DNA of 64,000 bases, taken from Synoicihabitans lomoniglobus (GTDB lineage Bacteria > Verrucomicrobiota > Verrucomicrobiia > Opitutales > Opitutaceae). How positions within the stretch are numbered: position 1 is the stretch's first letter; each line of letters starts with the position of its first letter. Positions 1 through 64,000 of this stretch are shown piece after piece. The notes beneath the pieces are model-generated. The model searched no databases and was not told the origin of the DNA. It saw nothing but the letters and a program-made list of their open reading frames with translations. The translations under genes and the position numbers were made by a program. The stretch is taken from the NCBI RefSeq assembly GCF_029023725.1, contig NZ_CP119075.1, positions 3,467,501-3,531,500 of the forward strand, written 5' to 3'.

Positions 1-2214
1 TCGGTCAATCATCCCACTTTCGCCGCCTTGCGTGAAGGTGCGTCCGGAGTCGCCGAGGTATTGGGCTATTTCCCTTTGCGCGAACTCACCGCTCAATCCG
101 ACCACAACGCCTTCGCGTCCACCGGCATGATGGTGTCGGATAATTTTTTCACCGGCTTGGAGGTGCAATCCCTGCTCGGTCGCACGCTGCTCCCCGGCGA
201 CGAGGCCACCGGCGCTCCGCTCGCCGTCATCAGTCATGGCGTGTGGCAGACCCAATTTGATGGCGATCCGAACGTCTTGGGAAAAGTGCTCCGCATGCAC
301 GGCGTCCCTCACGAAATTGTCGGGGTGCTGCCGCCGGAGTTTGAAGGCATTCGTCCGGGTCAATCCACCGGCGTTTATATCCCGCTGATCGAAGGCTCCC
401 CTTTCCTGTATGTAGGATTTGGTGACGACTGGCACTGGTTCATCCGCCTGCTCGCCCGGGTGCGACCCGGGGTGAGCGACGCCGAGTTGACGAGCCGTCT
501 CGGCCCCGTCTTCGCGTCGTTCACGGACGGCTACATGACCGACCCGCGCATCGTGGCCCACGACGGCACGAGCGGACTCGGGTTTGACCGCGAGACCTAC
601 CGGACGCCATTGCAACTCATGCTCGGCATCACCGCTCTGGTCATGGTGGTGGCCTGCGCCAACCTCGCCGGGCTTTCGCTCGCTCGCGGTGCGGCCCGCC
701 AACACGAGCTCGCCGTCCGTCATGCCTTGGGCGCCGGACGACGACGACTGATGGGGCAAGCTTTCTGCGAGAGCGCGGTTTTGGCTGGAACCGGCGGGGC
801 TGGAGGCGTGCTGCTCGCATGGTGGATGCAGGGCGCCTTGTCGAAGTTGTTGGCGGGAACGGGAGAGGGTTTACACTATGCCCTCCCGCTCGACGGACGC
901 GTGCTCGCCTTCGCTCTCGCGTCGGCCGGGCTCACTGCCTTGCTCGCCGGCATCCTGCCCGCCTGGCGCGCCGGCGGCACCGATCCCTTGCACAGTCTGC
1001 GCTCCCGCGGAGCCATCGGTGAGCCGCGCTTGCGCCTCGGTCGCGCTTTGATTGTCGCTCAGATCTGCCTGTCCCTTGTCGTTCTTGCCGGCGCCGGCCT
1101 GGGCCTACGCAGTCTGCTCAACCTGCAACGCATCGATCCGGGCTTCGCCACCGATGGCACGCTGCTCTTCCGTCTCAATCCGGCCAGCGCCGGCTACGAC
1201 GACTCCGCCCGGATGGCTTACTACGATCGTGTGCAGGTGGCGCTTGATGCTCTGCCCGGCGTGCAGCACGCGGGTCTTATGCAGTTCCGCCCGCTGACCG
1301 ATGAGGTCTCGGTCGGCGGAGTTGAACTCACATCCTTGGCCGATCCTCCCATCGCGGGCGGTTATACTTATCGGCAGATGGTCAACGCCCGCTACTTCGA
1401 CGTGATGGACATCCCCGTGGTGGCCGGTCGCGCCATCGCGGCGAGCGACACCGCCGACGCGCCCAAGGTTGTGGTAGTGAACGAGACCTTTGTTCGCCGC
1501 TACCTCGCGGGGCGCGATCCGCTCGGCCATACCCTCGCTATGTGGGACGCCGAGTGGCGTATCGTCGGGGTCTGCGCCGACACGGTTTTCGACGACGTCA
1601 AAGCCGAGCCGCCGCCCGCCTCCTACTATCCGGCCGCCCAACGGTTTTATGGCCGCTTCGCCGCGACCGCCGTCGCATCCGCCTCCTTTGCGGTGCGGTC
1701 CCATTCGTCGGCGGATGCGCTCGCGCCGCTGATTCGTCGCACCGTCGCCGCCATCGATCCCGCCGTGCCCGTTATGGACGTTACGACCCAAGCCGCGCTG
1801 CTTGCACAGAACCTCGGTCGTGAACGCATGATTGCGGTCCTCGGCTCGGCGCTCGCCGCCCTCGCCCTCGTGCTCTGCGGCATTGGTCTCTACGGTCTCA
1901 TCGCCTACGACGTCACCCGGCGTCGTGGGGAGATCGCCATTCGTATGGCCATCGGTGCCCAACGCGCCGACGTCGCCCGCCCCATCGTGGGGCAGGCGCT
2001 CCTCTTGGCCGGCATCGGCGTGGTCATCGGACTCCCGGTCATGTTCGGCGCGACGCGTCTGATTCAAAGCCAACTGCATGGCATCGCCCCGCACGACCCG
2101 GTAACGCTCGTTACGGTGGTCGTGGCTCTGGTCGGCGTTTCCACCCTGGCTGCGCTCGCGCCCGCTTGGAAGGCCACCCGGATCGACCCCATCACCGCCC
2201 TCCGGAACGAATAA
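1..2214 (+). CDS. ADOP-type ABC transporter permease (5' truncated by window)
   Basis: The reading frame is open from base 1 (S-V-N-H-P-T-F...) to TAA at 2212, so the true start lies upstream; TTG at 28 is only an internal codon. What remains is the end of a first MacB-type periplasmic core domain, a first FtsX membrane block (about residues 195-330 of the visible part, with VVACANLAGLSLARG), a second periplasmic domain and a final FtsX block ending APAWKATRIDPITALRNE. This duplicated layout is the hallmark of the acidobacterial duplicated orphan permeases (ADOP), related to MacB/FtsX/LolC exporters. No ATPase gene is adjacent. The next permease gene starts 16 bp downstream, so the two are probably co-transcribed. 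Substrate unknown. Confidence 0.85.
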   Translation, partial: SVNHPTFAALREGASGVAEVLGYFPLRELTAQSDHNAFASTGMMVSDNFFTGLEVQSLLGRTLLPGDEATGAPLAVISHGVWQTQFDGDPNVLGKVLRMHGVPHEIVGVLPPEFEGIRPGQSTGVYIPLIEGSPFLYVGFGDDWHWFIRLLARVRPGVSDAELTSRLGPVFASFTDGYMTDPRIVAHDGTSGLGFDRETYRTPLQLMLGITALVMVVACANLAGLSLARGAARQHELAVRHALGAGRRRLMGQAFCESAVLAGTGGAGGVLLAWWMQGALSKLLAGTGEGLHYALPLDGRVLAFALASAGLTALLAGILPAWRAGGTDPLHSLRSRGAIGEPRLRLGRALIVAQICLSLVVLAGAGLGLRSLLNLQRIDPGFATDGTLLFRLNPASAGYDDSARMAYYDRVQVALDALPGVQHAGLMQFRPLTDEVSVGGVELTSLADPPIAGGYTYRQMVNARYFDVMDIPVVAGRAIAASDTADAPKVVVVNETFVRRYLAGRDPLGHTLAMWDAEWRIVGVCADTVFDDVKAEPPPASYYPAAQRFYGRFAATAVASASFAVRSHSSADALAPLIRRTVAAIDPAVPVMDVTTQAALLAQNLGRERMIAVLGSALAALALVLCGIGLYGLIAYDVTRRRGEIAIRMAIGAQRADVARPIVGQALLLAGIGVVIGLPVMFGATRLIQSQLHGIAPHDPVTLVTVVVALVGVSTLAALAPAWKATRIDPITALRNE

Positions 2215-2230
2215 CCCCGCCCCACCCGCC

Positions 2231-4855
2231 ATGAGCAAACTCTCCGGCCTCCGCACCCGCCTCCGGCGCGCGTTCCAGCGCCGCGCCATGGACCAACAAA
2301 TGCTTGATGAAATGAAAGATCATCTCGATCAGGAAACCGCCCGCCGCATCGCCGCCGGCGAAGACCCCGCCACCGCCCGCCGCCGCGCCGCCGCCGCCTT
2401 TGGCTCCGTCGACGCCCGCGTCGAAGAGGTGCGTGAAAATCGCCTGGGGTCGTGGTTGGAACAACTTTGGCAGGACCTGCGCTTCGCTGCTCGTCAACTT
2501 CGCAAATCTCCCGGCTTCACCCTCGTGGCCGTGGCCACCATTGCCTTGGGGGTCGGAGCGAACACCGCCATCTTCAGCGGAGTCGACGCCGTGCTGCTAC
2601 GGCCCTTGCCCTATCCCGACGCGGATCGATTGGTCCGCGTGTTTGAGACCGTGCCGAAGGGTGGTGGCAACGCCGTCTCCGGTGGTGCGTTCGTCGACTG
2701 GTATAAACATCAAACGCAGTTCGAGGGTCTCTTCATCGCGGCCGGTGAACAGGTCGATTTGACGGGATCCGGTGCACCGGAAAAAGTTTCCGCCGCCTCC
2801 GTTTCATCCGATTTTGACGAAGTGCTGGGACTGGCCCCCGTCGTGGGACGACATTTTACGGCGGCCGATGACGAAGTGGGCGGACAGAACAATGTCGTCA
2901 TGATCAGCGAGTCTTTCTGGCAGACACGATTCGCCGGTTCCCCCAACGCCATCGGGCAACTCATCACCTTGGACGGTGTCCCGCGGGAGATCATTGGTGT
3001 CGTGCCCCACGGCATGTGGCATAGCCGGGAGACCCAATTGTTTTTGCCCCTGGTGCTCACCCCCAACAACTACCGAACCTCCTTTGATGTGCACATGGGG
3101 CGGGTGTTCGGACGGCTGAAACCGGATGCCTCCCTCACCAGCGCGGTAACAGAACTCCGCGCCATCAAATCAAGTCTCGACGCCACCTACCCCGAATGGA
3201 TGCACACGTGGGGAGTCGGGGCAGAACCGATGCAGGACATGTTCGCCAAGAACCCCCGGCCGTTTCTGCTCATGCTGTCCGCGGCCACCGCGCTGGTTCT
3301 GCTGATCGCTTGCGCCAATGTCGCCAACCTGTTGCTGGCGCGGTCCGCCACCCGTCAACGGGAAATCGCCCTGCGCGCCGCTTTGGGTGCCAGCAGCGGA
3401 CGCATCGTTCGGCAAGTGCTGACCGAAAGCACGTTGCTCGCCTTGATCGGTGGTGGGGCCGGCCTGCTCGTCGCCTTCGCCAGTATTCGCGTATTGGCCA
3501 CCGCCAGCGCCGATCTGCTGCCCGCCACCATGGTGCCGCAACTCGACCTGCGCGTGTTGGGATTCGGCCTTTTTTCCAGTATTCTGATCGGACTTATTTT
3601 CGGGATCTTCCCCGCGCTGCGGGCGCGGAATCCCGATCTCAATCACAGCCTGAAATGCGGCACCAGCAACGCGACCGATGGCGGTCGATCCCGCAGCCAG
3701 TCCAGTCTCGTGATCGCGGAAATCGCCCTTACCGCGGTGCTGCTGGTGAGCACCGGACTGCTTGTGCGCGGCATGGTGCGCACGGTCACCGCCGATCCCG
3801 GCATCACCGCGGAAAACGTTTTAATGTTCGAGCTTACCCCTCCCTACTCCGGGGGTTATGCCAGCCCCACCCAACGGATTGAATTTATCCAGCGAGTGCG
3901 CTCTGAACTCCTGGCGGTTCCCGGTGCCGTCGCTGTCGCCAGCGCCGACGACCTGCCATTTGGGGACAGTGGCCAGGGTTACTTCATCAGTCGCGAGGAT
4001 GCCCCGGAAACCCGTCAGGACCGCACCGGCCGGATAAAGTATGTATCCCACGGATACTTCGATACCCTCGGCGCGCGCATCGTGCGTGGACGCGCCATCT
4101 CCTCCGCCGACAATCGCCTCGAGGCGCCGGATGTCATGGTCATCAACGAAACCATGGCGGGCCAACTCTTCGGTCCGGATACGGATCCATTGGGCAAACT
4201 CGTCCACGCCAAAGACCAACCGTGGGAAGTGGTGGGCGTCGTGTCCGACATCCGTATCGACTCTCTGACTACAGATCCGCAACCCACCTTCTTTGTGCCC
4301 CACACGGAATTCGTCTGGTGGTCGGGCTTCATCGTCCGCACCCAGGGAGATCCGGCCGCGATGCTGCCAGCACTTTCCGCCGCCGTGCATCACATCGACC
4401 CCAACCTGCCCTTGGCCCGTGTGCAGACGCTCGAACATGCCATGGGCGAAGCGCTCGGTCCGCAACGACTCACGCTCAATCTCATCGGCGTGTTCGCCAT
4501 CATGGCCCTTTCACTCGCGGCCATCGGGCTCTACGGGGTCATGGCCTTTGCGGTAGCCAACCGTCGTCGGGAACTCTCCATCCGTGTCGCTCTCGGTGCC
4601 GCCCGTGCCGACATCATGCAGCTCATCCTCCGCCACGGCGGACGCCTCCTGCTCATCGGCCTGGGTCTCGGCTTGGTCGCCGGTATCGGCGCCGCGCGCG
4701 TCGCCGCCAACCTCATGACCAATGTCTCCGCCACCGACCCGCTCGTCTTCATCGTCGCCGCCCTCCTCCTCGCCTTCGTCACCGCCCTCGCCTGTTACCT
4801 CCCCGCCCGACGCGCCGCCAAAGCCGACCCCATCCAGGCGCTGCGATCAGACTGA
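2231..4855 (+). CDS. ADOP-type ABC transporter permease
   Basis: Complete 874-residue inner-membrane protein. Residues 1-75 form the cytoplasmic permease prefix domain (LSGLRTRLRRAFQR ... AFGSVDARVEEVREN). A first transmembrane helix (about 94-112, TLVAVATIALGVGANTAIFS) leads into a MacB-like periplasmic domain. An FtsX block with LLIACANVANLLLARS lies near 355-375, then the whole module repeats and ends PARRAAKADPIQALRSD. The length fits the ADOP family. ATG at 2231 is chosen because the same start and first ~60 codons recur in the permeases at 5772 and 8510. The first ~190 bp are almost identical to those two genes while the remainder differs. Transport substrate and partner ATPase cannot be read from the sequence. 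Confidence 0.93.
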   Translation: MSKLSGLRTRLRRAFQRRAMDQQMLDEMKDHLDQETARRIAAGEDPATARRRAAAAFGSVDARVEEVRENRLGSWLEQLWQDLRFAARQLRKSPGFTLVAVATIALGVGANTAIFSGVDAVLLRPLPYPDADRLVRVFETVPKGGGNAVSGGAFVDWYKHQTQFEGLFIAAGEQVDLTGSGAPEKVSAASVSSDFDEVLGLAPVVGRHFTAADDEVGGQNNVVMISESFWQTRFAGSPNAIGQLITLDGVPREIIGVVPHGMWHSRETQLFLPLVLTPNNYRTSFDVHMGRVFGRLKPDASLTSAVTELRAIKSSLDATYPEWMHTWGVGAEPMQDMFAKNPRPFLLMLSAATALVLLIACANVANLLLARSATRQREIALRAALGASSGRIVRQVLTESTLLALIGGGAGLLVAFASIRVLATASADLLPATMVPQLDLRVLGFGLFSSILIGLIFGIFPALRARNPDLNHSLKCGTSNATDGGRSRSQSSLVIAEIALTAVLLVSTGLLVRGMVRTVTADPGITAENVLMFELTPPYSGGYASPTQRIEFIQRVRSELLAVPGAVAVASADDLPFGDSGQGYFISREDAPETRQDRTGRIKYVSHGYFDTLGARIVRGRAISSADNRLEAPDVMVINETMAGQLFGPDTDPLGKLVHAKDQPWEVVGVVSDIRIDSLTTDPQPTFFVPHTEFVWWSGFIVRTQGDPAAMLPALSAAVHHIDPNLPLARVQTLEHAMGEALGPQRLTLNLIGVFAIMALSLAAIGLYGVMAFAVANRRRELSIRVALGAARADIMQLILRHGGRLLLIGLGLGLVAGIGAARVAANLMTNVSATDPLVFIVAALLLAFVTALACYLPARRAAKADPIQALRSD

Positions 4856-4892
4856 ACCATCCCGCCACACCTTAAAAATCGTGAATTTCGCC

Positions 4893-5732
4893 ATGCGTCA
4901 CTACGCCCGCCTTGTGACCGCCGTGCTCCTGACCTCGTGCCTGATCTCGCCCTCGGCCACCGCCTGCACCATCCTCAGCGCCGTGGCGCCCGATGGCCAG
5001 GTCTGGACGGGCAACAATGAAGACGGTCCGCTCGACGTGCCCCTTTACCTCAACGTCTTTCCCCGGACCGACGACACCCGCTTCGGCTACTTCACGTTTA
5101 CTTATGATTCACCCCGAGCCGGCATTCAGGGCGGCATGAACGAGGCGGGTTTGACCTACGACTTTAATGCCCTGCAACAGCCTTATCCCTTGAAGGACCC
5201 GGCGCGGAGAAATCCATACCCCGGTGGGGATGATGCCATCCTCGGTCATTTGCTCGCCTCCGCCTCCACCACCGGGGAGGTGGTGCGTTTCTTTGAAAAC
5301 TACTGGTTCACCGAAGGATTCGAACGGGCCCAGATGCATGTGGCCGACAAACACGGCACCCTCGCCATCATCAGTCCCTCCGGTTCGCAGGTGTTCACGC
5401 GCGAAGAGACTTTGGTCACGACCAACTTCAATGCCATCACCGGCAACAACGGCTCCAGGTGCTGGCGCCACCCCGTCGCCACCCGCCTGCTGGCCGAGTC
5501 AGAGGCAGGTCTCGCCACCATCACCGAGGTCTGCCGCCGCACCGCCCAGAACGGCGACGGCTGGGGCACGCTCTATTCCAACGTGCAGAACCTGACCACC
5601 AGCGAAATCTGGATCTACCCCGGACAAAAATTCGACCAGCCCCTCAAAACCACCCTCTCGACCCTGATCACCGCCGGCCGCCAGTCCTATCGTATTCAGG
5701 ATTTGGCTACTACCCTGCCTCGTTCCGAATAA
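4893..5732 (+). CDS. Secreted linear amide C-N hydrolase (Ntn/choloylglycine hydrolase-like)
   Basis: Predicted 279-residue exported enzyme. A signal peptide (MRHYARLVTAVLLTSCLISPSATA) is followed directly by C-T-I-L-S, so cleavage would expose an N-terminal cysteine, the nucleophile of the choloylglycine hydrolase / penicillin V acylase Ntn family. Family-like motifs follow in order: WTGNNEDG, GGMNEAGLTYDFNAL, and TNFNAITGNN near the middle. It should hydrolyse a linear amide bond, but the substrate (bile-salt-like, acyl-homoserine lactone, peptide) is unknown. ATG at 4893 starts the signal peptide best; GTG at 4881 is an alternative. The gene sits 37 bp after one ADOP permease and 39 bp before the next, in the same direction, so it may be co-expressed with them. 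The usual arginine of the GRNxD motif is replaced (GNNED). Confidence 0.8.
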   Translation: MRHYARLVTAVLLTSCLISPSATACTILSAVAPDGQVWTGNNEDGPLDVPLYLNVFPRTDDTRFGYFTFTYDSPRAGIQGGMNEAGLTYDFNALQQPYPLKDPARRNPYPGGDDAILGHLLASASTTGEVVRFFENYWFTEGFERAQMHVADKHGTLAIISPSGSQVFTREETLVTTNFNAITGNNGSRCWRHPVATRLLAESEAGLATITEVCRRTAQNGDGWGTLYSNVQNLTTSEIWIYPGQKFDQPLKTTLSTLITAGRQSYRIQDLATTLPRSE

Positions 5733-5771
5733 CCCTGCCACTCATTTACGCCCCTTCGCGGCCATATCCCC

Positions 5772-8483
5772 ATGAGCAAACTCTCCGGCCTTCGCACCCG
5801 CCTCCGGCGCGCGTTCCAGCGCGGCGCCATGGACCAACAAATGCTCGATGAAATGAAACACCACCTCGACGAAGAAACCGCCCGCCGCATCGCCGCCGGT
5901 GAAGACCCCTCCACCGCCCGCCGCCGCGCCGCCGCCGACTTCGGCTCCGTCGACGCCCGCACCGAAGAGGTCCGCGAGCGGCGTTGGGGAACGTGGGTCG
6001 AGTTGTGGTGGCATGACTTCGTTCAAGCCGTCCGTTCACTGCGTCGTGACCACCGGTTTTCTGTTGTGGTTATCGTCACCTTGGCACTGGGAATCGGCGC
6101 GTCGACCTCCGTCTACAGCGTGGTCGACCGCGTGCTGCTTAATCCCGTGCCAGGACCGCATGCCGACAGTATCATGCAGGTCGGCGAGTGGTCATACTAT
6201 TCCGAAAATCCCGCCCCACAGCCTTCAGGTATCACGCCTCCGATATTGCAGGCATTGCTAGACAATTCGGATGCCTTTCCCGCCTTCACTTGGTGTGATC
6301 GTTCGACTCAGATGTCAGACCGTGAAGACGGCTTCGTAACCACGGTTTTCGGGTCACGCGTGCCCCCGGGGTTCTTCCGTTTCTTCGGCGTCCAACCCGT
6401 TCTTGGTCGCACTTTCACCGACGACGAGGCCCTCAACTACGACGCCCGTGAACCACCGCGCGACAGCGCTATCGTGCTCAGTCACGCATGGTGGAAATCG
6501 CGCTTTCAGGGCGATCCGACGATCATCGGTCAAACGGTTCGGATCGGCGATCGGCTGCTGACCGTCACCGGAGTCATGCCGAACTATTTTCAATTTCCAT
6601 CTCGCTCCACCCAATATTGGCTTCCCGCCCAACCTGTTCGGCCTCGCCCCAATCATATGCGAGCTGCCAACACCATCGCGCTACTCAAGTTGCCGCCTGA
6701 CGGTAGGCTCGCCCGCCTCGAGGTGTTACTCGACACGATCGCCGCCCAACTGCAACAGGACGAGACGCTGGCTTCGACCTACCGGAGCGTTTGGCAGAAG
6801 AACACCGATGGCTTGCAACTTTGGGTGCGACCGTTGCATGAAGCGCTGCAAGGACGCGTCTACAGCAGGGAATTCCCCCGTCTGCGCGAAACATTGAACG
6901 GCCTGTCGCTGGCAATCGCACTGGTGCTGTTGATCGTCTGCGCCAACACCGCCCATCTCACTCTCGCTCGCACGGAGCGCCGCCGCCGCGAACTGGCGGT
7001 GCGTGCCGCGCTCGGAGCTCGCCGAGGCCGCCTTATCCGCCAATTACTGCTGGAGAGCACTGTGCTCGCAGTGGTCAGCGGCGTCGCCGCGCTGGTCCTC
7101 ACCCACTGGGGCCTTCACCTCTTGGCCAGTCTCAATCAACTCCCCCAGTTGCGTCCCATCGAGCTGGATGGACGCGCCTTGGCCATCGCGTTTGCCGTGA
7201 CGGCTTTGACGGTCCTGTGTTTCGGTTTGTGGCCCGCTTGGCGCGGCAGTCACACACCGATCAACGCACACCTCAAGAACAGCGGCAACACCGCTACCTT
7301 GAGCATCGGTGCCCGCCGTCAGGGACGTTTGCTGGCCAGCCTGGAAGTCGCGCTCGCTTTAATCCTGCTGAGTGGAGCAGGTCTGATGATTCGCAGTGTA
7401 ATCGAGCAACTGCGAGCGCCTCCAGGTTTCGCTTCCGATCACCTATTGTCGGCCGTCGTTTCCTTTTTGCCTACAGGCGGGTTTTCGCCAGACGCCGATA
7501 CCCGCACCCACATCCGGGTGAGCACCGCCATGGATCGCCTTGCCGCGCTTCCCGGAGTCGAAGCAGTGGGCAGCTACAAACTCACCGGGTTGCAACTCCC
7601 CGCCGAAAACGAGACCGGCGACGTGCTCGGATTTACGGGCCGCAGCTACATCAGCTTGAATCAACGTGATTTTTTCCAAGTCGCGCAGGCTCCATTGCTC
7701 GGAGGGCGTTTCCTCACCTCGGCGGATCAGGGTGATGAAAACTCCGCCGTGGTGATCAACGAAACCATGGCCCGTGACTTTTGGCCCAACCAAGATGCCA
7801 TGGGTCGAACCTTCCGCTACACCAACGGCGGCGCGCGCACCTTTCAGGTTGTCGGGGTGGTCGGAGACGCCCGACTGCTCGGAGTCGATGAGCCGGTCAC
7901 CCCCCAATTCTTTCGCCCGCTGAATGAGGCGCCCTCGTGGGGTATGCCCAACCGATTCCTGCTCCGCACATCGCAAGACCCCGCGTTGTTGGCGACCGCC
8001 GTTCGCGCCGCGCTGCGTGAGGTCGACGCCGACATGCAGTTGCCGCACATTGAGACCATGACCTCTGCCCTCTATGACTCCACTCAGGCCCGACGCACAT
8101 ACCGCAACTACCTCTGTGTTTTCGCCGTTGCGGCGGTCGTGTTGGCGGCGCTCGGCATTCATAGCGTGCTCGCCTATTCCGTCGCGCGACGCACCCGCGA
8201 GATCGGTATCCGCATCGCGTTGGGCGCTGATCAGCGGCAGGTGGTCGCCATGATTGTCGGCGAAGGCGGACGTGTCGTAATGGCTGGCATTGCTCTCGGG
8301 CTTGTCGGGGCGCTTGCACTCGGCCACCTCATTCGCGCTCAACTCTACGGCGTAGCACCGTCGGACGCGTGGGTTCTCGCGATGACGCCCATCCTGCTCG
8401 CCACGATCGCCCTGATCGCATGCTGGCTCCCCGCCCGCCACGCGGCACGCATCGACCCCTTGGCCGCGCTGCGCACCGAATAA
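5772..8483 (+). CDS. ADOP-type ABC transporter permease
   Basis: Complete 903-residue permease with prefix domain (1-75), membrane helix (about 96-114, FSVVVIVTLALGIGASTSVYS), MacB-type periplasmic domain, FtsX block (LLIVCANTAHLTLARTERRRRELAVRAALGARRGR), second periplasmic domain and final FtsX block (REIGIRIALGADQRQVVAMIV ... PARHAARIDPLAALRTE). It is slightly longer than its neighbours and more divergent after residue 75 (HDFVQAVRSLRRDHRF instead of the usual DLRFAARNLRKSPGF), yet its first ~190 bp are nearly identical to the genes at 2231 and 8510. The next permease begins 26 bp downstream. Orphan exporter-type permease; substrate unknown. Confidence 0.92.
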   Translation: MSKLSGLRTRLRRAFQRGAMDQQMLDEMKHHLDEETARRIAAGEDPSTARRRAAADFGSVDARTEEVRERRWGTWVELWWHDFVQAVRSLRRDHRFSVVVIVTLALGIGASTSVYSVVDRVLLNPVPGPHADSIMQVGEWSYYSENPAPQPSGITPPILQALLDNSDAFPAFTWCDRSTQMSDREDGFVTTVFGSRVPPGFFRFFGVQPVLGRTFTDDEALNYDAREPPRDSAIVLSHAWWKSRFQGDPTIIGQTVRIGDRLLTVTGVMPNYFQFPSRSTQYWLPAQPVRPRPNHMRAANTIALLKLPPDGRLARLEVLLDTIAAQLQQDETLASTYRSVWQKNTDGLQLWVRPLHEALQGRVYSREFPRLRETLNGLSLAIALVLLIVCANTAHLTLARTERRRRELAVRAALGARRGRLIRQLLLESTVLAVVSGVAALVLTHWGLHLLASLNQLPQLRPIELDGRALAIAFAVTALTVLCFGLWPAWRGSHTPINAHLKNSGNTATLSIGARRQGRLLASLEVALALILLSGAGLMIRSVIEQLRAPPGFASDHLLSAVVSFLPTGGFSPDADTRTHIRVSTAMDRLAALPGVEAVGSYKLTGLQLPAENETGDVLGFTGRSYISLNQRDFFQVAQAPLLGGRFLTSADQGDENSAVVINETMARDFWPNQDAMGRTFRYTNGGARTFQVVGVVGDARLLGVDEPVTPQFFRPLNEAPSWGMPNRFLLRTSQDPALLATAVRAALREVDADMQLPHIETMTSALYDSTQARRTYRNYLCVFAVAAVVLAALGIHSVLAYSVARRTREIGIRIALGADQRQVVAMIVGEGGRVVMAGIALGLVGALALGHLIRAQLYGVAPSDAWVLAMTPILLATIALIACWLPARHAARIDPLAALRTE

Positions 8484-8509
8484 CAATCCAACGACACCCC
8501 GCCTGCCCC

Positions 8510-11137
8510 ATGAGCAAACTCTCCGGCCTTCGCACCCGCCTCCGGCGCGCGTTCCAGCGCGGCGCCATGGACCAACAAATGCTCGATGAAATGAAACACC
8601 ACCTCGACGAAGAAACCGCCCGCCGCATCGCCGTCGGCGAAGACCCCGCCACCGCCCGTCGCCGCGCCGCCGCCGACTTCGGCTCCGTCGACGCCCGCAC
8701 CGAAGAGGTGCGCGACGCCCGCTTCGGTGCCTGGGCCGAACACTTTTGGCAGGACCTGCGTTTCGCCGCCCGCAACTTGCGCAAATCCCCCGGTTTCACC
8801 GCGGTCGCGGTGCTCACCCTGGCGATCGGCATCGGGGCCAACACCGCCATCTTCTCCGTCGTCTCCGGCCTGCTGCTCAATCCCCTGCCCTACGCCGATT
8901 CCGACCGCATCATGGTCATCGACGAGGCCCCGGTTCCCGGCGGCACCGGCGGTTCTTGCGGCGGCACTTTCCTGGAGTGGCAGGAAAACCAGATCCACTT
9001 CGAATCCATGGCGGCCATTCACACGATGACTCACACCATGACCGGCCGCGGCGATCCGCAGATGGTCAACGGTTGGGAGGTCACGCCGCAGTATCTCAGT
9101 CTGTTCGGGTTGCGCACCGCCCTGGGTCGTGACTTCCGCCCCGAGGACGACGTTGCCGGGGCCAACGAACACATCGTGATCCTGAGCCACCGCTTCTGGC
9201 AGGAGACCTTCAACGGTGACCCGGGCGTCGTGGGTGACTTCGTGAACTTCGGCGGCGAGGGCTATCAAATCATTGGCGTGCTGGACCCCGACGCGCTGCT
9301 CGATCCCGACGTCCAGTTCCTGTCGCCCACCGGCATCCTCAACGACGAGCAAAAGCAGACGCGCAACTACCACTACGTCACGACCACCTTTGCCAAGCTC
9401 GCCCCGGGGGCCACTCCCGCCGCCGCCGCCGCCCAACTGACCACCGTCAAACAGGGCTTCAATCACCTCTACCCCGACCGCAAGAAAGACTGGACGGTGA
9501 CCGTCACCTCGATGCAGGAGAGTATGTTCGGCGGCGCCCGCCAACCGCTCAACCTCCTGCTCTGGTCCGTCGGAGTCGTGTTGCTCATCGCCTGCGCCAA
9601 CGTTGCCAATCTGCTCCTCGCCAAGACTTCCGCCCGGTCGGGCGAACTCGCGCTGCGTCTCGCTCTCGGCGCGACCAAGGGCCGCATCATTCGCCAAATG
9701 CTCACGGAGAGCCTGTTGCTGGCCGTGCTGGGAGGTGCCGCCGGCATCGCGGTCGCGGCGGCGACCATCAATCCGTTGGTGGTTTTCGCCGGCGTAAACG
9801 ATCTCCAGCGCATCGAGATCGGACTCGATGGCGGTGTGCTCGCCTTCGCCCTCGGCGCTTCGTTGCTCACCGGTTTCGTCTTCGGTCTACTGCCCGCCTT
9901 GCGCGCGGCCGGCCCCAACGTGGGAGATGCCATCAAAGACGGCGGTCGCAGCGGCAGCGCCGGCAGACGCCGCCACCTGCAATCCATCCTCATCATCGCC
10001 GAAACCGCTCTCACTGTCGTGCTCCTCGTGGTGGCCGGGTTGCTCATGCGCAGCTTTCTCAACGCCGCCAACCAGAACCTGGGTTTCGAAACCGACGGCG
10101 CCCTGACCTTCCGCCTGAACCAAAACGGCGACACCGCGCAGACCGTCGAAAAACGGCTGCAGTTTGCCGACCAGATCCTGGCCGAGCTCCGCACCATTCC
10201 CGGCGTGGAAAGCGCCGCGTTCATCAGCAACATGCCCATGAACGGCAACCGCTTCTACGGAGACTCCATCCAGCGCGCCGATCGCATCGAGCCCGACAAC
10301 AACATCATCGCCGGCTTCGATGCCGTCTCGCCCGGCTATTTCCAAACCATGCGCACCCCCTTGCTGCGAGGCCGCGACCTCACCGCCGCCGACAACCGCA
10401 TCGACGCGCCCAAGGTCTTGATCGTCAACCAGTCCGTCATCGATCGCTTTTTCGACGCCGACGAGAACCCCCTCGGGTATCACATCCAATTCAAGGGCGA
10501 GCCCCACGAAATCGTCGGCGTGGTCGCCGACGCCCGCCGCTTCGCCGTCGACGGTCAGCCCTTTCGCCAGGTTTACCTGCCGCTGGCGCAATTCCCCTGG
10601 AGCACCCACTACGTATTGCGCACGCAACTACAGCCCGCGTCCCTCGCCGCCGCCGTGCGTCAGGCCGTGCAACGGGTGAATCCCAACCAGCCGATTCACC
10701 AACTGCGCACCCTGGAAGACATGGCGGATGAAACGCTCAACTTCCGCACCATGATGCTCACCCTGCTCAGTCTCTTCGCCGGCGCCGCCCTGTTGCTCGC
10801 TTGCGTGGGCATCTACGGCGTCATGGCTTACAGCGTCAATCAACGCACCCGCGAGATGGGCATCCGCCTCGCCCTCGGGGCGGCGGCGCGCGATGTCATC
10901 GCCCTGATTCTGCGGGACGGGTTGAAAGTCATCGCCATCGGACTGGCCATTGGCGCCATCGGGGCCGGCTTTGCCTCCCATCTGCTGGAAAGCCAGCTCT
11001 ACAATGTCGACCCCCTCGATCCCGCCACCTTCGTGATGGTGTCCCTCATCCTCGTCGCGGTCGGTGCCACCGCCTGCTTCCTCCCCGCCGTCCGCGCGTC
11101 CAAGACCGATCCCATGCAATCCCTGCGCGCCGAATGA
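8510..11137 (+). CDS. ADOP-type ABC transporter permease
   Basis: Complete 875-residue permease. ATG at 8510 is chosen because it matches the conserved MSKLSGLRTRLRR start of its paralogues; the frame stays open upstream, but that stretch overlaps the end of the preceding gene. Layout: prefix domain (1-75), helix (about 94-112, TAVAVLTLAIGIGANTAIFS), periplasmic core, FtsX block (LLIACANVANLLLAKTSARSGELALRLALGATKG), second core, final FtsX block (REMGIRLALGAAARDVIALIL) and the terminal DPMQSLRAE. It is the last of the first permease run; a short gap and an opposite-strand gene follow. No ATPase partner is visible. Confidence 0.93.
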   Translation: MSKLSGLRTRLRRAFQRGAMDQQMLDEMKHHLDEETARRIAVGEDPATARRRAAADFGSVDARTEEVRDARFGAWAEHFWQDLRFAARNLRKSPGFTAVAVLTLAIGIGANTAIFSVVSGLLLNPLPYADSDRIMVIDEAPVPGGTGGSCGGTFLEWQENQIHFESMAAIHTMTHTMTGRGDPQMVNGWEVTPQYLSLFGLRTALGRDFRPEDDVAGANEHIVILSHRFWQETFNGDPGVVGDFVNFGGEGYQIIGVLDPDALLDPDVQFLSPTGILNDEQKQTRNYHYVTTTFAKLAPGATPAAAAAQLTTVKQGFNHLYPDRKKDWTVTVTSMQESMFGGARQPLNLLLWSVGVVLLIACANVANLLLAKTSARSGELALRLALGATKGRIIRQMLTESLLLAVLGGAAGIAVAAATINPLVVFAGVNDLQRIEIGLDGGVLAFALGASLLTGFVFGLLPALRAAGPNVGDAIKDGGRSGSAGRRRHLQSILIIAETALTVVLLVVAGLLMRSFLNAANQNLGFETDGALTFRLNQNGDTAQTVEKRLQFADQILAELRTIPGVESAAFISNMPMNGNRFYGDSIQRADRIEPDNNIIAGFDAVSPGYFQTMRTPLLRGRDLTAADNRIDAPKVLIVNQSVIDRFFDADENPLGYHIQFKGEPHEIVGVVADARRFAVDGQPFRQVYLPLAQFPWSTHYVLRTQLQPASLAAAVRQAVQRVNPNQPIHQLRTLEDMADETLNFRTMMLTLLSLFAGAALLLACVGIYGVMAYSVNQRTREMGIRLALGAAARDVIALILRDGLKVIAIGLAIGAIGAGFASHLLESQLYNVDPLDPATFVMVSLILVAVGATACFLPAVRASKTDPMQSLRAE

Positions 11138-11255
11138 CCGGCGGCAAGCCACAGCGTTCTGGTCGCCCAACCGCGTCCCATCGCGACACCCGCCCCGACA
11201 GGGCATTCAGCCCCCGGCGAGCGGCGCACCTCCATCCACGAGCGCGACTGCGCGC

Positions 11256-11435
11256 TCAAGCGATGGACTTGGTGCCGTCGCTTTTGAACACGACATACAA
11301 GGCGTGAATCGCCCCCGGTAGCCAGAACAGCAGCGTCAGCAAAAGATTGAGCAAAAACTCCGTGCCGAAGCCGCGGCGAATCGCAACGGCGGCGGGTGGA
11401 AGCACGAGACTGATGATGATGAAGATGATGAACAT
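11256..11435 (-). CDS. YqaE/Pmp3 family membrane proteolipid
   Basis: Small hydrophobic protein of 59 residues from ATG at 11435, or 66 from GTG at 11456. It has two membrane helices separated by the family signature: LVLPPAAVAIRRGFG, then LLNLLLTLLFWLPGAIHALYVV. This matches the UPF0057/Pmp3 proteolipid family, linked in yeast and plants to membrane potential and salt or cold stress; the bacterial role is not settled. ATG at 11435 is preferred because relatives begin just before the first helix. It is transcribed divergently from the DUF3667 gene at 11577. Confidence 0.85.
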   Translation of the reverse strand: MFIIFIIISLVLPPAAVAIRRGFGTEFLLNLLLTLLFWLPGAIHALYVVFKSDGTKSIA

Positions 11436-11576
11436 GAGGGCACAGACCCCCGTCACCCAAATCGGTGCGTAGATTTTTTCGCGGCGACGCCCACACCATC
11501 AACAACTCCCGCGGTAAGGCGGTCCATGCTTGCTTGACGCTTGGCGTGATGCGAGCGGGTCCCCACTTTCAACCTC

Positions 11577-12350
11577 ATGCCCCGCGATGATGCTCCGATT
11601 CCGACCGACCCCACCGCCACGGACTCCGCTCACGACCTGCCCCCGCCACCACCGGAGGAAGTTGAACTGACCGTGCCGCATCGCTTGCGCCGGTTGGGGT
11701 TTGGTTTGGTGGTCGATGCCACCTTGGGAGCGGCGAGTTTCGAGAAAGGATTTCTCTACACTGTGAAGCAGTTCGTGCAGCGACCCCGCGCGGGCTTTCA
11801 GGGTTATCTGGGCGCGGATCGGTTGAAGTTCAGCAACCCCTTGCGCCTGTTGGTTTTTGTCACGGCCGTGGCGACGTTCTTCAATTTTCAGTTTGGGTCG
11901 ATGGATTCCGAATTTGCGAAAGCCGCGCAGGGTGACAATGGAACCGTGAGTCCGGAAATGCGAGAAAACCTGCTCCTGATGAACGTTTTATTGAAGCGGT
12001 ATTTCAACGTGATGATGTTGGCGGGAGTGCCGCTGCTGGGATTGGCGAGCCGGGTTCTGTATTGGAAACGGGCCTACAACTTCGTGGAGCATATGGCGCT
12101 CAACGCGTTTTTAATGTCGATCTCGACGATGGCATATTTGCTCACCGTAGTGTTGGGAGTGTGGGTCGGCAAAATGGGCCTGATTTACGGGGTGATTTCC
12201 CTGGCCTATCAAACATGGGTGTATCGCCGCGTGATGGGCCCCGGTTGGCTGCGGGCCATCAGCTGCACCATCGTAGGCACCGTTCTCTATTACATCGTTT
12301 TCGCGGCGGTGCTGATCGTCTTTTTCGCAGTCCGCGACGGAGTGTCTTAA
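11577..12350 (+). CDS. DUF3667 family membrane protein
   Basis: 257 residues. A proline/acid-rich N-terminus (PPPPPEEVELTVPHR, about 21-35) is followed by the DUF3667 signature: EKGFLYTVKQFVQRPRAGFQGYL then RLKFSNPLRLLVFVTAVATFF (about 61-105). Four to five hydrophobic segments follow (about 95-110, 140-160, 170-205, 220-255). The family is predicted integral membrane and has no assigned function. The gene is monocistronic, divergent from the YqaE-like gene, with a roughly 300-bp empty gap downstream. Confidence 0.75.
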   Translation: MPRDDAPIPTDPTATDSAHDLPPPPPEEVELTVPHRLRRLGFGLVVDATLGAASFEKGFLYTVKQFVQRPRAGFQGYLGADRLKFSNPLRLLVFVTAVATFFNFQFGSMDSEFAKAAQGDNGTVSPEMRENLLLMNVLLKRYFNVMMLAGVPLLGLASRVLYWKRAYNFVEHMALNAFLMSISTMAYLLTVVLGVWVGKMGLIYGVISLAYQTWVYRRVMGPGWLRAISCTIVGTVLYYIVFAAVLIVFFAVRDGVS

Positions 12351-12656
12351 CGCGACGGGCAACCTCCGCATAAACCGCGGAACAGACGACCACAACAATG
12401 GCGACCTGTTTTCGCTCCCCGGTGCTCGAATCAGCCGTCGGCTCCTGCGTTGTTCTCCGACTCCAATCGACCATCGAGCGATTTTCATCATCTGGACAAG
12501 GCTCGCGCCCTCCCGGAGGCCGCGGTCATAAATATGCTCTCTCGGTGTCCCATTACCCCCTCATTTCGCGCATGAGCCGGTGTCGTCAATTCAACCGTGT
12601 TTCGGTTCCACTGCTTCAACCCCGTCCCCGCTAGCTACTTGAAAAAACCGTCGTTT
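12351..12656. other. Intergenic gap without recognised gene
   Basis: About 306 bp between the DUF3667 gene and the cytochrome gene. Short open frames exist but none has a recognisable protein or a ribosome binding site. It probably carries the promoter of the cytochrome/MNIO operon. A purine-rich stretch with GAAAAAACCG lies just before the cytochrome start; I cannot define -35/-10 boxes with confidence. Confidence 0.4.
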
Positions 12657-14165
12657 ATGTCTCGTGGCGCCATTGGCCTGTCCACGGTCCTTGGTCTCGT
12701 GTTCGCCACCAACCTCATCTTCGCGGCTGCGACCGATTCGAAGAGCGCCGCCACCCCGCAGGTTCCCGAGTATCCGAAAGACTGTGACACCATCGCCCCG
12801 CCCGTCGGCTTCACGTTTCCGAACGTGAGCTCCGCGCTCCCGTTTGATTTGGGCTCCCTGCGCGCGACCGTCGAAACGACAGCGCCCGCTCCGGCAAAAA
12901 TGTCGTCCACTGCCGGTCACGCCGCCGACCACGATTGCGGCGTTTTCGAAACTCAAAAACAGTTCGACCTGTTTTCCTGGGCCACCTTCATCGGGCTCAA
13001 CTGGCCGGCCGATTCCTCCGGCAATCCGATCTCCGGCGATATCGGAACTCAACCCACCTCGCCAAGGGTGTGGGAATACTACCTCTCGCCTTCGCAAATT
13101 TTTAAGGCGAACGGCGTCGCTCCGGATCCCTGGGGAACGCCGGAGAACGAGGCGCGCACCCTGAGCGCGATCAGCAAGCACACCGAGATCCTCGACGAGG
13201 TGGACGAAGCGTTCTTCAACCTCGAAACCCCGCTCCCGCCCATCACTGATCTCAACAACGAATATGTGCGTTACGAGATTCGGATCAACAAAGCGGAATA
13301 CGACTACATCGTGACCAACACGCTGTATAATACCGAGGGCCAGCAGACCTTCATCAACAACGGAAACACCGTCAGTTTCCCCAGCGGAAAACTCCCCGTC
13401 GGCCCGACGCCCGGCCAGCGCGGCGCCATGGAACTAAAGGTCGCCTGGAAACAAATGGGGGCCGGCGACGATCCCTCAAAATTCTACACCATCACCCCGA
13501 TCGTTGAAGAGCCGTTCAACAAACCCCACACGATTACCGGCAAAACCTACGGCCTCGTTGGCATGCATATCATGGTGCGCACCGAGAGTGCTCCCGAATG
13601 GGTCTGGGCGACGTTCGAACACGTCGACAACGCGCCCATCATGGATCTACGCACCTCGGTTCCGGACAAATTCAAGGCCAAGGGCTCTTACAGCTTCTGG
13701 AACAAAGCAGGCACCCACTCCTTCGGCGGTTTCGATCCCGCTGCATTTTCGACCCTCGATGCGATGAAATCGGCCCCAAATTACTATCAACCGAAGAACG
13801 AACGCCAATTGTCTCAGATCACCAAAGTGATCACCGACAACAACGCCGTGTCCGACTCGAAATGGACCAAGAATCTCAACGCCACCATGCAGGGCAAACT
13901 CGCCGGCACGGTCTGGGCCAACTACCGCCTCATCTCCACCCAATGGCCCGTGAATCCCGGCACCAAACCCGCCGGGAATCCCGCCCCCGTAAGTCTCGGT
14001 AATCCCGTGCTCGAAACTTACATGCAGGTGAACGGTAGCTGCATGAACTGTCACGCCGGTGCCACCTACGGTAACGCGCAGACCGCCGCCAATAACGCCA
14101 ACTTCAGCTTCATGCTGCAGCGCGCGAAGAGCGCGAAGAGCAAGACAACCTCCCCTCACAACTAA
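12657..14165 (+). CDS. Exported c-type cytochrome family protein, first gene of MNIO operon
   Basis: 502 residues from ATG at 12657, which starts a clear signal peptide (MSRGAIGLSTVLGLVFATNLIFAA). A single heme c attachment motif C-M-N-C-H is at residues 462-466, close to the C-terminus, within GSCMNCHAGATY. The ~420 residues before it are globular without a domain I can name; WVWATFEHVDNAP and VWANYRLISTQWP are the most family-like stretches. The protein should be periplasmic and hold one covalent heme, suggesting electron transfer. It lies only 15 bp upstream of the Tat-exported cysteine-rich gene and on the same strand as the MNIO and DUF2063 genes, so it is likely a functional part of that operon. 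An upstream in-frame ATG at 12597 would spoil the signal peptide. Confidence 0.72.
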   Translation: MSRGAIGLSTVLGLVFATNLIFAAATDSKSAATPQVPEYPKDCDTIAPPVGFTFPNVSSALPFDLGSLRATVETTAPAPAKMSSTAGHAADHDCGVFETQKQFDLFSWATFIGLNWPADSSGNPISGDIGTQPTSPRVWEYYLSPSQIFKANGVAPDPWGTPENEARTLSAISKHTEILDEVDEAFFNLETPLPPITDLNNEYVRYEIRINKAEYDYIVTNTLYNTEGQQTFINNGNTVSFPSGKLPVGPTPGQRGAMELKVAWKQMGAGDDPSKFYTITPIVEEPFNKPHTITGKTYGLVGMHIMVRTESAPEWVWATFEHVDNAPIMDLRTSVPDKFKAKGSYSFWNKAGTHSFGGFDPAAFSTLDAMKSAPNYYQPKNERQLSQITKVITDNNAVSDSKWTKNLNATMQGKLAGTVWANYRLISTQWPVNPGTKPAGNPAPVSLGNPVLETYMQVNGSCMNCHAGATYGNAQTAANNANFSFMLQRAKSAKSKTTSPHN

Positions 14166-14180
14166 CTCCCACCTCACGCC

Positions 14181-14894
14181 ATGTCTCAACCCACCCCCTC
14201 CCCGGACGGCGAGTCGCGCCGCAAATTCATCGGATCCCTTGGGGCCGCCGCCCTGGCCGGGGCCGCGCTCCCAGTTCGCGGCGCCGGCGCCAGCGCCGAA
14301 CAGACCGTCGATGCTCCTGCCCATGACGACCAGCACATCTGCATGGGTCTCAACACCAAGACGACCGTCGTCGCCGGTATCAGCTACGCGCCCGGTGAAT
14401 GTCCCGCCACTAATGTCGATTCCCACGGTTGCGCCGGCGGCAACAGCTGCGCCAATCTGGGCGGCTGCGGCACCGGCGACTACGGCCGCCAATACTGGAT
14501 CACCGATAACGCCTGCGGCACAACCAGCCCACACTGGAACGGCACCGGCGGCTGCGGCGCACCGATTGGCCACGGCAATTCCGGCTTCGTTTCCACTCAG
14601 CTCAACAGCGCCGCTCCCGACGAGATTCCGGGCAAACCGGGCCAGTATTACAGCAACGCCTTCATCGGCAAACCCGTCTGGAACATTGCCCGCTCCCGTT
14701 TTGAAAAGAAGATGGTGATCGCGGGCAAATCCTTCGGTAAACCCGCCAGTCTGCCGAGTGCCCTGATCGCCAACGCCTGGAGCGGCAGCGGTCACTACGA
14801 TCCCAACGGTCTGCCCGAACCTTACCCTACACCCATGCCGCCCAAGCTGCCCAAACCGCCGAAGGTTCCGAAGGCCCCCAAACCGACTTCGTAA
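14181..14894 (+). CDS. Tat-exported seven-cysteine protein, candidate MNIO-modified RiPP precursor
   Basis: 237 residues. The N-terminus is a twin-arginine signal (ESRRKFIGSLGAAALAGAAL, residues 11-30). Seven cysteines follow at 54, 74, 84, 90, 96, 112 and 125, the densest part reading HGCAGGNSCANLGGC (82-96). There is then a W/F/K-containing segment (WNIARSRFEKKMVIAGKSFG, 167-186) and a proline/lysine-rich tail (PPKLPKPPKVPKAPKP). The next gene, 30 bp downstream, is an MNIO oxidase; such enzymes modify cysteines in exported precursor peptides (methanobactin, bufferins). Position, cysteine spacing and export signal make this the likely substrate, but the modification itself is inference. It is far longer than methanobactin precursors. 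It could instead be an unmodified metal-binding protein. Confidence 0.7.
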   Translation: MSQPTPSPDGESRRKFIGSLGAAALAGAALPVRGAGASAEQTVDAPAHDDQHICMGLNTKTTVVAGISYAPGECPATNVDSHGCAGGNSCANLGGCGTGDYGRQYWITDNACGTTSPHWNGTGGCGAPIGHGNSGFVSTQLNSAAPDEIPGKPGQYYSNAFIGKPVWNIARSRFEKKMVIAGKSFGKPASLPSALIANAWSGSGHYDPNGLPEPYPTPMPPKLPKPPKVPKAPKPTS

Positions 14895-14924
14895 CGGGCC
14901 CGCGACACCCGACTCCACCTCACC

Positions 14925-15851
14925 ATGGCCAATCGATTTGATCTCCCCAACCTCGGTCTGGGCATCGGACTGCGCAGTCCGCACTTCCCCTACATTCTGG
15001 AGCATTGGCCCCAGGTCGATTGGTTCGAGGTCATCTCCGAAAACTACATGGACAGTCGCGGCAAACCCCGCGCGGTCCTCGACCAAATCGCCGAGCGCTA
15101 CCCCTTGGTGATGCACGGGGTATCGCTTTCGATCGGCAGCTCCGACCCGCTCGACTTCGACTACTTGGCCAAACTCAAAGCTCTCGCGGCCGAGGTTTCC
15201 CCGGTTTGGGTGTCGGATCACTTGTGCTGGACCGGTATCGCCGGACTCAACACCCACGATCTTCTACCCATGCCCCTCACCGAGGACGCACTCGCGCACA
15301 CCGTCGAGCGTATCCGCATCGTGCAGGACTACCTCGAACGCCCCCTCGTGCTCGAAAACCCCAGCACCTATCTGGAGTTCGAGGCCTCCACCATGCCCGA
15401 CGCGGAATTCCTCGGTCGCATGGCCGCCGAGGCCGACTGCGGCATACTTCTTGATGTGAATAATATTTACGTCTGTGCCCGCAACCACGGCTGGGACCCC
15501 GACGCCTACATCCGCACCATCCCGGCCGATCGCATCATCCAATTTCACCTCGCCGGACACGAGGACTGCGGCACCCACATCATCGATACCCACAATACCA
15601 ACGTCATCGACGAGGTGTGGGAACTCTACCGCTCCGCGCACCTTCACACCGGTGGCGACGGCGCCGCCACCCTGCTCGAATGGGATGCCGACATCCCGCC
15701 CTTCCCGGTCCTCATGGCCGAAGTGGCTCAGGCCAAGGACTTCATGACCGTTGCCCGCACTCAACCACGAGCATCCTCCCCCGCGGCCGCCGCGCCCAAA
15801 GCCGACGGGCGATCATTCCCGCATCCGTTGCACATCATGCCCACGGAATGA
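14925..15851 (+). CDS. MNIO (DUF692) multinuclear non-heme iron oxidative enzyme
   Basis: 308-residue TIM-barrel enzyme of the DUF692/MNIO family, which includes MbnB, TglH and bufferin synthases. Conserved stretches in order: [15 protein letters not shown] (11-25), [10 protein letters not shown] (33-42), [10 protein letters not shown] (63-72), VSDHLCW (96-102), VLENPSTY (142-149), [10 protein letters not shown] (174-183), QFHLAGHE (206-213), DTHN (221-224) and LEWD (251-254). By analogy with MbnB, the likely iron ligands are H64, H99, E144, D177/N180, H208, D221, H223 and E252. Expected role: O2-dependent oxidation of cysteines in the precursor encoded just upstream. The C-terminal ~25 residues are an Ala/Pro-rich extension. 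The stop overlaps the next start (ATGA), so translation is coupled to the DUF2063 partner. Confidence 0.92.
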
Positions 15852-16501
15852 TCCCCTTCGAAAGTCTGCAACGCTGGCTCCTCGCGGCCATCCAACAGCC
15901 TCAGAGCAAGGACGTTCGCGAAATCGAATCCGTGGTCGCCAACGCCAACGGACGACTGCCACCCGCCGCCCGCATCGGCATCTACGCCGCCTCCTTCCAC
16001 GGCCGCCTCATCCAGTGCTTGGAATCTGAATACCCCGTGCTGCGCCACGCCCTCGAGGAAGATCTCTTCCATCAATTTGCGACCGGCTACCTGCAGACCT
16101 TCCCGCCCACCACCTACACCCTTACGCGCCTCGGTGAGAACTTCCCCCGCCACCTCCGCGAAACCCGACCGGACAACGAAGCGGAGCTCTGGCCCGAGTT
16201 CATCATCAACCTCGCCACCCTCGAACGCACCTTCTTCGAAGTTTACCACGCCGAAGGCCACGAGAAGACCACCCCGAAACCCGCCACCGACCCGGTCGCC
16301 ATCGCCGCCGAACCCTGGACCCGCACGCTCCACCTCGCCTTCCCGGTTCACGACTATTTTCCCGCCGCGCGCCTCCACCTCAAGGAGCCCGAAATTCACG
16401 CCGCGCCCGACATCCCCGCCCCCCGCTCCACCACCGTTCTGATCTACCGCCGCAACTTCCAAGTCCGGCTTCGAGAGATCGCCGACAACGCCGGGCAATA
16501 G
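15848..16501 (+). CDS. DUF2063 partner protein of the MNIO enzyme (short C-terminus)
   Basis: 217 residues, starting within the stop of the MNIO gene (ATGA overlap). The N-terminal half is a typical DUF2063 domain: [12 protein letters not shown] (8-19), [33 protein letters not shown] (42-74), [27 protein letters not shown]. The second half has [18 protein letters not shown] and stops 7 residues later. In known systems (MbnC, TglI, BufC) the partner binds the precursor leader and forms a complex with the MNIO. Relatives I recall continue beyond the YRR-x-F-x-VR motif for roughly 30 more residues, so the end may be truncated; no continuation is evident in the other two frames. Confidence 0.85.
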
Positions 16502-16676
16502 CGCGATGCAGTGCGGGCTCCTGAAACGGTAAGCGGGGACTCCGGGGCATATGATCAAGCCGCAGCAAACCGGACCATTCCGGGCGTTTCATTTCAAATG
16601 CGTAGGAGCTCTCAGGCCCGCAGAGATTGAACAAATACCTCCCCGAGGTAGTCGAACCGGAAGGAACTCCCCCCGC

Positions 16677-17090
16677 ATGATCCGGCACGCCTCATCCCCC
16701 ACCGTGATCGCGACAATGGTCGCGGCCCTCGCGGCATCCGCGCCGCCAGTGGGCGCAGACACGATGCGGGAGAAGATCACCGGCAACCTCCAAGCAGCCT
16801 TTCAATTCGATCCCGCCGCCCGGGAAACCCTGCCCGACAATGATGACATTATCCTGATGGAGCCGGTCGTCGTGCAGGAACAATCGCTTTCGCGGGGACT
16901 GGAAAACGCGGTGGACCAGGAACGGAGCAAGCTCACGCCGACCTTCAATATCCAGGAAGGCGGCGAGTTCATCAAAGACGCTTTCGGCCGCATCACGGTG
17001 CAGGCCAAACCACATCAGGACCCCATCCCCACCGGCATCGGTAAGGATATCCCCATCGCCCGCTGGTCGCTGTTGCAGATCAAGTGGTAG
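16677..17090 (+). CDS. Small secreted hypothetical protein
   Basis: 137 residues from ATG at 16677, preceded by an AAGGA ribosome binding site about 11 bp upstream. The signal peptide is MIRHASSPTVIATMVAALAASAPPVGA. The mature part is acidic, includes DDIILMEPVVVQEQSLSRGLENAVDQER (about 59-86), then GGEFIKDAFGRITVQ, and ends RWSLLQIKW. No family recognised. The 'MEPVVVQ' phrase resembles the plug-proximal segment of some Verrucomicrobiota outer-membrane proteins, but that is only an impression. It follows the MNIO operon by 175 bp and may be independent. Confidence 0.6.
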   Translation: MIRHASSPTVIATMVAALAASAPPVGADTMREKITGNLQAAFQFDPAARETLPDNDDIILMEPVVVQEQSLSRGLENAVDQERSKLTPTFNIQEGGEFIKDAFGRITVQAKPHQDPIPTGIGKDIPIARWSLLQIKW

Positions 17091-17104
17091 TGACGGTGTT
17101 AAAA

Positions 17105-17137
17105 TGCCGAGCCCCGCATCGGCAACGCGCCGTTTTT
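17105..17137 (+). terminator. Possible intrinsic terminator
   Basis: An inverted repeat TGCCGA/TCGGCA (17105-17110 and 17119-17124) is followed by a GC stretch and five T's at 17133. The gap between stem and T-run is longer than usual, so this is weak. It lies between the small secreted gene and the PadR gene. Confidence 0.3.
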
Positions 17138-17141
17138 CCTA

Positions 17142-17191
17142 TTGACGTTCTAAAGGAAGGCGCACTTTCTTTCATTCAGATCCTCTAAAGG
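17142..17191 (+). promoter_or_regulatory. PadR promoter/operator region with direct repeat
   Basis: TTGACG at 17142 could be a -35 box. The octamer TCTAAAGG occurs twice, at 17149 and 17184, a spacing of 35 bp; the second copy overlaps the likely ribosome binding site (AAAGG) of the PadR gene. PadR proteins commonly repress themselves, so the repeats are candidate operator half-sites. No convincing -10 box was identified. Confidence 0.35.
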
Positions 17192-17198
17192 TAAAAGC

Positions 17199-17531
17199 AT
17201 GAAATCAGACAAAACTGAACTTCTGCAGGGCACGCTCGATATGCTGATCCTGAAGGCCCTCCAACTCGACGCGATGCACGGTTTCGGTCTCTCCCAACGC
17301 CTTCGCCAAATGTCGGCCGAAGTGTTTCAGGTGGAGATGGGCTCGCTCTATCCCGCGCTCTGCCGCCTGGAAAAGAAGGGCTGGATCAAAGGCAAATGGG
17401 GCGTCTCCGAAGCCAACCGTCGCGCTCGCTACTATTCGCTGACCGCCGCTGGTCGCCGCCAATTTGAAACGGAGAAGTCCCACTGGGCGCTCCTGTCGAA
17501 CACCGTCAACACAATGCTCGACGCCACCTGA
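17199..17531 (+). CDS. PadR family transcriptional regulator
   Basis: 110-residue winged-helix regulator with the family signature near the N-terminus: ELLQGTLDMLILKALQLDAMHGFGLSQRLRQMS (6-38). The recognition and wing segment VEMGSLYPALCRLEKKGWIKGKWGVSEANRRARYYSLTAAGRRQFE (45-90) follows, with a short C-terminal dimerisation helix. AAAGG sits 9 bp before ATG 17199. PadR genes of this subtype are commonly found beside ADOP-type permease genes in Acidobacteriota and Verrucomicrobiota. Here the next gene downstream is such a permease (18054), so it likely represses that gene and perhaps the cluster at 1-11 kb. Confidence 0.92.
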   Translation: MKSDKTELLQGTLDMLILKALQLDAMHGFGLSQRLRQMSAEVFQVEMGSLYPALCRLEKKGWIKGKWGVSEANRRARYYSLTAAGRRQFETEKSHWALLSNTVNTMLDAT

Positions 17532-18053
17532 TCCCAGTCGTCGGCATCGCTGAATTTCACGAACGAAAACCCTCACCCGGAGGGACCGGTTCCACCCGGT
17601 CCGCACTGCCGCTCCCATCCACCCACGTAGGCCGCCTACTCGCCGACGCGCCTTTCCATCGCCCGGACACCACACCATCGACACGCCCGCAGAAACCACG
17701 CCCCCGGAAGCGCGAGCAAGCTCGCGGCCTACTTTCCAATCCACGGAGGGACTGGTTCCACCCGGTCCGCACTGCCGCTTCCATCCACCAACATAGGCCG
17801 CCTACTCGCCGACGCCCCTTTCCATCGCCCGAACACCACACCATCGACACGCCCGCAGAAACCACGCCCCCGGAAGCGCGAGCAAGCTCGCGGCCTACTT
17901 TCCAATCCTCGAAGGGACCGTCCGCGCACCAACCATCCACCATTGTAGGCCGCCTGCTCGCAGGCGCTCCCTCATCTGCCCCTCCGCTTCGTTCTCTTCG
18001 TTGCCTTCGGTAAATCCACCCTCCGACCAACCTTCCCTTACCCCTCATTCCTC
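17532..18053. repeat. Tandem 166-bp repeat with REP-like hairpins
   Basis: No gene. Two adjacent, nearly identical 166-bp units (17578-17743 and 17744-17909) are followed by a third, degenerate start at 17910. Each unit has a GGAG-headed hairpin with a GGACCGG/CCGGTCC stem (17579-17602, 17745-17768), a degenerate GTAGGCCGCC element (17627, 17793) and an inverted GTAG-headed element with a GCGAGC/GCTCGC stem (17709-17732, 17875-17898 on the minus strand). A further intact element with a CGCCTG/CAGGCG stem is at 17945-17970. The array separates PadR from its presumed target permease. Confidence 0.85.
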
Positions 18054-20672
18054 ATGCGCTGGTGGTCCTCCTTCTCGTATTCGCTGAAATCACTTTTTAC
18101 CCGAAAACAATGGGACGCCCAACTCGCCGAGGAGGTGCGCACTCACGTGGAGATGGCGACCGAGGCCAACATCGCCCAGGGTATGTCGCCCCGCGAGGCG
18201 CGCTTCGCCGCGCTGCGTGAATTTGGCAACGTCGTCGCGACTCAGGAGCGCACCCGCGACGAACGCGGCTGGGTGTGGTTGGAACAATTGTGTCATGATA
18301 CTGGATACGCCTTTCGCAACCTGCGCAAATCCCCCGGGTTCGCCCTTGTCGTCATCTTCACCCTCACCGCCGGCATCGGTTGCAACACGGCGTGCTTCAG
18401 CCTGCTCAACAGTCTGTTGCTACGCCCGCTCGCCTACCCCAACTCGGACCGCATCGTCTTCCTTGCGGAGTCCCCTCCCGGCGAAATCAGTTACGACAGC
18501 AACGGTGCCTCCTTCGCCCGGTGGCAGGAAAACGACGACCTGTTTGAACAGCTGGGCGGCTATCATTTACGCGGGACAACCCTCACCGGCCGCGACCATC
18601 CCCGTCCGGTCCACCTGACCGAAACGACCGCCGGACTGTTCGAGATATTCAGCGCGCGTCTTGCGCAGGGACGGGGCTTTCATCGCTCAGAATACCAGCC
18701 GGGCCGGGGTCACGTTGCGGTCATCAGTCACGAATTTTGGCAACAACAGCTGGGCGGCGATCTGGACATCCTCGGCGCGCAACTCGTTTTCGACGGAGTC
18801 GGACACGAAGTGATCGGCGTGCTCGAACCCTGGGCGTTTCCCTACGACAACGCGATTTTCGTCCCCTCCGATGTGCTCCTCAACGAGGCCAAACGCGCCC
18901 CCGGAAGCGACTACGATATGTCGACCTTCGCCCTCCTGAATCCCGACGTCGATCGTGGCCCGGCCCAGACGCGACTCCAGAGCACACGCGGGGCCCATCC
19001 AGACTCCTACCTGCCGGAACAGCGCGATTGGCGCGATACGATCCAGAGCTGGCGCGACGCCAGCTACGGCACCTACAAACCCGCCTTCATGATGACCGCC
19101 CTGGTGGTGGCTGCCATCCTGCTGATCGCCTGTGTCAACATCACCAACCTCGCCCTCGCCCGCAACCGCGCCCGGTCGGGCGAGATCGCACTTCGCCTGG
19201 CCCTCGGTGCCTCGACCAGCCGCATCGTGCGGCAGCTCCTCACCGAGACCATGCTGTTGGCCACCCTCGGCGGTCTGCTGGGCGCGGTCACCGGGGTCGC
19301 GCTGTTCCAGGGATTCACCCGGTGGACCAACATGGACATGCTGCGTTTTGTTGAAACCAGCCTCGACTACCGGGTGCTGCTTTTTGCCACGGCCGCCACC
19401 GTGTTGTCCGGTTTGGTCTGCGGCCTCCTGCCGGCCCTCCGTTGCGCCCGACCGGGTATCAACACCCATCTCAAGGAAGGCCAGCAGGGCGTGGCCACGG
19501 GTAAACGCCGTCGTCTGCAGTCCGGCTTGGTCATCGCGGAATGCGCCTGCACCGTCGCTCTGCTCATCATGGCGGTCCTCCTGCTGCGCAGCCTGCAGAA
19601 CGTAGCCGCTTCCGACCCCGGATTCACCCGGGAAGGGGTGCTCTACTTTAGTCTCTCGGCCCCCGCCGAACGCACCCCCGACGCCGACAGCAGCGCCCGC
19701 TTCACCGACGAGGTGATCGCCCAGCTGCACCGTATTCCCGGCGTCGCTGCCGCCGGTGCGACCTCGGCCGTGCCGATGAGCAAGGTTGAATACCGGACCG
19801 AAGCGGTGCGCCGGATCACTCAGGATCTGGACGCGGTGGGCCTGACAGTCGGGATCGACAGCGTTTCACCCGGCTATTTCAACACGCTACAAATTCCACT
19901 CCTGCGAGGACGCCCCCTCACGGCCGCGGACAATCAAGCGGCGGCGCCCCGCGCGGCCCTCGTCAACTCCCGCCTGGCGGACCTTTTGTTTGAAAACGAA
20001 CCCGCCCTCGGCAGCCCGATTGTCTGGCGCGGCGAACAATGGGAAATCGTCGGCATCGTCGGCGATACGGCGCGCTACCACTTGGGCCATGATCCCATCC
20101 CTCAACTGTTCGTGGCGCAGGCCCGGCTTTCCTTACCGATGAGCTACGTTCTGCGGGCCCACGTCGATCCGATGAGTTTGATTAAATCCGTGCGAGCCGC
20201 GGTCGAAGAAGCCCACCCCGGGCTCGCTCTGACCAACCTTCACCGGCTTTCAGATCGGGCCGATGGCTCGATGGGGCTACGCCGAATTTTCCTCAGCATT
20301 TTCGGGCTGTTTGCGTGCGTCGGACTGGCGCTGGCGGCCATGGGCGTTTTTGGTCTCATGACCTATACCGCCGCGCAACGCATGCGTGAGATGGGGATCC
20401 GCATCGCCCTGGGCGCGACCACTCGCAACATCATGAACCTCATCCTCGGCGACAGCCTGCGGCTGATCGGCCTCGGTCTGCTCGCCGGAACGGTTCTGGC
20501 CGCGGTCGGTTCCCGACTGCTGCAGTCCCAGCTCTACGCCATCAACCACTTCGACCCCGTGAGTTATCTCCTCGCCGTCGCCACCCTCGCGGCCACCGGC
20601 ACGCTCGCCAGCCTTCTCCCCGCCTGGCGTGCCGCCCGCGCCGATCCCATCGCGGTGCTACGCGCCGAATAA
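18054..20672 (+). CDS. ADOP-type ABC transporter permease
   Basis: Complete 872-residue permease. Its prefix domain (1-75, SLFTRKQWDAQLAEEVRTHVEMATEANIAQGMSPREARFAALREFGNV) is clearly different in sequence from that of the four upstream permeases. The rest is standard: first helix FALVVIFTLTAGIGCNTACF (near 97-116), periplasmic core, FtsX block (LLIACVNITNLALARNRARSGEIALRLALGASTSR), duplicated module, terminal PAWRAARADPIAVLRAE. It is the permease nearest the PadR gene and probably its regulatory target. No ATPase nearby. A small secreted-protein gene begins 15 bp downstream and is likely in the same transcript. Confidence 0.92.
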   Translation: MRWWSSFSYSLKSLFTRKQWDAQLAEEVRTHVEMATEANIAQGMSPREARFAALREFGNVVATQERTRDERGWVWLEQLCHDTGYAFRNLRKSPGFALVVIFTLTAGIGCNTACFSLLNSLLLRPLAYPNSDRIVFLAESPPGEISYDSNGASFARWQENDDLFEQLGGYHLRGTTLTGRDHPRPVHLTETTAGLFEIFSARLAQGRGFHRSEYQPGRGHVAVISHEFWQQQLGGDLDILGAQLVFDGVGHEVIGVLEPWAFPYDNAIFVPSDVLLNEAKRAPGSDYDMSTFALLNPDVDRGPAQTRLQSTRGAHPDSYLPEQRDWRDTIQSWRDASYGTYKPAFMMTALVVAAILLIACVNITNLALARNRARSGEIALRLALGASTSRIVRQLLTETMLLATLGGLLGAVTGVALFQGFTRWTNMDMLRFVETSLDYRVLLFATAATVLSGLVCGLLPALRCARPGINTHLKEGQQGVATGKRRRLQSGLVIAECACTVALLIMAVLLLRSLQNVAASDPGFTREGVLYFSLSAPAERTPDADSSARFTDEVIAQLHRIPGVAAAGATSAVPMSKVEYRTEAVRRITQDLDAVGLTVGIDSVSPGYFNTLQIPLLRGRPLTAADNQAAAPRAALVNSRLADLLFENEPALGSPIVWRGEQWEIVGIVGDTARYHLGHDPIPQLFVAQARLSLPMSYVLRAHVDPMSLIKSVRAAVEEAHPGLALTNLHRLSDRADGSMGLRRIFLSIFGLFACVGLALAAMGVFGLMTYTAAQRMREMGIRIALGATTRNIMNLILGDSLRLIGLGLLAGTVLAAVGSRLLQSQLYAINHFDPVSYLLAVATLAATGTLASLLPAWRAARADPIAVLRAE

Positions 20673-20687
20673 CCCCACCCCACCATC

Positions 20688-21179
20688 ATGCGTTCTTCAT
20701 TCATCCGCCACACCCTGCGCTTCGCTGCGCTGGCCAGCCTCCTGATCTCCCCCGTGTTGGCCCGTGATATTGCGGGCACTTTCGCCGACAAAGGCGTGAA
20801 GATCGGCGATGGTGACAGCGTATCGCTCCATGCTCTGTTCAACCTGCAGTTCGATGCCGAGCTTGGCCGCGCCAACTACGGCGGCACCGCTCAAGTTCGC
20901 ATACGACCCGGCAAAAGTTATCTCAATTTGAACTTCGTGGGATCCACCCGCCTCACCGTGGACGAGCGTAGTTGGAGAACGGTGTCCTACGAAGCCGACG
21001 AAGGTGAAGGAACCATGGTGCGAATACAGTCCCCTCTCGTGCCGGATGATTCCACCGTCCTGACGCTGGAAACGGTCTCCGCCGGCAAACTATTGCAAGT
21101 AAAAGTGATCCAATTGGAAGCGACGTCCTTCGGCCCCCGCCCCCGCGTCATCGGCACCTACCTCTTCCACCGCGCCTAA
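20688..21179 (+). CDS. Small secreted hypothetical protein
   Basis: 163 residues with a signal peptide (MRSSFIRHTLRFAALASLLISPVLA). The mature protein (RDIAGTFADKGVKIGDGDSVSLHALF...) looks beta-rich, with alternating hydrophobic residues and no cysteines, and ends GPRPRVIGTYLFHRA. No family recognised. It starts 15 bp after the ADOP permease stop, so it probably belongs to the same PadR-controlled transcript and could be a periplasmic accessory of that permease; that role is inference from position only. Confidence 0.6.
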   Translation: MRSSFIRHTLRFAALASLLISPVLARDIAGTFADKGVKIGDGDSVSLHALFNLQFDAELGRANYGGTAQVRIRPGKSYLNLNFVGSTRLTVDERSWRTVSYEADEGEGTMVRIQSPLVPDDSTVLTLETVSAGKLLQVKVIQLEATSFGPRPRVIGTYLFHRA

Positions 21180-21935
21180 CTGCCTCCTCGCCCCGCACGC
21201 ACGATCCTGAGTGGTAGTCTCAACGTAGGCCGCCTGCTCGCAGGCGCTCCCGTCGCTACTGGCTGAGGTTTAGACCATCGTCCCGTATGAATTGAATTTT
21301 ACCCCAAAAACGCGAAGTTCGCAAAGCGCTGGCGATGTGATTCTGGGCGGACTTTGCAGCCTTCGTGCGAAGTCCGATTGGATCGTCCTGCTGGTTTGCA
21401 GAAGGTAACAAAGAAAACGAAGCCCCCTCCAACCGAAGCGCGAGCAAGCTCGCGGCCTACATTCGAATCCCCGGAGGGACCGGTTCCACCCGGTCCGTGC
21501 TGCCGCTCCCATCCACCCACGTAGGCCGCCTGCTTGCAGGCGCTCCCGTCGCTACTGGCTGAGGTTTATACCATCGTCCCGTATGAATTGAATTTTACCC
21601 CAAGAACACGAAGTTCGCAAAGCGCTGGCGGTGTGAATCTGGGCGGACTTTGCGGCCTTCGTGTGAAGTCCGATTGGGTCGTCCCGTTGGTTTTACAGAA
21701 GGTAACAAAGAAAACGAAGGCACCTCCAACCGAGGCGCGAGCAAGCTCGCGGCCTACATTCCGATCCCCGGAGGGACCGGTTCCACCCGGTCCGTGCTGC
21801 CGCTCCCATCCACCATCGTAGGCCGACTGCTCGCAGGCGCTCCCTCCCACCCAGGCACGCCTCGCCTTTCTCGGCGTTAACCGGGCAACCGTTCCCGCAG
21901 GTTGTGTCCGGCGGTCCGCTCGGTTTGACTGCGGC
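21180..21935. repeat. Tandem ~296-bp repeat with REP-like hairpins
   Basis: No gene. Two near-identical units (21225-21520 and 21521-21817) and the start of a third (21818-21845). Each contains a GTAGGCCGCCTGC-type hairpin with CGCCTG/CAGGCG stem (21225, 21521, 21818), a central block with an ACAGAAGGTAACAAAG-like word, an inverted GCGAGC/GCTCGC element ending in CTAC (21437-21460, 21734-21757) and a GGAG-headed GGACCGG/CCGGTCC hairpin (21473-21496, 21770-21793). The same three hairpin types occur at 17.6-18 kb, but the unit backbone differs. Confidence 0.85.
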
Positions 21936-23357
21936 ATGGCTCAATCCGAATCCACGTTGCCCTTGGTCGCACTCAGCGGTGCCAGCGGCTTTGTGGGCAC
22001 GCACTTGCGCCGGGCCCTGGCTGACGACTGCCGCTTTCGCGCCCTCACGCGTAGTCCCAGCATTCTCGAGGCCAACCCCTCCACCTCCGCGACCGAGTGG
22101 CGGCAATGCGATCTCTACTCCCTGCCCCAGCTCACCTCGGCCCTCCAGGGCTGTGATATCGGCGTGTATTTGGTGCACTCCATGGCGCCGTCGAGCCGCC
22201 TCATGCAGGGCAACTTCGAGGACACCGATCTGTTGCTGGCCGACAACTTCATCCGCGCCGCCGAACGCGCCGGACTGCGCCACGTCATTTATCTCAGCGG
22301 GCTCATGCCGCCCGACGGCGATAGCCTCTCGCCCCACCTGCGGTCACGTCGCGAGGTCGAAGCCGTGCTGCGCAGCCGCTCGGTAAACGTCACCGTGCTT
22401 CGCGCCGGCCTCATCTTCGGGGCGGGCGGTTCGTCATTCTCGATGTTGGTCAATCTCGTGCGTCGCCTGCCCGTCATGATCCTCCCCGACTGGGCCGGTT
22501 CACTCACCCAATCCATCGACGTGCAGGACATCTGCGCCGCCATAAAACTCGCGATGACCGAGTCCGCCTTCGCGTCGGGCACCTACGACCTCGGCGGACA
22601 CCAACCGATGACCTATGGCGAGTTGATCCACGCCACCGCGCGCGGTCTCGGCCGCCGCGTGCGCTCGATCGACGTGCCGTTCAATCTCTTCACCCTGTCG
22701 CAACACTGGGTGGCCTTGTTCGGCGGCGTGCCCCTCGCGCTGGTCGGTCCGTTGCAGGAAAGCCTGCGTCACGACCTCTCCGCCCAGGACAATCCCCTCC
22801 TTGATCGTCTCCGCCCTCAGCTCGTGCCCCTGGCGGAATCCCTGCGCCGCGCCGTCGATGCCGACGGCCACCCACTGCCCAATCCCCGCAGCACCACCCA
22901 ACGCACTGACCGCCAGAAAATCCGCCGCGAGCGCCGCGTCCGTTCCGTGCAGCGCATGCCGCTGCCCACCGGCTGGGACGCCGCCCAAGTCTGCGACGCC
23001 TACGGCACCTGGCTCACCCGCCGGTTCGGTGGTATCGTGAGCGCGACCCAAGATTCCGACGGCGTGCTGCACTTCCGCTTGGCGCGCCGCTGGGTCTTGC
23101 TCGAACTCACGCCTACCCCGCATTCCCACCAAAGCAACCGCCGCCGCGCCTACCACATCACCGGCGGTTTGCTCGCCCGCCGCGTCACGCCGCCCGGACG
23201 CTTCGAGTTTCGCCTGTTTCCGGAAACCCAGTGCCTCATCGCCTCGATCCACGGCTTTTCCCCCGCCCTGCCGTGGTGGCTCTACGCCCGCACGCAAGCC
23301 GTTGTCCACCTCTGGGTCATGCGCGCTTTTGGCCGCCACCTCGGTCGCCAAGTCTGA
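21936..23357 (+). CDS. NAD(P)-binding epimerase/NmrA-like protein with C-terminal DUF2867-like domain
   Basis: 473 residues. The N-terminus has a Rossmann nucleotide-binding motif LVALSGASGFVGTHLRRAL (10-28), then YLVHSMAPSS, a RHVIYLSGLMPP segment in the active-site strand region, VEAVLRSRSVNVTVLRAGLIFGAGGSSF, and DVQDICAAIKLAM. This is the atypical short-chain dehydrogenase/NmrA layout related to complex I NDUFA9. The last ~130 residues (after a basic linker near 320-335) read WDAAQVCDAYGTWLTRRFGGIV ... LPWWLYARTQAVVHLWVMRAFGRHLGRQ, consistent with a DUF2867-like lipid or coenzyme-associated domain. Substrate unknown. It is alone between repeat DNA and the prepilin gene. Confidence 0.75.
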   Translation: MAQSESTLPLVALSGASGFVGTHLRRALADDCRFRALTRSPSILEANPSTSATEWRQCDLYSLPQLTSALQGCDIGVYLVHSMAPSSRLMQGNFEDTDLLLADNFIRAAERAGLRHVIYLSGLMPPDGDSLSPHLRSRREVEAVLRSRSVNVTVLRAGLIFGAGGSSFSMLVNLVRRLPVMILPDWAGSLTQSIDVQDICAAIKLAMTESAFASGTYDLGGHQPMTYGELIHATARGLGRRVRSIDVPFNLFTLSQHWVALFGGVPLALVGPLQESLRHDLSAQDNPLLDRLRPQLVPLAESLRRAVDADGHPLPNPRSTTQRTDRQKIRRERRVRSVQRMPLPTGWDAAQVCDAYGTWLTRRFGGIVSATQDSDGVLHFRLARRWVLLELTPTPHSHQSNRRRAYHITGGLLARRVTPPGRFEFRLFPETQCLIASIHGFSPALPWWLYARTQAVVHLWVMRAFGRHLGRQV

Positions 23358-23478
23358 TCAGCGCCGCGGATCGCGCCGACGCCGCCGGGCGCATCAGCAT
23401 TCTTACCCACCCGGCACGTAATCGCTTGAGCGACGTTCTCCGCATCGATTACGTAACGGCTTACCCCTCAATCGCTCC

Positions 23479-23952
23479 ATGCCTTACCCCAAGTCCAAAC
23501 CCCGCGGATTCACCCTCGTTGAAATCATGATCGTTGTCGTCATCATCGGCCTGCTCGCGGCCATGGCGATTCCCGCATTTCAACGCGTGCGGACCAAGTC
23601 TCGCCATTCGGCGGTGGCCAACGATCTGCGGGTCTTTGCCGACGCTTTTGAAACCTACGCCCTCGAGCACGGCACTTATCCGGCCGATGCACAGATCGGG
23701 GTGATCCCGCCCGAAATGGCCGGGGACAAAAGCACCCTGGACAATTCGACCTTCGCGGGCGTGACCCCGCTCGGAGGTCGATACGATTGGGACTACGGTG
23801 TGTTCGGCGTCACCGCCGCCGTGTCCGTGACCGACGTCACCGTTACCGAAGCGGAGCTTCTGGCCTTTGATACCACCTTCGACGATGGTAGCCTCACCTC
23901 CGGCGAATATCAGGGAACCACCGGCCGCTACTCCTACATTCTCCAACCCTGA
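23479..23952 (+). CDS. Type IV pilin/type II pseudopilin-like prepilin
   Basis: 157 residues with a canonical class III prepilin signal: short basic leader MPYPKSKPRG cut before F11, glutamate at +5 (E15) and the hydrophobic helix FTLVEIMIVVVIIGLLAAMAIPAF (11-34). The globular part has an N-terminal alpha-helix (SRHSAVANDLRVFADAFETYALEHGTYPAD) and a short beta-region, similar in size to GspG-like pseudopilins common in Verrucomicrobiota. It would be processed by PilD and inserted in the inner membrane. No assembly genes are adjacent, so it is an orphan prepilin. Confidence 0.88.
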   Translation: MPYPKSKPRGFTLVEIMIVVVIIGLLAAMAIPAFQRVRTKSRHSAVANDLRVFADAFETYALEHGTYPADAQIGVIPPEMAGDKSTLDNSTFAGVTPLGGRYDWDYGVFGVTAAVSVTDVTVTEAELLAFDTTFDDGSLTSGEYQGTTGRYSYILQP

Positions 23953-24325
23953 CGGGAGTATCGGGTGGACAACGATCGCCGCGCCCCGCCCCGCCAGCAA
24001 AGGTCACGCCCCACCTGACCTCACGGGCATCCCGCAAGACGTGTTGGCTTGGTTGAACGCTCGCACGGCCATGCAGCTCCCGCATCGGAGTGTGCCTCAC
24101 GGTTAAACCGAATCGATCCGCCCCCGTCGCACGGCGGGCGCATCAGCCCTACCGACCTCCCGGTCACGACCCGCGGCTAAGGGGGCGGAAACACCCCCAA
24201 GTTTTTCAAAAAACCATGTCACCCATCCGACCGCACGTGGCACTCATCTGTGAAACCACAAAAATTCCACGAGTCGGTCGCGGCCTCGAGCCGTGACCGC
24301 AAACCCTCCCCCCACCGCTGTCATC
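23953..24325. other. Intergenic gap, possible weak terminator inside
   Basis: About 370 bp without a convincing gene. At 24181-24207 a GGGGG/CCCCC stem with a short A-rich loop is followed by AAGTTTTT, which may be a weak intrinsic terminator reading rightward. Nothing else recognisable. Confidence 0.35.
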
Positions 24326-24565
24326 ATGAATCACTCCACCGCCAAAGCTCCCGCCAATCCCTTGGTCTTGATCGCTGTCTTTTGCAGCTTCGCCTCCGTC
24401 GGAATCGTCGCCCTCGCCTTCTGCCTGCTCCGCGACATCTCCAGCTCCGGCATGTGGGCTGTAGCCGCCATGTCCGCCGCCCCTTCCCTCATGGGGGTCG
24501 CCCTGGCCTTTTTCATCACCAAGCAACCACCCACCCCGGCCTCGCCGCCGCGGGAGTCGTTGTGA
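24326..24565 (+). CDS. Small two-helix membrane protein, hypothetical
   Basis: 79 residues from ATG at 24326 (an upstream GTG at 24293 would add 11). Two strongly hydrophobic segments (PLVLIAVFCSFASVGIVALAFCLL and MWAVAAMSAAPSLMGVALAFFI) are separated by a short polar loop; the tail is proline-rich. No family recognised and no clear ribosome binding site. It could be a chance frame, but the regular double-helix pattern and GC-typical codon use favour a real gene. Confidence 0.5.
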   Translation: MNHSTAKAPANPLVLIAVFCSFASVGIVALAFCLLRDISSSGMWAVAAMSAAPSLMGVALAFFITKQPPTPASPPRESL

Positions 24566-24678
24566 ACGGTCGCCGCATGCTGCCCATCGGTGCTATCCGA
24601 TGCGGGTAGCACGGCACCGCGCGGCGTTCCCGGCGATGACACTTCTTATTTTCGAAACACCCGCTTAGCGTAGACCTC

Positions 24679-25806
24679 ATGCCAAGGTTTCGATTGCTCG
24701 GTCTCTGGTTGGTTTTGATGCTTCCGCTCGTGCACGCGGAACCATTTACCGTCCTCCTGGGAACATATACTCGAGATGGCAGCGAGGGCATCTACGCGAC
24801 GACCCTCGATCCGACCACCGGAGCGATGACCAAAGCGCGATTGGTCAAAGCCATGCCCGATCCGGAGTTCCTCGCGCTGCACCCGCAACACCGGATCGTC
24901 TACGCGCTCACCCGCGACGCCGACGGACGAGGCGGCGTGGTGGCCCTGACGATGGACCCGGCGAGTGGCGCCCTCACCGAGCTCAATCGACGCACCGTGA
25001 CATCCGGCACGTTTTGCCATCTGGCGGTGGATCCTGCAGGTCGCCGCTTGATTGCCGTGAGTTATGGCGGCGGCTACACCACCCAGTGGACACTCACGGA
25101 AGACGGACGCTTGGGTCCCGGCGGTGACCTCATCAAACATCACGGACCCCTGGGCCCCAACCCGGACCGCCAAGAAGCCCCGCACGCGCATTCGGTGACG
25201 ATTTCCCGCGACGCCCGGTTCGCGTTCGTGGCCGATCTCGGTCTCGACCGCGTGCTGGCCTACGACCTCACCCGCGACGCCGCGACCCTCCACGCGCAAC
25301 CCTCGCACGATGCCATCATTGCCGCCGGAGCCGGCCCGCGCCACAGCACGTTCTCGCCCGACGGAAACACCCTCTACGTGCTCAACGAACTCGACGGCTC
25401 AATCACCGTGCTCGCCTACGACGCAACGGACGCGGCCCTGCAACCACGCCAACACCTGTCGATTTTACCGGCCGACTATCACGGCCGGATATCGTCCTCC
25501 GAAATCCGAGCCCACCCCAACGGACGCTTCATCTACGCCGCCCATCGCGGCGACAATACGATCGCGATCTTCGCTCGCGACGAAAAGACGGGCACGCTGA
25601 CGCGAACCGGTGCCGTGCCGACCGGCGGCCAGAACCCCCGCAACTTTGTGCTCAGTCCCGACGGACGTTGGCTCCTCTGCGCCAACCAAGACTCGCACAA
25701 CCTGACCGCATTTCGGGTGAACGATCAAACCGGCGACCTCACCGCCACCGGCCAGGAAATCACCGTCGCCCGCTCCGTCTGCGTGCTCTTCGTCCCCCAC
25801 GATTGA
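24679..25806 (+). CDS. Secreted lactonase-type seven-bladed beta-propeller (6-phosphogluconolactonase-like)
   Basis: 375 residues with a signal peptide (MPRFRLLGLWLVLMLPLVHA). The mature protein matches the YbhE/lactonase (Lactonase_7) propeller family: FTVLLGTYTRDGSEGIYATTLDPTTGAM, PDPEFLALHPQHRIVYALTR, FCHLAVDPAGRRLIAVSYGGG, APHAHSVTISRDARFAFVADLGLDRVLAYDL, GPRHSTFSPDGNTLYVLNEL, SSEIRAHPNGRFIYAAHRGDNTIAIF, NPRNFVLSPDGRWLLCANQDSHNLTAF. Cytoplasmic relatives act as 6-phosphogluconolactonase; the signal peptide here indicates a periplasmic enzyme acting on another sugar lactone. Monocistronic, in a GC-rich neighbourhood. Confidence 0.87.
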   Translation: MPRFRLLGLWLVLMLPLVHAEPFTVLLGTYTRDGSEGIYATTLDPTTGAMTKARLVKAMPDPEFLALHPQHRIVYALTRDADGRGGVVALTMDPASGALTELNRRTVTSGTFCHLAVDPAGRRLIAVSYGGGYTTQWTLTEDGRLGPGGDLIKHHGPLGPNPDRQEAPHAHSVTISRDARFAFVADLGLDRVLAYDLTRDAATLHAQPSHDAIIAAGAGPRHSTFSPDGNTLYVLNELDGSITVLAYDATDAALQPRQHLSILPADYHGRISSSEIRAHPNGRFIYAAHRGDNTIAIFARDEKTGTLTRTGAVPTGGQNPRNFVLSPDGRWLLCANQDSHNLTAFRVNDQTGDLTATGQEITVARSVCVLFVPHD

Positions 25807-26037
25807 GCCCCAGGCGCGTTCAAGCCACCCGCGCCGTCAGCGCCACCAGCCGCCCCGCCTTCGTGCCGGACCTCTGGTCATCGACGACTGCAGAACCAAC
25901 CACCGCGTGCGCTTGATCGACCAAACGAGAATGCGGCGGAGTGAATTCTTTTTGCCCGAGTCGACTTCCGGCGCAATCGCTGGCGCGTTCCCCCCGCTCC
26001 ACCCGAAACCATGTTCGAGGGAGCGGGCTAATGAAGA

Positions 26038-26463
26038 TCAGGCCCAAAATGCGTTCGGGATGAAGTCCAACAGAATCATGGGCACCGTGCTGTCGGGGAA
26101 TTTGAAATGGTATTGAGTCATCACCGCCACGCTGCTGATACCCCAGCGCTTGCCGTCGGTGATGAGGTAAACCGTGGCATTGTTGTCGCCACGCGCGAGG
26201 ATCGAACCCGGCGTAAATGAAGGCCCTTCGGCAATCGAATCGATATCAAGCACCGGCACAATTCCCTCGGACGTGGTGAAAAGATTGGCGTAGGTCGTAT
26301 CGTCGAGAATCGCCTGACGATACCCCTGGGGATTGACCAGGTAGGTGAGACCTCCATTCACCGACTTGAGTCGCCACCCCGCCAGCGCGGGATACGGAAT
26401 CGGGCCGTTGGTGGCGGCGGCATCGAGGTTGGAGACCAGATCGCTTACTTTTTTCGCATTCAT
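26038..26463 (-). CDS. Hypothetical protein with two short YLI-x-GK-like repeats
   Basis: 141 residues, ATG at 26463. No signal peptide or membrane helix. Two segments resemble each other and a repeat seen in some surface or peptidoglycan-associated proteins: GLTYLVNPQGYRQAILDDTTYANLF (about 38-62) and ATVYLITDGKRWGISSVAVMTQYHF (about 95-119). They probably fold as small beta modules that recognise a common ligand, but the function is unknown. Transcribed convergently with the lactonase gene. Confidence 0.6.
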   Translation of the reverse strand: MNAKKVSDLVSNLDAAATNGPIPYPALAGWRLKSVNGGLTYLVNPQGYRQAILDDTTYANLFTTSEGIVPVLDIDSIAEGPSFTPGSILARGDNNATVYLITDGKRWGISSVAVMTQYHFKFPDSTVPMILLDFIPNAFWA

Positions 26464-26816
26464 GGCAGGGTATGGTTTTCAACGGGGAGGGATGACATGG
26501 GGATGGAAATGCGCCTGCCCGTTGTTTGGCCCATATCCGAAGGGGTGAATCCCGAGGAAACCCGTCAGGGGCCTGGGGAATCGGAAACCGAAGTGACCGA
26601 CTCCACCCAATGCGCAAAATAGCGGGCAAACCGCTCACTCGATTTCACCATTACCTCCCCACCCACGCCACCCGCCCCCGCGCAGAATCCGCCCGAATCC
26701 AAAATCCCGAATTCAAAATCAAAAATCCCCCCCAAAGCTGCCACGGCCTCGTGCCGGTTCGAGTGGCATCGACATCGACGATGTCGAACAGCCAACCACC
26801 GCAAGTGGGGCGACAT
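26464..26816. other. Intergenic gap with a word-like repeat
   Basis: About 350 bp with no convincing gene. At 26698-26730 there is an 'AATCCAAAATCCC / ATTCAAAATCAAAAATC' stretch, a low-complexity word of the type scattered through many Verrucomicrobiota and Planctomycetota genomes. A GACATCGACATCGACGATGTC palindromic segment sits near 26770-26790. Confidence 0.35.
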
Positions 26817-27140
26817 TTAAGACCCAGTCTTATCGACTTCCGACGATTCCACCGTGCGAGGCGGTGCCACCGGCTCCACCCGCTTCATCTGCTGAATCCC
26901 GCGAGGTTGCCGCGGAGGTGCCGTGGGCTCAGGCGTAGCAGTCGGAGAAACGCGACGGCGCTTGAGACGCGGGAGAATTACGGTGGCCAAAGCCCCGATC
27001 ACGACCGCGGCGATCGCCAACGGAATCGCGACGACCACAAGCAACGCGATAAATCCCACCACAAGCACGAGACCCACCAAACCGAATAACAACCGCGCCA
27101 ACGGGTTTTTGGTCGATGGCCCCCCCAACGAAGCCTGCAT
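26817..27140 (-). CDS. Small membrane protein with proline-rich tail, hypothetical
   Basis: 107 residues from ATG at 27140 (MQASLGGPSTKNP...); ATG at 27191 would add 17 residues. Long hydrophobic stretch LLFGLVGLVLVVGFIALLVVVAIPLAIAAVVIGALATVIL (about 18-57), probably two helices, then a basic patch LPRLKRRRV and a Pro/Thr-rich cytoplasmic tail. No family recognised. The position of the basic patch suggests the tail is inside the cell. Confidence 0.55.
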   Translation of the reverse strand: MQASLGGPSTKNPLARLLFGLVGLVLVVGFIALLVVVAIPLAIAAVVIGALATVILPRLKRRRVSPTATPEPTAPPRQPRGIQQMKRVEPVAPPRTVESSEVDKTGS

Positions 27141-27191
27141 GCGAATTCCTGACATCCCCAGCAACCTGAGCGAAGCGCGCTCCGAATGCAA

Positions 27192-27937
27192 ACCACCCCA
27201 CCCCCGATTCCAAACAACTCTCCATATTCCACCCTCGGTTCATCCGAGATTCCGCAGTTGGATTTTACAGAAGGCAACGAAGAGCACGAAGCTGGAACGA
27301 GTTGCAGGCGATTATGGGCATCAATTCATTCACCCGTAAGGTGAGTTGCATGCCATGCAGTTTAATCGTTTTAACTCACTTTATTACATCGCTTTGTTAA
27401 CTTTGTTACCTTCTGTGAACTGCGTTAATTAGGTTCATACCAGCCCGAAACCTGAAACGATTTTCGGGTTCTCCCCCGCGTTTAACCATAAAGAGCGCCC
27501 TTGAATCTCGATCCTCTGAGCTTCCCCAATTTTCATGCCCAAAACTGGCTCAAATTGTCGGGGAAAATCTAGTCCTGCCGTCCGTCCCCATCGCAGCCGC
27601 CGCATCAGTCAAGAGTCAAACAATGTCCCGTTTTGGCTGTCCTGTCCCGTTTTGGCTGTCCCAAGCGATCATTGACTGGACTGACAACCCCCGCACGGCA
27701 GTGAGTCTAAGCAATTTTGTCGTTAAGTCGTCGCGGTATGGATATTTTGTGCGTTCGACCCCTTCTGAAGGTCCCCTCAATGCACTTAAAATCAAACATA
27801 ATCATATTATTCTAGGCAATTACCCTTATTTACTTCCGTAATCAAACTCCATTCTTGCCAATAATTTGCGGGTCAATAGGAGACTAGTCACGGCCCCCAC
27901 TACCCTCAAAAGACCTCAATAACTTCCATGCTAAAAT
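27192..27937. other. Transition from GC-rich to AT-rich DNA, no supported gene
   Basis: Base composition drops sharply from about 27300 onward. The region contains an ACAGAAGGCAACGAAG word (about 27269-27285) and its inverse CTTTGTTACCTTCTGT (27401-27416), which may pair. Near 27625-27660 the phrase TGTCCCGTTTTGGCTGTCC is partly duplicated in tandem. An open frame of 72 codons at 27623-27841 spans it but has no recognisable features. This is the left edge of a probable acquired island. Confidence 0.5.
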
Positions 27938-29497
27938 ATGAAGACTTTAACTCAACTTGCCATTCTTTTATGCATTAATCAAATTACCACCGCCAACGAT
28001 TACATCGTAATAACCAATTCCGACATTGAAGCAACCTGTGGTGGATTTCACGACACCTTGGTATTTGACGAAATAATAGGAACTTCGCCATCCGAAATAG
28101 CTGTCGTTTGGCTCCGTAAAATTCTCGAAACCAATGGCATTCAATCTGAAACTGTTTCTTTTTATGAAGCTCCTGTCAGCAATGCACGAGCAAAAGTATC
28201 ACCCACGGGAGAGCGGGAAATATACTATGATGAGGTTTGGTTACTTGATCAGATGGAGAACGACTCTGAGGAAAATCGTAATTGGGCCGCACTTGGCCTC
28301 TTAGCTCACGAAGCAGCGCATATACATTATACTCATATTATAACTGGCGATAAGAAGAAAAGAAAAGAAAACGAACTTATTGCAGATGAATGGAGCGGCT
28401 GGGCACTATACCATTTAAATGCCAATTTGGAACAAGCTTATCTTTGGTTAGATCTTGGTAACGAGGAAGGAGAGACAGAAGGCTACCCTGCTAAGAATGT
28501 CAGGAAAGCCTATATACGAAAAGGGTGGCTTCGTGCAAAATCAACTCCTAACAGCATAACATCCAACTTTACTCCTTCGTCTTTGCTAGGGGTCGCGCCA
28601 CTACAGGTAACATTTGATAATACATCCGAAGGTGAAGTCACTCTATGGAGTTGGAATTTCGGAAATGGAGAAACGTCGACGGAAAAAAATCCATCCTACA
28701 CCTTTAAAAACCCTGGCGACTATGTAGTTACCCTAAAAGTAGCGAACAATACTAGTTCGGACATCAGTCAAAGAAAAATTTCGATTCTCGAGAAAATTAA
28801 GCCTGATTTTACTGCAATTCCAAGAGAAGGAACAGCACCTCTTTCGGTAAAATTTACAAATACATCATCAGGGAAAATCGACAAAGTTAATTGGAATTTT
28901 GGAGATGGAACAATTTCCGATGAGTTCAACCCAATCCACAGGTATGAAAACCCAGGTCTATATGAAATCAGACTAGTAGCGAGTGGACAAGCAGGTTCCG
29001 AATTTGAATATAAGTCAAACTACATTATCGTCTCTGAAGTGCCTGACGAAGAACCATCATGTGAAATTGATGATATTAAAATAACGCATAATATTCAAAT
29101 TAGAGACCCAAATGCAGGTTTCCTTGCGCCCGCCATGAGAATTTTGTTAGAAGGAATCTTGACAGGCGTTAAAGGTAAAAAGATAGAGATAATCGCAACC
29201 TTCGACTATTTGACTCAATACGGATTCATCGAGCCACTTGTGGCAAATCCCTTGGAGACTCGATTTAAGGACAGTCTAGGAAATGTAGCAGTAAAATCAG
29301 GTGTCATTAGACTAAATGAAAATGATTATGATTTCTCTGAATCTATATTTAAAAACCGTTTAGAGCTTCCATATTATGCATTGAACATTATTCGAGGGGC
29401 TGGATATAGAAATAAATTATACACAAAGATTCACGTGTATATAGACTCAAATCACGCATATACCAGTGATGTTAAAGAGTGGATTTTATATAATTAA
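27938..29497 (+). CDS. Secreted M48-like zinc metalloprotease with two PKD domains
   Basis: 519 residues, AT-rich codon use unlike the rest of the window. Weak signal peptide (MKTLTQLAILLCINQITTA). A zinc protease signature LAHEAAHIHYTH (HExxH at 124-128) is followed by E146-L-I-A-D150, the ExxAD third-ligand pattern of M48/gluzincin peptidases, in ENELIADEWSGWALYHL. Two PKD domains follow (about 187-265 and 268-348), each with the WNFGxG...NPxxxF/Y core. The last ~150 residues are unassigned and beta-rich. Likely an extracellular protein-binding protease. It heads a three-gene AT-rich set; the next start is 4 bp after its stop. Confidence 0.75.
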   Translation: MKTLTQLAILLCINQITTANDYIVITNSDIEATCGGFHDTLVFDEIIGTSPSEIAVVWLRKILETNGIQSETVSFYEAPVSNARAKVSPTGEREIYYDEVWLLDQMENDSEENRNWAALGLLAHEAAHIHYTHIITGDKKKRKENELIADEWSGWALYHLNANLEQAYLWLDLGNEEGETEGYPAKNVRKAYIRKGWLRAKSTPNSITSNFTPSSLLGVAPLQVTFDNTSEGEVTLWSWNFGNGETSTEKNPSYTFKNPGDYVVTLKVANNTSSDISQRKISILEKIKPDFTAIPREGTAPLSVKFTNTSSGKIDKVNWNFGDGTISDEFNPIHRYENPGLYEIRLVASGQAGSEFEYKSNYIIVSEVPDEEPSCEIDDIKITHNIQIRDPNAGFLAPAMRILLEGILTGVKGKKIEIIATFDYLTQYGFIEPLVANPLETRFKDSLGNVAVKSGVIRLNENDYDFSESIFKNRLELPYYALNIIRGAGYRNKLYTKIHVYIDSNHAYTSDVKEWILYN

Positions 29498-29501
29498 ATT
29501 T

Positions 29502-30722
29502 ATGAAACTTTACTCAATTCTATTTTGCGTTATATGCACACTTATTCGCGCTGAATCACTCTACAACTTGATTGAAGGAAAATGGGAGGGACACACCGAA
29601 AACAGCTCATCCTTAAATATTTTCATCGAATTTGAAAAAGACAAAAAATACCAGTGGTCAATGGGGTCTGACCCGCATTCACTAGAGGAAGGTGGATTCC
29701 GTATTCGCAACAGCGAGATACATCTATACCCTGGAGATGGAAGTAACCCCGCCACCTATACTACTCTGAAAATTAGCAAAATTGAGGACGAGACCCTTGA
29801 ATTGATGATACCAGAAACAGGAATGCTTCAAGAGGCCGAGGCGGAAACTTATATTTTCGCCAAGCTTCGGAAAGAAAAGGCTATCGGCAAAGGTAAATAC
29901 CTGCCAAATAAGCTGTTGAAAACAGATCCAGCGAGGATGACGCTGTTTGAGCATAATTTGCCGATTCCCATAACAACGCACAAAAATAATTCAAATGTGC
30001 TAAGGGCCTTCTGCCAAATAATTCCGAAAGCCATAAGTTCAGATCTTAAAAATTACACAACCTATAAAGACATCTCATCTGATAATTTTGAAATAACGTT
30101 CAGTAGTGGAGTTTTCAAGATTAGCGTTACGATATTAGATCAAGCCAAATACAATGACTTTCACTACATATACGATCTTAAAAATAGGATAAATCTGATA
30201 TCCCAAAGAATATTTTCCCATTCTAGTGAATACGAGATTAATATTCTACCAGACAGAGGATTAGGAGCCTTTGGAGCTATTTCCTCATTCGAGCTCGCTA
30301 CTCAGTTTTTGGACGACGATAAAAACGTTAATAAGACAGGAATAATATACGCTGTAATTAATACATTAGAAAATAGCCCAAACATCGAACTAGTAGATTC
30401 TGACATTGATTGGGAGAAAATAAACATATTAATCGCAAGTAAATGGACCCAAATTCCTGTTTCTCCAAATACATTTGTTGCAAAATCCAGACTAGAGATT
30501 CGATTAATTTTCGACTCCCCCCCCGACTCTATATCTGGAATTAAAGGAGTCCAAATCAGTGCCAGTCAAATTGTCAAAATCAGAAGACGTGCGTCAAGAC
30601 GTTGGGAAGAAATAGAGAGCTTAAAATTTTTAAAACTCACAACAGCACCTGGTTCTCAAATCAATACCACGGATAGTGAATCCGTTCTTGATAACATACT
30701 CACTATTCTAATCTCCAGATGA
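29502..30722 (+). CDS. Secreted hypothetical protein, AT-rich island
   Basis: 406 residues from ATG at 29502, chosen because it starts a signal peptide (MKLYSILFCVICTLIRA) and lies just after the preceding stop at 29497. Residues 18-115 (LIEGKWEGHTENSSSLNIFIEFEKDKKYQWSMG...) look like a small lipocalin-like beta-barrel; the rest (from about 125) is unassigned and mixed alpha/beta. AT-rich composition matches its neighbours. The stop overlaps the next gene's start (ATGA), implying translational coupling. Function unknown. Confidence 0.65.
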   Translation: MKLYSILFCVICTLIRAESLYNLIEGKWEGHTENSSSLNIFIEFEKDKKYQWSMGSDPHSLEEGGFRIRNSEIHLYPGDGSNPATYTTLKISKIEDETLELMIPETGMLQEAEAETYIFAKLRKEKAIGKGKYLPNKLLKTDPARMTLFEHNLPIPITTHKNNSNVLRAFCQIIPKAISSDLKNYTTYKDISSDNFEITFSSGVFKISVTILDQAKYNDFHYIYDLKNRINLISQRIFSHSSEYEINILPDRGLGAFGAISSFELATQFLDDDKNVNKTGIIYAVINTLENSPNIELVDSDIDWEKINILIASKWTQIPVSPNTFVAKSRLEIRLIFDSPPDSISGIKGVQISASQIVKIRRRASRRWEEIESLKFLKLTTAPGSQINTTDSESVLDNILTILISR

Positions 30723-31186
30723 TCATGACAAAAAGTCGATTCATCTCTACACTTTTCATAATTTGGTTGGTTAGCTTAATTGTTATTCTATATAGTTTTC
30801 TTGTTCTTCCAAATTCCGGAGAAAACCAACCGTTCAGATCCGACTCACTGACAGAAGCAGTTGTTTCAATCGGAGGCCTTTGGCTACCACCCCTCACATG
30901 CTTCATCGGGCTATGGTTCCCTTCATTAGAAAACCATGGGGGCGTTTCAAACGCGTCACCAAAGTTCAATAAAACTGCTGCCTTCGCCGGCGCAGCTCTA
31001 ACCTTGCTGTATGTCATATGTATCATTTATATGTCGATTAACACAGTAACCGACACGTATGACTTCCAAACTATGGATTTACCGGAAGGCGAGTCCTTTG
31101 AAGAGCGTATACAAAACATATCACGGTTGGGATTACTTTTCAACCCACTCGGCATGGCTCCTGTGCTTTGGGCGACCAGAGTTTGA
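30719..31186 (+). CDS. Membrane hypothetical protein, AT-rich island
   Basis: 155 residues starting inside the stop codon of the preceding gene (ATGA). Three to four hydrophobic segments: FISTLFIIWLVSLIVILYSFLVL (7-29), VVSIGGLWLPPLTCFIGLWF (about 47-66), AAFAGAALTLLYVICIIYMSI (about 86-106) and a C-terminal LLFNPLGMAPVLWATRV. No family recognised. Third gene of the AT-rich set and probably acts with the two secreted proteins, but only position says so. Confidence 0.6.
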   Translation: MIMTKSRFISTLFIIWLVSLIVILYSFLVLPNSGENQPFRSDSLTEAVVSIGGLWLPPLTCFIGLWFPSLENHGGVSNASPKFNKTAAFAGAALTLLYVICIIYMSINTVTDTYDFQTMDLPEGESFEERIQNISRLGLLFNPLGMAPVLWATRV

Positions 31187-31213
31187 GCGAAGCAACGGTG
31201 TCCGGATATAGAG

Positions 31214-32458
31214 TCATAAGTAACTTTTCATGCGCAGCTTAAATAGCGGATAGGCATCCTCCCAGGGGATCTTGTAGCGCAAGGCATTGCGGACGGTGCG
31301 GATAAACTGGCACGTCAGGGCGAAGGCATATCGCACGTTATTTTGAGCGGGCACCTGCTTGTCGGGAGGTAGCTTGTCGCGACGCTTTTTCTGCCGATCG
31401 ATGACCTTGGTTTCGCTCAGGCCGGTATGTTCGAGTCTGGCCAGTAACACGGTCAGCAGGTTGTGCAGCAAGGCGACGAAGTGAGCCTGCATGAGCGCGG
31501 CGGTATCGCCGGTGCCCCACGCCTTGGTGACGCCGAGCCGGTTTTTAAAGACATCGTAGGCCTTTTCGATCTTCCAGCGCAGGAAGTAGAGCAGCGCGAT
31601 GAGGCCGGGACGCAGATGGTTGCATGTGGTGATAAATACCAGGTCCTTGCCGGTGGCCGGATCGCGATAGTGGATACGACGAAGCGCGGCGTTGCTGTAG
31701 CCCGCGTGATCGTCAGAGACCACGCCGCGGTTGATCGGGTCATCGGGATCAAACCCGCAGGGACCGTAAATCATCGGTTCCATGTTTTCCTTTTCCCTGG
31801 TGATGATCATGGCGTGGCGATGGATCTTTTCGAGCACCCAGTAGAGATTGTTCACGTAAGCGGGATCGGCGACGATGATGGGCATCAGCTGGCGTGGCTC
31901 ACCCTGCAACCATCGCTGCCAGTTTTCCTTAAACACGGGCCACTCGTGACGTCGTTTGGCGTCTCCTTGGAAGCGCGCCAAGGGCCGCATCAGCCCCCGA
32001 TGCAGACAGAGTCCATAGATCATGCCCGAAGCGACATAGCGACCTTTGCCGTCGCGCTCAGAGTGGGTGGCATGAGCGATCTGATGTCCATCCACAGCCC
32101 ATACGGGATGATCATTGAGTTCCTCAAACTCAGCCAACCAGTCCCGGTCGCCCAACTCCCGATCAAAATACTGATAACTCTTGGTCGCGACCTCGGTGAG
32201 CATCTCCAGCCGGCGCTTTGATTTGAACGCATCAAACCACGTGCTCCGAGGCAGCGACTCGGCCTGATCGGCCCGGGCCTGCAAAAACGCCCGGCCTGAC
32301 TCATCAGCATCAAGTGCGCGCATCACGCCCCAGGTCAAAAAGCGTTCGTCGCTTAATCCGGTGTTTTGCTTACGCCGGTTGCGCACGTAGTGCGCGAGCA
32401 GATGATGAGCTGGCGCCATGAACGTCTCGTCGACCAGAGGATTGGAGGAAAAGGTCAT
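31214..32458 (-). CDS. IS4-type DDE transposase
   Basis: 414 residues from ATG at 32458 (MTFSSNPLVD...); the frame is open to 32548 but the upstream part is AT-rich and not transposase-like. Catalytic DDE candidates: D123 in WAVDGHQ, D198 in IVADPAYV, E298 in YFLRWKIEKAYDVFKNRLG, which matches the IS4-family YREK-like signature. It has the usual length for the family. Its GC content is high, unlike the AT-rich genes immediately to its left, so the island and the transposase have different origins. I could not find convincing terminal inverted repeats, so the element's ends are undefined. Confidence 0.85.
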   Translation of the reverse strand: MTFSSNPLVDETFMAPAHHLLAHYVRNRRKQNTGLSDERFLTWGVMRALDADESGRAFLQARADQAESLPRSTWFDAFKSKRRLEMLTEVATKSYQYFDRELGDRDWLAEFEELNDHPVWAVDGHQIAHATHSERDGKGRYVASGMIYGLCLHRGLMRPLARFQGDAKRRHEWPVFKENWQRWLQGEPRQLMPIIVADPAYVNNLYWVLEKIHRHAMIITREKENMEPMIYGPCGFDPDDPINRGVVSDDHAGYSNAALRRIHYRDPATGKDLVFITTCNHLRPGLIALLYFLRWKIEKAYDVFKNRLGVTKAWGTGDTAALMQAHFVALLHNLLTVLLARLEHTGLSETKVIDRQKKRRDKLPPDKQVPAQNNVRYAFALTCQFIRTVRNALRYKIPWEDAYPLFKLRMKSYL

Positions 32459-33471
32459 GCCAATACCCTGACTAATGACGCATGCATTGACGAAAATATA
32501 ACTAATTATTATACAACATGATAAATAGCCTGTAGCAGCAATAACCACACAACAATGCGATTTGCTAAATCAACCCGAGATCTTCGCTTCCTGGCCCCAA
32601 GAGACCCACTACACGCTGCTTTAGAGGTCCGCATTGCGGTCGCCGGACCTAGATGAAACTACCGATCCACGCTACGGCGTGCATCGGCTCACGCACCGAA
32701 AGTGACTTGGGCGGCAATTGAGATCGATCTCGGCGCCCTCAAGCATCATACGTGCCCAACCATCAACGGCTTAGCCCCACGATCCGGACACTGTTGAGGG
32801 CAGAAAAAGGGGTCAGGGCAGAAAAAGGGGTCAGGCTTTGGGGCTTGGGGTTATTCATTGCCCGTGTTGCATGTAGACTTCCTCGAAGGGCTGCACGAAG
32901 CCGGTGCCTTCGAACTGCATTTGGATGCTTTCGCCGCTGCCGCGACCGAGTAAGGTTTTGAAGGAGATGTCTTTCCGCATTGTCGGCGAAACAACGTCGC
33001 TCCGCTGGAGCGAGGACTTGGTCCACGCCAGAGAACACAGGAATTGGCCGGGTATTGAATCATACCGAGAAGAAGGAAAGCAGGGGGGTAGTCGCTTTTG
33101 CCAGTGGCCAGACCGGCAAAGCGGATGCCGAAAATTGACTAAAGTTCGCGCCTGAGCGCGAGCCTGAAACCGCCAATGACAGGACTTTATCGAAAATTGA
33201 TCTCGGCGGTTGGGAAGATGAAACGCGGACCGGGTGGAACCGGTCCCTCCCCTGGTGACCACGTGCCGGGTAAAACCGTTGGGCACAAAGTCCAACCCAC
33301 ACGCGGATGCCTCCACCCCCCACTCTTGTGGGTCGGGCTTTACGCCCGATTGCATCTGAACCTTCCGAGACCGCTTCTGAAACCGGTGGCCCCAAGGGTG
33401 ACCAGGCATGAGCTTACGACCCTCCTTTTCCCCAGCGCTCGGCGCCCTTCGTAAAGACCCGGCATCCGAGG
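32459..33471. other. Degenerate intergenic region with repeat remnants
   Basis: About 1 kb without an intact gene. It contains a short tandem duplication GCAGAAAAAGGGGTCAGG (about 32800-32834), a probable gene remnant at 32855-32998 (listed separately), an inverted GGAG-type hairpin with GGACCGG/CCGGTCC stem at 33227-33250 and a GTGGGTCGGGC...GCCCGA hairpin at 33328-33351. Confidence 0.5.
32855..32998 (-). pseudogene. Possible C-terminal remnant of an AIM24/DUF124-like gene
   Basis: On the minus strand a frame ending at 32855 encodes DISFKTLLGRGSGESIQMQF then EGTGFVQPFEE. This resembles the C-terminal strand-turn of AIM24 (DUF124) proteins, where a 'GxGSGExxQxxFxGxGxVxVQP' pattern is typical. 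Upstream of about residue 47 from the end the similarity fades into repeat DNA, and there is no plausible start. I read it as a decayed fragment; it could also be chance similarity. Confidence 0.3.
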
Positions 33472-34406
33472 CTCGGTCATTTTCGTGTTTTTAGTGTGTT
33501 TCGTGGGCAAATCCTGCGGGCTGACGGCATCCATCTCAGCCGGCTCTGTGTTCCTCCGGTTCGGCTCGGTGCGCTCGGTGGTAAAATTCCTTCGGCCGCG
33601 CCACCGCGTTCCGGTCTTCGCAAGCGAAGCCCCTACACCAACAGGACGCTCCAGCCCACCGTAGGGGCGTCGCTCGCGACGACCGCGTTTCAGGCTGCTG
33701 AGCCACGCCCACGCGGCGGCGCTTTCAGCGTAATCACCCTACCGGGTCACCCGGATTTCAGAGCTCGGTCAGTTTCGTGTTTTTCGTGTGTTTCGTGGGC
33801 AAATCCTGCGGGCTGACGGTATCCATCTCAGCCGGCTCTGTGTTCCTCCGGTTTGGCTCTGTGCGCTCGGTGGTGAAATTCCTTCGGCCACGCCACCGCG
33901 TTCCGGTCTTCGCAAGCGAAGCCCCTACACCAGCAGGACGCTCCAGCCTACCGTAGGGGCGTCGCTTGCGACGACCGCGTTTCAGCCTGCTGAGCCACGC
34001 CCACGCAGCGGCGCTTTCGGCGAAAGCGCCCTACCGGGCCACCCGGATTTCAGAGCTCGGTCAGTTTCGTGTTTTTAGTGTGTTTCGTGGGCAAAATCAT
34101 CGGGCTGACGGCTTCCTATTTCATCCGCCTCCGTGTTCCTCCGGTTCGGCTCTGTGCGCTCGGTGGTGAATATTCCTTCGGCCACGCCAACGCGTTCCGG
34201 CCTTCGCAAGCGAAGCCCCTACACCAGCAGGACGCTCCAGCCCTCCGTAGGGGCGTCGCTTGCGACGACCGCGCCCGCCCCTCAATGGCCGGTCCAACCG
34301 GACCCGGCGCTTTCGGCGAAAGCGCCCTACCTGTTCTCGTTATATACGCAATTCAGACCACCTCGATCAGGCGTTTCTCGGCGGCGAGCAGTTGCGCGAT
34401 GCCCGG
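33472..34406. repeat. Tandem ~292-bp repeat units packed with REP-like hairpins (left field)
   Basis: Two full units (33472-33763, 33764-34055) and a third (34056 to about 34330). Each begins CTCGGTCA(T/G)TTTCGTGTTTTT and carries three hairpins in fixed order. First an inverted element with CTTCGC/GCGAAG stem ending in CTAC (33613-33636, 33905-33928, 34199-34222, minus). Then GTAGGGGCGTCGC..GCGAC (33661-33685, 33953-33977, 34247-34271, plus). Last an inverted GGCGCTTTC/GAAAGCGCC element ending in CTAC (34010-34034, 34306-34330, minus; degenerate in unit 1). No coding function supported. Confidence 0.88.
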
Positions 34407-34682
34407 TTATCGGGCCTCGATCCATGTCCGTAGGACAGGGTTGGTCGCGTTACCTACGCGTAGCCAAACGATCACCGGGGCTTTCGCTACCTGCGTCGAC
34501 CGTGCGGCGAAGTCCTCGTCCTTGGTCATGATCACCGCGCCGCTTTCCAGCGCATGCGTCCAGATTTTGCCGTCTTCGGCATCGCGTAAACCAGCGTCCT
34601 CAACGTGCGTGGCCTCGTGACCTGCTTCCCGAAGCCAAAGCGCCAACGCCGGCGGCAGTTGCGCGTCGACCAGGAACTTCAC
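34407..34682 (-). CDS. DUF5615 PIN-like toxin
   Basis: 91 residues, GTG start at 34682 that overlaps the stop of the upstream DUF433 gene (GTGA). Family signature at the N-terminus: MKFLVDAQLPPALALWLREAGHEATHVEDAGLRDAEDGKIWTHAL, then GAVIMTKDEDFA, with acidic residues D6, D29 and the TKDEDF motif typical of the DUF5615/Mut7-C-like PIN fold. Such proteins are predicted RNases and toxins paired with DUF433 antitoxins. The pair sits in the middle of a hairpin-repeat field. The C-terminus runs to a normal stop and the family length is about right, so it looks intact. Confidence 0.87.
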   Translation of the reverse strand: MKFLVDAQLPPALALWLREAGHEATHVEDAGLRDAEDGKIWTHALESGAVIMTKDEDFAARSTQVAKAPVIVWLRVGNATNPVLRTWIEAR

Positions 34683-34906
34683 GTGGCCAAGGAGAGCACC
34701 GCGTGGTCAACTTGCTTAGCGGCGTATTCAAGACTCGCCTGAATGTCTTCGCGTTCTAGGTAGGGATAACTTTCGAGGATCTCCGTCTCGGTGGCCCCCG
34801 CTGCGAGCATTTCGAGCACATCTTTTACGCGAATGCGCATGCCCCGGATACAAGGCCGCCCGGCGCACTGCTTGGGGTTAAACGTGATTCGGTGCATCTG
34901 GCTCAT
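34679..34906 (-). CDS. DUF433 antitoxin
   Basis: 75-residue protein with the full DUF433 signature: HRITFNPKQCAGRPCIRGMRIRVKDVLEMLAAGATETEILESYPYLEREDIQASLEYAA. The family is a small winged/helical DNA-binding antitoxin. It is the upstream gene of the pair and overlaps the toxin by 4 bp, the order expected for an antitoxin-first operon that represses its own promoter. It may stabilise the repeat-rich accessory region; that is inference. Confidence 0.88.
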   Translation of the reverse strand: MSQMHRITFNPKQCAGRPCIRGMRIRVKDVLEMLAAGATETEILESYPYLEREDIQASLEYAAKQVDHAVLSLAT

Positions 34907-36174
34907 CCTCCCAAGCTAGGCGCGGAGCTCGTGGTCGGCAAGCGTGTCGTCGCCGTCGTTTTCCGGGTTCAAGAACCTCAGATTAAGTCAGGCGTCGCGG
35001 TATTTCGACTACGGTCCATCCTGCTGGGCTGTGCCACGCCAACGCGTTCCGGTCTTCGCAAGCGAAGCCCCTACACCAACCACATCGCCCAATGGTAGGG
35101 GCGTCGCTTGCGACGACCGCCCCCGCCCCTCAATGGCCCGGTCCAACCGAACTCGGCGCTTTCGGCGAAAGCGCCCTACCTGACCGAACCATATACTCTG
35201 GAAGCAATGGGCGAACGACGTGGAAGTCGATTGCCTCCTCGGAGGGACCGGTTCCACCCGGTCCGCATCTGCCTCCCTGCGGCTCCAACTAATCACGGAA
35301 CCACGCCACCGCGTTCCGGTCTTCGCAAGCGAAGCCCCTACACCAGCAGGACGCTCCAGCCCTCCGTAGGGGCGTCGCTTGCGACGACCGCGTTTCAGCC
35401 TGCTGAGCCACGCCCACGCGGCGGCGCTTTCGGCGAAATCGCCCTACCGGGCCACCCGGATTTCAGAGCTCGGTCATTTTCGTGTTATTAGTGTGTTTCG
35501 TGGGCAAATCATCGGGCTGACGGCTTCCTATTTCATCCAGCTCGGTGTTCCTCCGGTGCGCTCGGTGGTAAAATCGGTCCGGTCTCGCCCACGCGTTCCG
35601 GTCTTCGCAAGCGAAGCCCCTACACCAACAGGACGCTCCAGCCCACCGTAGGGGCGTCGCTTGCGACGACCGCGTTTCAGCCTGCTGAGTCACGCCCACG
35701 CAGCGGCGCTTTCGGCGAAAGCGCCCTACCGGGCCACCCGGATTTCAGAGCTCGGTCATTTTCGTGTTTTTAGTGTGTTTCGTGGGCAAAATCATCGGGC
35801 TGACGGCTTCCTATTTCATCCAGCTCGGTGTTCCTCCGGTTTGGCTCTGTGCGCTCGGTGGTGAAATTCCTTCGGCCACGCCACCGCGTTCCGGTCTTCG
35901 CAAGCGAAGCCCCTACACCAGCAGGACGCTCCAGCCCACCGATAGGGGAGTCGCTTGCGACGACCGCGTTTCAGCCTGCTAAGTCACGCCCACGCGGTGG
36001 CGCTTTCGGCGAAAGCGCCCTACCTGACGAGATGTGTTGGTCCCGTGTTCCGTGGGCGCACCTAACGGGTTGAACATTTCGGCATGGTTGCTCTTGCGAC
36101 CCCGGGCTCAAGTTATGAGCCTTTCGATCCCCTCGCGTCTTCGCGTCTTTCCCCCCCATCTCCCTCATCACCCC
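34907..36174. repeat. REP-like hairpin field (right side)
   Basis: Continuation of the left field without a gene. Elements with CTTCGC/GCGAAG stems (minus) at 35051-35074, 35318-35341, 35600-35623, 35893-35916. GTAGGGGCGTCGC elements (plus) at 35095-35119, 35366-35390, 35648-35672 and a variant at 35942. Inverted GGCGCTTTC elements (minus) at 35155-35179, 35423-35447, 35705-35729, 35999-36023. A GGAG-headed GGACCGG hairpin at 35241-35264. Full units start at 35469 and 35751. The last ~150 bp before 36175 are non-repetitive and should hold the promoter of the sugar-transport gene. Confidence 0.87.
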
Positions 36175-37110
36175 ATGAGATCGTTCCGCGCCTTACTTCT
36201 GTTTGTCTCCGCTTCCCTCGGTTTTGCCGCCGGGGAAAAAATTGCCGTCATCCCCAAAGGCACCACCCACTCGTTCTGGAAATCAGTCGAAGCCGGGGCC
36301 CGCCAAGCCGGGGTCGAGGTCGATGCCCAAATTATCTGGAAGGGTCCGCTCAAGGAGGACGACCGCGCGCAACAAATCGCCGTCGTGCAACAGTTCTCCA
36401 CCGACGACACCGACGCCATCGTGCTCGCCCCGCTCGACGACACCGCCCTTCGCGCCCCCGCTCGCTCCGCCATGCAACGCGGCAAGCCGGTCGTCATTTT
36501 CGACTCCGCGCTCAAGGGCGAAGCCGGCACCGAGTTCATTAGCTTCGTCGCCACCAACAACCACCGCGGTGGCCAACTCGGCGGCGAGGAACTCGCCCGC
36601 CTCATCAACGGCAAGGGCAAGGTCGTCCTGCTCCGCTACGCCGAGGGCTCCGCCAGCACCATGGCCCGCGAGGCCGGTTTCCTCGCCGTCATGGCCCGCC
36701 ACCCCGGCATCGAGATCATCGTCGATAACCGCTATGCCGGACCGACCATCTCCACCGCCCAGGACGCCGCCATGAACCTCCTCGACAAACTCCGCGAGGC
36801 CGACGCCATCTTCACCCCCAACGAGTCGTCCACCCAAGGCATGCTGCTGGCGCTGCGCCAGACCGGCCTGACCCGTAAAAAGATCCTCGTGGGATTCGAC
36901 ACCTCACCCTTCCTGCTCGCCGCCCTCAAACGCGGCGACGTCAAAGCCCTCGTCGCCCAAAACCCCACCCGCATGGGCTACCTCGGCGTCAAAACCGCCG
37001 TAGCCCACCTGCGCGGCGAACCCATCGAAACCGCCGTCGACACCGGCTGCGTGCTCGTCACCAAAACCAACCTCGACACCCCCGAGGTCAAAGCCGTCCT
37101 GGGCAACTGA
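36175..37110 (+). CDS. Sugar ABC transporter substrate-binding protein (ribose/LacI-like fold)
   Basis: 311 residues from ATG at 36175 with a signal peptide (MRSFRALLLFVSASLGFAAG). The mature chain follows the RbsB-like periplasmic binding fold: EKIAVIPKGTTHSFWKSVEAGARQAG, DAIVLAPLDDTAL, GKPVVIFDSALKG, FISFVATNNHRGGQLGGEELARLI, STMAREAGFLAVMARHPGIEIIVDNRYAG, AIFTPNESSTQGMLLAL, ILVGFDTSPFLLAALKRGDVKALVAQNPTRMGYLGVKTAV. It should bind a monosaccharide for the ATPase and permease encoded downstream. Unlike typical rbs operons, the next gene starts 238 bp away, with word-like repeats in the gap. Confidence 0.92.
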   Translation: MRSFRALLLFVSASLGFAAGEKIAVIPKGTTHSFWKSVEAGARQAGVEVDAQIIWKGPLKEDDRAQQIAVVQQFSTDDTDAIVLAPLDDTALRAPARSAMQRGKPVVIFDSALKGEAGTEFISFVATNNHRGGQLGGEELARLINGKGKVVLLRYAEGSASTMAREAGFLAVMARHPGIEIIVDNRYAGPTISTAQDAAMNLLDKLREADAIFTPNESSTQGMLLALRQTGLTRKKILVGFDTSPFLLAALKRGDVKALVAQNPTRMGYLGVKTAVAHLRGEPIETAVDTGCVLVTKTNLDTPEVKAVLGN

Positions 37111-37348
37111 ATCCACGCCGTCGTTTTTCACAGGAGAAAACAGAGAGAGCAGAGCCACTCCCCTGCTCCATCCTGCTTGCTCTGTGGTAATCGGTGAAAT
37201 CTGTGGTTAAAATTACGGATACCTTGACCACAGATTACACAGATGAGCACAGATCCACTCCACCGGCTGACGGCTCTGTTTCCTTTGTTTCCTTCTGTAA
37301 AAGCAATGCACGCTGACGGCTCCTTCCCTACCAGCTCTGTGACAATCG
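37111..37348. repeat. Word-like TGTGG repeats between transporter genes
   Basis: Gap of 238 bp. The phrase CTCTGTGGTAATCGGTGAAA (from about 37179) recurs in near-identical form as CTCTGTGACAATCGGTGAAA (from about 37334), each continuing into TCTGTGGT. Between them an inverted ACCACAGATTACACAGATGA stretch (about 37225-37245) occurs. A TTTCCTTCTGTAAAAG word is at about 37286. The second copy runs into the start codon of the ATPase gene. Confidence 0.6.
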
Positions 37349-38869
37349 GTGAAATCTGTGGTCAATAAAACCGACACCCATCCGACCGACGGTCCTCCTC
37401 CTTTGCTTCAGCTTACCGGCATTCGCAAAGCCTTCGGTGCCACGATCGCGCTGGGGGGCGTCGACCTCGCGATTCGGCCCGGGGAGATTCACGCCCTCGT
37501 GGGGGAAAACGGCGCGGGCAAGAGCACGCTCATGAAGGTGCTCGCCGGTATCCATCAACCGGATGCCGGCACGCTCACGCTCGATCGCGCCACCTACGCG
37601 CCCGCTGGTCCGCTCGACGCCCGCCGCGCTGGCGTCGCCATGGTGACGCAGGAACTCGCCATTGCCCCGCATCTCTCCGTCGCCGCCAACATCGTGCTCG
37701 GCGCCGAGCCCACCCGCGGCCCGCTGCTCGATGCGGCGACAACCCGCCGACGCGCCACCGACGCCCTCACCCAACTGGGCCGCGCCGATATCCCTCTCGA
37801 CGTGCCCGCCGGACAGCTCGGCATCGCCGAACAACAACTCCTGGAGATCGCCCGTGCCCTCGCCCTCGGCTGCCGTATTCTCGTCCTCGACGAACCCACC
37901 AGCAGCCTCACCGCCGCCGACACCGACCGGCTCTTCACGCTCGTCCGTCGCCTCCGCGATCAAGGCACCGCCGTCGTCTACATTTCCCACTTTCTCGAAG
38001 AGGTGAAAGCCCTTTCCGATCACTGCACCATCCTGCGCGACGGCGCGACCGTGCACAGCGCCCCCACGGCCAACCTCTCGACCGATGCCATCGCCCACCA
38101 CATGGTCGGCCGCGCGGTCGATGAGCTCTACCACCGCTCGGATCACCCGCCCGGCGAGGTCGTCCTGGCGGTGTCCGATCTACGCAACGCGCCCGCTGTG
38201 CTGAACGCCTCGTTTGAATTGCGCCGCGGAGAAGTGCTCGGCCTCGCCGGGCTCATCGGTGCGGGCCGCAGCGACCTGCTTAAGTCGATCTTCGGCCTCG
38301 CGCCCGTTCAGTCGGGGGCGGTCAAAACCGCCGCGTTCTCCGGCCGTCCGCAGCCCACGCAATCCTGGCGGGGCGGACTCGGTTTTCTCAGTGAAGATCG
38401 CAAGGACGAAGGGCTGGCGCTCAATCTCTCCCTCGCCGAAAACCTCACGCTCCCCCGCCTGCCGTGGCGCTTGTCGCCGCGCCAACTGGCCGACGAAACC
38501 AAAACCTGGATACAGCGGGTCGGCGTGCGTGCCGCCGGACCCGACCAAGCCATCGGTGAGCTTTCCGGCGGCAACCAACAGAAAATCGCCTTCGCCCGCC
38601 TACTCCGCAACGACGCCGACATCCTGCTCCTCGACGAGCCTACCCGCGGCATCGACATCGGCGCGAAGCAAACCCTTTACCGCCTCATCGACGAGCTGGC
38701 GGAGTCCGGCAAAGCGGTATTGTTGGTCAGCAGTTATCTGCCGGAGCTCCTCGGCACCTGCGATCGCATCGCCGTCATGTGCCGCGGCACGTTAGGCCCG
38801 GCGCGCCCCACCGCCGAATGGACCGAACACACCATCATGCTTGCCGCCACCGGCGCGAATGCGGCCTGA
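37349..38869 (+). CDS. Sugar ABC transporter ATP-binding protein (RbsA-like, tandem ABC)
   Basis: 506 residues with two ABC domains as in RbsA/MglA. Domain 1: Walker A GENGAGKST (52-60), Q-loop VTQELA, signature-region QLGIAEQQLLEIARALAL, Walker B ILVLDEPTSSL. Domain 2: degenerate Walker A GLIGAGRSDLLKS (as usual in this family), signature LSGGNQQKIAFARLL, Walker B ILLLDEPTRGIDIG, H-loop replaced by SSYLPEL. It should energise import with the neighbouring binding protein and permease. Start GTG 37349 is uncertain: it and GTG 37358 lie inside a dispersed repeat; the ABC fold itself begins near residue 19. Confidence 0.92.
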   Translation: MKSVVNKTDTHPTDGPPPLLQLTGIRKAFGATIALGGVDLAIRPGEIHALVGENGAGKSTLMKVLAGIHQPDAGTLTLDRATYAPAGPLDARRAGVAMVTQELAIAPHLSVAANIVLGAEPTRGPLLDAATTRRRATDALTQLGRADIPLDVPAGQLGIAEQQLLEIARALALGCRILVLDEPTSSLTAADTDRLFTLVRRLRDQGTAVVYISHFLEEVKALSDHCTILRDGATVHSAPTANLSTDAIAHHMVGRAVDELYHRSDHPPGEVVLAVSDLRNAPAVLNASFELRRGEVLGLAGLIGAGRSDLLKSIFGLAPVQSGAVKTAAFSGRPQPTQSWRGGLGFLSEDRKDEGLALNLSLAENLTLPRLPWRLSPRQLADETKTWIQRVGVRAAGPDQAIGELSGGNQQKIAFARLLRNDADILLLDEPTRGIDIGAKQTLYRLIDELAESGKAVLLVSSYLPELLGTCDRIAVMCRGTLGPARPTAEWTEHTIMLAATGANAA

Positions 38870-39457
38870 AGATGATTTCTTACCGTAGGCAATCAAGTGA
38901 ACCACGCCGTCAGCATGCTTGTTTTTGCACAGGATAAAACGGAGGTGAACAGATCCTCTCTGATGCCCCAGCACCATGATGAATTTTCACAGAAGGAAAC
39001 GAAGAAAACCAAACCACCCCTCCGCCGTTTTTACACAGGAGGAAACGGAGGTGAACAGAGCCACTCCGATGCCCCCAGCACGACAATGATTTTTACAGAA
39101 GGAAACGAAGAAAACTAAGCCACTCCTCCGCCGTTTTCACACCGGAGGAAACGCAGGTAAACGGAGCCACTCCCCTTCGTTCTCTTTGTTACCTTCTGTA
39201 AAAGCCCCGCAGGCTGACGGCTCCGTTCCCCTCTGTTCCCTCCTGTAAAATAAAAAACATCCACCCCACTCACCGGCTCATGTGCTGGCACCGCTCAGGA
39301 ATACACACCACTCCTCCGCCGTTTTGCACAGGAGGTAACGGAGGTAAACGGAGCCACTCCCCTTCGTTCTCTTTGTTACCTTCTGTAAAACCCCACAGGC
39401 TGACCGCTCTGTTGCCCTCTGTTTCCTCCTGTAGAATAAAAAACTCCCCCTCAACTC
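38870..39457. repeat. Repeat-filled gap with two long imperfect hairpins
   Basis: 588 bp inside the transporter gene set, no gene. Two related words alternate: ACAGGAGGTAACGGAGGTAA (or ACAGAAGGAAACGAAG) and their inverses (GTTACCTTCTGTAAAA, CCCTCCTGTAAAA). At 39138-39199 and 39328-39386 a forward copy faces an inverted copy across a ~9-base loop, making hairpins of about 25 bp. Most mismatches would be G-U pairs in RNA. The hairpins lie between the ATPase and permease genes and could affect readthrough or mRNA stability. Confidence 0.7.
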
Positions 39458-40408
39458 GTGCTGAAAAAACTCACTAGCTCTCTCGTCAATGCCGGTCCGT
39501 TGATCGGACTCATCGTGATTTGCGCGCTGTTTGCGGCATTGCGCTGGGAGAACTTCGTCACGTGGGACAACTTCGCCATTATTCTCCAACAGACGGCCGT
39601 GATCGGGATCGCCGCTCTCGGCATGACCATCGTCATCATCGCCGGCGGCATCGATCTCTCGGTCGGTTCCATCATCGCACTTGGCACCATCGTCATCGCC
39701 CTCGCGTTGCAGGCGGGTTGGCCTCCGCTGGCAGCAGCCTTGGCGGGAATCGCGGTCTGCGGGGCGTGCGGGGGCATTTCCGGACTGTTGATCACCCGAC
39801 TGCGCCTGATGCCGTTTGTCGTGACGCTCGGCATGATGGGCGCGCTGCGCGGCGCGGCCAAAGGTCTCGCCGACCAGCAACCTATTTATCCCGACGACTA
39901 CACCTGGATCAGCGAGCTCATGCAACTCGGTGAGAAAGGCTCCCTGCCCGGCGGCGTGTGGCTGATGCTCGGCTTTGCCGCGCTCGTCGCGGCGATGCTG
40001 CGTTACACGCGTTTTGGTCGCCACGTGTTTGCGGTCGGCTCCAATGAAAACACCGCCCGACTGTGCGGCGTGCCGGTGGAGCGCGTGAAGGTGCTCGTCT
40101 ACATTATCGGTGCGGCCTTCGCGGGTCTCGGGGCGATGTTGCAGTTTGGTTATCTCACCGGCGGAGATCCCACGACCGCGGTGGGGCTCGAACTCAACAT
40201 CATCGCCGCCGTCGTGATCGGCGGGGCCAGTCTGGCCGGTGGACAAGGCACGGTCATGGGCACGCTCGTCGGTGCCCTGATCATGAGCGTGGTGGCCAAC
40301 GGTTGCACCAAACTCGGGATGGCCAACTGGGTGCAGGAAATGGTGACGGGTGGCATCATCGTCGCCGCCGTCACGCTTGATGCGTTGCGCCGGCGGAGTC
40401 GGGCGTGA
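39458..40408 (+). CDS. Sugar ABC transporter permease (RbsC-like)
   Basis: 316-residue polytopic membrane protein, GTG start at 39458. Typical BPD_transp_2 features: GIAALGMTIVIIAGGIDLSVGSIIALGTIV (about 49-78), LRLMPFVVTLGMMGALRGAAKGL, the EAA-like cytoplasmic loop region FGRHVFAVGSNENTARLCGVPVERVKVLVYIIGAAFAGLGAML, and ELNIIAAVVIGGASLAGGQGTVMGTLVGALIM. It should form the membrane channel of the ribose-type importer with the binding protein at 36175 and the ATPase at 37349. Two REP-like hairpins follow the stop. Confidence 0.93.
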   Translation: MLKKLTSSLVNAGPLIGLIVICALFAALRWENFVTWDNFAIILQQTAVIGIAALGMTIVIIAGGIDLSVGSIIALGTIVIALALQAGWPPLAAALAGIAVCGACGGISGLLITRLRLMPFVVTLGMMGALRGAAKGLADQQPIYPDDYTWISELMQLGEKGSLPGGVWLMLGFAALVAAMLRYTRFGRHVFAVGSNENTARLCGVPVERVKVLVYIIGAAFAGLGAMLQFGYLTGGDPTTAVGLELNIIAAVVIGGASLAGGQGTVMGTLVGALIMSVVANGCTKLGMANWVQEMVTGGIIVAAVTLDALRRRSRA

Positions 40409-40468
40409 AGCCCGACCCACGGCAAAGCAACGCAGCGTGAGTCACGTTGGGCGGGCTCCACGCCCGAC
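40398..40468. repeat. Pair of GTCGGGC/GCCCGAC hairpins
   Basis: Two hairpins of one repeat class: an inverted copy overlapping the permease stop (40398-40420, GTCGGGC..GCCCGAC then CCAC) and a forward variant (40446-40468, GGGCGGGCTCCACGCCCGAC). They lie between convergent genes and could serve as bidirectional transcription barriers. The same class is seen at 33328. Confidence 0.65.
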
Positions 40469-40490
40469 ACCTCCCCGCCCTTCCCGCGTG

Positions 40491-41228
40491 CTACTGCGCC
40501 GGTAATTCGAGCGCAGCTGCGGCGGCCAGATCAATGGTGTGCTGGATCAACTCCCGACCACCGGGCGCGCCATGACCCGGCACTACTCGTGTCGCATCGG
40601 GATACGTCTGTTGCACCCGACGCATCGAGTTCGCCCATTCGGAAATCGTCGCGTCCGCCACGTTTCCGAGCCCGTCACTTTCCGCCGCGCGCACCGCGCA
40701 ACCACCGACCAACAACGTGGTCTGCGGCAACCAAACCACCACGTTGTCCATCGTATGCGCCGGGCCGGGATAGAGAATTTCCACGGAACCCGATGTGATG
40801 GATTCACCCGGCTTCAGCCGGAAAAGATCGAACGCATCCGTTGGGGTCACCCCCGCCAGTTCCAGCGTGCGGGCCGATGCCACCACCCGCGCCCCGTGTT
40901 CGGCAAATACCTCCCAACCGGCCAGGCGATCAGCGTGAAAATGAGTCACGATTAACCGGCTCACCGGGAGTCCGATTTCCTGGTCAATCCACTGCCACAG
41001 CACCCGCGATGGCTCCGTGCCCCAAGCGGTGTCGACCACCACCAGATGGTCCCCTTCACGCACAATCAATCCATTGGAAGACACGCGCCCCCATGGTTCC
41101 ACCGTCTGCCAAGACTTGTGCAGCCATACGCCGTCGCCCCACGGAGTGACCTCGACCTGCGGCCGTGACGTTGCGGCCTCCACGCGTCCGATCACAAGCA
41201 ACCCCAGCAGCATTAACCACCCTTTCAT
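40491..41228 (-). CDS. Subclass B1 metallo-beta-lactamase homologue
   Basis: 245 residues, ATG 41228 with GAGG just upstream; signal peptide MKGWLMLLGLLVIGRVEA. All six zinc ligands of subclass B1 enzymes are present: H96, H98 and D100 in THFHADR, H158 in GPAHTMDN, C177 in LVGGCAVR, H219 in VPGHG. B1-specific flanks are also conserved: NVVVWLPQTTLLVGGC, LGNVADATISEW, VVDTAWG. These resemble BcII/CcrA-type carbapenemases far more than generic MBL hydrolases. Expected location periplasm, expected reaction hydrolysis of beta-lactam rings. No mobile element or resistance gene is adjacent, so it looks like a chromosomal, species-resident gene. True activity is unproven. Confidence 0.9.
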   Translation of the reverse strand: MKGWLMLLGLLVIGRVEAATSRPQVEVTPWGDGVWLHKSWQTVEPWGRVSSNGLIVREGDHLVVVDTAWGTEPSRVLWQWIDQEIGLPVSRLIVTHFHADRLAGWEVFAEHGARVVASARTLELAGVTPTDAFDLFRLKPGESITSGSVEILYPGPAHTMDNVVVWLPQTTLLVGGCAVRAAESDGLGNVADATISEWANSMRRVQQTYPDATRVVPGHGAPGGRELIQHTIDLAAAAALELPAQ

Positions 41229-41553
41229 CCCTCATCTCCAGAGGTCTTCCCAGCCACGACAACCTCGAAACTCTGCGGGCGCAAAGGATTCACTACCGGA
41301 CTCGGAGCAGAGGCGAATTCCCTAATCTCCTTTAAGCGTTTCAGCGACCCGGAACCCGGTCCGGGCATCGCCTCAACGAGCGGGATGTTCGCAACCACTT
41401 TGCATAGTGAAATTTGCCAACAATTTAAATCGTCAGGCGCGGAATTTCATTTCAATACCCTCGCACGAAAGACGATGTCGAACATCCGGCAGAAGCCTTT
41501 CTCCCTGCGTCCCTCCCTTCTTTCGAATCGCTGGTTAACCCCCCGACTTGATC
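41229..41553. other. Intergenic gap upstream of the histidine kinase
   Basis: About 325 bp between divergent genes; both promoters should lie here. A CCCGGA/TCCGGG hairpin lies near 41350-41367. AT-rich stretch 41400-41460 (TTTGCATAGTGAAATTTGCC, AATTTAAATCG) is the most promoter-like part. No gene seen. Confidence 0.35.
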
Positions 41554-43575
41554 ATGACTTCCGGAGCAAACCCCACCCCCGCGCCGTCCGCCGCCGTGGC
41601 TCAACAGATCGCCGCCATCGTGTCGTCGTCTGAAGACGCCATCATCAGCAAGAACCTGGACGGCACGGTCACATTTTGGAATCGAGGAGCGGAACTGCTG
41701 TTCGGCTACACGGCCGCGGAGATTGTCGGAAAGTCCATCCAGCTCCTCATCCCGGAAGACCGCAAAGACGAGGAATCAAGCATTCTCGCGCGCCTTCGCC
41801 AAGGCGAACGCGTCCAATACGATGAAACCCAGCGACGTCGGAAGGATGGCACATTGGTCGACGTGGCGGTGCGGATCTCGCCGATCAAAGACCACCAAGG
41901 GAAAATCGTCGGGGCGTCCAAATTCGTCTACGATATCACCGAGCGTAAACGACAGGCGCGGCGACTGGCCAAGCTGGTCGAGGAAATCGAAACCCAGGCC
42001 CAGCTCTTCGATGCCACCCTCTCCAATATCACGGACCTCGCCTATTCATTCGATCTGCAGGGACGTTGGATCTATGCCAACAAACCCCTCTTGAATTTGT
42101 GGGGCAAATCACTGGAAGAGATCACCGGCAAGAGCTGTCTGGAGCTCGGCTACCCTCCGGACCTCGCCCGCACTCTCGAGTCGCAAATTCAGCAGGTGAT
42201 CGAAACCAAAACTGCTTTCCGGGGCGAGACCCCTTACGTCAGCGGCGACGGCAAACTCGACGAGCACGAATACATCTTCAACCCGGTCCTGGATGCCTCG
42301 GGGAACGTGACGGCGGTCGTGGGCACGACGCGGCTGATCACGGCCCGAAAAAAAGCCGAGCACGACCTCGAACTCGCGCGCGATCAGGCGATCGCGGCCG
42401 CCCAGGCCAAAGACGATTTTCTCGCCGCCCTGTCCCACGAACTGCGCACTCCTCTGAACCCGGTGTTGTTGCTCTCCAGTGTCGGAGCGTCCAACCCGGA
42501 TCTACCACCGGAAGTGCGGGAGGACTTCGAGCTGATCCGCAAGAACGTGAATCTCGAGGCGCGGTTGATCGATGATTTGCTGGACCTTACCTCCATCACG
42601 CGCGGCAAACTGACGCTGGATCAACAGGCGTGCGATCTACACGGCATCATCAATGACGCCCTGGTAAACGTGCGCCCCGACGCCACCAAGAAACAGCTGC
42701 AACTGGTGGTGAACCCGCAGGCGGGCGAACATTTGGTGTGGGGCGATCCGATCCGCCTCCAGCAAATCCTCTGGAACGTGCTCAAGAACGCGGTGAAATT
42801 CACGCCCGCGCACGGCACCGTCACCGTCGAAACCACCAGCGACACCGATAGCTTGTTCATCAAAGTCAGCGACACCGGCATCGGGGTGAGTCCGGAGGAG
42901 ATTGGCCGGATCTTCACGGCCTTCAGCCAAGGCGACCACGCGCGCCCCGACGCCAAACACCGCTTCGGTGGACTCGGCCTGGGACTCGCCATATCGAACA
43001 TGCTCGTCGAAATCCACGGCGGAAAAATCCGGGCCTCCAGCGCCGGCCTCAACCAGGGATCGACCTTCACCGTCGAACTTCCGCTTCACCGCCGGCCCGC
43101 CGCCACGACCTCCGAGACCACCCGGGAAAACCACGCGCGGCACGCTCCATCGCTGGCTTCCCGTGCGGCATCGACCCGCCCGGGAAATACCAACGGCAAC
43201 TCCCCCGCGCGTATAAAAATTCTCCTCGTCGAGGATCACGCGCCGACGCGCGCCACGCTCAAGCGACTGCTCTCCCGTCATCATAAGGTGAAGGCTGCCG
43301 CCTGCGTCGCCGATGCCCTCAAACTGGCCCAGGGTGAGACCTTTACGTTGGTCATCTCCGACGTGGGTTTACCGGACCGCAACGGGTATGAGCTCATGCG
43401 CGAACTGCGGGTTCTCCAACCCGCCATGGTCGGCATCGCGCTGAGCGGTTACGGCATGGAGGAAGACATCGCCCAGTCGCTCGCCGCCGGGTTTTCGGCC
43501 CATCTGGTCAAACCGATCACCATCGAAATTTTGGATGAAGCCATCATGAATCAAACGTCCGGCGCTCCCCGGTAA
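41554..43575 (+). CDS. Hybrid sensor histidine kinase with two PAS domains and C-terminal receiver
   Basis: 673 residues, cytoplasmic (no membrane helix). Domains: PAS 1 (about 15-130, ending ITERKRQ), PAS 2 (about 150-265), HisKA with phospho-acceptor H295 in FLAALSHELRTPLNP, HATPase_c with N-box QILWNVLKNAVKF, G1 VSDTGIGVS and G2 GLGLGLAI (about 400-515), Ala/Pro linker, then a receiver domain (about 548-673) with ILLVEDHAP, phospho-acceptor D603 in VISDVGLPDRNG and the conserved K in LVKP. It likely senses a cytoplasmic cue (redox, light or ligand) through the PAS domains and phosphorylates a separate partner. No response regulator with DNA-binding output is adjacent. ATG 41554 chosen over TTG 41548. 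Confidence 0.93.
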   Translation: MTSGANPTPAPSAAVAQQIAAIVSSSEDAIISKNLDGTVTFWNRGAELLFGYTAAEIVGKSIQLLIPEDRKDEESSILARLRQGERVQYDETQRRRKDGTLVDVAVRISPIKDHQGKIVGASKFVYDITERKRQARRLAKLVEEIETQAQLFDATLSNITDLAYSFDLQGRWIYANKPLLNLWGKSLEEITGKSCLELGYPPDLARTLESQIQQVIETKTAFRGETPYVSGDGKLDEHEYIFNPVLDASGNVTAVVGTTRLITARKKAEHDLELARDQAIAAAQAKDDFLAALSHELRTPLNPVLLLSSVGASNPDLPPEVREDFELIRKNVNLEARLIDDLLDLTSITRGKLTLDQQACDLHGIINDALVNVRPDATKKQLQLVVNPQAGEHLVWGDPIRLQQILWNVLKNAVKFTPAHGTVTVETTSDTDSLFIKVSDTGIGVSPEEIGRIFTAFSQGDHARPDAKHRFGGLGLGLAISNMLVEIHGGKIRASSAGLNQGSTFTVELPLHRRPAATTSETTRENHARHAPSLASRAASTRPGNTNGNSPARIKILLVEDHAPTRATLKRLLSRHHKVKAAACVADALKLAQGETFTLVISDVGLPDRNGYELMRELRVLQPAMVGIALSGYGMEEDIAQSLAAGFSAHLVKPITIEILDEAIMNQTSGAPR

Positions 43576-43642
43576 TTCAGCCGGAGAGGCCACCCTCCAC
43601 CCAGGCTCCACGCCCCGGCAAAGGTTATGTGCGACGAGATTC

Positions 43643-44911
43643 CTACCGTCCCCGTTGCCCCACCAACCACGGCCCCAGCACGCGATTCCGGCGGCGACCG
43701 TTCAACACCGCGCCGATGAAGGTGGACCGCACCACGAGGTCGTAGCTGATCAACGCGATCGCGATGGTGGCCGCTGAAACGATCCCGAGTTTGAACGACC
43801 AGTGGATCGGCACTTCCGCGATCGCGACCTGCAGCCAGATCACAATCGGGAGGTGAATGAGATACATCCAATACGACGAGTCAGCGACGTAACGCACCCA
43901 GCCCCGGGGCCGCGAACAGCATTTTTTGAACACCCCGATGGTCAGGCTAACGAGCGACCACATCAGCAACGCGTAGGCCGCCACAAAACCGTAGTGCGCA
44001 ATCACATGGTGCGCGTGACCGGGATCCATTTGGATGTCGGACAACTTCAACACCCCGACGAGTCCGACCACCGCCCCCAACCCCCGGGTCGGGGTGAGTC
44101 GTGCCAGTGCCGCCATGGCGGCCGGTTGCCGGTCCAGCAGCCAACCGAGACAGAAGAAGCCGCCATAAATGCAAAGCACGGGCCCATGCGGCTGCAGGGA
44201 TTTATCGGGCGTATCCATGCCCCAATGACTCATGTGCCACAGCGCCAACGCCGTCGGGGCCGCCAGGACGGGCAGTCCCCAGGGTGAACTCGCCAGCCAG
44301 GCAACGCCCGCATCGAGGCCGCGTTTCCAGCGGTCGGAGCGCACGCCCGCCACCGCGCCAAACACCGCCCGGCCGATGAGCGCCAGTCCCGTCACCAATA
44401 CGATGTAGTAGAGAAACCACAAGTGAGTTTGCGTGAACAGCCCGGCCGGCACGGCCTTGAGCATTTCGACGGCCGCTTCGATGCCCGCCTGGATGTCGAC
44501 CTCGCCACGCATGCTGGTGAAGCCCATGACCCAGGCCACCGTGAGCAGCGGTCGCAGCAAAAACCACCCGAGCACAAACGGCACGACGATGCGCACGAAG
44601 CGCGACTTCATGAAGTTTCCCGCCCCACGGCGATGAAAAGTGAGATGGCTGAAATAGCCCGCCAACAAAAAGAATACCTCCATGCGAAACGCGTGGCTCA
44701 CCGTGACAAACGACGCGACCAGCGCACCGGTGGAAATATCCTGCACCGCCCAGCCGATGTAAGTGGGCATGAACGACAAACTGGCGTGAAAAACGATGCC
44801 CAACACGAGCGCGAAGGCCCGCGTGGCATCAAGATAATCAAGCCGGGCCGCGCCCGCCGATGCAGCCACGGCGGGCGGGGTGAGGGCGGCGTCGGCGAGG
44901 GAGGTGCTCAT
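43643..44911 (-). CDS. Acyltransferase 3 family membrane protein
   Basis: 422 residues from ATG 44911 (MSTSLADAAL...). Integral membrane protein with about ten helices and the acyltransferase-3 start motif RLDYLDATRAFALVLGIVFHASLSF (23-47), then MEVFFLLAGYFSHLTF (with the conserved R just before), FVRIVVPFVLGWFLLRP, and a late SYWMYLIHLPIVI segment. The family O-acylates sugars, glucans or peptidoglycan/lipid-linked glycans (OpgC/OafA-type); the substrate here is unknown. Convergent with the histidine kinase; 35 bp after the stop of the CIA30 gene on the same strand. Confidence 0.87.
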   Translation of the reverse strand: MSTSLADAALTPPAVAASAGAARLDYLDATRAFALVLGIVFHASLSFMPTYIGWAVQDISTGALVASFVTVSHAFRMEVFFLLAGYFSHLTFHRRGAGNFMKSRFVRIVVPFVLGWFLLRPLLTVAWVMGFTSMRGEVDIQAGIEAAVEMLKAVPAGLFTQTHLWFLYYIVLVTGLALIGRAVFGAVAGVRSDRWKRGLDAGVAWLASSPWGLPVLAAPTALALWHMSHWGMDTPDKSLQPHGPVLCIYGGFFCLGWLLDRQPAAMAALARLTPTRGLGAVVGLVGVLKLSDIQMDPGHAHHVIAHYGFVAAYALLMWSLVSLTIGVFKKCCSRPRGWVRYVADSSYWMYLIHLPIVIWLQVAIAEVPIHWSFKLGIVSAATIAIALISYDLVVRSTFIGAVLNGRRRNRVLGPWLVGQRGR

Positions 44912-44946
44912 GACCGGAGGACGGGTTGAGGGCAGGTTGCTGCGGC

Positions 44947-45573
44947 TTAATAGAAACCGATTTCGTCCACCTCGTAGCCGAACGCATCCGGTGCCATGCC
45001 GATGGCGACGAGGTTGACGCTGGTGACGGTCCGGGGGTCGAGCGGGATCTGCTCCGACCACGCACGTTTCATATCCGCGAACGGAATGCGCACTTCCTGA
45101 AAGTCACCCGGCTTGCCCGCGATCGGCGCGCTGGCATGGTAGTCGAAGTTCACGACTTCGGCACTGGCCACCTGCACGGACAGCATGCCGCGCTTCACCT
45201 TCACCCGGAGTCGCACGCCCTTGTAGGCACTCACGTCCTGCACCTGGGCGTCCGGGGTCAACAGGAGTGGCACCGAGACAAAGGCCGGCATGCCGCGCCC
45301 CGGCACGAGCTTGCCCTCGACTTTGAGAACGCCGTCGACGCACGCCAAGTCGGCCTGCGATTTGCCGCCCATTTCCTTATCGGTGATGATCATACGACCC
45401 GCGCCGGAGGGCGTATGTTCGGCGTGGGAAAAGTTATCGAGCAAGGCCGGGGCGGCCGGCGCATCGGCGGCGCGAAGGGTCAACGGACTCACCAGAAAAG
45501 GCGTCAGGAGAAAAAAGCCCGCGAGGCGAATAGCGGCGAAAGGGCACGAGAAAGAGGAATGGATTGGGTTCAT
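44947..45573 (-). CDS. CIA30-like secreted protein
   Basis: 208 residues from ATG 45573; signal peptide MNPIHSSFSCPFAAIRLAGFFLLTPFLVSPLTLRAA. The mature part is a galactose-binding-like beta-sandwich of the CIA30 (complex I intermediate-associated protein 30) type: LLDNFSHAEHTPSG ... DGVLKVEGKL, AYKGVRLRVKVKRGMLSVQVA, DFQEVRIPFADMKRAW, SVNLVAIGMAPDAFGYEVDEIGFY. Bacterial exported members have no known biochemical role. The frame is open for 120 codons upstream of 45573, but that part is not a signal peptide. Likely co-transcribed with the acyltransferase downstream; divergent from the sigma factor gene. Confidence 0.8.
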   Translation of the reverse strand: MNPIHSSFSCPFAAIRLAGFFLLTPFLVSPLTLRAADAPAAPALLDNFSHAEHTPSGAGRMIITDKEMGGKSQADLACVDGVLKVEGKLVPGRGMPAFVSVPLLLTPDAQVQDVSAYKGVRLRVKVKRGMLSVQVASAEVVNFDYHASAPIAGKPGDFQEVRIPFADMKRAWSEQIPLDPRTVTSVNLVAIGMAPDAFGYEVDEIGFY

Positions 45574-45726
45574 TTTATGTAATGGATGGAGGAGAGATTT
45601 AATCTGAGTTCGTTGGTAAGTGCCCGGTCGCCGCGACGAGGTGACAAAGTTTTTGCGGTTTTCTGCGGAACCGGCAGAAAGTCTGTCACCCCCTCGCCCT
45701 TTTCGGACACGTATAGGCAAACCATC
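45574..45726. promoter_or_regulatory. Divergent promoter region with GGTGACA inverted repeat
   Basis: 153 bp between the CIA30 gene and the ECF sigma gene. A perfect 7-bp inverted repeat GGTGACA/TGTCACC (45641-45647 and 45684-45690) lies in it, which could be a dimer binding site. GTATAG at 45711 may be a -10 box for the sigma gene; no matching -35 is clear. Confidence 0.35.
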
Positions 45727-47349
45727 ATGCAACTCTCCGAATCGATACCCTCCTCCGCCCTCGCCTCCGACGCCGAGTTGGTGGCCGCCTGCCTCGCCGG
45801 TGACCGCTCCGCTTTCGGCCCCATCGTCGAACGTCATCAGCGCCTCCTCTGCTCGCTGGCCTACTCCGCCACGGGTCAACTCAGTCAAAGCGAAGACCTC
45901 GCCCAGGAAACCTTCGTCGAGGCCTGGCGCCAACTGCCCAAGCTGCGCGAACCGGAGAAACTGCGGTCGTGGTTATGCGGCATTTTGCGCAACAAAGTCT
46001 TTCGGCTGCGGCGCGTGGACGGACGCGAACCGTCCCGCCAAGCCGATCCGCTCGACACGGCCGAGGAGCTCGAATCCGACATCCCTTCCACCCCCGATGC
46101 CACCATCGAAAAAGAGGAGCAGGCCATCATGTGGAGCGCCCTGGAACGCGTCCCCGAAACCTACCGCGAGCCGCTCATTCTTTATTATCGTGAACACCGC
46201 TCGGTGGAACACGTGGCCGTCGCCCTCGACCTCTCCGAAGATGCCGTGAAACAACGCCTCTCCCGCGGCCGCAAAATCCTGCAGGAACAAGTGCTCTCGT
46301 TCGTCGAAGGCGCGCTCGCCCGCAGCACCCCCGGCAAGCTCTTCACCATCGGCGTGCTCGCCGCGCTGCCTCCCATGGCCACGCCAGCCAAGGCTGCGGG
46401 CATTGGCGCGGCGGCGGCACAGGGTAGCTTGCTCATGAAGTGGACCGGCGTCGCCGCGCTGCTGGCTTCGCTGTCCGGCGTGATCAGCGCCGTGCTCGCC
46501 CTGCGCGCCAATCTCGACCAGGCGCGGACCCCCGCCGAACGCCGGTTTGTGGTCAAGGCCACGATCGGTCTTTTCGGCAGCGCGATCGCATTGCTCGCCA
46601 TCCTCTACGGCGTGCGAGCCGGCTCCTATCACTGGTGGGAACACCGCCTGCTGGGCGCGATCTCCGCCCAAGTGCTCGTGCTCAGCTTCGTCGTCGCGTG
46701 GCCCATGGCGATGGTGGTCATCATCCGCCGGCAAAGTAAGCTGCGCTCCAGCGAACGTATCCGCCATCCGGATAACTTTGCCGACGCCCGCGACCAAGTC
46801 GGCGCGGCGGCGAAAGAATATCGCAGCCGCTGGCAGTTGTGGGGCGTGCCGTTGGTGCACATCCGATTTTCCACCGCCGATGAACGTGAGAAACCCGTGT
46901 TTGGTTGGGTGGCGGGCGGCGACCGCGCTTACGGACTGTTATTTGCCTGGGGCGGCATCGCAGTCGCACCGATCAGCGTCGGCGCAGTCGCTGGCGGGAT
47001 CCTCGCGGTCGGTTCCGTGAGTGTGGGCGTGATCTCTCTCGGCATGGTGAGCGTCGGTCTGTTCGCGCTCGGCAGTGCGGCGGTTGGCGTGAAGGCGCTG
47101 GCTTGGCTCTCCGCACTCGGTTGGGACATGGCGGCGAGCGGCGGTTTTGCCATCGCGCAAAAGGTGGCGGTGGGTCCGGTCGCCTTCGCGTCACACGCCA
47201 ACGACGAAATTGCGATGGCCGCGCTGAACGCCCCCGACGGCCCGCAGGACCCGGTGCTCTGGCTCGCCCTGATCGCTATCCTGGTGCTCGTGCCCGTCAT
47301 CCTCTACGCCCGCGCCGTCCGCCAACGCCTCGGCCGCCGGGCGACATAG
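45727..47349 (+). CDS. ECF sigma factor fused to a membrane domain with glycine-repeat segment
   Basis: 540 residues from ATG 45727. Residues 1-190 are a complete ECF sigma factor: region 2 (RSAFGPIVERHQRLLCSLAYSATGQLSQSEDLAQETFVEAWRQLPKL) and region 4 (LERVPETYREPLILYYREHRSVEHVAVALDLSEDAVKQRLSRGRKILQEQV). The extension has membrane helices at about 240-260, 278-296, 312-334 and 511-530. Between them (400-490) is a striking glycine-spaced repeat (GGIAVAPISVGAVAGGILAVGSVSVG...), probably a short beta-solenoid. The sigma domain is presumably tethered to the membrane and either released or gated by the C-terminus, replacing a separate anti-sigma factor. No anti-sigma gene is adjacent. Confidence 0.88.
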   Translation: MQLSESIPSSALASDAELVAACLAGDRSAFGPIVERHQRLLCSLAYSATGQLSQSEDLAQETFVEAWRQLPKLREPEKLRSWLCGILRNKVFRLRRVDGREPSRQADPLDTAEELESDIPSTPDATIEKEEQAIMWSALERVPETYREPLILYYREHRSVEHVAVALDLSEDAVKQRLSRGRKILQEQVLSFVEGALARSTPGKLFTIGVLAALPPMATPAKAAGIGAAAAQGSLLMKWTGVAALLASLSGVISAVLALRANLDQARTPAERRFVVKATIGLFGSAIALLAILYGVRAGSYHWWEHRLLGAISAQVLVLSFVVAWPMAMVVIIRRQSKLRSSERIRHPDNFADARDQVGAAAKEYRSRWQLWGVPLVHIRFSTADEREKPVFGWVAGGDRAYGLLFAWGGIAVAPISVGAVAGGILAVGSVSVGVISLGMVSVGLFALGSAAVGVKALAWLSALGWDMAASGGFAIAQKVAVGPVAFASHANDEIAMAALNAPDGPQDPVLWLALIAILVLVPVILYARAVRQRLGRRAT

Positions 47350-48214
47350 CACATTCGTTTTGATAGATGTTCGGGGAATCCGGGTAACATCGGAGGGACG
47401 ACTTTCACATCGTCCGCGTGCTGCCTCCAGGATGAAACGCGGACCGGGTGGAACCGGTCCCTCCCTGGGTGAACGCGCACGAGCTCACGGTTTTCCACCC
47501 TCACGTGTTCCGGCGCTTTCGGCGAAAGCGCCCTACCTGGCGACCGGCATCCGAGCCTCGTTTAATTTCGTGTGTGCCGTGGGAAAAAAACGCCGGACTG
47601 ACGGCTTCCTCTTTCACCCGGCGCTGCGCTCTCTGTGACCAAGCGCATCCTGCTCGGGGAATCCGGGTAACCTCGGAGGGACGACTCCCACGTCGTCCGC
47701 GTGCTGCCTCCAGGATGAAACGCGGACCGGGTGGAACCGGTCCCTCCCTGGGTGAGCGCGCACGAGCTCACGGTTTTCCACCCTCACGTGTTCCGGCGCT
47801 TTCGGCGAAAGCGCCCTACCTTGGCGGCCGGCATCCGAGGCTCGTTTAATTGCGTGTTTTTCGTGTGTTTCGTGGGAAAAAAACGCCGGGCTGACTGCAC
47901 AAGAACAGAGGCTGTTGACGTGGCTCCTTTTTGTGCCTCCTGCGCCTCTGGTGGCTGTGACTTGGTTCGCGCCGCGCGAGCTGAGATTTGCACGATTCAT
48001 GACGTCGAGATCCGTGCAAAAAACCGGATCAGCCCGCCGCCATTTCCTGCGCAAAAAATTATTTGATTTCGTAAGCCGCTGGCTGCCATCAGGAAACTCA
48101 TTTCAAGCATGCCCCGTCCGCGGATGGTTCGAAAGGTGCGAAGGAAGAATGCACTCGCGTGACCACGCCAACGTGGTTCGCGCATCATCCTTAAACTCAA
48201 TCCATCGCAATCCT
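47350..48214. repeat. Tandem ~283-bp repeat with REP-like hairpins
   Basis: No gene. Two near-identical copies start CGGGGAATCC at 47372 and 47655. Each has a GGAG-headed GGACGA/TCGTCC hairpin (47392-47415, 47675-47698), an inverted GGACCGG/CCGGTCC element ending CTCC (47441-47464, 47724-47747) and an inverted GGCGCTTTC/GAAAGCGCC element ending CTAC (47512-47536, 47795-47819). TTCGTGTTTTTCGTGTGTTT at about 47850 is shared with the 33-36 kb units. The last ~200 bp before 48215 are unique and should contain the DUF892 promoter. Confidence 0.85.
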
Positions 48215-48721
48215 ATGTTAAACAATCTTACCGACCTCCTCGTTCACGAAATCCGCGATCTCTACAGCGCCGAGACGCAGCTCCTGGAAGCCCTCCCCAA
48301 AATGGAAATGGCCGCGACCGACGCCGACCTGAAGACCGCGTTCCACGACCATTTGAACGAAACCAAAGACCACGTCGACCGCTTGGCCGAGGCCGCCCAG
48401 ATCCTCGGCGTTGAGCCCACGGGCCAAACGTGCGAAGCGATGAAGGGTCTGATTCGCGAGAGCAGCGAAACCATCGACGAGCTCGCCAATCCCACCGTGA
48501 AGGACGCCGCACTCATCGCCGCTGCGCAACGGGTGGAACACTACGAAATCGCCGCGTATGGTTCGGCCGCCTGTTTTGCCGATGCCGTCGACGCCAACGA
48601 CGTGAAGAAGCTACTCGGCAAGACGTTGGACGAAGAAAAGTCCGCCGATGACAAGCTCACGCACATCGCCACCGGCGGTCTGTTCTCCAAAGGTATCAAC
48701 CAGGAAGCGATGCCCAATTGA
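48215..48721 (+). CDS. DUF892 ferritin-like (YciE-type) protein
   Basis: 168 residues from ATG 48215 (MLNNLTDLLVHEIRDLYSAETQLLEALPKMEMAATDADLK). Four-helix bundle with the YciE/DUF892 pattern: ELRDLY-type first helix with E12 and E20, DHLNETKDHVDRLAEAAQILG with E and H ligands, and a late RVEHYEIAAYGSA helix (E/H), consistent with a di-iron site. Members are often induced by osmotic or stationary-phase stress. It is a single gene closed by a strong intrinsic terminator at 48762, so it is independently regulated. Confidence 0.9.
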   Translation: MLNNLTDLLVHEIRDLYSAETQLLEALPKMEMAATDADLKTAFHDHLNETKDHVDRLAEAAQILGVEPTGQTCEAMKGLIRESSETIDELANPTVKDAALIAAAQRVEHYEIAAYGSAACFADAVDANDVKKLLGKTLDEEKSADDKLTHIATGGLFSKGINQEAMPN

Positions 48722-48761
48722 TCGGGACCGGACTCGTTTAAAACAATTCTCACCACCTACG

Positions 48762-48789
48762 AAAGCGCGCCCTCGGGCGCGCTTTTTTT
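48762..48789 (+). terminator. Rho-independent terminator after DUF892 gene
   Basis: Perfect GC-rich hairpin AAAGCGCGCC (48762-48771) / GGCGCGCTTT (48776-48785) with a four-base CTCG loop and a run of seven T's (48783-48789). It is the clearest intrinsic terminator in the window. Confidence 0.9.
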
Positions 48790-49229
48790 GCGGCTCGAAC
48801 CCGCGAGATCAGCCGCGTTTTGCAGGGGAAAATCACGGAGCGATGGGGCGCAGGTCGGTCCAAAAAACCGCCCGACCTTCCGCGCCGCCCAAACGTAACC
48901 GACGCCCGGTGCTAAACAAACTCGCCATTACGTGGTTCGGCCTGCCATAATGATGGCGTTCGGTTTCCCTGCCTGGCCTCGGGGAAACCTCAAAGTCTCA
49001 GACTTACCCCACCCCATGAAGGCCACCTTCCCGCACGATGCCCGTTTGGCGTCCCCCCCGCTGGCAGCCCGTTCTGCCCGGTCCAGGGTATGGGTTGTCG
49101 GACCACGTTGGCAGAACCGCCCCCGCTCGGGCGTTTTCCGCCCGTCACGCGTGAAGACCTTCGGGCCCCCTCCCGGCTCCGCTTCCGCGGAGTTTCGCTG
49201 CACCACCACCCCCGTCCCTCCCCTCACGC
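48790..49229. other. Intergenic gap without recognised gene
   Basis: About 440 bp of GC-rich DNA between the terminator and the metallophosphoesterase gene. Several short open frames on both strands lack recognisable domains or ribosome binding sites. Nothing else seen. Confidence 0.4.
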
Positions 49230-50576
49230 ATGAACTTCACCACCACTGAACAGGCGAACCTCGAACAAAAAGGGCTGACCCTCCAGGCCCACGCCGAAGT
49301 CGGCGGCCAAATCTCAGACTCCCACTGGATTCCCTTGGTCGAATCGGAACAGTTGCTCATCGACCTCATGAGCGGCGATCCACCCGCTCCGGACGCCCCC
49401 GGCCACATCGAACTGAGTTGGGTGCTTTATACCCTCAATCATGACCTGCCGCCCAACCTGCAGTGGCTGGTCGACGTGCTTCGTCGGTTGGGCATGCCGC
49501 CCAGCCGAATCCAGCCCGCCGATTGGCAAAAATGGATGACCCAACTCGCCGGAGCCGGCGTGCTGTATGGCGACGGCACCCTGCTCGCAGTCGCGCCCTA
49601 TGCACAGCTGGACCCCGGTTGGCTGCTCTCGGCGATCGACTATTTCATTCTCAAAAACGTGCATTGGCCCATCGGGCTGCATCCCTTTGCCAACAAGCCC
49701 AAACGACTCCAACTCACGCAACCCACCAGCCTGAAAATCGCGGTGCTGGGTGACTGTGGCACGGGGCCCTACCAAGATGGTAATTTGGCGAATAGTCCCT
49801 CGCAGCTCGTCTTCGATCAAATCAAGTCCCTGTCACCGGATATCATCATCCATCTGGGCGACGTCTATTACTCCGGCACCGCGGCGGAGGAGACCAAGAA
49901 ACTGGTCAATTGCTGGCCGACCGCCGGGCTTGGGAATTTCACCATGAATTCCAACCACGAGATGTATGACGGTGCGAACGGATTGTTTAAAACCGCGCTC
50001 GGCAGCCCCGCGTTTGGCGACCAGCAAAAGACCACCTACTTCTCGGTCGAATGGGGCGATTGGTTGATCGTCGGATTGGATTCGGCTTACTACGATCCGA
50101 GCAGTTTCTTCATGACCGGCGCGCTCACCGATCCCGCGCAAAAAGCCTTTTTGCAACAAGCCATGGCCACCGGTAAAAAGGTCATCCTCATGACCCACCA
50201 TTGCGGCATGAACGTCACCGGCAGCGCCACGACCCCGCTCTGGCAAAACGTTTCCGACGCCCTCGGCGGCCACATGCCCGCCTACTGGTATTGGGGGCAC
50301 GAACACAACGGCATCGTCTACGGACCGGGTGCCGCCTGCGGCGACAAGATCGAGTGCCGCTGCCTCGGCAACGCCGCCATCCCCATCGGCAACTCCAGTT
50401 GGCTGCAGGCGGCAAACAAGTCAGCCGTGCGCTTTTACACCGATGCCCCTTTGGACCAACCCACTCCCCCGCAAGCGCTGCGCGTCAAAAACGGCTTCGC
50501 CCTGCTCGAACTGAGCCACTCCGGCCTCACCGAAACCTGGTATTACCAAGACGGCACCCAAGCCTGGCAGTCGTAA
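49230..50576 (+). CDS. Metallophosphoesterase with N-terminal accessory domain
   Basis: 448 residues, no signal peptide. Residues 1-160 form an unassigned domain (ISDSHWIPLVESEQLLIDLMSG ... LDPGWLLSAIDYFILKNVHW). The calcineurin-like fold starts at 168 with the metal-binding series LGDCGTG (173-179), HLGDVYYSG (208-216), NSNHEM (240-245; the usual GNHE glycine is serine), MTHHCG and GHEHN. All metal-ligand residues appear present, so it should be an active phosphoesterase, perhaps on nucleotides or phospholipid-like substrates. Convergent with the large BNR/Sel1 gene. Confidence 0.85.
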   Translation: MNFTTTEQANLEQKGLTLQAHAEVGGQISDSHWIPLVESEQLLIDLMSGDPPAPDAPGHIELSWVLYTLNHDLPPNLQWLVDVLRRLGMPPSRIQPADWQKWMTQLAGAGVLYGDGTLLAVAPYAQLDPGWLLSAIDYFILKNVHWPIGLHPFANKPKRLQLTQPTSLKIAVLGDCGTGPYQDGNLANSPSQLVFDQIKSLSPDIIIHLGDVYYSGTAAEETKKLVNCWPTAGLGNFTMNSNHEMYDGANGLFKTALGSPAFGDQQKTTYFSVEWGDWLIVGLDSAYYDPSSFFMTGALTDPAQKAFLQQAMATGKKVILMTHHCGMNVTGSATTPLWQNVSDALGGHMPAYWYWGHEHNGIVYGPGAACGDKIECRCLGNAAIPIGNSSWLQAANKSAVRFYTDAPLDQPTPPQALRVKNGFALLELSHSGLTETWYYQDGTQAWQS

Positions 50577-50709
50577 CGCGACGCCCCAACCATCCGTTAT
50601 CGAGCGAACAGCAATTGACATAAAACATTAAGGAATGAGGCCTTTTCAGGCCCTGAAGCGCTCGATGTAGAGGGGGGGCTCCCGGGCGCGCCCTTGCCGG
50701 AAACTCGGC

Positions 50710-53676
50710 TCATGGGGTGACGCCGTCGGCTGACGTCGCCCCGTGTTGTTCCAACCATTGGCGGGCTCCGGCGTGACCGGCGGCGGCGGCTTTCTTCAGC
50801 CACGCTTTGGCTGCCGCTTCGTCGCGCACTTCACCACGGGCTTCCATCAACACGCCCGCCAGCAGCGCCATGCCGTCCACGTCGCCCGTTTCAGCCAGAG
50901 CCAGGGCACGGGCATAGGCCTGCGCTTCGTCCCGGGGGACACCCATTTGACCCGACGTTTGAAAATTAACCAGTCGCGCAATCGCCGCCTTGTTTCCCGT
51001 ATCACTCAGTTTGATCAACAGCTGCCGGTATTCATCAGCGCTGACGGCACACTCACTGGTCGGCTTGGTGGGGAACTCCGTTTCGTAGAGCCGGACAAGG
51101 TAGGTCGATGCGTTTTCGTGATCCTGCGCCACCGCACTCCAGAGCAACTCCAAGCCTCGCGCTCGGTCCGCGGCCACCACTTCTCCCGAAATAAGTATCG
51201 GCCCCACGACGGCCATCGCGTCGGCGTCACCCGCCTCGGCGGCAGCGATTTGAGCATAATATTTTTCGCGCCAATCCCACTTGTGCGCAAATCCCGGATC
51301 ATGTTCGAGTGCCTGTGCGCGCCACCGGGCGATCTCCGTCGGTTCAACCCGGTCCGGGGGTAGTTTTAACGCCAACCAAGCCGCCGACGCGCCGTCGCCT
51401 CGGGCCGCACTTTCACGGTAGAGATCGTAAATCGTGGTCACGGGCGTCTCCGGTTTCCACCGGGTCAACAATTCCGCATAACCACGTGCCGCCGTCGCGT
51501 CACCGGCCGCTCGTGCCGCGTTGAAATACCGCTCCGCCCGCCACGGGTTGAACGTGGCATACCGGCCCTCCAATACGACAAACGCGAGTTCGAGTTGGGC
51601 GGTGATATCGCCGTTGCGGGCCCGCGCCTTGACTTCATACAGCGCCTTCTCGCGGTGCTGGTCCGCCGTTTGTGGCCCCAGATTGCGGCGAAACTTGCCC
51701 TTGCCCACGATGTTCTCGCCAAAGTTCCGCAGATTGATTTCGGGTATGGGCGTGGGTCCTCGCGCCGGCCCGGGGGCGCTCGGCCATGGCGGAGGTTCAT
51801 AGCGCATCAAGACTCCACGGTCGTTGTTGGCCACCAAACCGGCCGGTCCGAACACCAAGCCGACCGGCGTTTCCCCCCACTCGAACAGCGCGGTCCAGTT
51901 CTTCCCATCGTCCGAGCGATAAAAAGTCGGACGCGCAGCCGGAGTCTTGCGTCCAGCCAGGAAAAATCGTCCCGCACCGTAGGCCAGTCCGTGAATCACC
52001 TCGACCGGACTATCCACCGCTTCCTGAAAACCTTCCCCCGTCTTCACCCGCAACGTGACCCGCCCTTTGCGATCCTCGGCAAACATCACCTCACCGTCGT
52101 TGCCTGCGGCAAAGAATACGCGATCGATCTCACCGGTCTCCACGTAGCCTTCGGGTTGCCAATATTCCCCGTTGTCGCTGGTGAAATATCGACCGTCTTG
52201 GTTCACCAAATGCCACCGGTCCGGCTGACGCCAGATGGCCGTGGGCACGGGCAGAGTCACCTGCTCATCCCAGACTTTTTCCGACGTGTCCTTTTCGCCG
52301 CCGTATTGGCCGTGCGCATACGTGTTGCTCACCCCGAGAATGCGATAACCAGCCCAGTATTCGCCGCGCCACAGGGCGGCGTCAGCCTCCGGTCGCGCCG
52401 CATGGGAGTAGCGATAGGGCGTCCACGTCGTGCGATCATCCGAGTAAGCGGCCTCCATGCGTTTGTTGCCCGCAACCCAACGCTCGCCGTCATGCCGCAC
52501 CACGGCCACCGCCACCGGGGTATCGGTCTGGACCATCTCCCAATCCACCAAATCAGTGGAAAAATAGATCCGCCCCTCATCCCCGGGCATGACGTAGTAA
52601 CCCGCCTCAAAACGGACCGCGGCGAACGTGCCTTGGAACACTTCCGGTCGCCGCACCGCCGTGCGAGCCAGTTGCGCTGCGGGCGCGTGCATCAACTCCG
52701 CCAAGGTGCTCACCCGCACCGTCCCATCAGCATCGATGGTCAGGTTGCGCATGCCCTCCGGACCGACCACCCAGAACGGTCCCGCGCCTGCGGTGGTGTG
52801 CAGATATTGCGACGGTGCCGACCAATCGAGCCCGTCCGGGGAAAACTCGTATTGGTCCTTCCAATTGCGCGCCCACCACTCGCCGCCACCGGTATCGAGG
52901 ACCGCCCCGCGCAGTTCCGGCTGGCGGCCCGAACCGTTTGCCACCGCCGCCCATTCGCGCCCGTCTGTTGAGACGTAGGCTTCGGTCGCCCCGGCGACGA
53001 ACCAACGACCCCCACTGTGCCCCAGCATTTCCAACGGCAGCTCATGGCCCATGATCGGCTCCGACATCAGCACCGTTTCCCACGCCACGCCATCGCTCGA
53101 AACATCCAGCCGGGAGTAGCGGTAGATTGTCCCATCCACGTCGCTGGTCATCGAAGCCAACGCGACGAAAAGCCCGTCGGCCGCCTTGAGCTGCTCGAGG
53201 CGGGTAAACTCATCGGGCGTCGGGCCACCGTCCTGCCAGACTCGTCCGTCGGGCGAGAACTTGGAACGCACGCCGTCCGAGATCACAAACCCCACATCGT
53301 TGCCCGCCGCGTGGACCCAGTCCCCGGGCAGCTCGTGATTTTCGATCGGGTCCGATCCGTCGATGACCCCCACCGCCGCAAAATCCCGGCCCACCCACAA
53401 CACCTTGTCGCGACTGCGAACCTGCGCCGCAGGCACACCCCCCACCTGACCCAACTCCAGCGGCGGTCGACCGGCCAACAGCAGATACAACGGCGTCGGA
53501 TCACGCTCCGCCCATCCCACCCAACTCCCCGCCGCCAATGGACGCACCGTCTCAATCACGGGTCCCGGGGCCACCGACGGCGCCCCCGCCAAACGCGCGA
53601 GACAGACCGAGACAAATATGAGCCAACGCCCCTTCGAAATCAGACGAGGCGACCAGCGACGACAAAGCGATATCAT
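50710..53676 (-). CDS. Large secreted protein with BNR/Asp-box-like repeats and C-terminal Sel1 repeats
   Basis: 988 residues from ATG 53676; signal/anchor segment MISLCRRWSPRLISKGRWLIFVSVCLARLAGA. The N-terminal two thirds carry at least eight S-x-D-G-x-x-W-like motifs (FSPDGRVW, VSSDGVAW, VSTDGREW, FSPDGLDW, FSTDLVDW, YSDDRTTW, TSDNGEYW, RSDDGKNW), which suggests two sialidase-like beta-propellers. The last ~300 residues have Sel1-type helical repeats (GDITAQLELAFVVLEGRY, GDATAARGYAELL, GDADAMAVVG, GDVDGMALLAGVLMEARGEVRDEAAAKAWLKKAAAAGHAGARQWL). Probable periplasmic scaffold or glycan/protein binder; no catalytic residues identified. A structured leader with a terminator-like hairpin ends just before its start codon. 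Confidence 0.82.
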   Translation of the reverse strand: MISLCRRWSPRLISKGRWLIFVSVCLARLAGAPSVAPGPVIETVRPLAAGSWVGWAERDPTPLYLLLAGRPPLELGQVGGVPAAQVRSRDKVLWVGRDFAAVGVIDGSDPIENHELPGDWVHAAGNDVGFVISDGVRSKFSPDGRVWQDGGPTPDEFTRLEQLKAADGLFVALASMTSDVDGTIYRYSRLDVSSDGVAWETVLMSEPIMGHELPLEMLGHSGGRWFVAGATEAYVSTDGREWAAVANGSGRQPELRGAVLDTGGGEWWARNWKDQYEFSPDGLDWSAPSQYLHTTAGAGPFWVVGPEGMRNLTIDADGTVRVSTLAELMHAPAAQLARTAVRRPEVFQGTFAAVRFEAGYYVMPGDEGRIYFSTDLVDWEMVQTDTPVAVAVVRHDGERWVAGNKRMEAAYSDDRTTWTPYRYSHAARPEADAALWRGEYWAGYRILGVSNTYAHGQYGGEKDTSEKVWDEQVTLPVPTAIWRQPDRWHLVNQDGRYFTSDNGEYWQPEGYVETGEIDRVFFAAGNDGEVMFAEDRKGRVTLRVKTGEGFQEAVDSPVEVIHGLAYGAGRFFLAGRKTPAARPTFYRSDDGKNWTALFEWGETPVGLVFGPAGLVANNDRGVLMRYEPPPWPSAPGPARGPTPIPEINLRNFGENIVGKGKFRRNLGPQTADQHREKALYEVKARARNGDITAQLELAFVVLEGRYATFNPWRAERYFNAARAAGDATAARGYAELLTRWKPETPVTTIYDLYRESAARGDGASAAWLALKLPPDRVEPTEIARWRAQALEHDPGFAHKWDWREKYYAQIAAAEAGDADAMAVVGPILISGEVVAADRARGLELLWSAVAQDHENASTYLVRLYETEFPTKPTSECAVSADEYRQLLIKLSDTGNKAAIARLVNFQTSGQMGVPRDEAQAYARALALAETGDVDGMALLAGVLMEARGEVRDEAAAKAWLKKAAAAGHAGARQWLEQHGATSADGVTP

Positions 53677-53682
53677 GAGCAA

Positions 53683-53815
53683 AAGAGAAAAACGGCCGAC
53701 CTCCCGTCGGCTGGCGGATGAAAACGATGCCGCCCACTTTTGCTTTCCCCGCGCCATCCGCCAGCCCGGCTCTCTACGCATAGGTGCGTAGGCCGGGGCA
53801 GCCGAAGAACGAAAA
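53683..53815 (-). promoter_or_regulatory. Candidate structured leader RNA with terminator-like hairpin
   Basis: Read on the minus strand, the region just before the 988-residue gene forms three consecutive hairpins. Hairpin 1: GCCGGGGC..GCCCGGC enclosing a perfect CTACGCA/TGCGTAG stem (53764-53799). Hairpin 2: perfect 12-bp stem GGCTGGCGGATG/CATCCGCCAGCC around a 34-base purine-rich loop (about 53708-53765). Hairpin 3: GCCGAC GGGAG GTCGGC followed by CGTTTTT (53690-53711), a typical intrinsic terminator. Hairpins 2 and 3 share GCC, so they compete. The T-run ends only ~15 bases before the start codon, which has no Shine-Dalgarno. This looks like a riboswitch or attenuator of a type I do not recognise. 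Confidence 0.5.
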
Positions 53816-53875
53816 GTCACCGCATCGGGCGACGGCCGACCAGCGGAGATTTACCAGGCTTGATCCCCGCGGGAC

Positions 53876-53906
53876 ATAAAAACACCCGGGACGCGGAGCC
53901 CCGGGC
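53876..53906 (-). terminator. Rho-independent terminator after lipoprotein gene
   Basis: On the minus strand a CCCGGG/CCCGGG stem with a nine-base loop (53885-53905) is followed by TGTTTTTATG. It lies 27 bp after the stop of the lipoprotein gene at 53933 and upstream of the structured leader of the next minus-strand gene, so the two genes are separate transcription units. Confidence 0.75.
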
Positions 53907-53932
53907 GCGGTGGTGGCGAAAATCAATTCGCT

Positions 53933-54379
53933 TTAGTTGGTGGCCATCCGGGGAGCGGGGACCGGTTGGTCGGAAATCGTGAATTGCAACAGACCGCTGC
54001 TGTTGGGACGGGCGGCCGAGAATTCGAATCGCGCTTGGTCGCTGCGCGGCGTGAATGAAGTCTCGAACCGGGTGCCTTCCATCTTCGTGACGAGGCGGTT
54101 CCGCGACCCGGCGATTTCGACAATTTTGAAATCAACCACGACCGGAGAATCGATGTAGACATAGAGTCGGCGGCCCGGGACGACTTCCGCATTTTGGTTC
54201 GCAATCACGTTGAGATTTTGGGCGTCACCGGAAGCGCTGACCTGACTGTTGCCCACCTGGATTTGGTAGGTAACCGGGTAGGAGACGCGAGGACGCGAAG
54301 ACGAGGACGCACAACCGGCCCCCCACAAGAGGGCGACTGCGGCGATGGCGGTGAAAATTCGAGAAGGTTTCATGATCAT
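53933..54379 (-). CDS. Small lipoprotein, hypothetical
   Basis: 148 residues from ATG 54379 (a second ATG two codons later, 54373, is equally possible). Lipobox LLWGAGC after a hydrophobic signal (IFTAIAAVALLWGAG), so it should be lipid-anchored. The mature part starts with a serine-rich linker (ASSSSRPRVSYP) and a beta-rich domain (YQIQVGNSQVSASGDAQNLNVIANQNAEVVPGRRLYVYIDSPVVVDFKIVEI). No family recognised. It has its own terminator downstream. The ~430 bp upstream contain no gene. Confidence 0.65.
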   Translation of the reverse strand: MIMKPSRIFTAIAAVALLWGAGCASSSSRPRVSYPVTYQIQVGNSQVSASGDAQNLNVIANQNAEVVPGRRLYVYIDSPVVVDFKIVEIAGSRNRLVTKMEGTRFETSFTPRSDQARFEFSAARPNSSGLLQFTISDQPVPAPRMATN

Positions 54380-54806
54380 GGTGAGTTAGGGTTGAGGGCG
54401 ACGAACGCCGCTGATGGGTGACAGAGTCATGAACGGTTCCAGCTTCCAGCCACCAACCCGCGCGACCGCGGGGGCGGCAGTGCGGAGACGAGGGAACGAG
54501 GGAAACGGCATGATGGGCTCATACGCCTCACCAACGCATTGACCATGCCCGCTCCAGGGCGCCGTATTCTTAATCACTCATTTTCAACATCTAACCAATT
54601 TTTTTAATGAAAGGACCAGCGCCCAAACGCAACGCCATGAGGCATTATGCCCGGTCCGCCCCGCCTCCCGGAATGCAACACGCACGACGGCAAACTCTCC
54701 CGCAAGCACGTCAACCTTTGCCGCATCACCCTGGGCGGACTGGGCGACTTTCGCGCAAAGATCAGGGAAAAGCGCCACCGCGCCGGAATCCCGCAGGCAC
54801 CAAATA
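54380..54806. other. Intergenic gap without recognised gene
   Basis: About 427 bp between two minus-strand genes. It should include the lipoprotein promoter near 54380-54430. Short frames are present on both strands but none has features of a gene. A TAATTTTTTTAATGAA AT-rich patch lies near 54596-54610. Confidence 0.4.
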
Positions 54807-55769
54807 TCAAGCGGTTTCCAGGAACTCGGCCGCACGGGTTTCCGACCAATATTCGCCGCTGGCACCGCGCGTGATGAAGCCCACATGGCCGCCGTGGCGC
54901 GGGGTCTCGAGGTGAAAGTGCTCGCTCGCGTCGGCAATGTTTCCCGGGAAACACTCCCCCGCCAGAAACGGATCGTCGTGGGCGTTGACGAGCAGGCTGC
55001 GGACGCGGATCGCCGCGAGAAACTTCACACTGCCGCTTCGGTGCCAATAGTCCTCCGCGCTGGTGAAACCGTGCAACGGGGCGGTGTAGCGATCGTCGAA
55101 ATTTTTGAAGGTGCGCATGGCGGCGAGGTGGGTGGTGTCGAGCTCGGCCGGATAGTTCACGGCCTTGGCCAATACTTTACCGCGTAGCGTGCGCATGAAA
55201 CGCTCCATGTAGAGGCGGTTGCTCCAGTGCCCGAGGCGCACGGAACTCGCCGCCAGATCGCACGGCACGGAAAATGTCGCCGCGGCGTGGATACGCGGAT
55301 CCACCGCCGCGCCGCGCTCACCGAGATATTTGAGCGTCATGTTGCCGCCGAGGCTGAACCCGACCAGCGCGACGCGCCGCCACGAGGAATTGGCCAAGGC
55401 GTGATCGACCACCACGGCGAGATCTTCGCTCGCGCCGCTGTGGTAAAACCGCAGCCGACGATTCATCTCGCCGCTGCATCCGCGGCAGTTCCACGCGATC
55501 ACATCCCAACCACGTTTCACCAACGCCCGCGCCATGCCCTGCACATAGGGCTGTCGCGAATTGCCTTCGAGTCCGTGCGATATGATCGCCACGCGCCCGG
55601 AGCCTTCGCGCACGCAATCGAGGTCGATAAAATCGTCATCAGGCGTGGCGATACGCACGCGCTCCATCGGCACCGCCGGCACTCGTCGCCACAACGCGGG
55701 CACGATCGACTGCACGTGCCCATTGGCGCACCCCCAGGGAGCCCGATAAGTCGATTCAATCAGCGGCAT
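54807..55769 (-). CDS. YheT-type alpha/beta hydrolase
   Basis: 320 residues of the YheT/ABHD1-3 hydrolase family. The N-terminal family motif ANGHVQSIVPALWRR (15-29) precedes the fold. Catalytic triad candidates: nucleophile serine in VGFSLGGNMTLKYLGE, aspartate in NAHDDPFL, histidine in PRHGGHVGFI. The oxyanion-region phrase SHGLEGNSRQPYVQGMA and WNCRGCSGEMNR are also family-typical. Eukaryotic relatives hydrolyse phospholipid or medium-chain esters; the bacterial substrate is unknown. Cytoplasmic. Word-like repeats and a GTAG hairpin lie upstream (55790-55940). Confidence 0.9.
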   Translation of the reverse strand: MPLIESTYRAPWGCANGHVQSIVPALWRRVPAVPMERVRIATPDDDFIDLDCVREGSGRVAIISHGLEGNSRQPYVQGMARALVKRGWDVIAWNCRGCSGEMNRRLRFYHSGASEDLAVVVDHALANSSWRRVALVGFSLGGNMTLKYLGERGAAVDPRIHAAATFSVPCDLAASSVRLGHWSNRLYMERFMRTLRGKVLAKAVNYPAELDTTHLAAMRTFKNFDDRYTAPLHGFTSAEDYWHRSGSVKFLAAIRVRSLLVNAHDDPFLAGECFPGNIADASEHFHLETPRHGGHVGFITRGASGEYWSETRAAEFLETA

Positions 55770-55779
55770 GTGAAGCGTG

Positions 55780-55950
55780 TTTCGTTTTTAACCACAGAGC
55801 CATCAGTCTGCCGTTTTTAACCACCGATGGACACCGATAAACGCTGATCAGACGGCCATAAATTCAATCTCTTCAAACCGACATCCAACCAAGCTTCAGC
55901 GCGCAACGGTAGTCCCGCGAACGCGGGATCGGTGTCGATCGGTGGTTAAA
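55780..55950. repeat. Word-like repeats and a GTAG-headed hairpin
   Basis: Inverted AACCACAGAG / GGTGGTTAAAAAA-type words flank the gap (TTTTAACCACAGAGCC at about 55788, TCGGTGTCGATCGGTGGTTA at about 55929). Between them, GTAG TCCCGCG-AA-CGCGGGA at 55909-55928 is a perfect 7-bp hairpin with the GTAG head of REP elements, a class not seen elsewhere in the window. Confidence 0.6.
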
Positions 55951-55953
55951 AAA

Positions 55954-57111
55954 TCAGTCGTAGAGCTTCAACCTAGCCACGTCTTTTTGGAAGAGGGTAT
56001 GCGGGTCGGCGTGGAAGGCGCGGAAGGCTGCTTTCGATGCTTCCGGCGATTCGGCATGGGGCGTGTAGGGACCCGACCAGTGGGAGTTGATCCACGAAAG
56101 CACCCACGCGATGCGGCTCGCTTTCTCTGACGCCAGAATCGGTTCCAACACCGATCGTGTCCACCAGTCCGGTTGCTCGGTGTGATAAGCGATCTCCCCC
56201 CAGGTATGGTAACCTGTTTCGGTAAACGCCGCGACTTTGCCGTGGGCCGCCGCGAAATCCACGGTCTGCTCCAACAACGTCACCATGGCCTCGACCGTAA
56301 AGTGCTCGTTGTGGGGATTGCCCTCACCGTAACCATCCACGCCCACAATATCGACGTAGTCGTCGCCGGGATAATACTCGGTCGCCAACGCTTTGTCGGG
56401 CGACCAGCAAAACAGCACGTAGTCCGTGCGCTCCCGCATGTAATCCACCAGCAGGCGATAGGCTTTCACGTAGGTTTCGGGTCCGCCTTCGAGACGACTG
56501 CCCCACCAGAACCAGTTGCCGTTCATCTCGTGCAACGGCCGAAAGACGATGGGAAACTGCAGGTCCTCGTTGATGATGCGCAGCACCTGGTCGAGCGAGG
56601 TGTAGAACCAGGTCACATCGCCCGACGAATCGTCGCCGGTGACGACGTGGTGGAGGATCTTGGCGTCTTCCTCGTGCCAGTTGTGGGTGCCGCCGTATTT
56701 GCCCAGCCAGTGGTAATCGAACGTCACCATGGCACCGTTGGCGTAGGCTTTCTGCGCCGCGCGGGTATGCGCGAAGATCTCGTGCCGGTCCTTGTCGATC
56801 AGGAAATGAAAGTCCGAACCGTGCACCGCCGGATGATCGCCCGTAACGTCTTTGATGTCGGATTGATCGGGATCGAGATAGCCCACCTCGCGCTTGTCGT
56901 AGCTCAGCGGAAACTCCTGACCGAACATGATCGTATCGGTCTCCCAGCCGATGTGGTGCAGGTTGCGCAACAACGCCCGCGTTCCGGGCGTGACGGTCGG
57001 ATCAATCGGCTGCGGCCCGGCCGCGGCGACGGGGGAGGTCGCACGCGCCGGCAACACCAGCAGCAGGAAAAGCGAGGCAGCGAGCAGACGAAGGGGCATC
57101 AAGTAACGCAT
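55954..57111 (-). CDS. Glycoside hydrolase family 26 (beta-mannanase-like)
   Basis: 385 residues with a signal peptide (MRYLMPLRLLAASLFLLLVLPARA). GH26 signatures: GQEFPLSY, VTFDYHWLG, general acid/base E195 in FRPLHEMNGNWFWWG, nucleophile E298 in AFTETGYHTWG, plus YVDIVGVDGYG and WVLSWINSHW. Both catalytic glutamates and the surrounding aromatic substrate-binding residues are intact. Expected reaction: endo-hydrolysis of beta-1,4-mannan, possibly mannobiose-releasing, outside the cytoplasm. It is a single gene next to a DoxX gene, not in an obvious polysaccharide utilisation locus. Confidence 0.92.
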   Translation of the reverse strand: MRYLMPLRLLAASLFLLLVLPARATSPVAAAGPQPIDPTVTPGTRALLRNLHHIGWETDTIMFGQEFPLSYDKREVGYLDPDQSDIKDVTGDHPAVHGSDFHFLIDKDRHEIFAHTRAAQKAYANGAMVTFDYHWLGKYGGTHNWHEEDAKILHHVVTGDDSSGDVTWFYTSLDQVLRIINEDLQFPIVFRPLHEMNGNWFWWGSRLEGGPETYVKAYRLLVDYMRERTDYVLFCWSPDKALATEYYPGDDYVDIVGVDGYGEGNPHNEHFTVEAMVTLLEQTVDFAAAHGKVAAFTETGYHTWGEIAYHTEQPDWWTRSVLEPILASEKASRIAWVLSWINSHWSGPYTPHAESPEASKAAFRAFHADPHTLFQKDVARLKLYD

Positions 57112-57210
57112 AACGGAAGCCCAGCACAGTGCCTAACCCGCGTCGGCAGAAGCACAATCAACCCGCCCCGCACCACCGATCCTGCAAACGTGAAGCAGAA
57201 TGACCGGGTC

Positions 57211-57630
57211 CTACGGATTGCCCAGTTTGGCGTCGATCGAGTAGCGGCCGGCTCCGGTGAAGATGAAGGGTAGGAAGACGATGCCGTAGATCATGCCCAT
57301 CTCACCGCTGCCTTCACCGGACAACGCCCCGCCATGGACGATGAAAAACGCCACGCCCATCGTGAACACCACGCTCAGGGCGGCGAATCGGGTGAACACC
57401 CCCAGCACGACCATGATCGCCCCCAGGAACTCCGCGCCGGTGGCGAAGAGATAACTGGCCTCCGACGAGATCCCCAGGGGATCGGGAAACGTGTGAAACA
57501 TTTTGCCAAAACCCAACAGCTTGCCCCAGCCGTGCAACACCGCCATCGCCCCTCCCGCAAGGATTCGGAGGAACAAGAGTCCCAGGGCGGCGTTGACGGG
57601 CAAAAACGAGAGGGCGAAGAACTTTTTCAT
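57211..57630 (-). CDS. DoxX family membrane protein
   Basis: 139 residues from ATG 57630. Four membrane helices in the DoxX pattern: AALGLLFLRILAGGAMAVLHGWGKLLGF (14-41), YLFATGAEFLGAIMVVLGVFTRFAAL (60-85), VFTMGVAFFIVHGG and GMIYGIVFLPFIFTGAGRYSID. The HGWGKL motif and terminal GxGRYSID are typical. DoxX-like proteins are linked to terminal oxidases or thiol/redox membrane complexes and are frequent fourth members of MNIO operons elsewhere. Here the gene is ~42 kb away from the MNIO locus, so no link is claimed. Confidence 0.88.
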   Translation of the reverse strand: MKKFFALSFLPVNAALGLLFLRILAGGAMAVLHGWGKLLGFGKMFHTFPDPLGISSEASYLFATGAEFLGAIMVVLGVFTRFAALSVVFTMGVAFFIVHGGALSGEGSGEMGMIYGIVFLPFIFTGAGRYSIDAKLGNP

Positions 57631-57786
57631 GGTGAGACGGAGTGAGCACCCGCCGTGCCGGGGAAGGCGAGTCATCTCGCCGCGCACCGCCCAAGAAATC
57701 TAATACCCCTCCGGCGCCACGCCACTACCCACCCGCGACGTGGGTTCCAGTCTTGCGCCGCACGGGGTTTCCGGCTGAGTGGACCC

Positions 57787-57855
57787 ATGATCGTTCTCAT
57801 TGGAAAAATCGGTTTGGCGACGTTGTCAGGCCTCGCGATTCTGGCGCTGTTGTGA
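57787..57855 (+). CDS. Possible 22-residue hydrophobic peptide coupled to the next gene
   Basis: MIVLIGKIGLATLSGLAILA then LL, a single membrane helix. Its TGA stop (57853-57855) overlaps the GTG start (57852) of the following gene, which is the arrangement of translational coupling. No clear ribosome binding site. It may be real or a chance frame. Confidence 0.25.
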   Translation: MIVLIGKIGLATLSGLAILALL

Positions 57856-58277
57856 AGCCGTTTGGGTATGCGCGTGATGCGTTGTGCCTCGGAGCCATGG
57901 CGCTCTATGCGCTCAATCGGTGGGTGGTGAAACCCCATGTCGACGCTGGTTTCCTGCACGATCATTTCAACGACCTGCTGCTTATTCCCGCCGCCCTGCC
58001 CCTCGTGCTGGGGGTGCAACGACTGCTGAAATGGCGGGATCATGATTCTCCGCCGACCGCCGGGGAGATCGCGCTGCACCTGGTGATCTGGTCCATGCTT
58101 TGCGAGGTCGCCGGCCCGAGGCTCGTCGCTCACGCCACCGCCGATTGGCGCGATGTCGTCGCCTATGCCGCCGGCGGTTTGGTCGCCGGGCTCTGGTGGC
58201 AATGCGCGGGGAAAGTAGGGGCCGCGCGCCGCGCCCGCCCTGCCCTCTCCTCACCCGTGGAAACGGCTGATCGCTGA
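57852..58277 (+). CDS. Four-helix membrane protein, hypothetical
   Basis: 141 residues from GTG 57852 (KPFGYARDALCLGAMALYALNRW...); ATG 57897 is an alternative. Helices near 9-21, 32-52, 70-88 and 97-117. The stretch DHFNDLLLIPAALPLVLGVQRLL and the WSMLCEVAGPRLV...DVVAYAAGGLVAGLWWQ segment look like a conserved uncharacterised membrane family I have seen in Verrucomicrobiota. The methyltransferase gene starts 4 bp after its stop, so the two are co-translated. Confidence 0.65.
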   Translation: MKPFGYARDALCLGAMALYALNRWVVKPHVDAGFLHDHFNDLLLIPAALPLVLGVQRLLKWRDHDSPPTAGEIALHLVIWSMLCEVAGPRLVAHATADWRDVVAYAAGGLVAGLWWQCAGKVGAARRARPALSSPVETADR

Positions 58278-58281
58278 GGCC

Positions 58282-58914
58282 ATGAGCTTCGACACGCTCG
58301 CACCGCACTACCGTTGGCTGGAAAAAGCCATGGCCGGTCGCGTGTTGCAACGGGCTCGGCTGGCTCATCTGGCGGTGCTCGATCGAGCCGAGCGCATCCT
58401 GCTCGTCGGCGAGGGACCGGGACGATTTTTGGGAGCATTGCGCGCGCGGCGGCCGGACGTCGCCGTGACGGTGGTCGATTCGAGCGCCGGGATGTTGCAA
58501 CGGGCTCGGCGGGTCGATCGGGGTGGACCGACGGAGTTTGTGCAGGCCGATTTACGTGCGTGGACGCCGGAGCCGGGAGCTTGGGATGCGATTGCAACGC
58601 ATTGTGTGCTCGACTGTTTCGGACCCGATTCGCTCGCGCATGTCGTCGCCACGCTCGCGCGGGCAGCGGCCACGGAGGCCGACTGGATCGTGACCGATTT
58701 TGCCGTTCCCCTTCAACCGGGCTGGCGAAGACTGCGCGCCCGCGGAGCCCATGCGCTCATGTATGGCTCGTTTCGGCTCGTGACCGGCCTGGAGGCGCGG
58801 CAGCTCACGCCCCCCGACGATTTGTTGCAGTCGAACGGTTTCGGACTGCAGGCGCGCCGCACCTTCAACCACGGTCTGTTGCAGGCGGACCACTGGCACC
58901 GGCAGGTAATTTAG
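58282..58914 (+). CDS. Class I SAM-dependent methyltransferase
   Basis: 210 residues. Motif I ILLVGEGPGRFLGAL (38-52; a GxGxG variant), acidic end of strand 2 in VTVVDSSAGML, motif II-like FVQADLRAW then DAIATHCVLDCFGPDSL. Fold and length fit small soluble methyltransferases. The acceptor substrate is unknown. It begins 4 bp after the preceding membrane-protein gene and may act on the same pathway. An 18-base repeat TGTTGCAACGGGCTCGGC occurs twice inside the gene (58343 and 58493). Confidence 0.85.
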   Translation: MSFDTLAPHYRWLEKAMAGRVLQRARLAHLAVLDRAERILLVGEGPGRFLGALRARRPDVAVTVVDSSAGMLQRARRVDRGGPTEFVQADLRAWTPEPGAWDAIATHCVLDCFGPDSLAHVVATLARAAATEADWIVTDFAVPLQPGWRRLRARGAHALMYGSFRLVTGLEARQLTPPDDLLQSNGFGLQARRTFNHGLLQADHWHRQVI

Positions 58915-58963
58915 TGAATAAGCCGTTGATCCTCACGCTCTCCTGTCCGCAACTCTCTCTGCT

Positions 58964-60679
58964 GTGATACTCGACCTCCCCGCCCGCGCCATGGCCCGAC
59001 TGCCCGTGAAGACACGGGGCATTGTGCAGACCGTTATCTTCGGTCTCGTGGCGGGTGGTGCAGCTGTCGCTTTTCACCTGTGTATTCACACCGTGTTCGA
59101 GCACGGTATCCAGCGCCTCACTCGCGAGAGCACGCCGGTGTTTTTGATCGGCACGTTTTTGGTCATCGGCGGCACCTCCGCGATCTCGGGCTGGTTGTTG
59201 AGTGCGTTTTGTCCGGCGGCGGCGGGATCGGGCATTCCCCAGGTCAAATTGGCGTTTTGGAAAGACATGGGCGAAATCCCGTTCCGGGTGGTCTGGGTCA
59301 AGTTCATCGCGGGGGTGCTCAGCGTGGGTGGCGGCAACAGTCTGGGCCGGGAGGGTCCGTCGGTGCAATTGGCGGCGGGATTGTCGTCGCAAGTGAGCGG
59401 GGTGCTGGGGGTGGCCAAACACAAGCGGCGGCTCGCGAGTGCGGCGGGGGCGGCGGCCGGCTTGGCGGCGGCGTTTAACACGCCCATCGCGGCGGTGACG
59501 TTTGTGCTGGAAGAGATCATCGGCGACCTCAACAGCCGCATGCTGGGTTCGATCCTGCTGGCCGCCGTCGTCGGGGCGTTGGTGGCGCACGGGCTATTGG
59601 GCGAGCAACCGGCGTTCACGCTGCGGGGGGCGGGTTCGCCGGAGTGGCAGGTCTACATCGCGACGCCATTCGTGGCGGCGATCGCGGCATTGGCGGGCGT
59701 GTGGTTTCAACGGTTTTCGCTGGGCCTGCGCGCGTGGAACAAAGAGAAGCACCGCGTGCCGCTGTGGATGCGCACGACGCTCGGCGGGCTCGCGGTATGG
59801 TTGATCGGCTGCACGGTGTTTTTGCACACCGGCCACACGGGGGTGTTCGGTCTGGGCTACGAGGATCTTTCGAGCGCCCTCAATGACCAAATGGCCTGGA
59901 CTCACGCCGCGTTGCTGTTGGTCGCCAAGCTGGTGGCGACGGCGGTCTGTTACGGACTGGGGGCCGCGGGTGGTATTTTTGCCCCGACGTTGTTCTTCGG
60001 CGGGATGGCGGGTGCCGCCATGGCGGGGTTGATCGATCTGGTTTACCCGTTGAGCACCGCGGGTCATGTGACGCTCGCGGTCGTCGGCATGTGTGCGTGT
60101 CTCGGCGCGGTGGTGCGGGCCCCGGTCACGGGTTTGTTGATCGTGTTCGAGATGACCCATGAGTTTGCCATGGTGCCCGCGCTGATGGTCGGCGGGTTGG
60201 TGAGCATCGGTATCGCGAAGTATTTCACGAAGCACAATTTCTACGACGTCGTGCTCGAACAGGATGGTCAGTCCGTCGAACGCGTGATGCCGCCCCGCGA
60301 TCTGCGCTCGTGGCAGGAAACCCCGGTGAGCCGGGCTGCCAATTTCCGGCCGGTTTTGGTCAAGGATTTGTCGGTCGGAAACCTGCGCGCTGTCCTCGCA
60401 GAATCCCGCCACGATTGTTTTCCCGTCGTGATTGACCGGAAGCTGAAAGGGGCGATCACCCGTGAACACATGCAGCGCGTGGTGGACTTCGGCGATGAAC
60501 CCATCATCGATTCGGTCTCCACCTGCCGAAGGGAAGCCACCATCCGCGAAGTGCAGGGCAAGGTCATCGAGTCCCCCGCCAACATCGTGGTCATCGTGGG
60601 GGGCGAAGACGAAGTCGTGATCGGTATCATGACCTTGCATGACATCCTGCGCGCCGAAATCTTGTTCACGAAAGAGTAG
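58964..60679 (+). CDS. ClC-type chloride channel/antiporter with C-terminal CBS domains
   Basis: 571 residues, GTG start at 58964. The ClC selectivity signatures are all present: GSGIPQVK, GREGPSVQLAAG with the gating glutamate, GGIFAPTLFFGGMAGA. The internal glutamate pair FVLEEIIGD corresponds to the proton-glutamate region of E. coli ClcA, so proton-coupled exchange is more likely than a pure channel. About 18 helical segments are expected up to residue ~425. Two CBS domains follow (about 450-510 and 520-571, with FPVVIDRKLKGAITREHMQRVV and VVIVGGEDEVVIGIMTLHDIL), which usually bind adenine nucleotides and regulate gating. Confidence 0.93.
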   Translation: MILDLPARAMARLPVKTRGIVQTVIFGLVAGGAAVAFHLCIHTVFEHGIQRLTRESTPVFLIGTFLVIGGTSAISGWLLSAFCPAAAGSGIPQVKLAFWKDMGEIPFRVVWVKFIAGVLSVGGGNSLGREGPSVQLAAGLSSQVSGVLGVAKHKRRLASAAGAAAGLAAAFNTPIAAVTFVLEEIIGDLNSRMLGSILLAAVVGALVAHGLLGEQPAFTLRGAGSPEWQVYIATPFVAAIAALAGVWFQRFSLGLRAWNKEKHRVPLWMRTTLGGLAVWLIGCTVFLHTGHTGVFGLGYEDLSSALNDQMAWTHAALLLVAKLVATAVCYGLGAAGGIFAPTLFFGGMAGAAMAGLIDLVYPLSTAGHVTLAVVGMCACLGAVVRAPVTGLLIVFEMTHEFAMVPALMVGGLVSIGIAKYFTKHNFYDVVLEQDGQSVERVMPPRDLRSWQETPVSRAANFRPVLVKDLSVGNLRAVLAESRHDCFPVVIDRKLKGAITREHMQRVVDFGDEPIIDSVSTCRREATIREVQGKVIESPANIVVIVGGEDEVVIGIMTLHDILRAEILFTKE

Positions 60680-60811
60680 ACCCCGTGCGAAGTGAGACGT
60701 GTGAAGTCGACTGGTGAAGCGTGATCCGCGCGACCGGATCCGCTCGCACCCAACCCGGGCCTCGGTTTCGGACTTCATACTTCAAACTTCTTACCTCTAA
60801 CTTCCTCCGTC

Positions 60812-61396
60812 ATGTCCAAGCTCTACTTCTACTACTCCGCCATGAACGCCGGCAAAAGCACGGTGCTGCTGCAGTCGAGCTACAACTATCAGGAACGCGG
60901 CATGCGCACGTTGCTTTTCGCACCGGTGGTTGATCAGCGCGCCGGCATCGGACGTATCGCTTCGCGCATCGGCTTGAGCGCCGAGGCTCTCGCCTTCAGC
61001 CCGACGGACGACCTGTATAAACGCGTGGAAAGCGAGAAACCCGCCGACCAGAAACCCATTTCCTGTGTGCTCGTCGATGAGGCCCAGTTCCTCACCCGCC
61101 GCCAAGTGGAGCAGCTTTGCCGGGTCGCGGACGAAGGTGATATTCCCGTATTGTGCTACGGCCTGCGCACGGATTTTCAGGCGCAACTTTTCGAAGGCAG
61201 CGCCGCACTGCTCGCGCTGGCGGACGACATGATCGAGCTCAAAACCATCTGCGACTGCGGCCGCAAAGCGACCATGAACCTGCGCCTCGGTCCCGACGGC
61301 AAGGGTCTGCGCGAAGGCGAGCAGATCGAGATCGGCGGCAACGAGCGCTACGTCGCGATGTGCCGCCAGCACTACTACGAAGCCCTGAGCGACTGA
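60812..61396 (+). CDS. tdk: Thymidine kinase
   Basis: 194-residue type II thymidine kinase, ATG at 60812. P-loop SAMNAGKST (9-17), Walker [10 protein letters not shown] with the catalytic glutamate, the lid/substrate segment [22 protein letters not shown], zinc-binding cysteines in CDCGRKA and a C-terminal CRQHY. Length and motif order match E. coli Tdk. It phosphorylates thymidine (and deoxyuridine) in the salvage pathway. Monocistronic; a ~300-bp gap follows. Confidence 0.96.
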
Positions 61397-61698
61397 GGCT
61401 CGCGGGAAGGGCTACTCATATCAGCGCCCATAACATGCGGCCCGGCTAAAATGCCTGGCGAGCGATACCTGCGCTCGGTTTCGGCTTCCGTATATACTGC
61501 CTTGCTGAAGTTCCATCGTTCCGCTGGAAATGGCCCCAATGAGGTTGCGTCGAAAAACACTCACCATCTCAGGCCCGTTCAAATGGGGAGAAGGCGCACC
61601 GAAAGAATGTGCGGTCCGACGGTAGCCTTCAGCGTTCTTGGTCGGATGTAACAAACGTCGGGTTTGCCCAACCATCCAAAGGCACCATCGTAGAAACC
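61397..61698. other. Intergenic gap upstream of toxin-antitoxin operon
   Basis: 302 bp, no gene seen. It should contain the promoter/operator of the toxin-antitoxin pair that starts at 61699. I could not define boxes or palindromes with confidence. Confidence 0.35.
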
Positions 61699-61908
61699 AT
61701 GAGCACAGTCGACGAGATCGAGGCCGGCATCGAAAAGCTCACGCCTACGGATAAGAGTCGAGTGGCGGATTGGTTGAACACCCGATTGGTGACAGAGACA
61801 CCTGCCATGCTCGCAGCCATCGACGAAGCCGATCGCTCTTTGATCGAAGAGGGCGGTGTTTCTGTCGAAGAGGCACGTCGCGATCTCCGTCGATGGATTA
61901 CCGAGTAA
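61699..61908 (+). CDS. ParD/RelB-type antitoxin
   Basis: 69 residues from ATG 61699. An N-terminal helical segment (STVDEIEAGIEKLTPTDKSRVADWLNTRL) probably dimerises or binds DNA; the C-terminal half (AAIDEADRSLIEEGGVSVEEARRDLRRWI) has the acidic/amphipathic look of the toxin-neutralising tail in ParD/RelB-like proteins. The stop lies 16 bp inside the downstream ParE/RelE gene, the usual antitoxin-first operon order. Confidence 0.8.
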   Translation: MSTVDEIEAGIEKLTPTDKSRVADWLNTRLVTETPAMLAAIDEADRSLIEEGGVSVEEARRDLRRWITE

Positions 61909-62195
61909 TCCTCGCCGCCCAACCCGAGTTGCGAGATTTGCGTGAAATTGCGCGTTTCATCGCCCAGGACAGTCCCGCAGCCGCCGAACGCGGTGGTCAC
62001 GAATTGCTCAATCTGGCTGAATCACTGACGGTATTACCGTCTCGGGGAGTTAGAATTCGTTCGCGGCCCGGTGCACGTCGTCGCCTTTCGGTCCCATACT
62101 TGGTCGTGTATCGCGTAGATGAAACCGCACGCGTCGTGAAAATCCTGCGATTTTGGCATGCTAAACGCAATCCCGACGAGCTGCACTTGGACTGA
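61893..62195 (+). CDS. ParE/RelE-type toxin
   Basis: 100 residues from ATG 61893, overlapping the antitoxin gene by 16 bp. Family pattern: MDYRVILAAQPELRDLREIARFIAQDSPAAAERGGHELLNLAESL, then LSVPYLVVYRVDETARVVKILRFWHAKRNP, which matches ParE with its YxVVYRxxE...ILRxxHxxRxP end. ParE members inhibit gyrase, RelE members cleave ribosomal mRNA; the sequence favours ParE by its two-helix N-terminal hairpin. No mobile element nearby. Confidence 0.87.
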   Translation: MDYRVILAAQPELRDLREIARFIAQDSPAAAERGGHELLNLAESLTVLPSRGVRIRSRPGARRRLSVPYLVVYRVDETARVVKILRFWHAKRNPDELHLD

Positions 62196-62322
62196 GTCAT
62201 CGTGCGGAGATTCACCCAGCCGCCGGAAGAGACCATGCGAAGGACAGGGCCGACCCGCTCGTTCGCTGAAGCCAGGTTTCTACGGACTCGCAAATTTCCC
62301 GTCACTGACGCTCGACGGCAGC

Positions 62323-63843
62323 TCAGCCTTCATCGGGCCACTCATACCTCCAGATGGAACTGTCGCCCACCGTGGCCTCTTTGACCCAATTTCCCGGTAA
62401 GTGGCGGAAGAATATGCGGTCTTTTTCGAAGACTTTCAGAACAGCGTAAAGCGGACGCCCCTGCTTTCGAATGTTCTCCGCCGCGTGATGGAATTCCTCA
62501 GGGTTCAGCCAATCCGGACGTAAAACCTGCAACTCCGTATAGTAAAACAAAGCGCCACTATCCTGCGCGGCCATCACCACGGTATCCATGGTTAGGTGAC
62601 GTTGAGCCCACGAGGCCGTGACCTGATACTTACGTTCGTCCTGCGCGGTGCGAAAAGACCGCATCGCGCGCCCCCACAGCGAGCCGTGAACGACGACGAT
62701 GAGTGCCACGCTTAACCACGCTGCGGCCGGCGAAACGAGGCGGCTCTTCCTTAAGCCGCTTCGTCCGGCCAAACTGCGCAAAACCAACAAACATGCGACA
62801 ATAAGAGCGGGAAACGCCGGGAGCAGGAATCGCATGAACCAATAGTCCTCCCGCGTGTAAATATAGATGGCGTAGAAGCCAAAGAGCGCTCCGACCCACG
62901 AACCCAGAACGAGTTTATTCCTCCCGCTCACCCGGCGCGCCCAAGGCAACGCCAGAATCCCCACCACCAGGGGAGTGAGCGAAACCGGTAGCCAGATCGC
63001 ATAGTGGACCAACGTCGGCCCCACATGGATCAGACCGAAAGTTCCAGCCGGATTGTAATAGCCCGACACCAGCACCTCGGCGTAGGTATGCAAATTGTAG
63101 GCCACGAGTCCCAGTGCCGCCGGAACCCCACCGGCCATGAGCAAGCCCAAGCGCGGCGGATTCCATCCGATCGCCATCATCGCAGGGATCAACACCAAGC
63201 CATTGGTCGGGCGCACCAACACCGCGACCCCCAAGGCGAACCCTGCGGCCACGGCCCACCCCGGATGTCGTTGGGCGCGCATGGCGGCGACCACGGTCAA
63301 GGTGACCCACAAGAGCGCGGGCACATCGCTCATGGTCAAAACCGCCAAGTGCACAAAGAGCGGACTCACCGCGAGCATCAGCACGCCGAGCAACGACCAG
63401 CCCGGCGGCAGGCCAAACTCTCGACCAAGTTGATACAACAGCAGCAGCGCCAGCAACGCATGCAGCACGATCGTGCAACCCGGGGCGGCGGCCCATCCTG
63501 TAACGGTCGCCATTCCCGCCAACAACAAGGGTAGCCCCACCGGATAGACCGGACTGATCGTGCCATCCCGTCGGGGAGCGCGATACCCGAGCGGGGCGTA
63601 GACCTCCTCCACGTATTCGGGCAACGCCTCGTTATCAATGCCCGCAATAAATTGAATGGGCAGTGACGACTTTCCCTCCGCCAACCTCCGCGCGCTGTTC
63701 AAATAGCCGGAGCTGTCCGCCGCTCCCGCGACGGTTCCCTGATGTTGCCAAAGGAAAACCGCTTGGGCCAGCAACAACACGAACAAAACCACCACGACCC
63801 ATCGTTCTCCACGTGCGGTTTCGGGTGACGGAGAATCCTGCAT
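62323..63843 (-). CDS. Polytopic membrane glycosyltransferase-like protein (GT39/ArnT-type fold)
   Basis: 506 residues, about 10-11 membrane helices and a short C-terminal periplasmic part. The first loop contains DSSGYLNSARRLAEGKSSLP (about 43-62) and YPVGLPLLLAGMA, in the position where GT-C enzymes (ArnT, dolichyl-phosphate mannosyltransferases) carry their acidic DD/DE motif and a 'YPxGxPxLLA' segment. ALGVAVLVRPTNGLVLIPA and TREDYWFMRFLLPAFPALI are also typical. It likely transfers a sugar from a polyprenyl-phosphate carrier; donor and acceptor unknown. Stop at 62323 is 127 bp from the convergent ParE toxin gene. A second minus-strand frame ends 19 bp upstream of its start. Confidence 0.8.
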   Translation of the reverse strand: MQDSPSPETARGERWVVVVLFVLLLAQAVFLWQHQGTVAGAADSSGYLNSARRLAEGKSSLPIQFIAGIDNEALPEYVEEVYAPLGYRAPRRDGTISPVYPVGLPLLLAGMATVTGWAAAPGCTIVLHALLALLLLYQLGREFGLPPGWSLLGVLMLAVSPLFVHLAVLTMSDVPALLWVTLTVVAAMRAQRHPGWAVAAGFALGVAVLVRPTNGLVLIPAMMAIGWNPPRLGLLMAGGVPAALGLVAYNLHTYAEVLVSGYYNPAGTFGLIHVGPTLVHYAIWLPVSLTPLVVGILALPWARRVSGRNKLVLGSWVGALFGFYAIYIYTREDYWFMRFLLPAFPALIVACLLVLRSLAGRSGLRKSRLVSPAAAWLSVALIVVVHGSLWGRAMRSFRTAQDERKYQVTASWAQRHLTMDTVVMAAQDSGALFYYTELQVLRPDWLNPEEFHHAAENIRKQGRPLYAVLKVFEKDRIFFRHLPGNWVKEATVGDSSIWRYEWPDEG

Positions 63844-63862
63844 CAGCCTCGCCGATTGATTT

Positions 63863-64000
63863 TTAGGCCAAGCCCCGTGTCTTGGCGAACAGGCGGGGCT
63901 GCCGCCAACCTGCGGGCCGCAAAATCAACGCCACTTTCCCATCGGAAACCGTGGATTGGAGGGACGCAGGGGACGCCTTGAACAGTTTGAGAAACACGTG
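63863..64000 (-). CDS. Possible C-terminal end of a minus-strand gene cut by the window
   Basis: The minus-strand frame ending in TAA at 63863 is open to the window edge and reads VFLKLFKASPASLQSTVSDG and then KVALILRPAGWRQPRL. It has normal composition for a coding tail and would place the polytopic gene directly downstream of another gene on the same strand. Only ~45 residues are visible, and no family can be named. Confidence 0.35.
   Translation of the reverse strand, partial: HVFLKLFKASPASLQSTVSDGKVALILRPAGWRQPRLFAKTRGLA

Follow-up and report, generated by a model that had tools for sequence, protein, structure and literature searches.

What does an MNIO enzyme make when its operon opens with a cytochrome c gene and encodes a long, Tat-type, Cys-rich protein? 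This question is raised by a locus of Synoicihabitans lomoniglobus (contig NZ_CP119075.1) in the 64,000-nucleotide stretch of DNA analysed here, referred to as the window. The original prediction described four same-strand genes at 12657-16501 with gaps of 15, 30 and -4 bp, and re-calling them from the sequence confirms the operon, its coordinates and its gaps in full:

12657..14165, + strand: c-type cytochrome-like protein of 502 aa, with a Sec-like signal and a single C-terminal CMNCH
14181..14894, + strand: predicted MNIO substrate of 237 aa (the Tat protein), with the Tat-type signal SRRKF, seven Cys and a Pro/Lys-rich tail
14925..15851, + strand: MNIO enzyme of the MbnB_TglH_ChrH family, MNIO_BufB equivalog (PF05114, NF050167)
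15848..16501, + strand: DUF2063 partner (PME type 1) of 217 aa (PF09836), in which the C-terminal winged-helix part of the RRE domain is absent

The four-gene grouping is more than chance, since an unrelated contig, L019, repeats the gene order and the 15-bp first gap identically. Conservation of this order together with the cytochrome had been proposed as a check on the locus, and it holds in L019. Between the two operons, amino-acid identity is about 63-67% for the cytochrome, 62% for the Tat protein, 79% for the MNIO and 53% for the DUF2063 partner, and each of the four genes shows purifying selection (dN of ~0.17-0.42 versus near-saturated dS of 2.0-2.8). The flanking neighbours are unlike in the window genome and L019, which marks the operon out as a self-contained unit. 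Scans of the operon gave zero promoter matches and terminator matches no commoner than in shuffles, and no copper-related or regulatory gene was identified within it.

The MNIO is the sole PF05114 match in the window genome (E=1.3e-106, 356.1 bits; cut-off 25) and passes the cut-off of the NCBIfam MNIO_BufB model NF050167 (353.7 bits; cut-off 310). It belongs to the same enzyme superfamily as the methanobactin (MbnA/B/C) enzyme but reaches only 51.5 bits on the MbnB model (cut-off 325), and its predicted substrate is a long exported protein. The His/Asp/Glu/Asn set of MNIOs is conserved at 97-100%, with H64, D98, H99, E144, D177, H208, D221, H223, E252 and D254 at 99-100% across 91 MNIOs. D254 corresponds to FonB-Asp249, the proposed catalytic base, as assigned by motif from PMC13097082. 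Products of partner-dependent MNIOs are 5-thiooxazoles with copper binding (PMC13097082), and this is now the expected chemistry in place of the oxazolone/thioamide products originally predicted.

The DUF2063 partner is likewise the only match of its kind in the window genome (PF09836, E=1.1e-18, 67.8 bits; cut-off 27.2). It ends ~55 aa before its relatives and so lacks a full-length RRE domain; the same C-terminal part is missing from the partner in L019 and thus from both cytochrome operons. A frameshift was considered as the cause and rejected, as no remnant of the missing part lies downstream of the DUF2063 gene in any frame. The loss common to both partners provides a natural test of the need for that part of the domain.

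The Tat protein contains exactly seven cysteines (54, 74, 84, 90, 96, 112 and 125), followed by a conserved W167..R171..FE helix and the Pro/Lys-rich tail. Single-sequence searches with it found no relatives in 223 genomes of the order, the genome contig set or the plasmid set, and its family surfaced only via the neighbours of MNIO genes. Among PDB sequences, its one hit, which spans the Tat signal, is insignificant (E=0.75). For most of the 80 closest MNIOs, the gene immediately upstream encodes a homologue of it. A search against MNIO-neighbour precursor families, also proposed at the outset, yields a match: a profile built without the Tat protein scores it at E=1.9e-15, with 0 of 500 shuffles matching. 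A 30-sequence alignment of the family has C54, H82, C84, C90, C96, C112, C125, W167 and R171 invariant.

Members of this precursor family, with their conserved Cys, are encoded immediately upstream of MNIOs across many phyla, which supports the initial inference that the Tat protein is the substrate. Regular occurrence of homologues without an MNIO gene, which was to have refuted that inference, was looked for in 289 genomes of the phylum and not seen. Five of the six family matches lie within ~0.4 kb upstream of the sole MNIO, and the sixth, a weak match with two stops, is not counted as a credible copy. Because all five credible copies adjoin an MNIO, the substrate reading is well supported, and the MNIO very likely acts on the Tat protein. 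A rival in which the Tat protein is a structural or accessory periplasmic protein, and the true substrate is a peptide from another locus, is very improbable. Such a reading could draw on the indirect nature of the modification evidence and on the lack of a match to precursor models (no BufA2 or DUF2282 model in Pfam and NCBIfam, and no Pfam match at E<=1). However, the position of the family upstream of MNIOs across phyla and its conserved Cys argue against it, as do the single MNIO of the window genome and the absence there of a second match to the precursor family.

The system belongs to the bufferin-2/captophorin kind, as one branch of it. Bufferin-2 (BufA2/BufB2/BufC2; NF050166, NF050167; proposed captophorin class) likewise has its Cys-rich exported precursor encoded just ahead of a BufB-type MNIO, in the gene order precursor-MNIO-DUF2063. 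The BufA2 model NF050166 (cut-off 60) scores the family relatives L039 and L021 at 61.9 and 29.5 bits, and matches neither the window protein nor that of L019 up to E=1. Judged by sequence, the Tat protein is assigned to a divergent branch of the BufA2-like precursor superfamily. The undescribed system first proposed stands as a divergent branch and not as a new kind of precursor. Whereas bufferin-2 precursors have a Sec or lipoprotein signal and 6 or 12 Cys in Cys-Lys motifs, the 237-aa Tat protein has a Tat-type signal (by motif only) and seven Cys, with no Cys-Lys or Lys-Cys motif (0/7 Cys followed by Lys), and adds the W..R..FE helix and Pro/Lys tail. The operon further departs from bufferin-2 in having no DoxX, a cytochrome as its first gene, a partner without the C-terminal RRE part, and an enzyme with Ala255 for Asp at the Cys-Lys selectivity site. 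The DUF2282 domain of bufferin-1 is absent from the Tat protein (Pfam, E<=1), as are the EGKCG / Lys-Cys repeats of oxazolin. Descent from the Opitutales-type 6-Cys bufferin system that other genomes of the family carry was rejected; those enzymes are only 48-52% identical and occupy a separate, well-supported part of the tree.

The operon could simply encode a plain buffer for copper or another metal, a modified and exported bufferin-type sponge with which the cytochrome is merely co-transcribed, for example through induction by the same stress. We consider this doubtful, though a serious possibility. The closest known relatives are metal-buffering bufferins and captophorins (PMC12452194, PMC13097082), the MNIO_BufB equivalog model is matched above its cut-off, and the cytochrome is absent from most relatives. 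Against a plain buffer, the cytochrome stands first with a 15-bp gap in two independent genomes and is under purifying selection, a divergent cytochrome copy adjoins a related cluster (L086), and all Cys-Lys motifs of bufferin-2 have been lost.

The Tat route exports proteins once folded, so the Tat-type signals present in about half of the nearest precursors make modification before export directly testable. An RRxF motif occurs in 36 of 73 precursors of this branch, Tat calls being by motif only. The Tat routing that the original prediction considered unusual is present as a motif but not peculiar to this locus. By motif, such signals are standard among the nearest planctomycete and verrucomicrobial relatives and frequent among acidobacterial ones; RRxF is found in none of the ten Opitutales 6-Cys precursors and in none of the ferritin-group precursors. 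TatC is encoded in the window genome. No link between MNIO and Tat was found in the literature searched, where exported MNIO substrates are taken to be Sec-routed and the question is raised of how export waits for modification to finish (PMC12452194).

With a little less than even confidence, we favour a bufferin-2-like (captophorin-like) pathway plus an electron-transfer partner, in which an MNIO-modified, metal-binding periplasmic protein exchanges electrons with the cytochrome. The evidence behind it comprises the operon, homology, the exclusive MNIO neighbourhood, the Tat motif and purifying selection. The MNIO and the DUF2063 protein, acting in the cytoplasm, would oxidise all seven cysteines or a subset of them, probably to 5-thiooxazoles by homology and by analogy with PMC13097082. 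Modification and metal binding may then produce a compact protein that needs the Tat route, and since that route handles folded proteins, export before modification would be avoided. In the periplasm, the mature protein would hold copper or a similar metal on its modified cysteines and, judging from the usual partners of the cytochrome family, could exchange electrons with the Sec-exported cytochrome c of its own operon, whether to switch the redox state of the bound metal or to pass on electrons from a redox reaction.

The cytochrome has one heme motif, CMNCH, at residues 462-466, and a signal-like, Sec-type N-terminus. Its L019 homologue begins MKKP..., which suggests that the true start codon may be an in-frame TTG at 12639 instead of the ATG at 12657. 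It has no family match in Pfam, NCBIfam or PDB sequences; an AlphaFold model from seven sequences (pLDDT 52) has no fold match, and Foldseek on the low-confidence AlphaFold models gave a best E of 1.3. Across seven homologues, 54 columns including the CxxCH are invariant. The predicted pairing with a heme protein recurs in L019, but the cytochrome is a rare companion: of the 80 nearest MNIO loci, one has it in the operon, and one more (L086) has it divergent from a ferritin-precursor-MNIO-DUF2063 cluster. Its family is mostly found without an MNIO. Of the 80 MNIO-bearing genomes searched, 14 have the cytochrome and only 2 of these link it to the MNIO, so it may be an occasional passenger, and its status as a standard part of this MNIO clade was rejected.

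A catalytic role in which the cytochrome feeds electrons to the MNIO, one option of the original prediction, is barely credible. The two share an operon, and MNIOs require a mixed-valent iron centre (title of PMC13419390). Yet the cytochrome carries a Sec-type export signal, making a cytosolic redox-partner role unlikely, while the MNIO and DUF2063 partner carry none; c-type heme attachment happens outside the cytoplasm, and most MNIOs have no cytochrome gene nearby.

In 25 of the 80 nearest loci the MNIO cluster includes a PF12902 ferritin-like protein, an arrangement that the landscape paper PMC12452194 does not mention. The window MNIO groups moderately (90/95) with MNIOs of this kind, and CMGLN, long spacers and the W..AR..FE helix are common to their substrates and the Tat protein. 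Those substrates have no export signal and are either joined to the ferritin-like protein or encoded next to it (fused in 12/80 loci, in the sister MNIO clade), whereas the window substrate has a Tat-type signal and a cytochrome companion. The L019 shared operon, the divergent L086 cytochrome and this enzyme grouping are points for a redox link; the 2/14 cytochrome linkage, the lack of a BufA2 or DUF2282 match, the lack of an identified copper-related or regulatory gene in the operon, the very low model confidence of the Cys region, the motif-only Tat calls and the only moderate enzyme-clade support are points against the pathway reading.

From the cytochrome and the ferritin-like fusions it seems that MNIO chemistry may extend beyond metal buffers to redox proteins. 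In its full form, which we regard as unlikely though not far-fetched, this would mean that MNIOs make redox proteins besides metal-buffering peptides: the modified Cys of the Tat-exported protein would provide a redox centre, metal or organic, that works with its own cytochrome c, and the corresponding modified domain of the sister clade would serve a ferritin-like oxidoreductase, often fused to it.

A catalytic periplasmic oxidoreductase, in which the Tat protein bears an MNIO-made organic or metal cofactor and works with the cytochrome, is a distinctly improbable alternative. Its layout recalls quinohemoprotein amine dehydrogenase, with a cytochrome subunit, a small Cys-rich modified subunit and modifying enzymes. 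The ferritin-like fusions of the sister clade are in its favour, as is the wider cytochrome family, which often adjoins flavin or quinone oxidoreductases and recurs next to enzymes whose redox cofactors are protein-derived or bound (GMC oxidoreductase, LodA CTQ oxidases with a FAD enzyme, tyrosinase, PQQ-dehydrogenase-like proteins). VioB/ferritin-like proteins are also among its neighbours. However, the AlphaFold model of the Tat protein (30 sequences, pLDDT 52) has no nameable or apparent catalytic fold, with the Cys region at very low confidence. Substrate-processing genes are absent nearby, and modified-cysteine heterocycles are not known to serve as redox cofactors. The likeness to LodA/LodB CTQ oxidases and quinohemoprotein amine dehydrogenase, each a modified redox protein with a dedicated modifying enzyme, is one of layout only; neither LodA nor a quinohemoprotein subunit is encoded in the window operon, and LodA with its FAD enzyme adjoins homologous cytochromes in L165 and L169.

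The operon consists of four plus-strand genes with intergenic distances of 15, 30 and -4 bp, confirming the original prediction.

12657-14165, + strand: cytochrome gene with a single, C-terminal CMNCH
14181-14894, + strand: Tat protein gene with an SRRKF Tat-type signal and seven cysteines
14925-15851, + strand: MNIO enzyme gene (PF05114, 1.3e-106; NF050167 MNIO_BufB, 353.7 bits, cut-off 310)
15848-16501, + strand: DUF2063 protein gene (DUF2063 match, 1.1e-18)

Taken by themselves, neither the cytochrome nor the Tat protein matches any family significantly. The 5.93 Mb genome, assembled as one contig, contains one PF05114 match and one DUF2063 match, making this operon the sole such system there; TatC is also encoded. 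FtsX/MacB-type permease genes flank the operon on both sides (8369-11137, 17199-17531 and 18054-20672), one accompanied by a PadR-like regulator, and appear unrelated to it. Elsewhere in the window, an A+T-rich island at 27500-32550 (GC ~40% versus 62%) looks like a recent insertion and carries a PKD-repeat-like protein, two unknown genes and a transposase-like gene (31214-32548).

Single-sequence searches with the Tat protein return zero matches, so the genes preceding the 80 closest MNIOs among 84,980 species, a nearest set rather than a random draw, were read instead. A profile of 27 proteins encoded upstream of these MNIOs, excluding the window protein and its nearest relative, establishes the homology of the 237-residue protein to MNIO-neighbour precursors that the original prediction proposed checking (E=1.9e-15). 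The profile reports none of 500 shuffled copies and no other window frame save the gene's own open frame, and a profile of the C-terminal part beyond the conserved cysteine region still reaches 6e-5. Six of the seven cysteines (54, 84, 90, 96, 112 and 125), H82, W167 and R171 are invariant in a 30-sequence alignment. The BufA2 model matches the family members L039 (61.9 bits, cut-off 60) and L021 (29.5), and gives no match to the window protein or the precursor of L019, a Verrucomicrobiia MAG. This profile homology and the BufA2-scoring relatives place the window protein within the bufferin-2 superfamily, as a divergent branch. It is very probably an MNIO substrate. Two precursor-family genes adjoin one MNIO in L024, L026 and L045, and an acidobacterial Tat-type precursor (L047:5448-5924) contains more than 12 near-identical SCKGEKA repeats.

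The family profile matches 6 of 289 genomes of the phylum, 27 of which have an MNIO match (25 above cut-off). In five of the six, the match sits 0.1-0.4 kb upstream of the sole MNIO in the genome; the remaining match is weak (E=7e-4), with two stops interrupting it. Homologues regularly lacking an MNIO, which would have counted against the original prediction, are therefore not seen in this 289-genome sample.

In partner-dependent MNIOs, the residue equivalent to FonB-Phe250, beside the catalytic Asp, varies with the amino acids surrounding the modified Cys, and Cys-Lys enzymes have Asp at this selectivity position (PMC13097082). All nine Opitutales Cys-Lys enzymes carry LLEWDD, and Lys follows 59 of 79 cysteines in their precursors. 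The window MNIO reads LLEWD254-A255, and Lys follows 0 of 15 cysteines in the window and L019 precursors, the tie between site and motif being a correlation. Since it lacks Lys after Cys, and neither a DUF2282 domain nor a Lys-Cys repeat was found in it, the window substrate falls outside the three precursor categories of PMC13097082.

In a tree of 68 MNIOs (a 91-row version was also computed), the window and L019 enzymes pair with 100/100 support. With moderate support (90/95) and a bootstrap not fully settled, this pair groups with 20 MNIOs for which a ferritin-like PF12902 protein is either fused to the substrate domain or encoded next to it. A 96/97 split sets the window enzyme clearly apart from the MNIOs paired with 6-Cys precursors in the window's own taxonomic family. 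Precursor features agree with this grouping: the window protein and the ferritin type both have CMGLN, and in both the spacers following GGCG and preceding W..AR..FE are long. Of the 80 nearest MNIO loci, 25 have a ferritin-like PF12902 (VioB-type) gene together with a substrate domain that has no export signal; in 12 of these 25 the two domains form a single protein.

Fused to the substrate domain: L036, L050, L069, L070, L076, L077, L080, L082, L085, L088, L089, L098
Adjacent to the substrate domain: L051, L062, L064, L072, L074, L075, L078, L084, L086, L090, L092, L096, L097

The MNIO survey PMC12452194 does not mention ferritin, and our literature search found no paper treating MNIO and ferritin-like proteins together. 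In two alphaproteobacterial MAGs, MNIO and DUF2063 partner are apparently fused in one ORF (L079:1610-3280, L087:6001-7650).

Tat routing had been regarded as unusual to the window protein, which is not borne out: by motif, RRxF lies near the N-terminus of 36 of 73 precursors, among them those planctomycete and verrucomicrobial members that were read (often as NRRDFNKL...) and the majority of acidobacterial precursors. It is absent from the Opitutales 6-Cys and ferritin-type precursors among these 73. Judged by this motif, Tat routing is a predicted trait of the branch, not of the window locus alone. PMC12452194 describes Sec signals only and lacks the word Tat; our literature search found no paper joining MNIO and twin-arginine in the relevant sense.

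The DUF2063 partners of the window (217 aa) and L019 (202 aa) end ~55 residues before their relatives. The final helices of the RRE domain are therefore missing, and the DUF2063 domain is complete. No RRE remnant occurs in any frame downstream of the gene. The partner in L086, a Bacteroidota locus, is likewise short.

The order with the cytochrome, whose conservation was to be checked, is kept in L019, where the same four genes form an operon, again with a 15-bp gap, and the genes on either side differ. Between the two, dN is 0.29 for the cytochrome, 0.31 for the substrate, 0.17 for the MNIO and 0.42 for the partner, with dS ~2 or more. In L086, a cytochrome homologue with a CxxxCH variant heme motif lies divergent from a ferritin-precursor-MNIO-DUF2063 cluster. 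The cytochrome family occurs in 14 of 80 MNIO-bearing genomes and is linked to MNIO only in L019 and L086, both of which contributed to the search profile behind this count. A second copy in the window genome, at ~5.80 Mb, adjoins a GMC oxidoreductase far from the MNIO operon. Where neighbours of unlinked family members were read, they include the following.

L011:5142-6485 and 2793-4940, same strand: second cytochrome copy and GMC oxidoreductase region
L165, L169: FAD enzyme and LodA
L169: tyrosinase
L170, L181: PQQ-dehydrogenase-like proteins
L174: VioB/ferritin-like proteins

Because of these neighbouring redox enzymes, the family seems to carry electrons for exported or redox enzymes; several copies, such as those in L166, L167, L175 and L178, have no such neighbour. 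As the most likely mechanism we tentatively propose, at a little under an even chance, that the cysteines are modified in the cytosol, probably to 5-thiooxazoles, and that the folded, metal-holding protein leaves via Tat, both steps as suggested by homology and motif. Electron exchange with the cytochrome would follow in the periplasm, as its neighbours suggest. A strong rival, though a somewhat doubtful one, is that the system is a plain metal buffer. Structure models are of low confidence.

An unnamed family of 600-700 aa (SYLxYPRLHFSG...) lies beside the cytochrome family in L172, L173, L174, L180 and L181, with a weak VioB match in L174.
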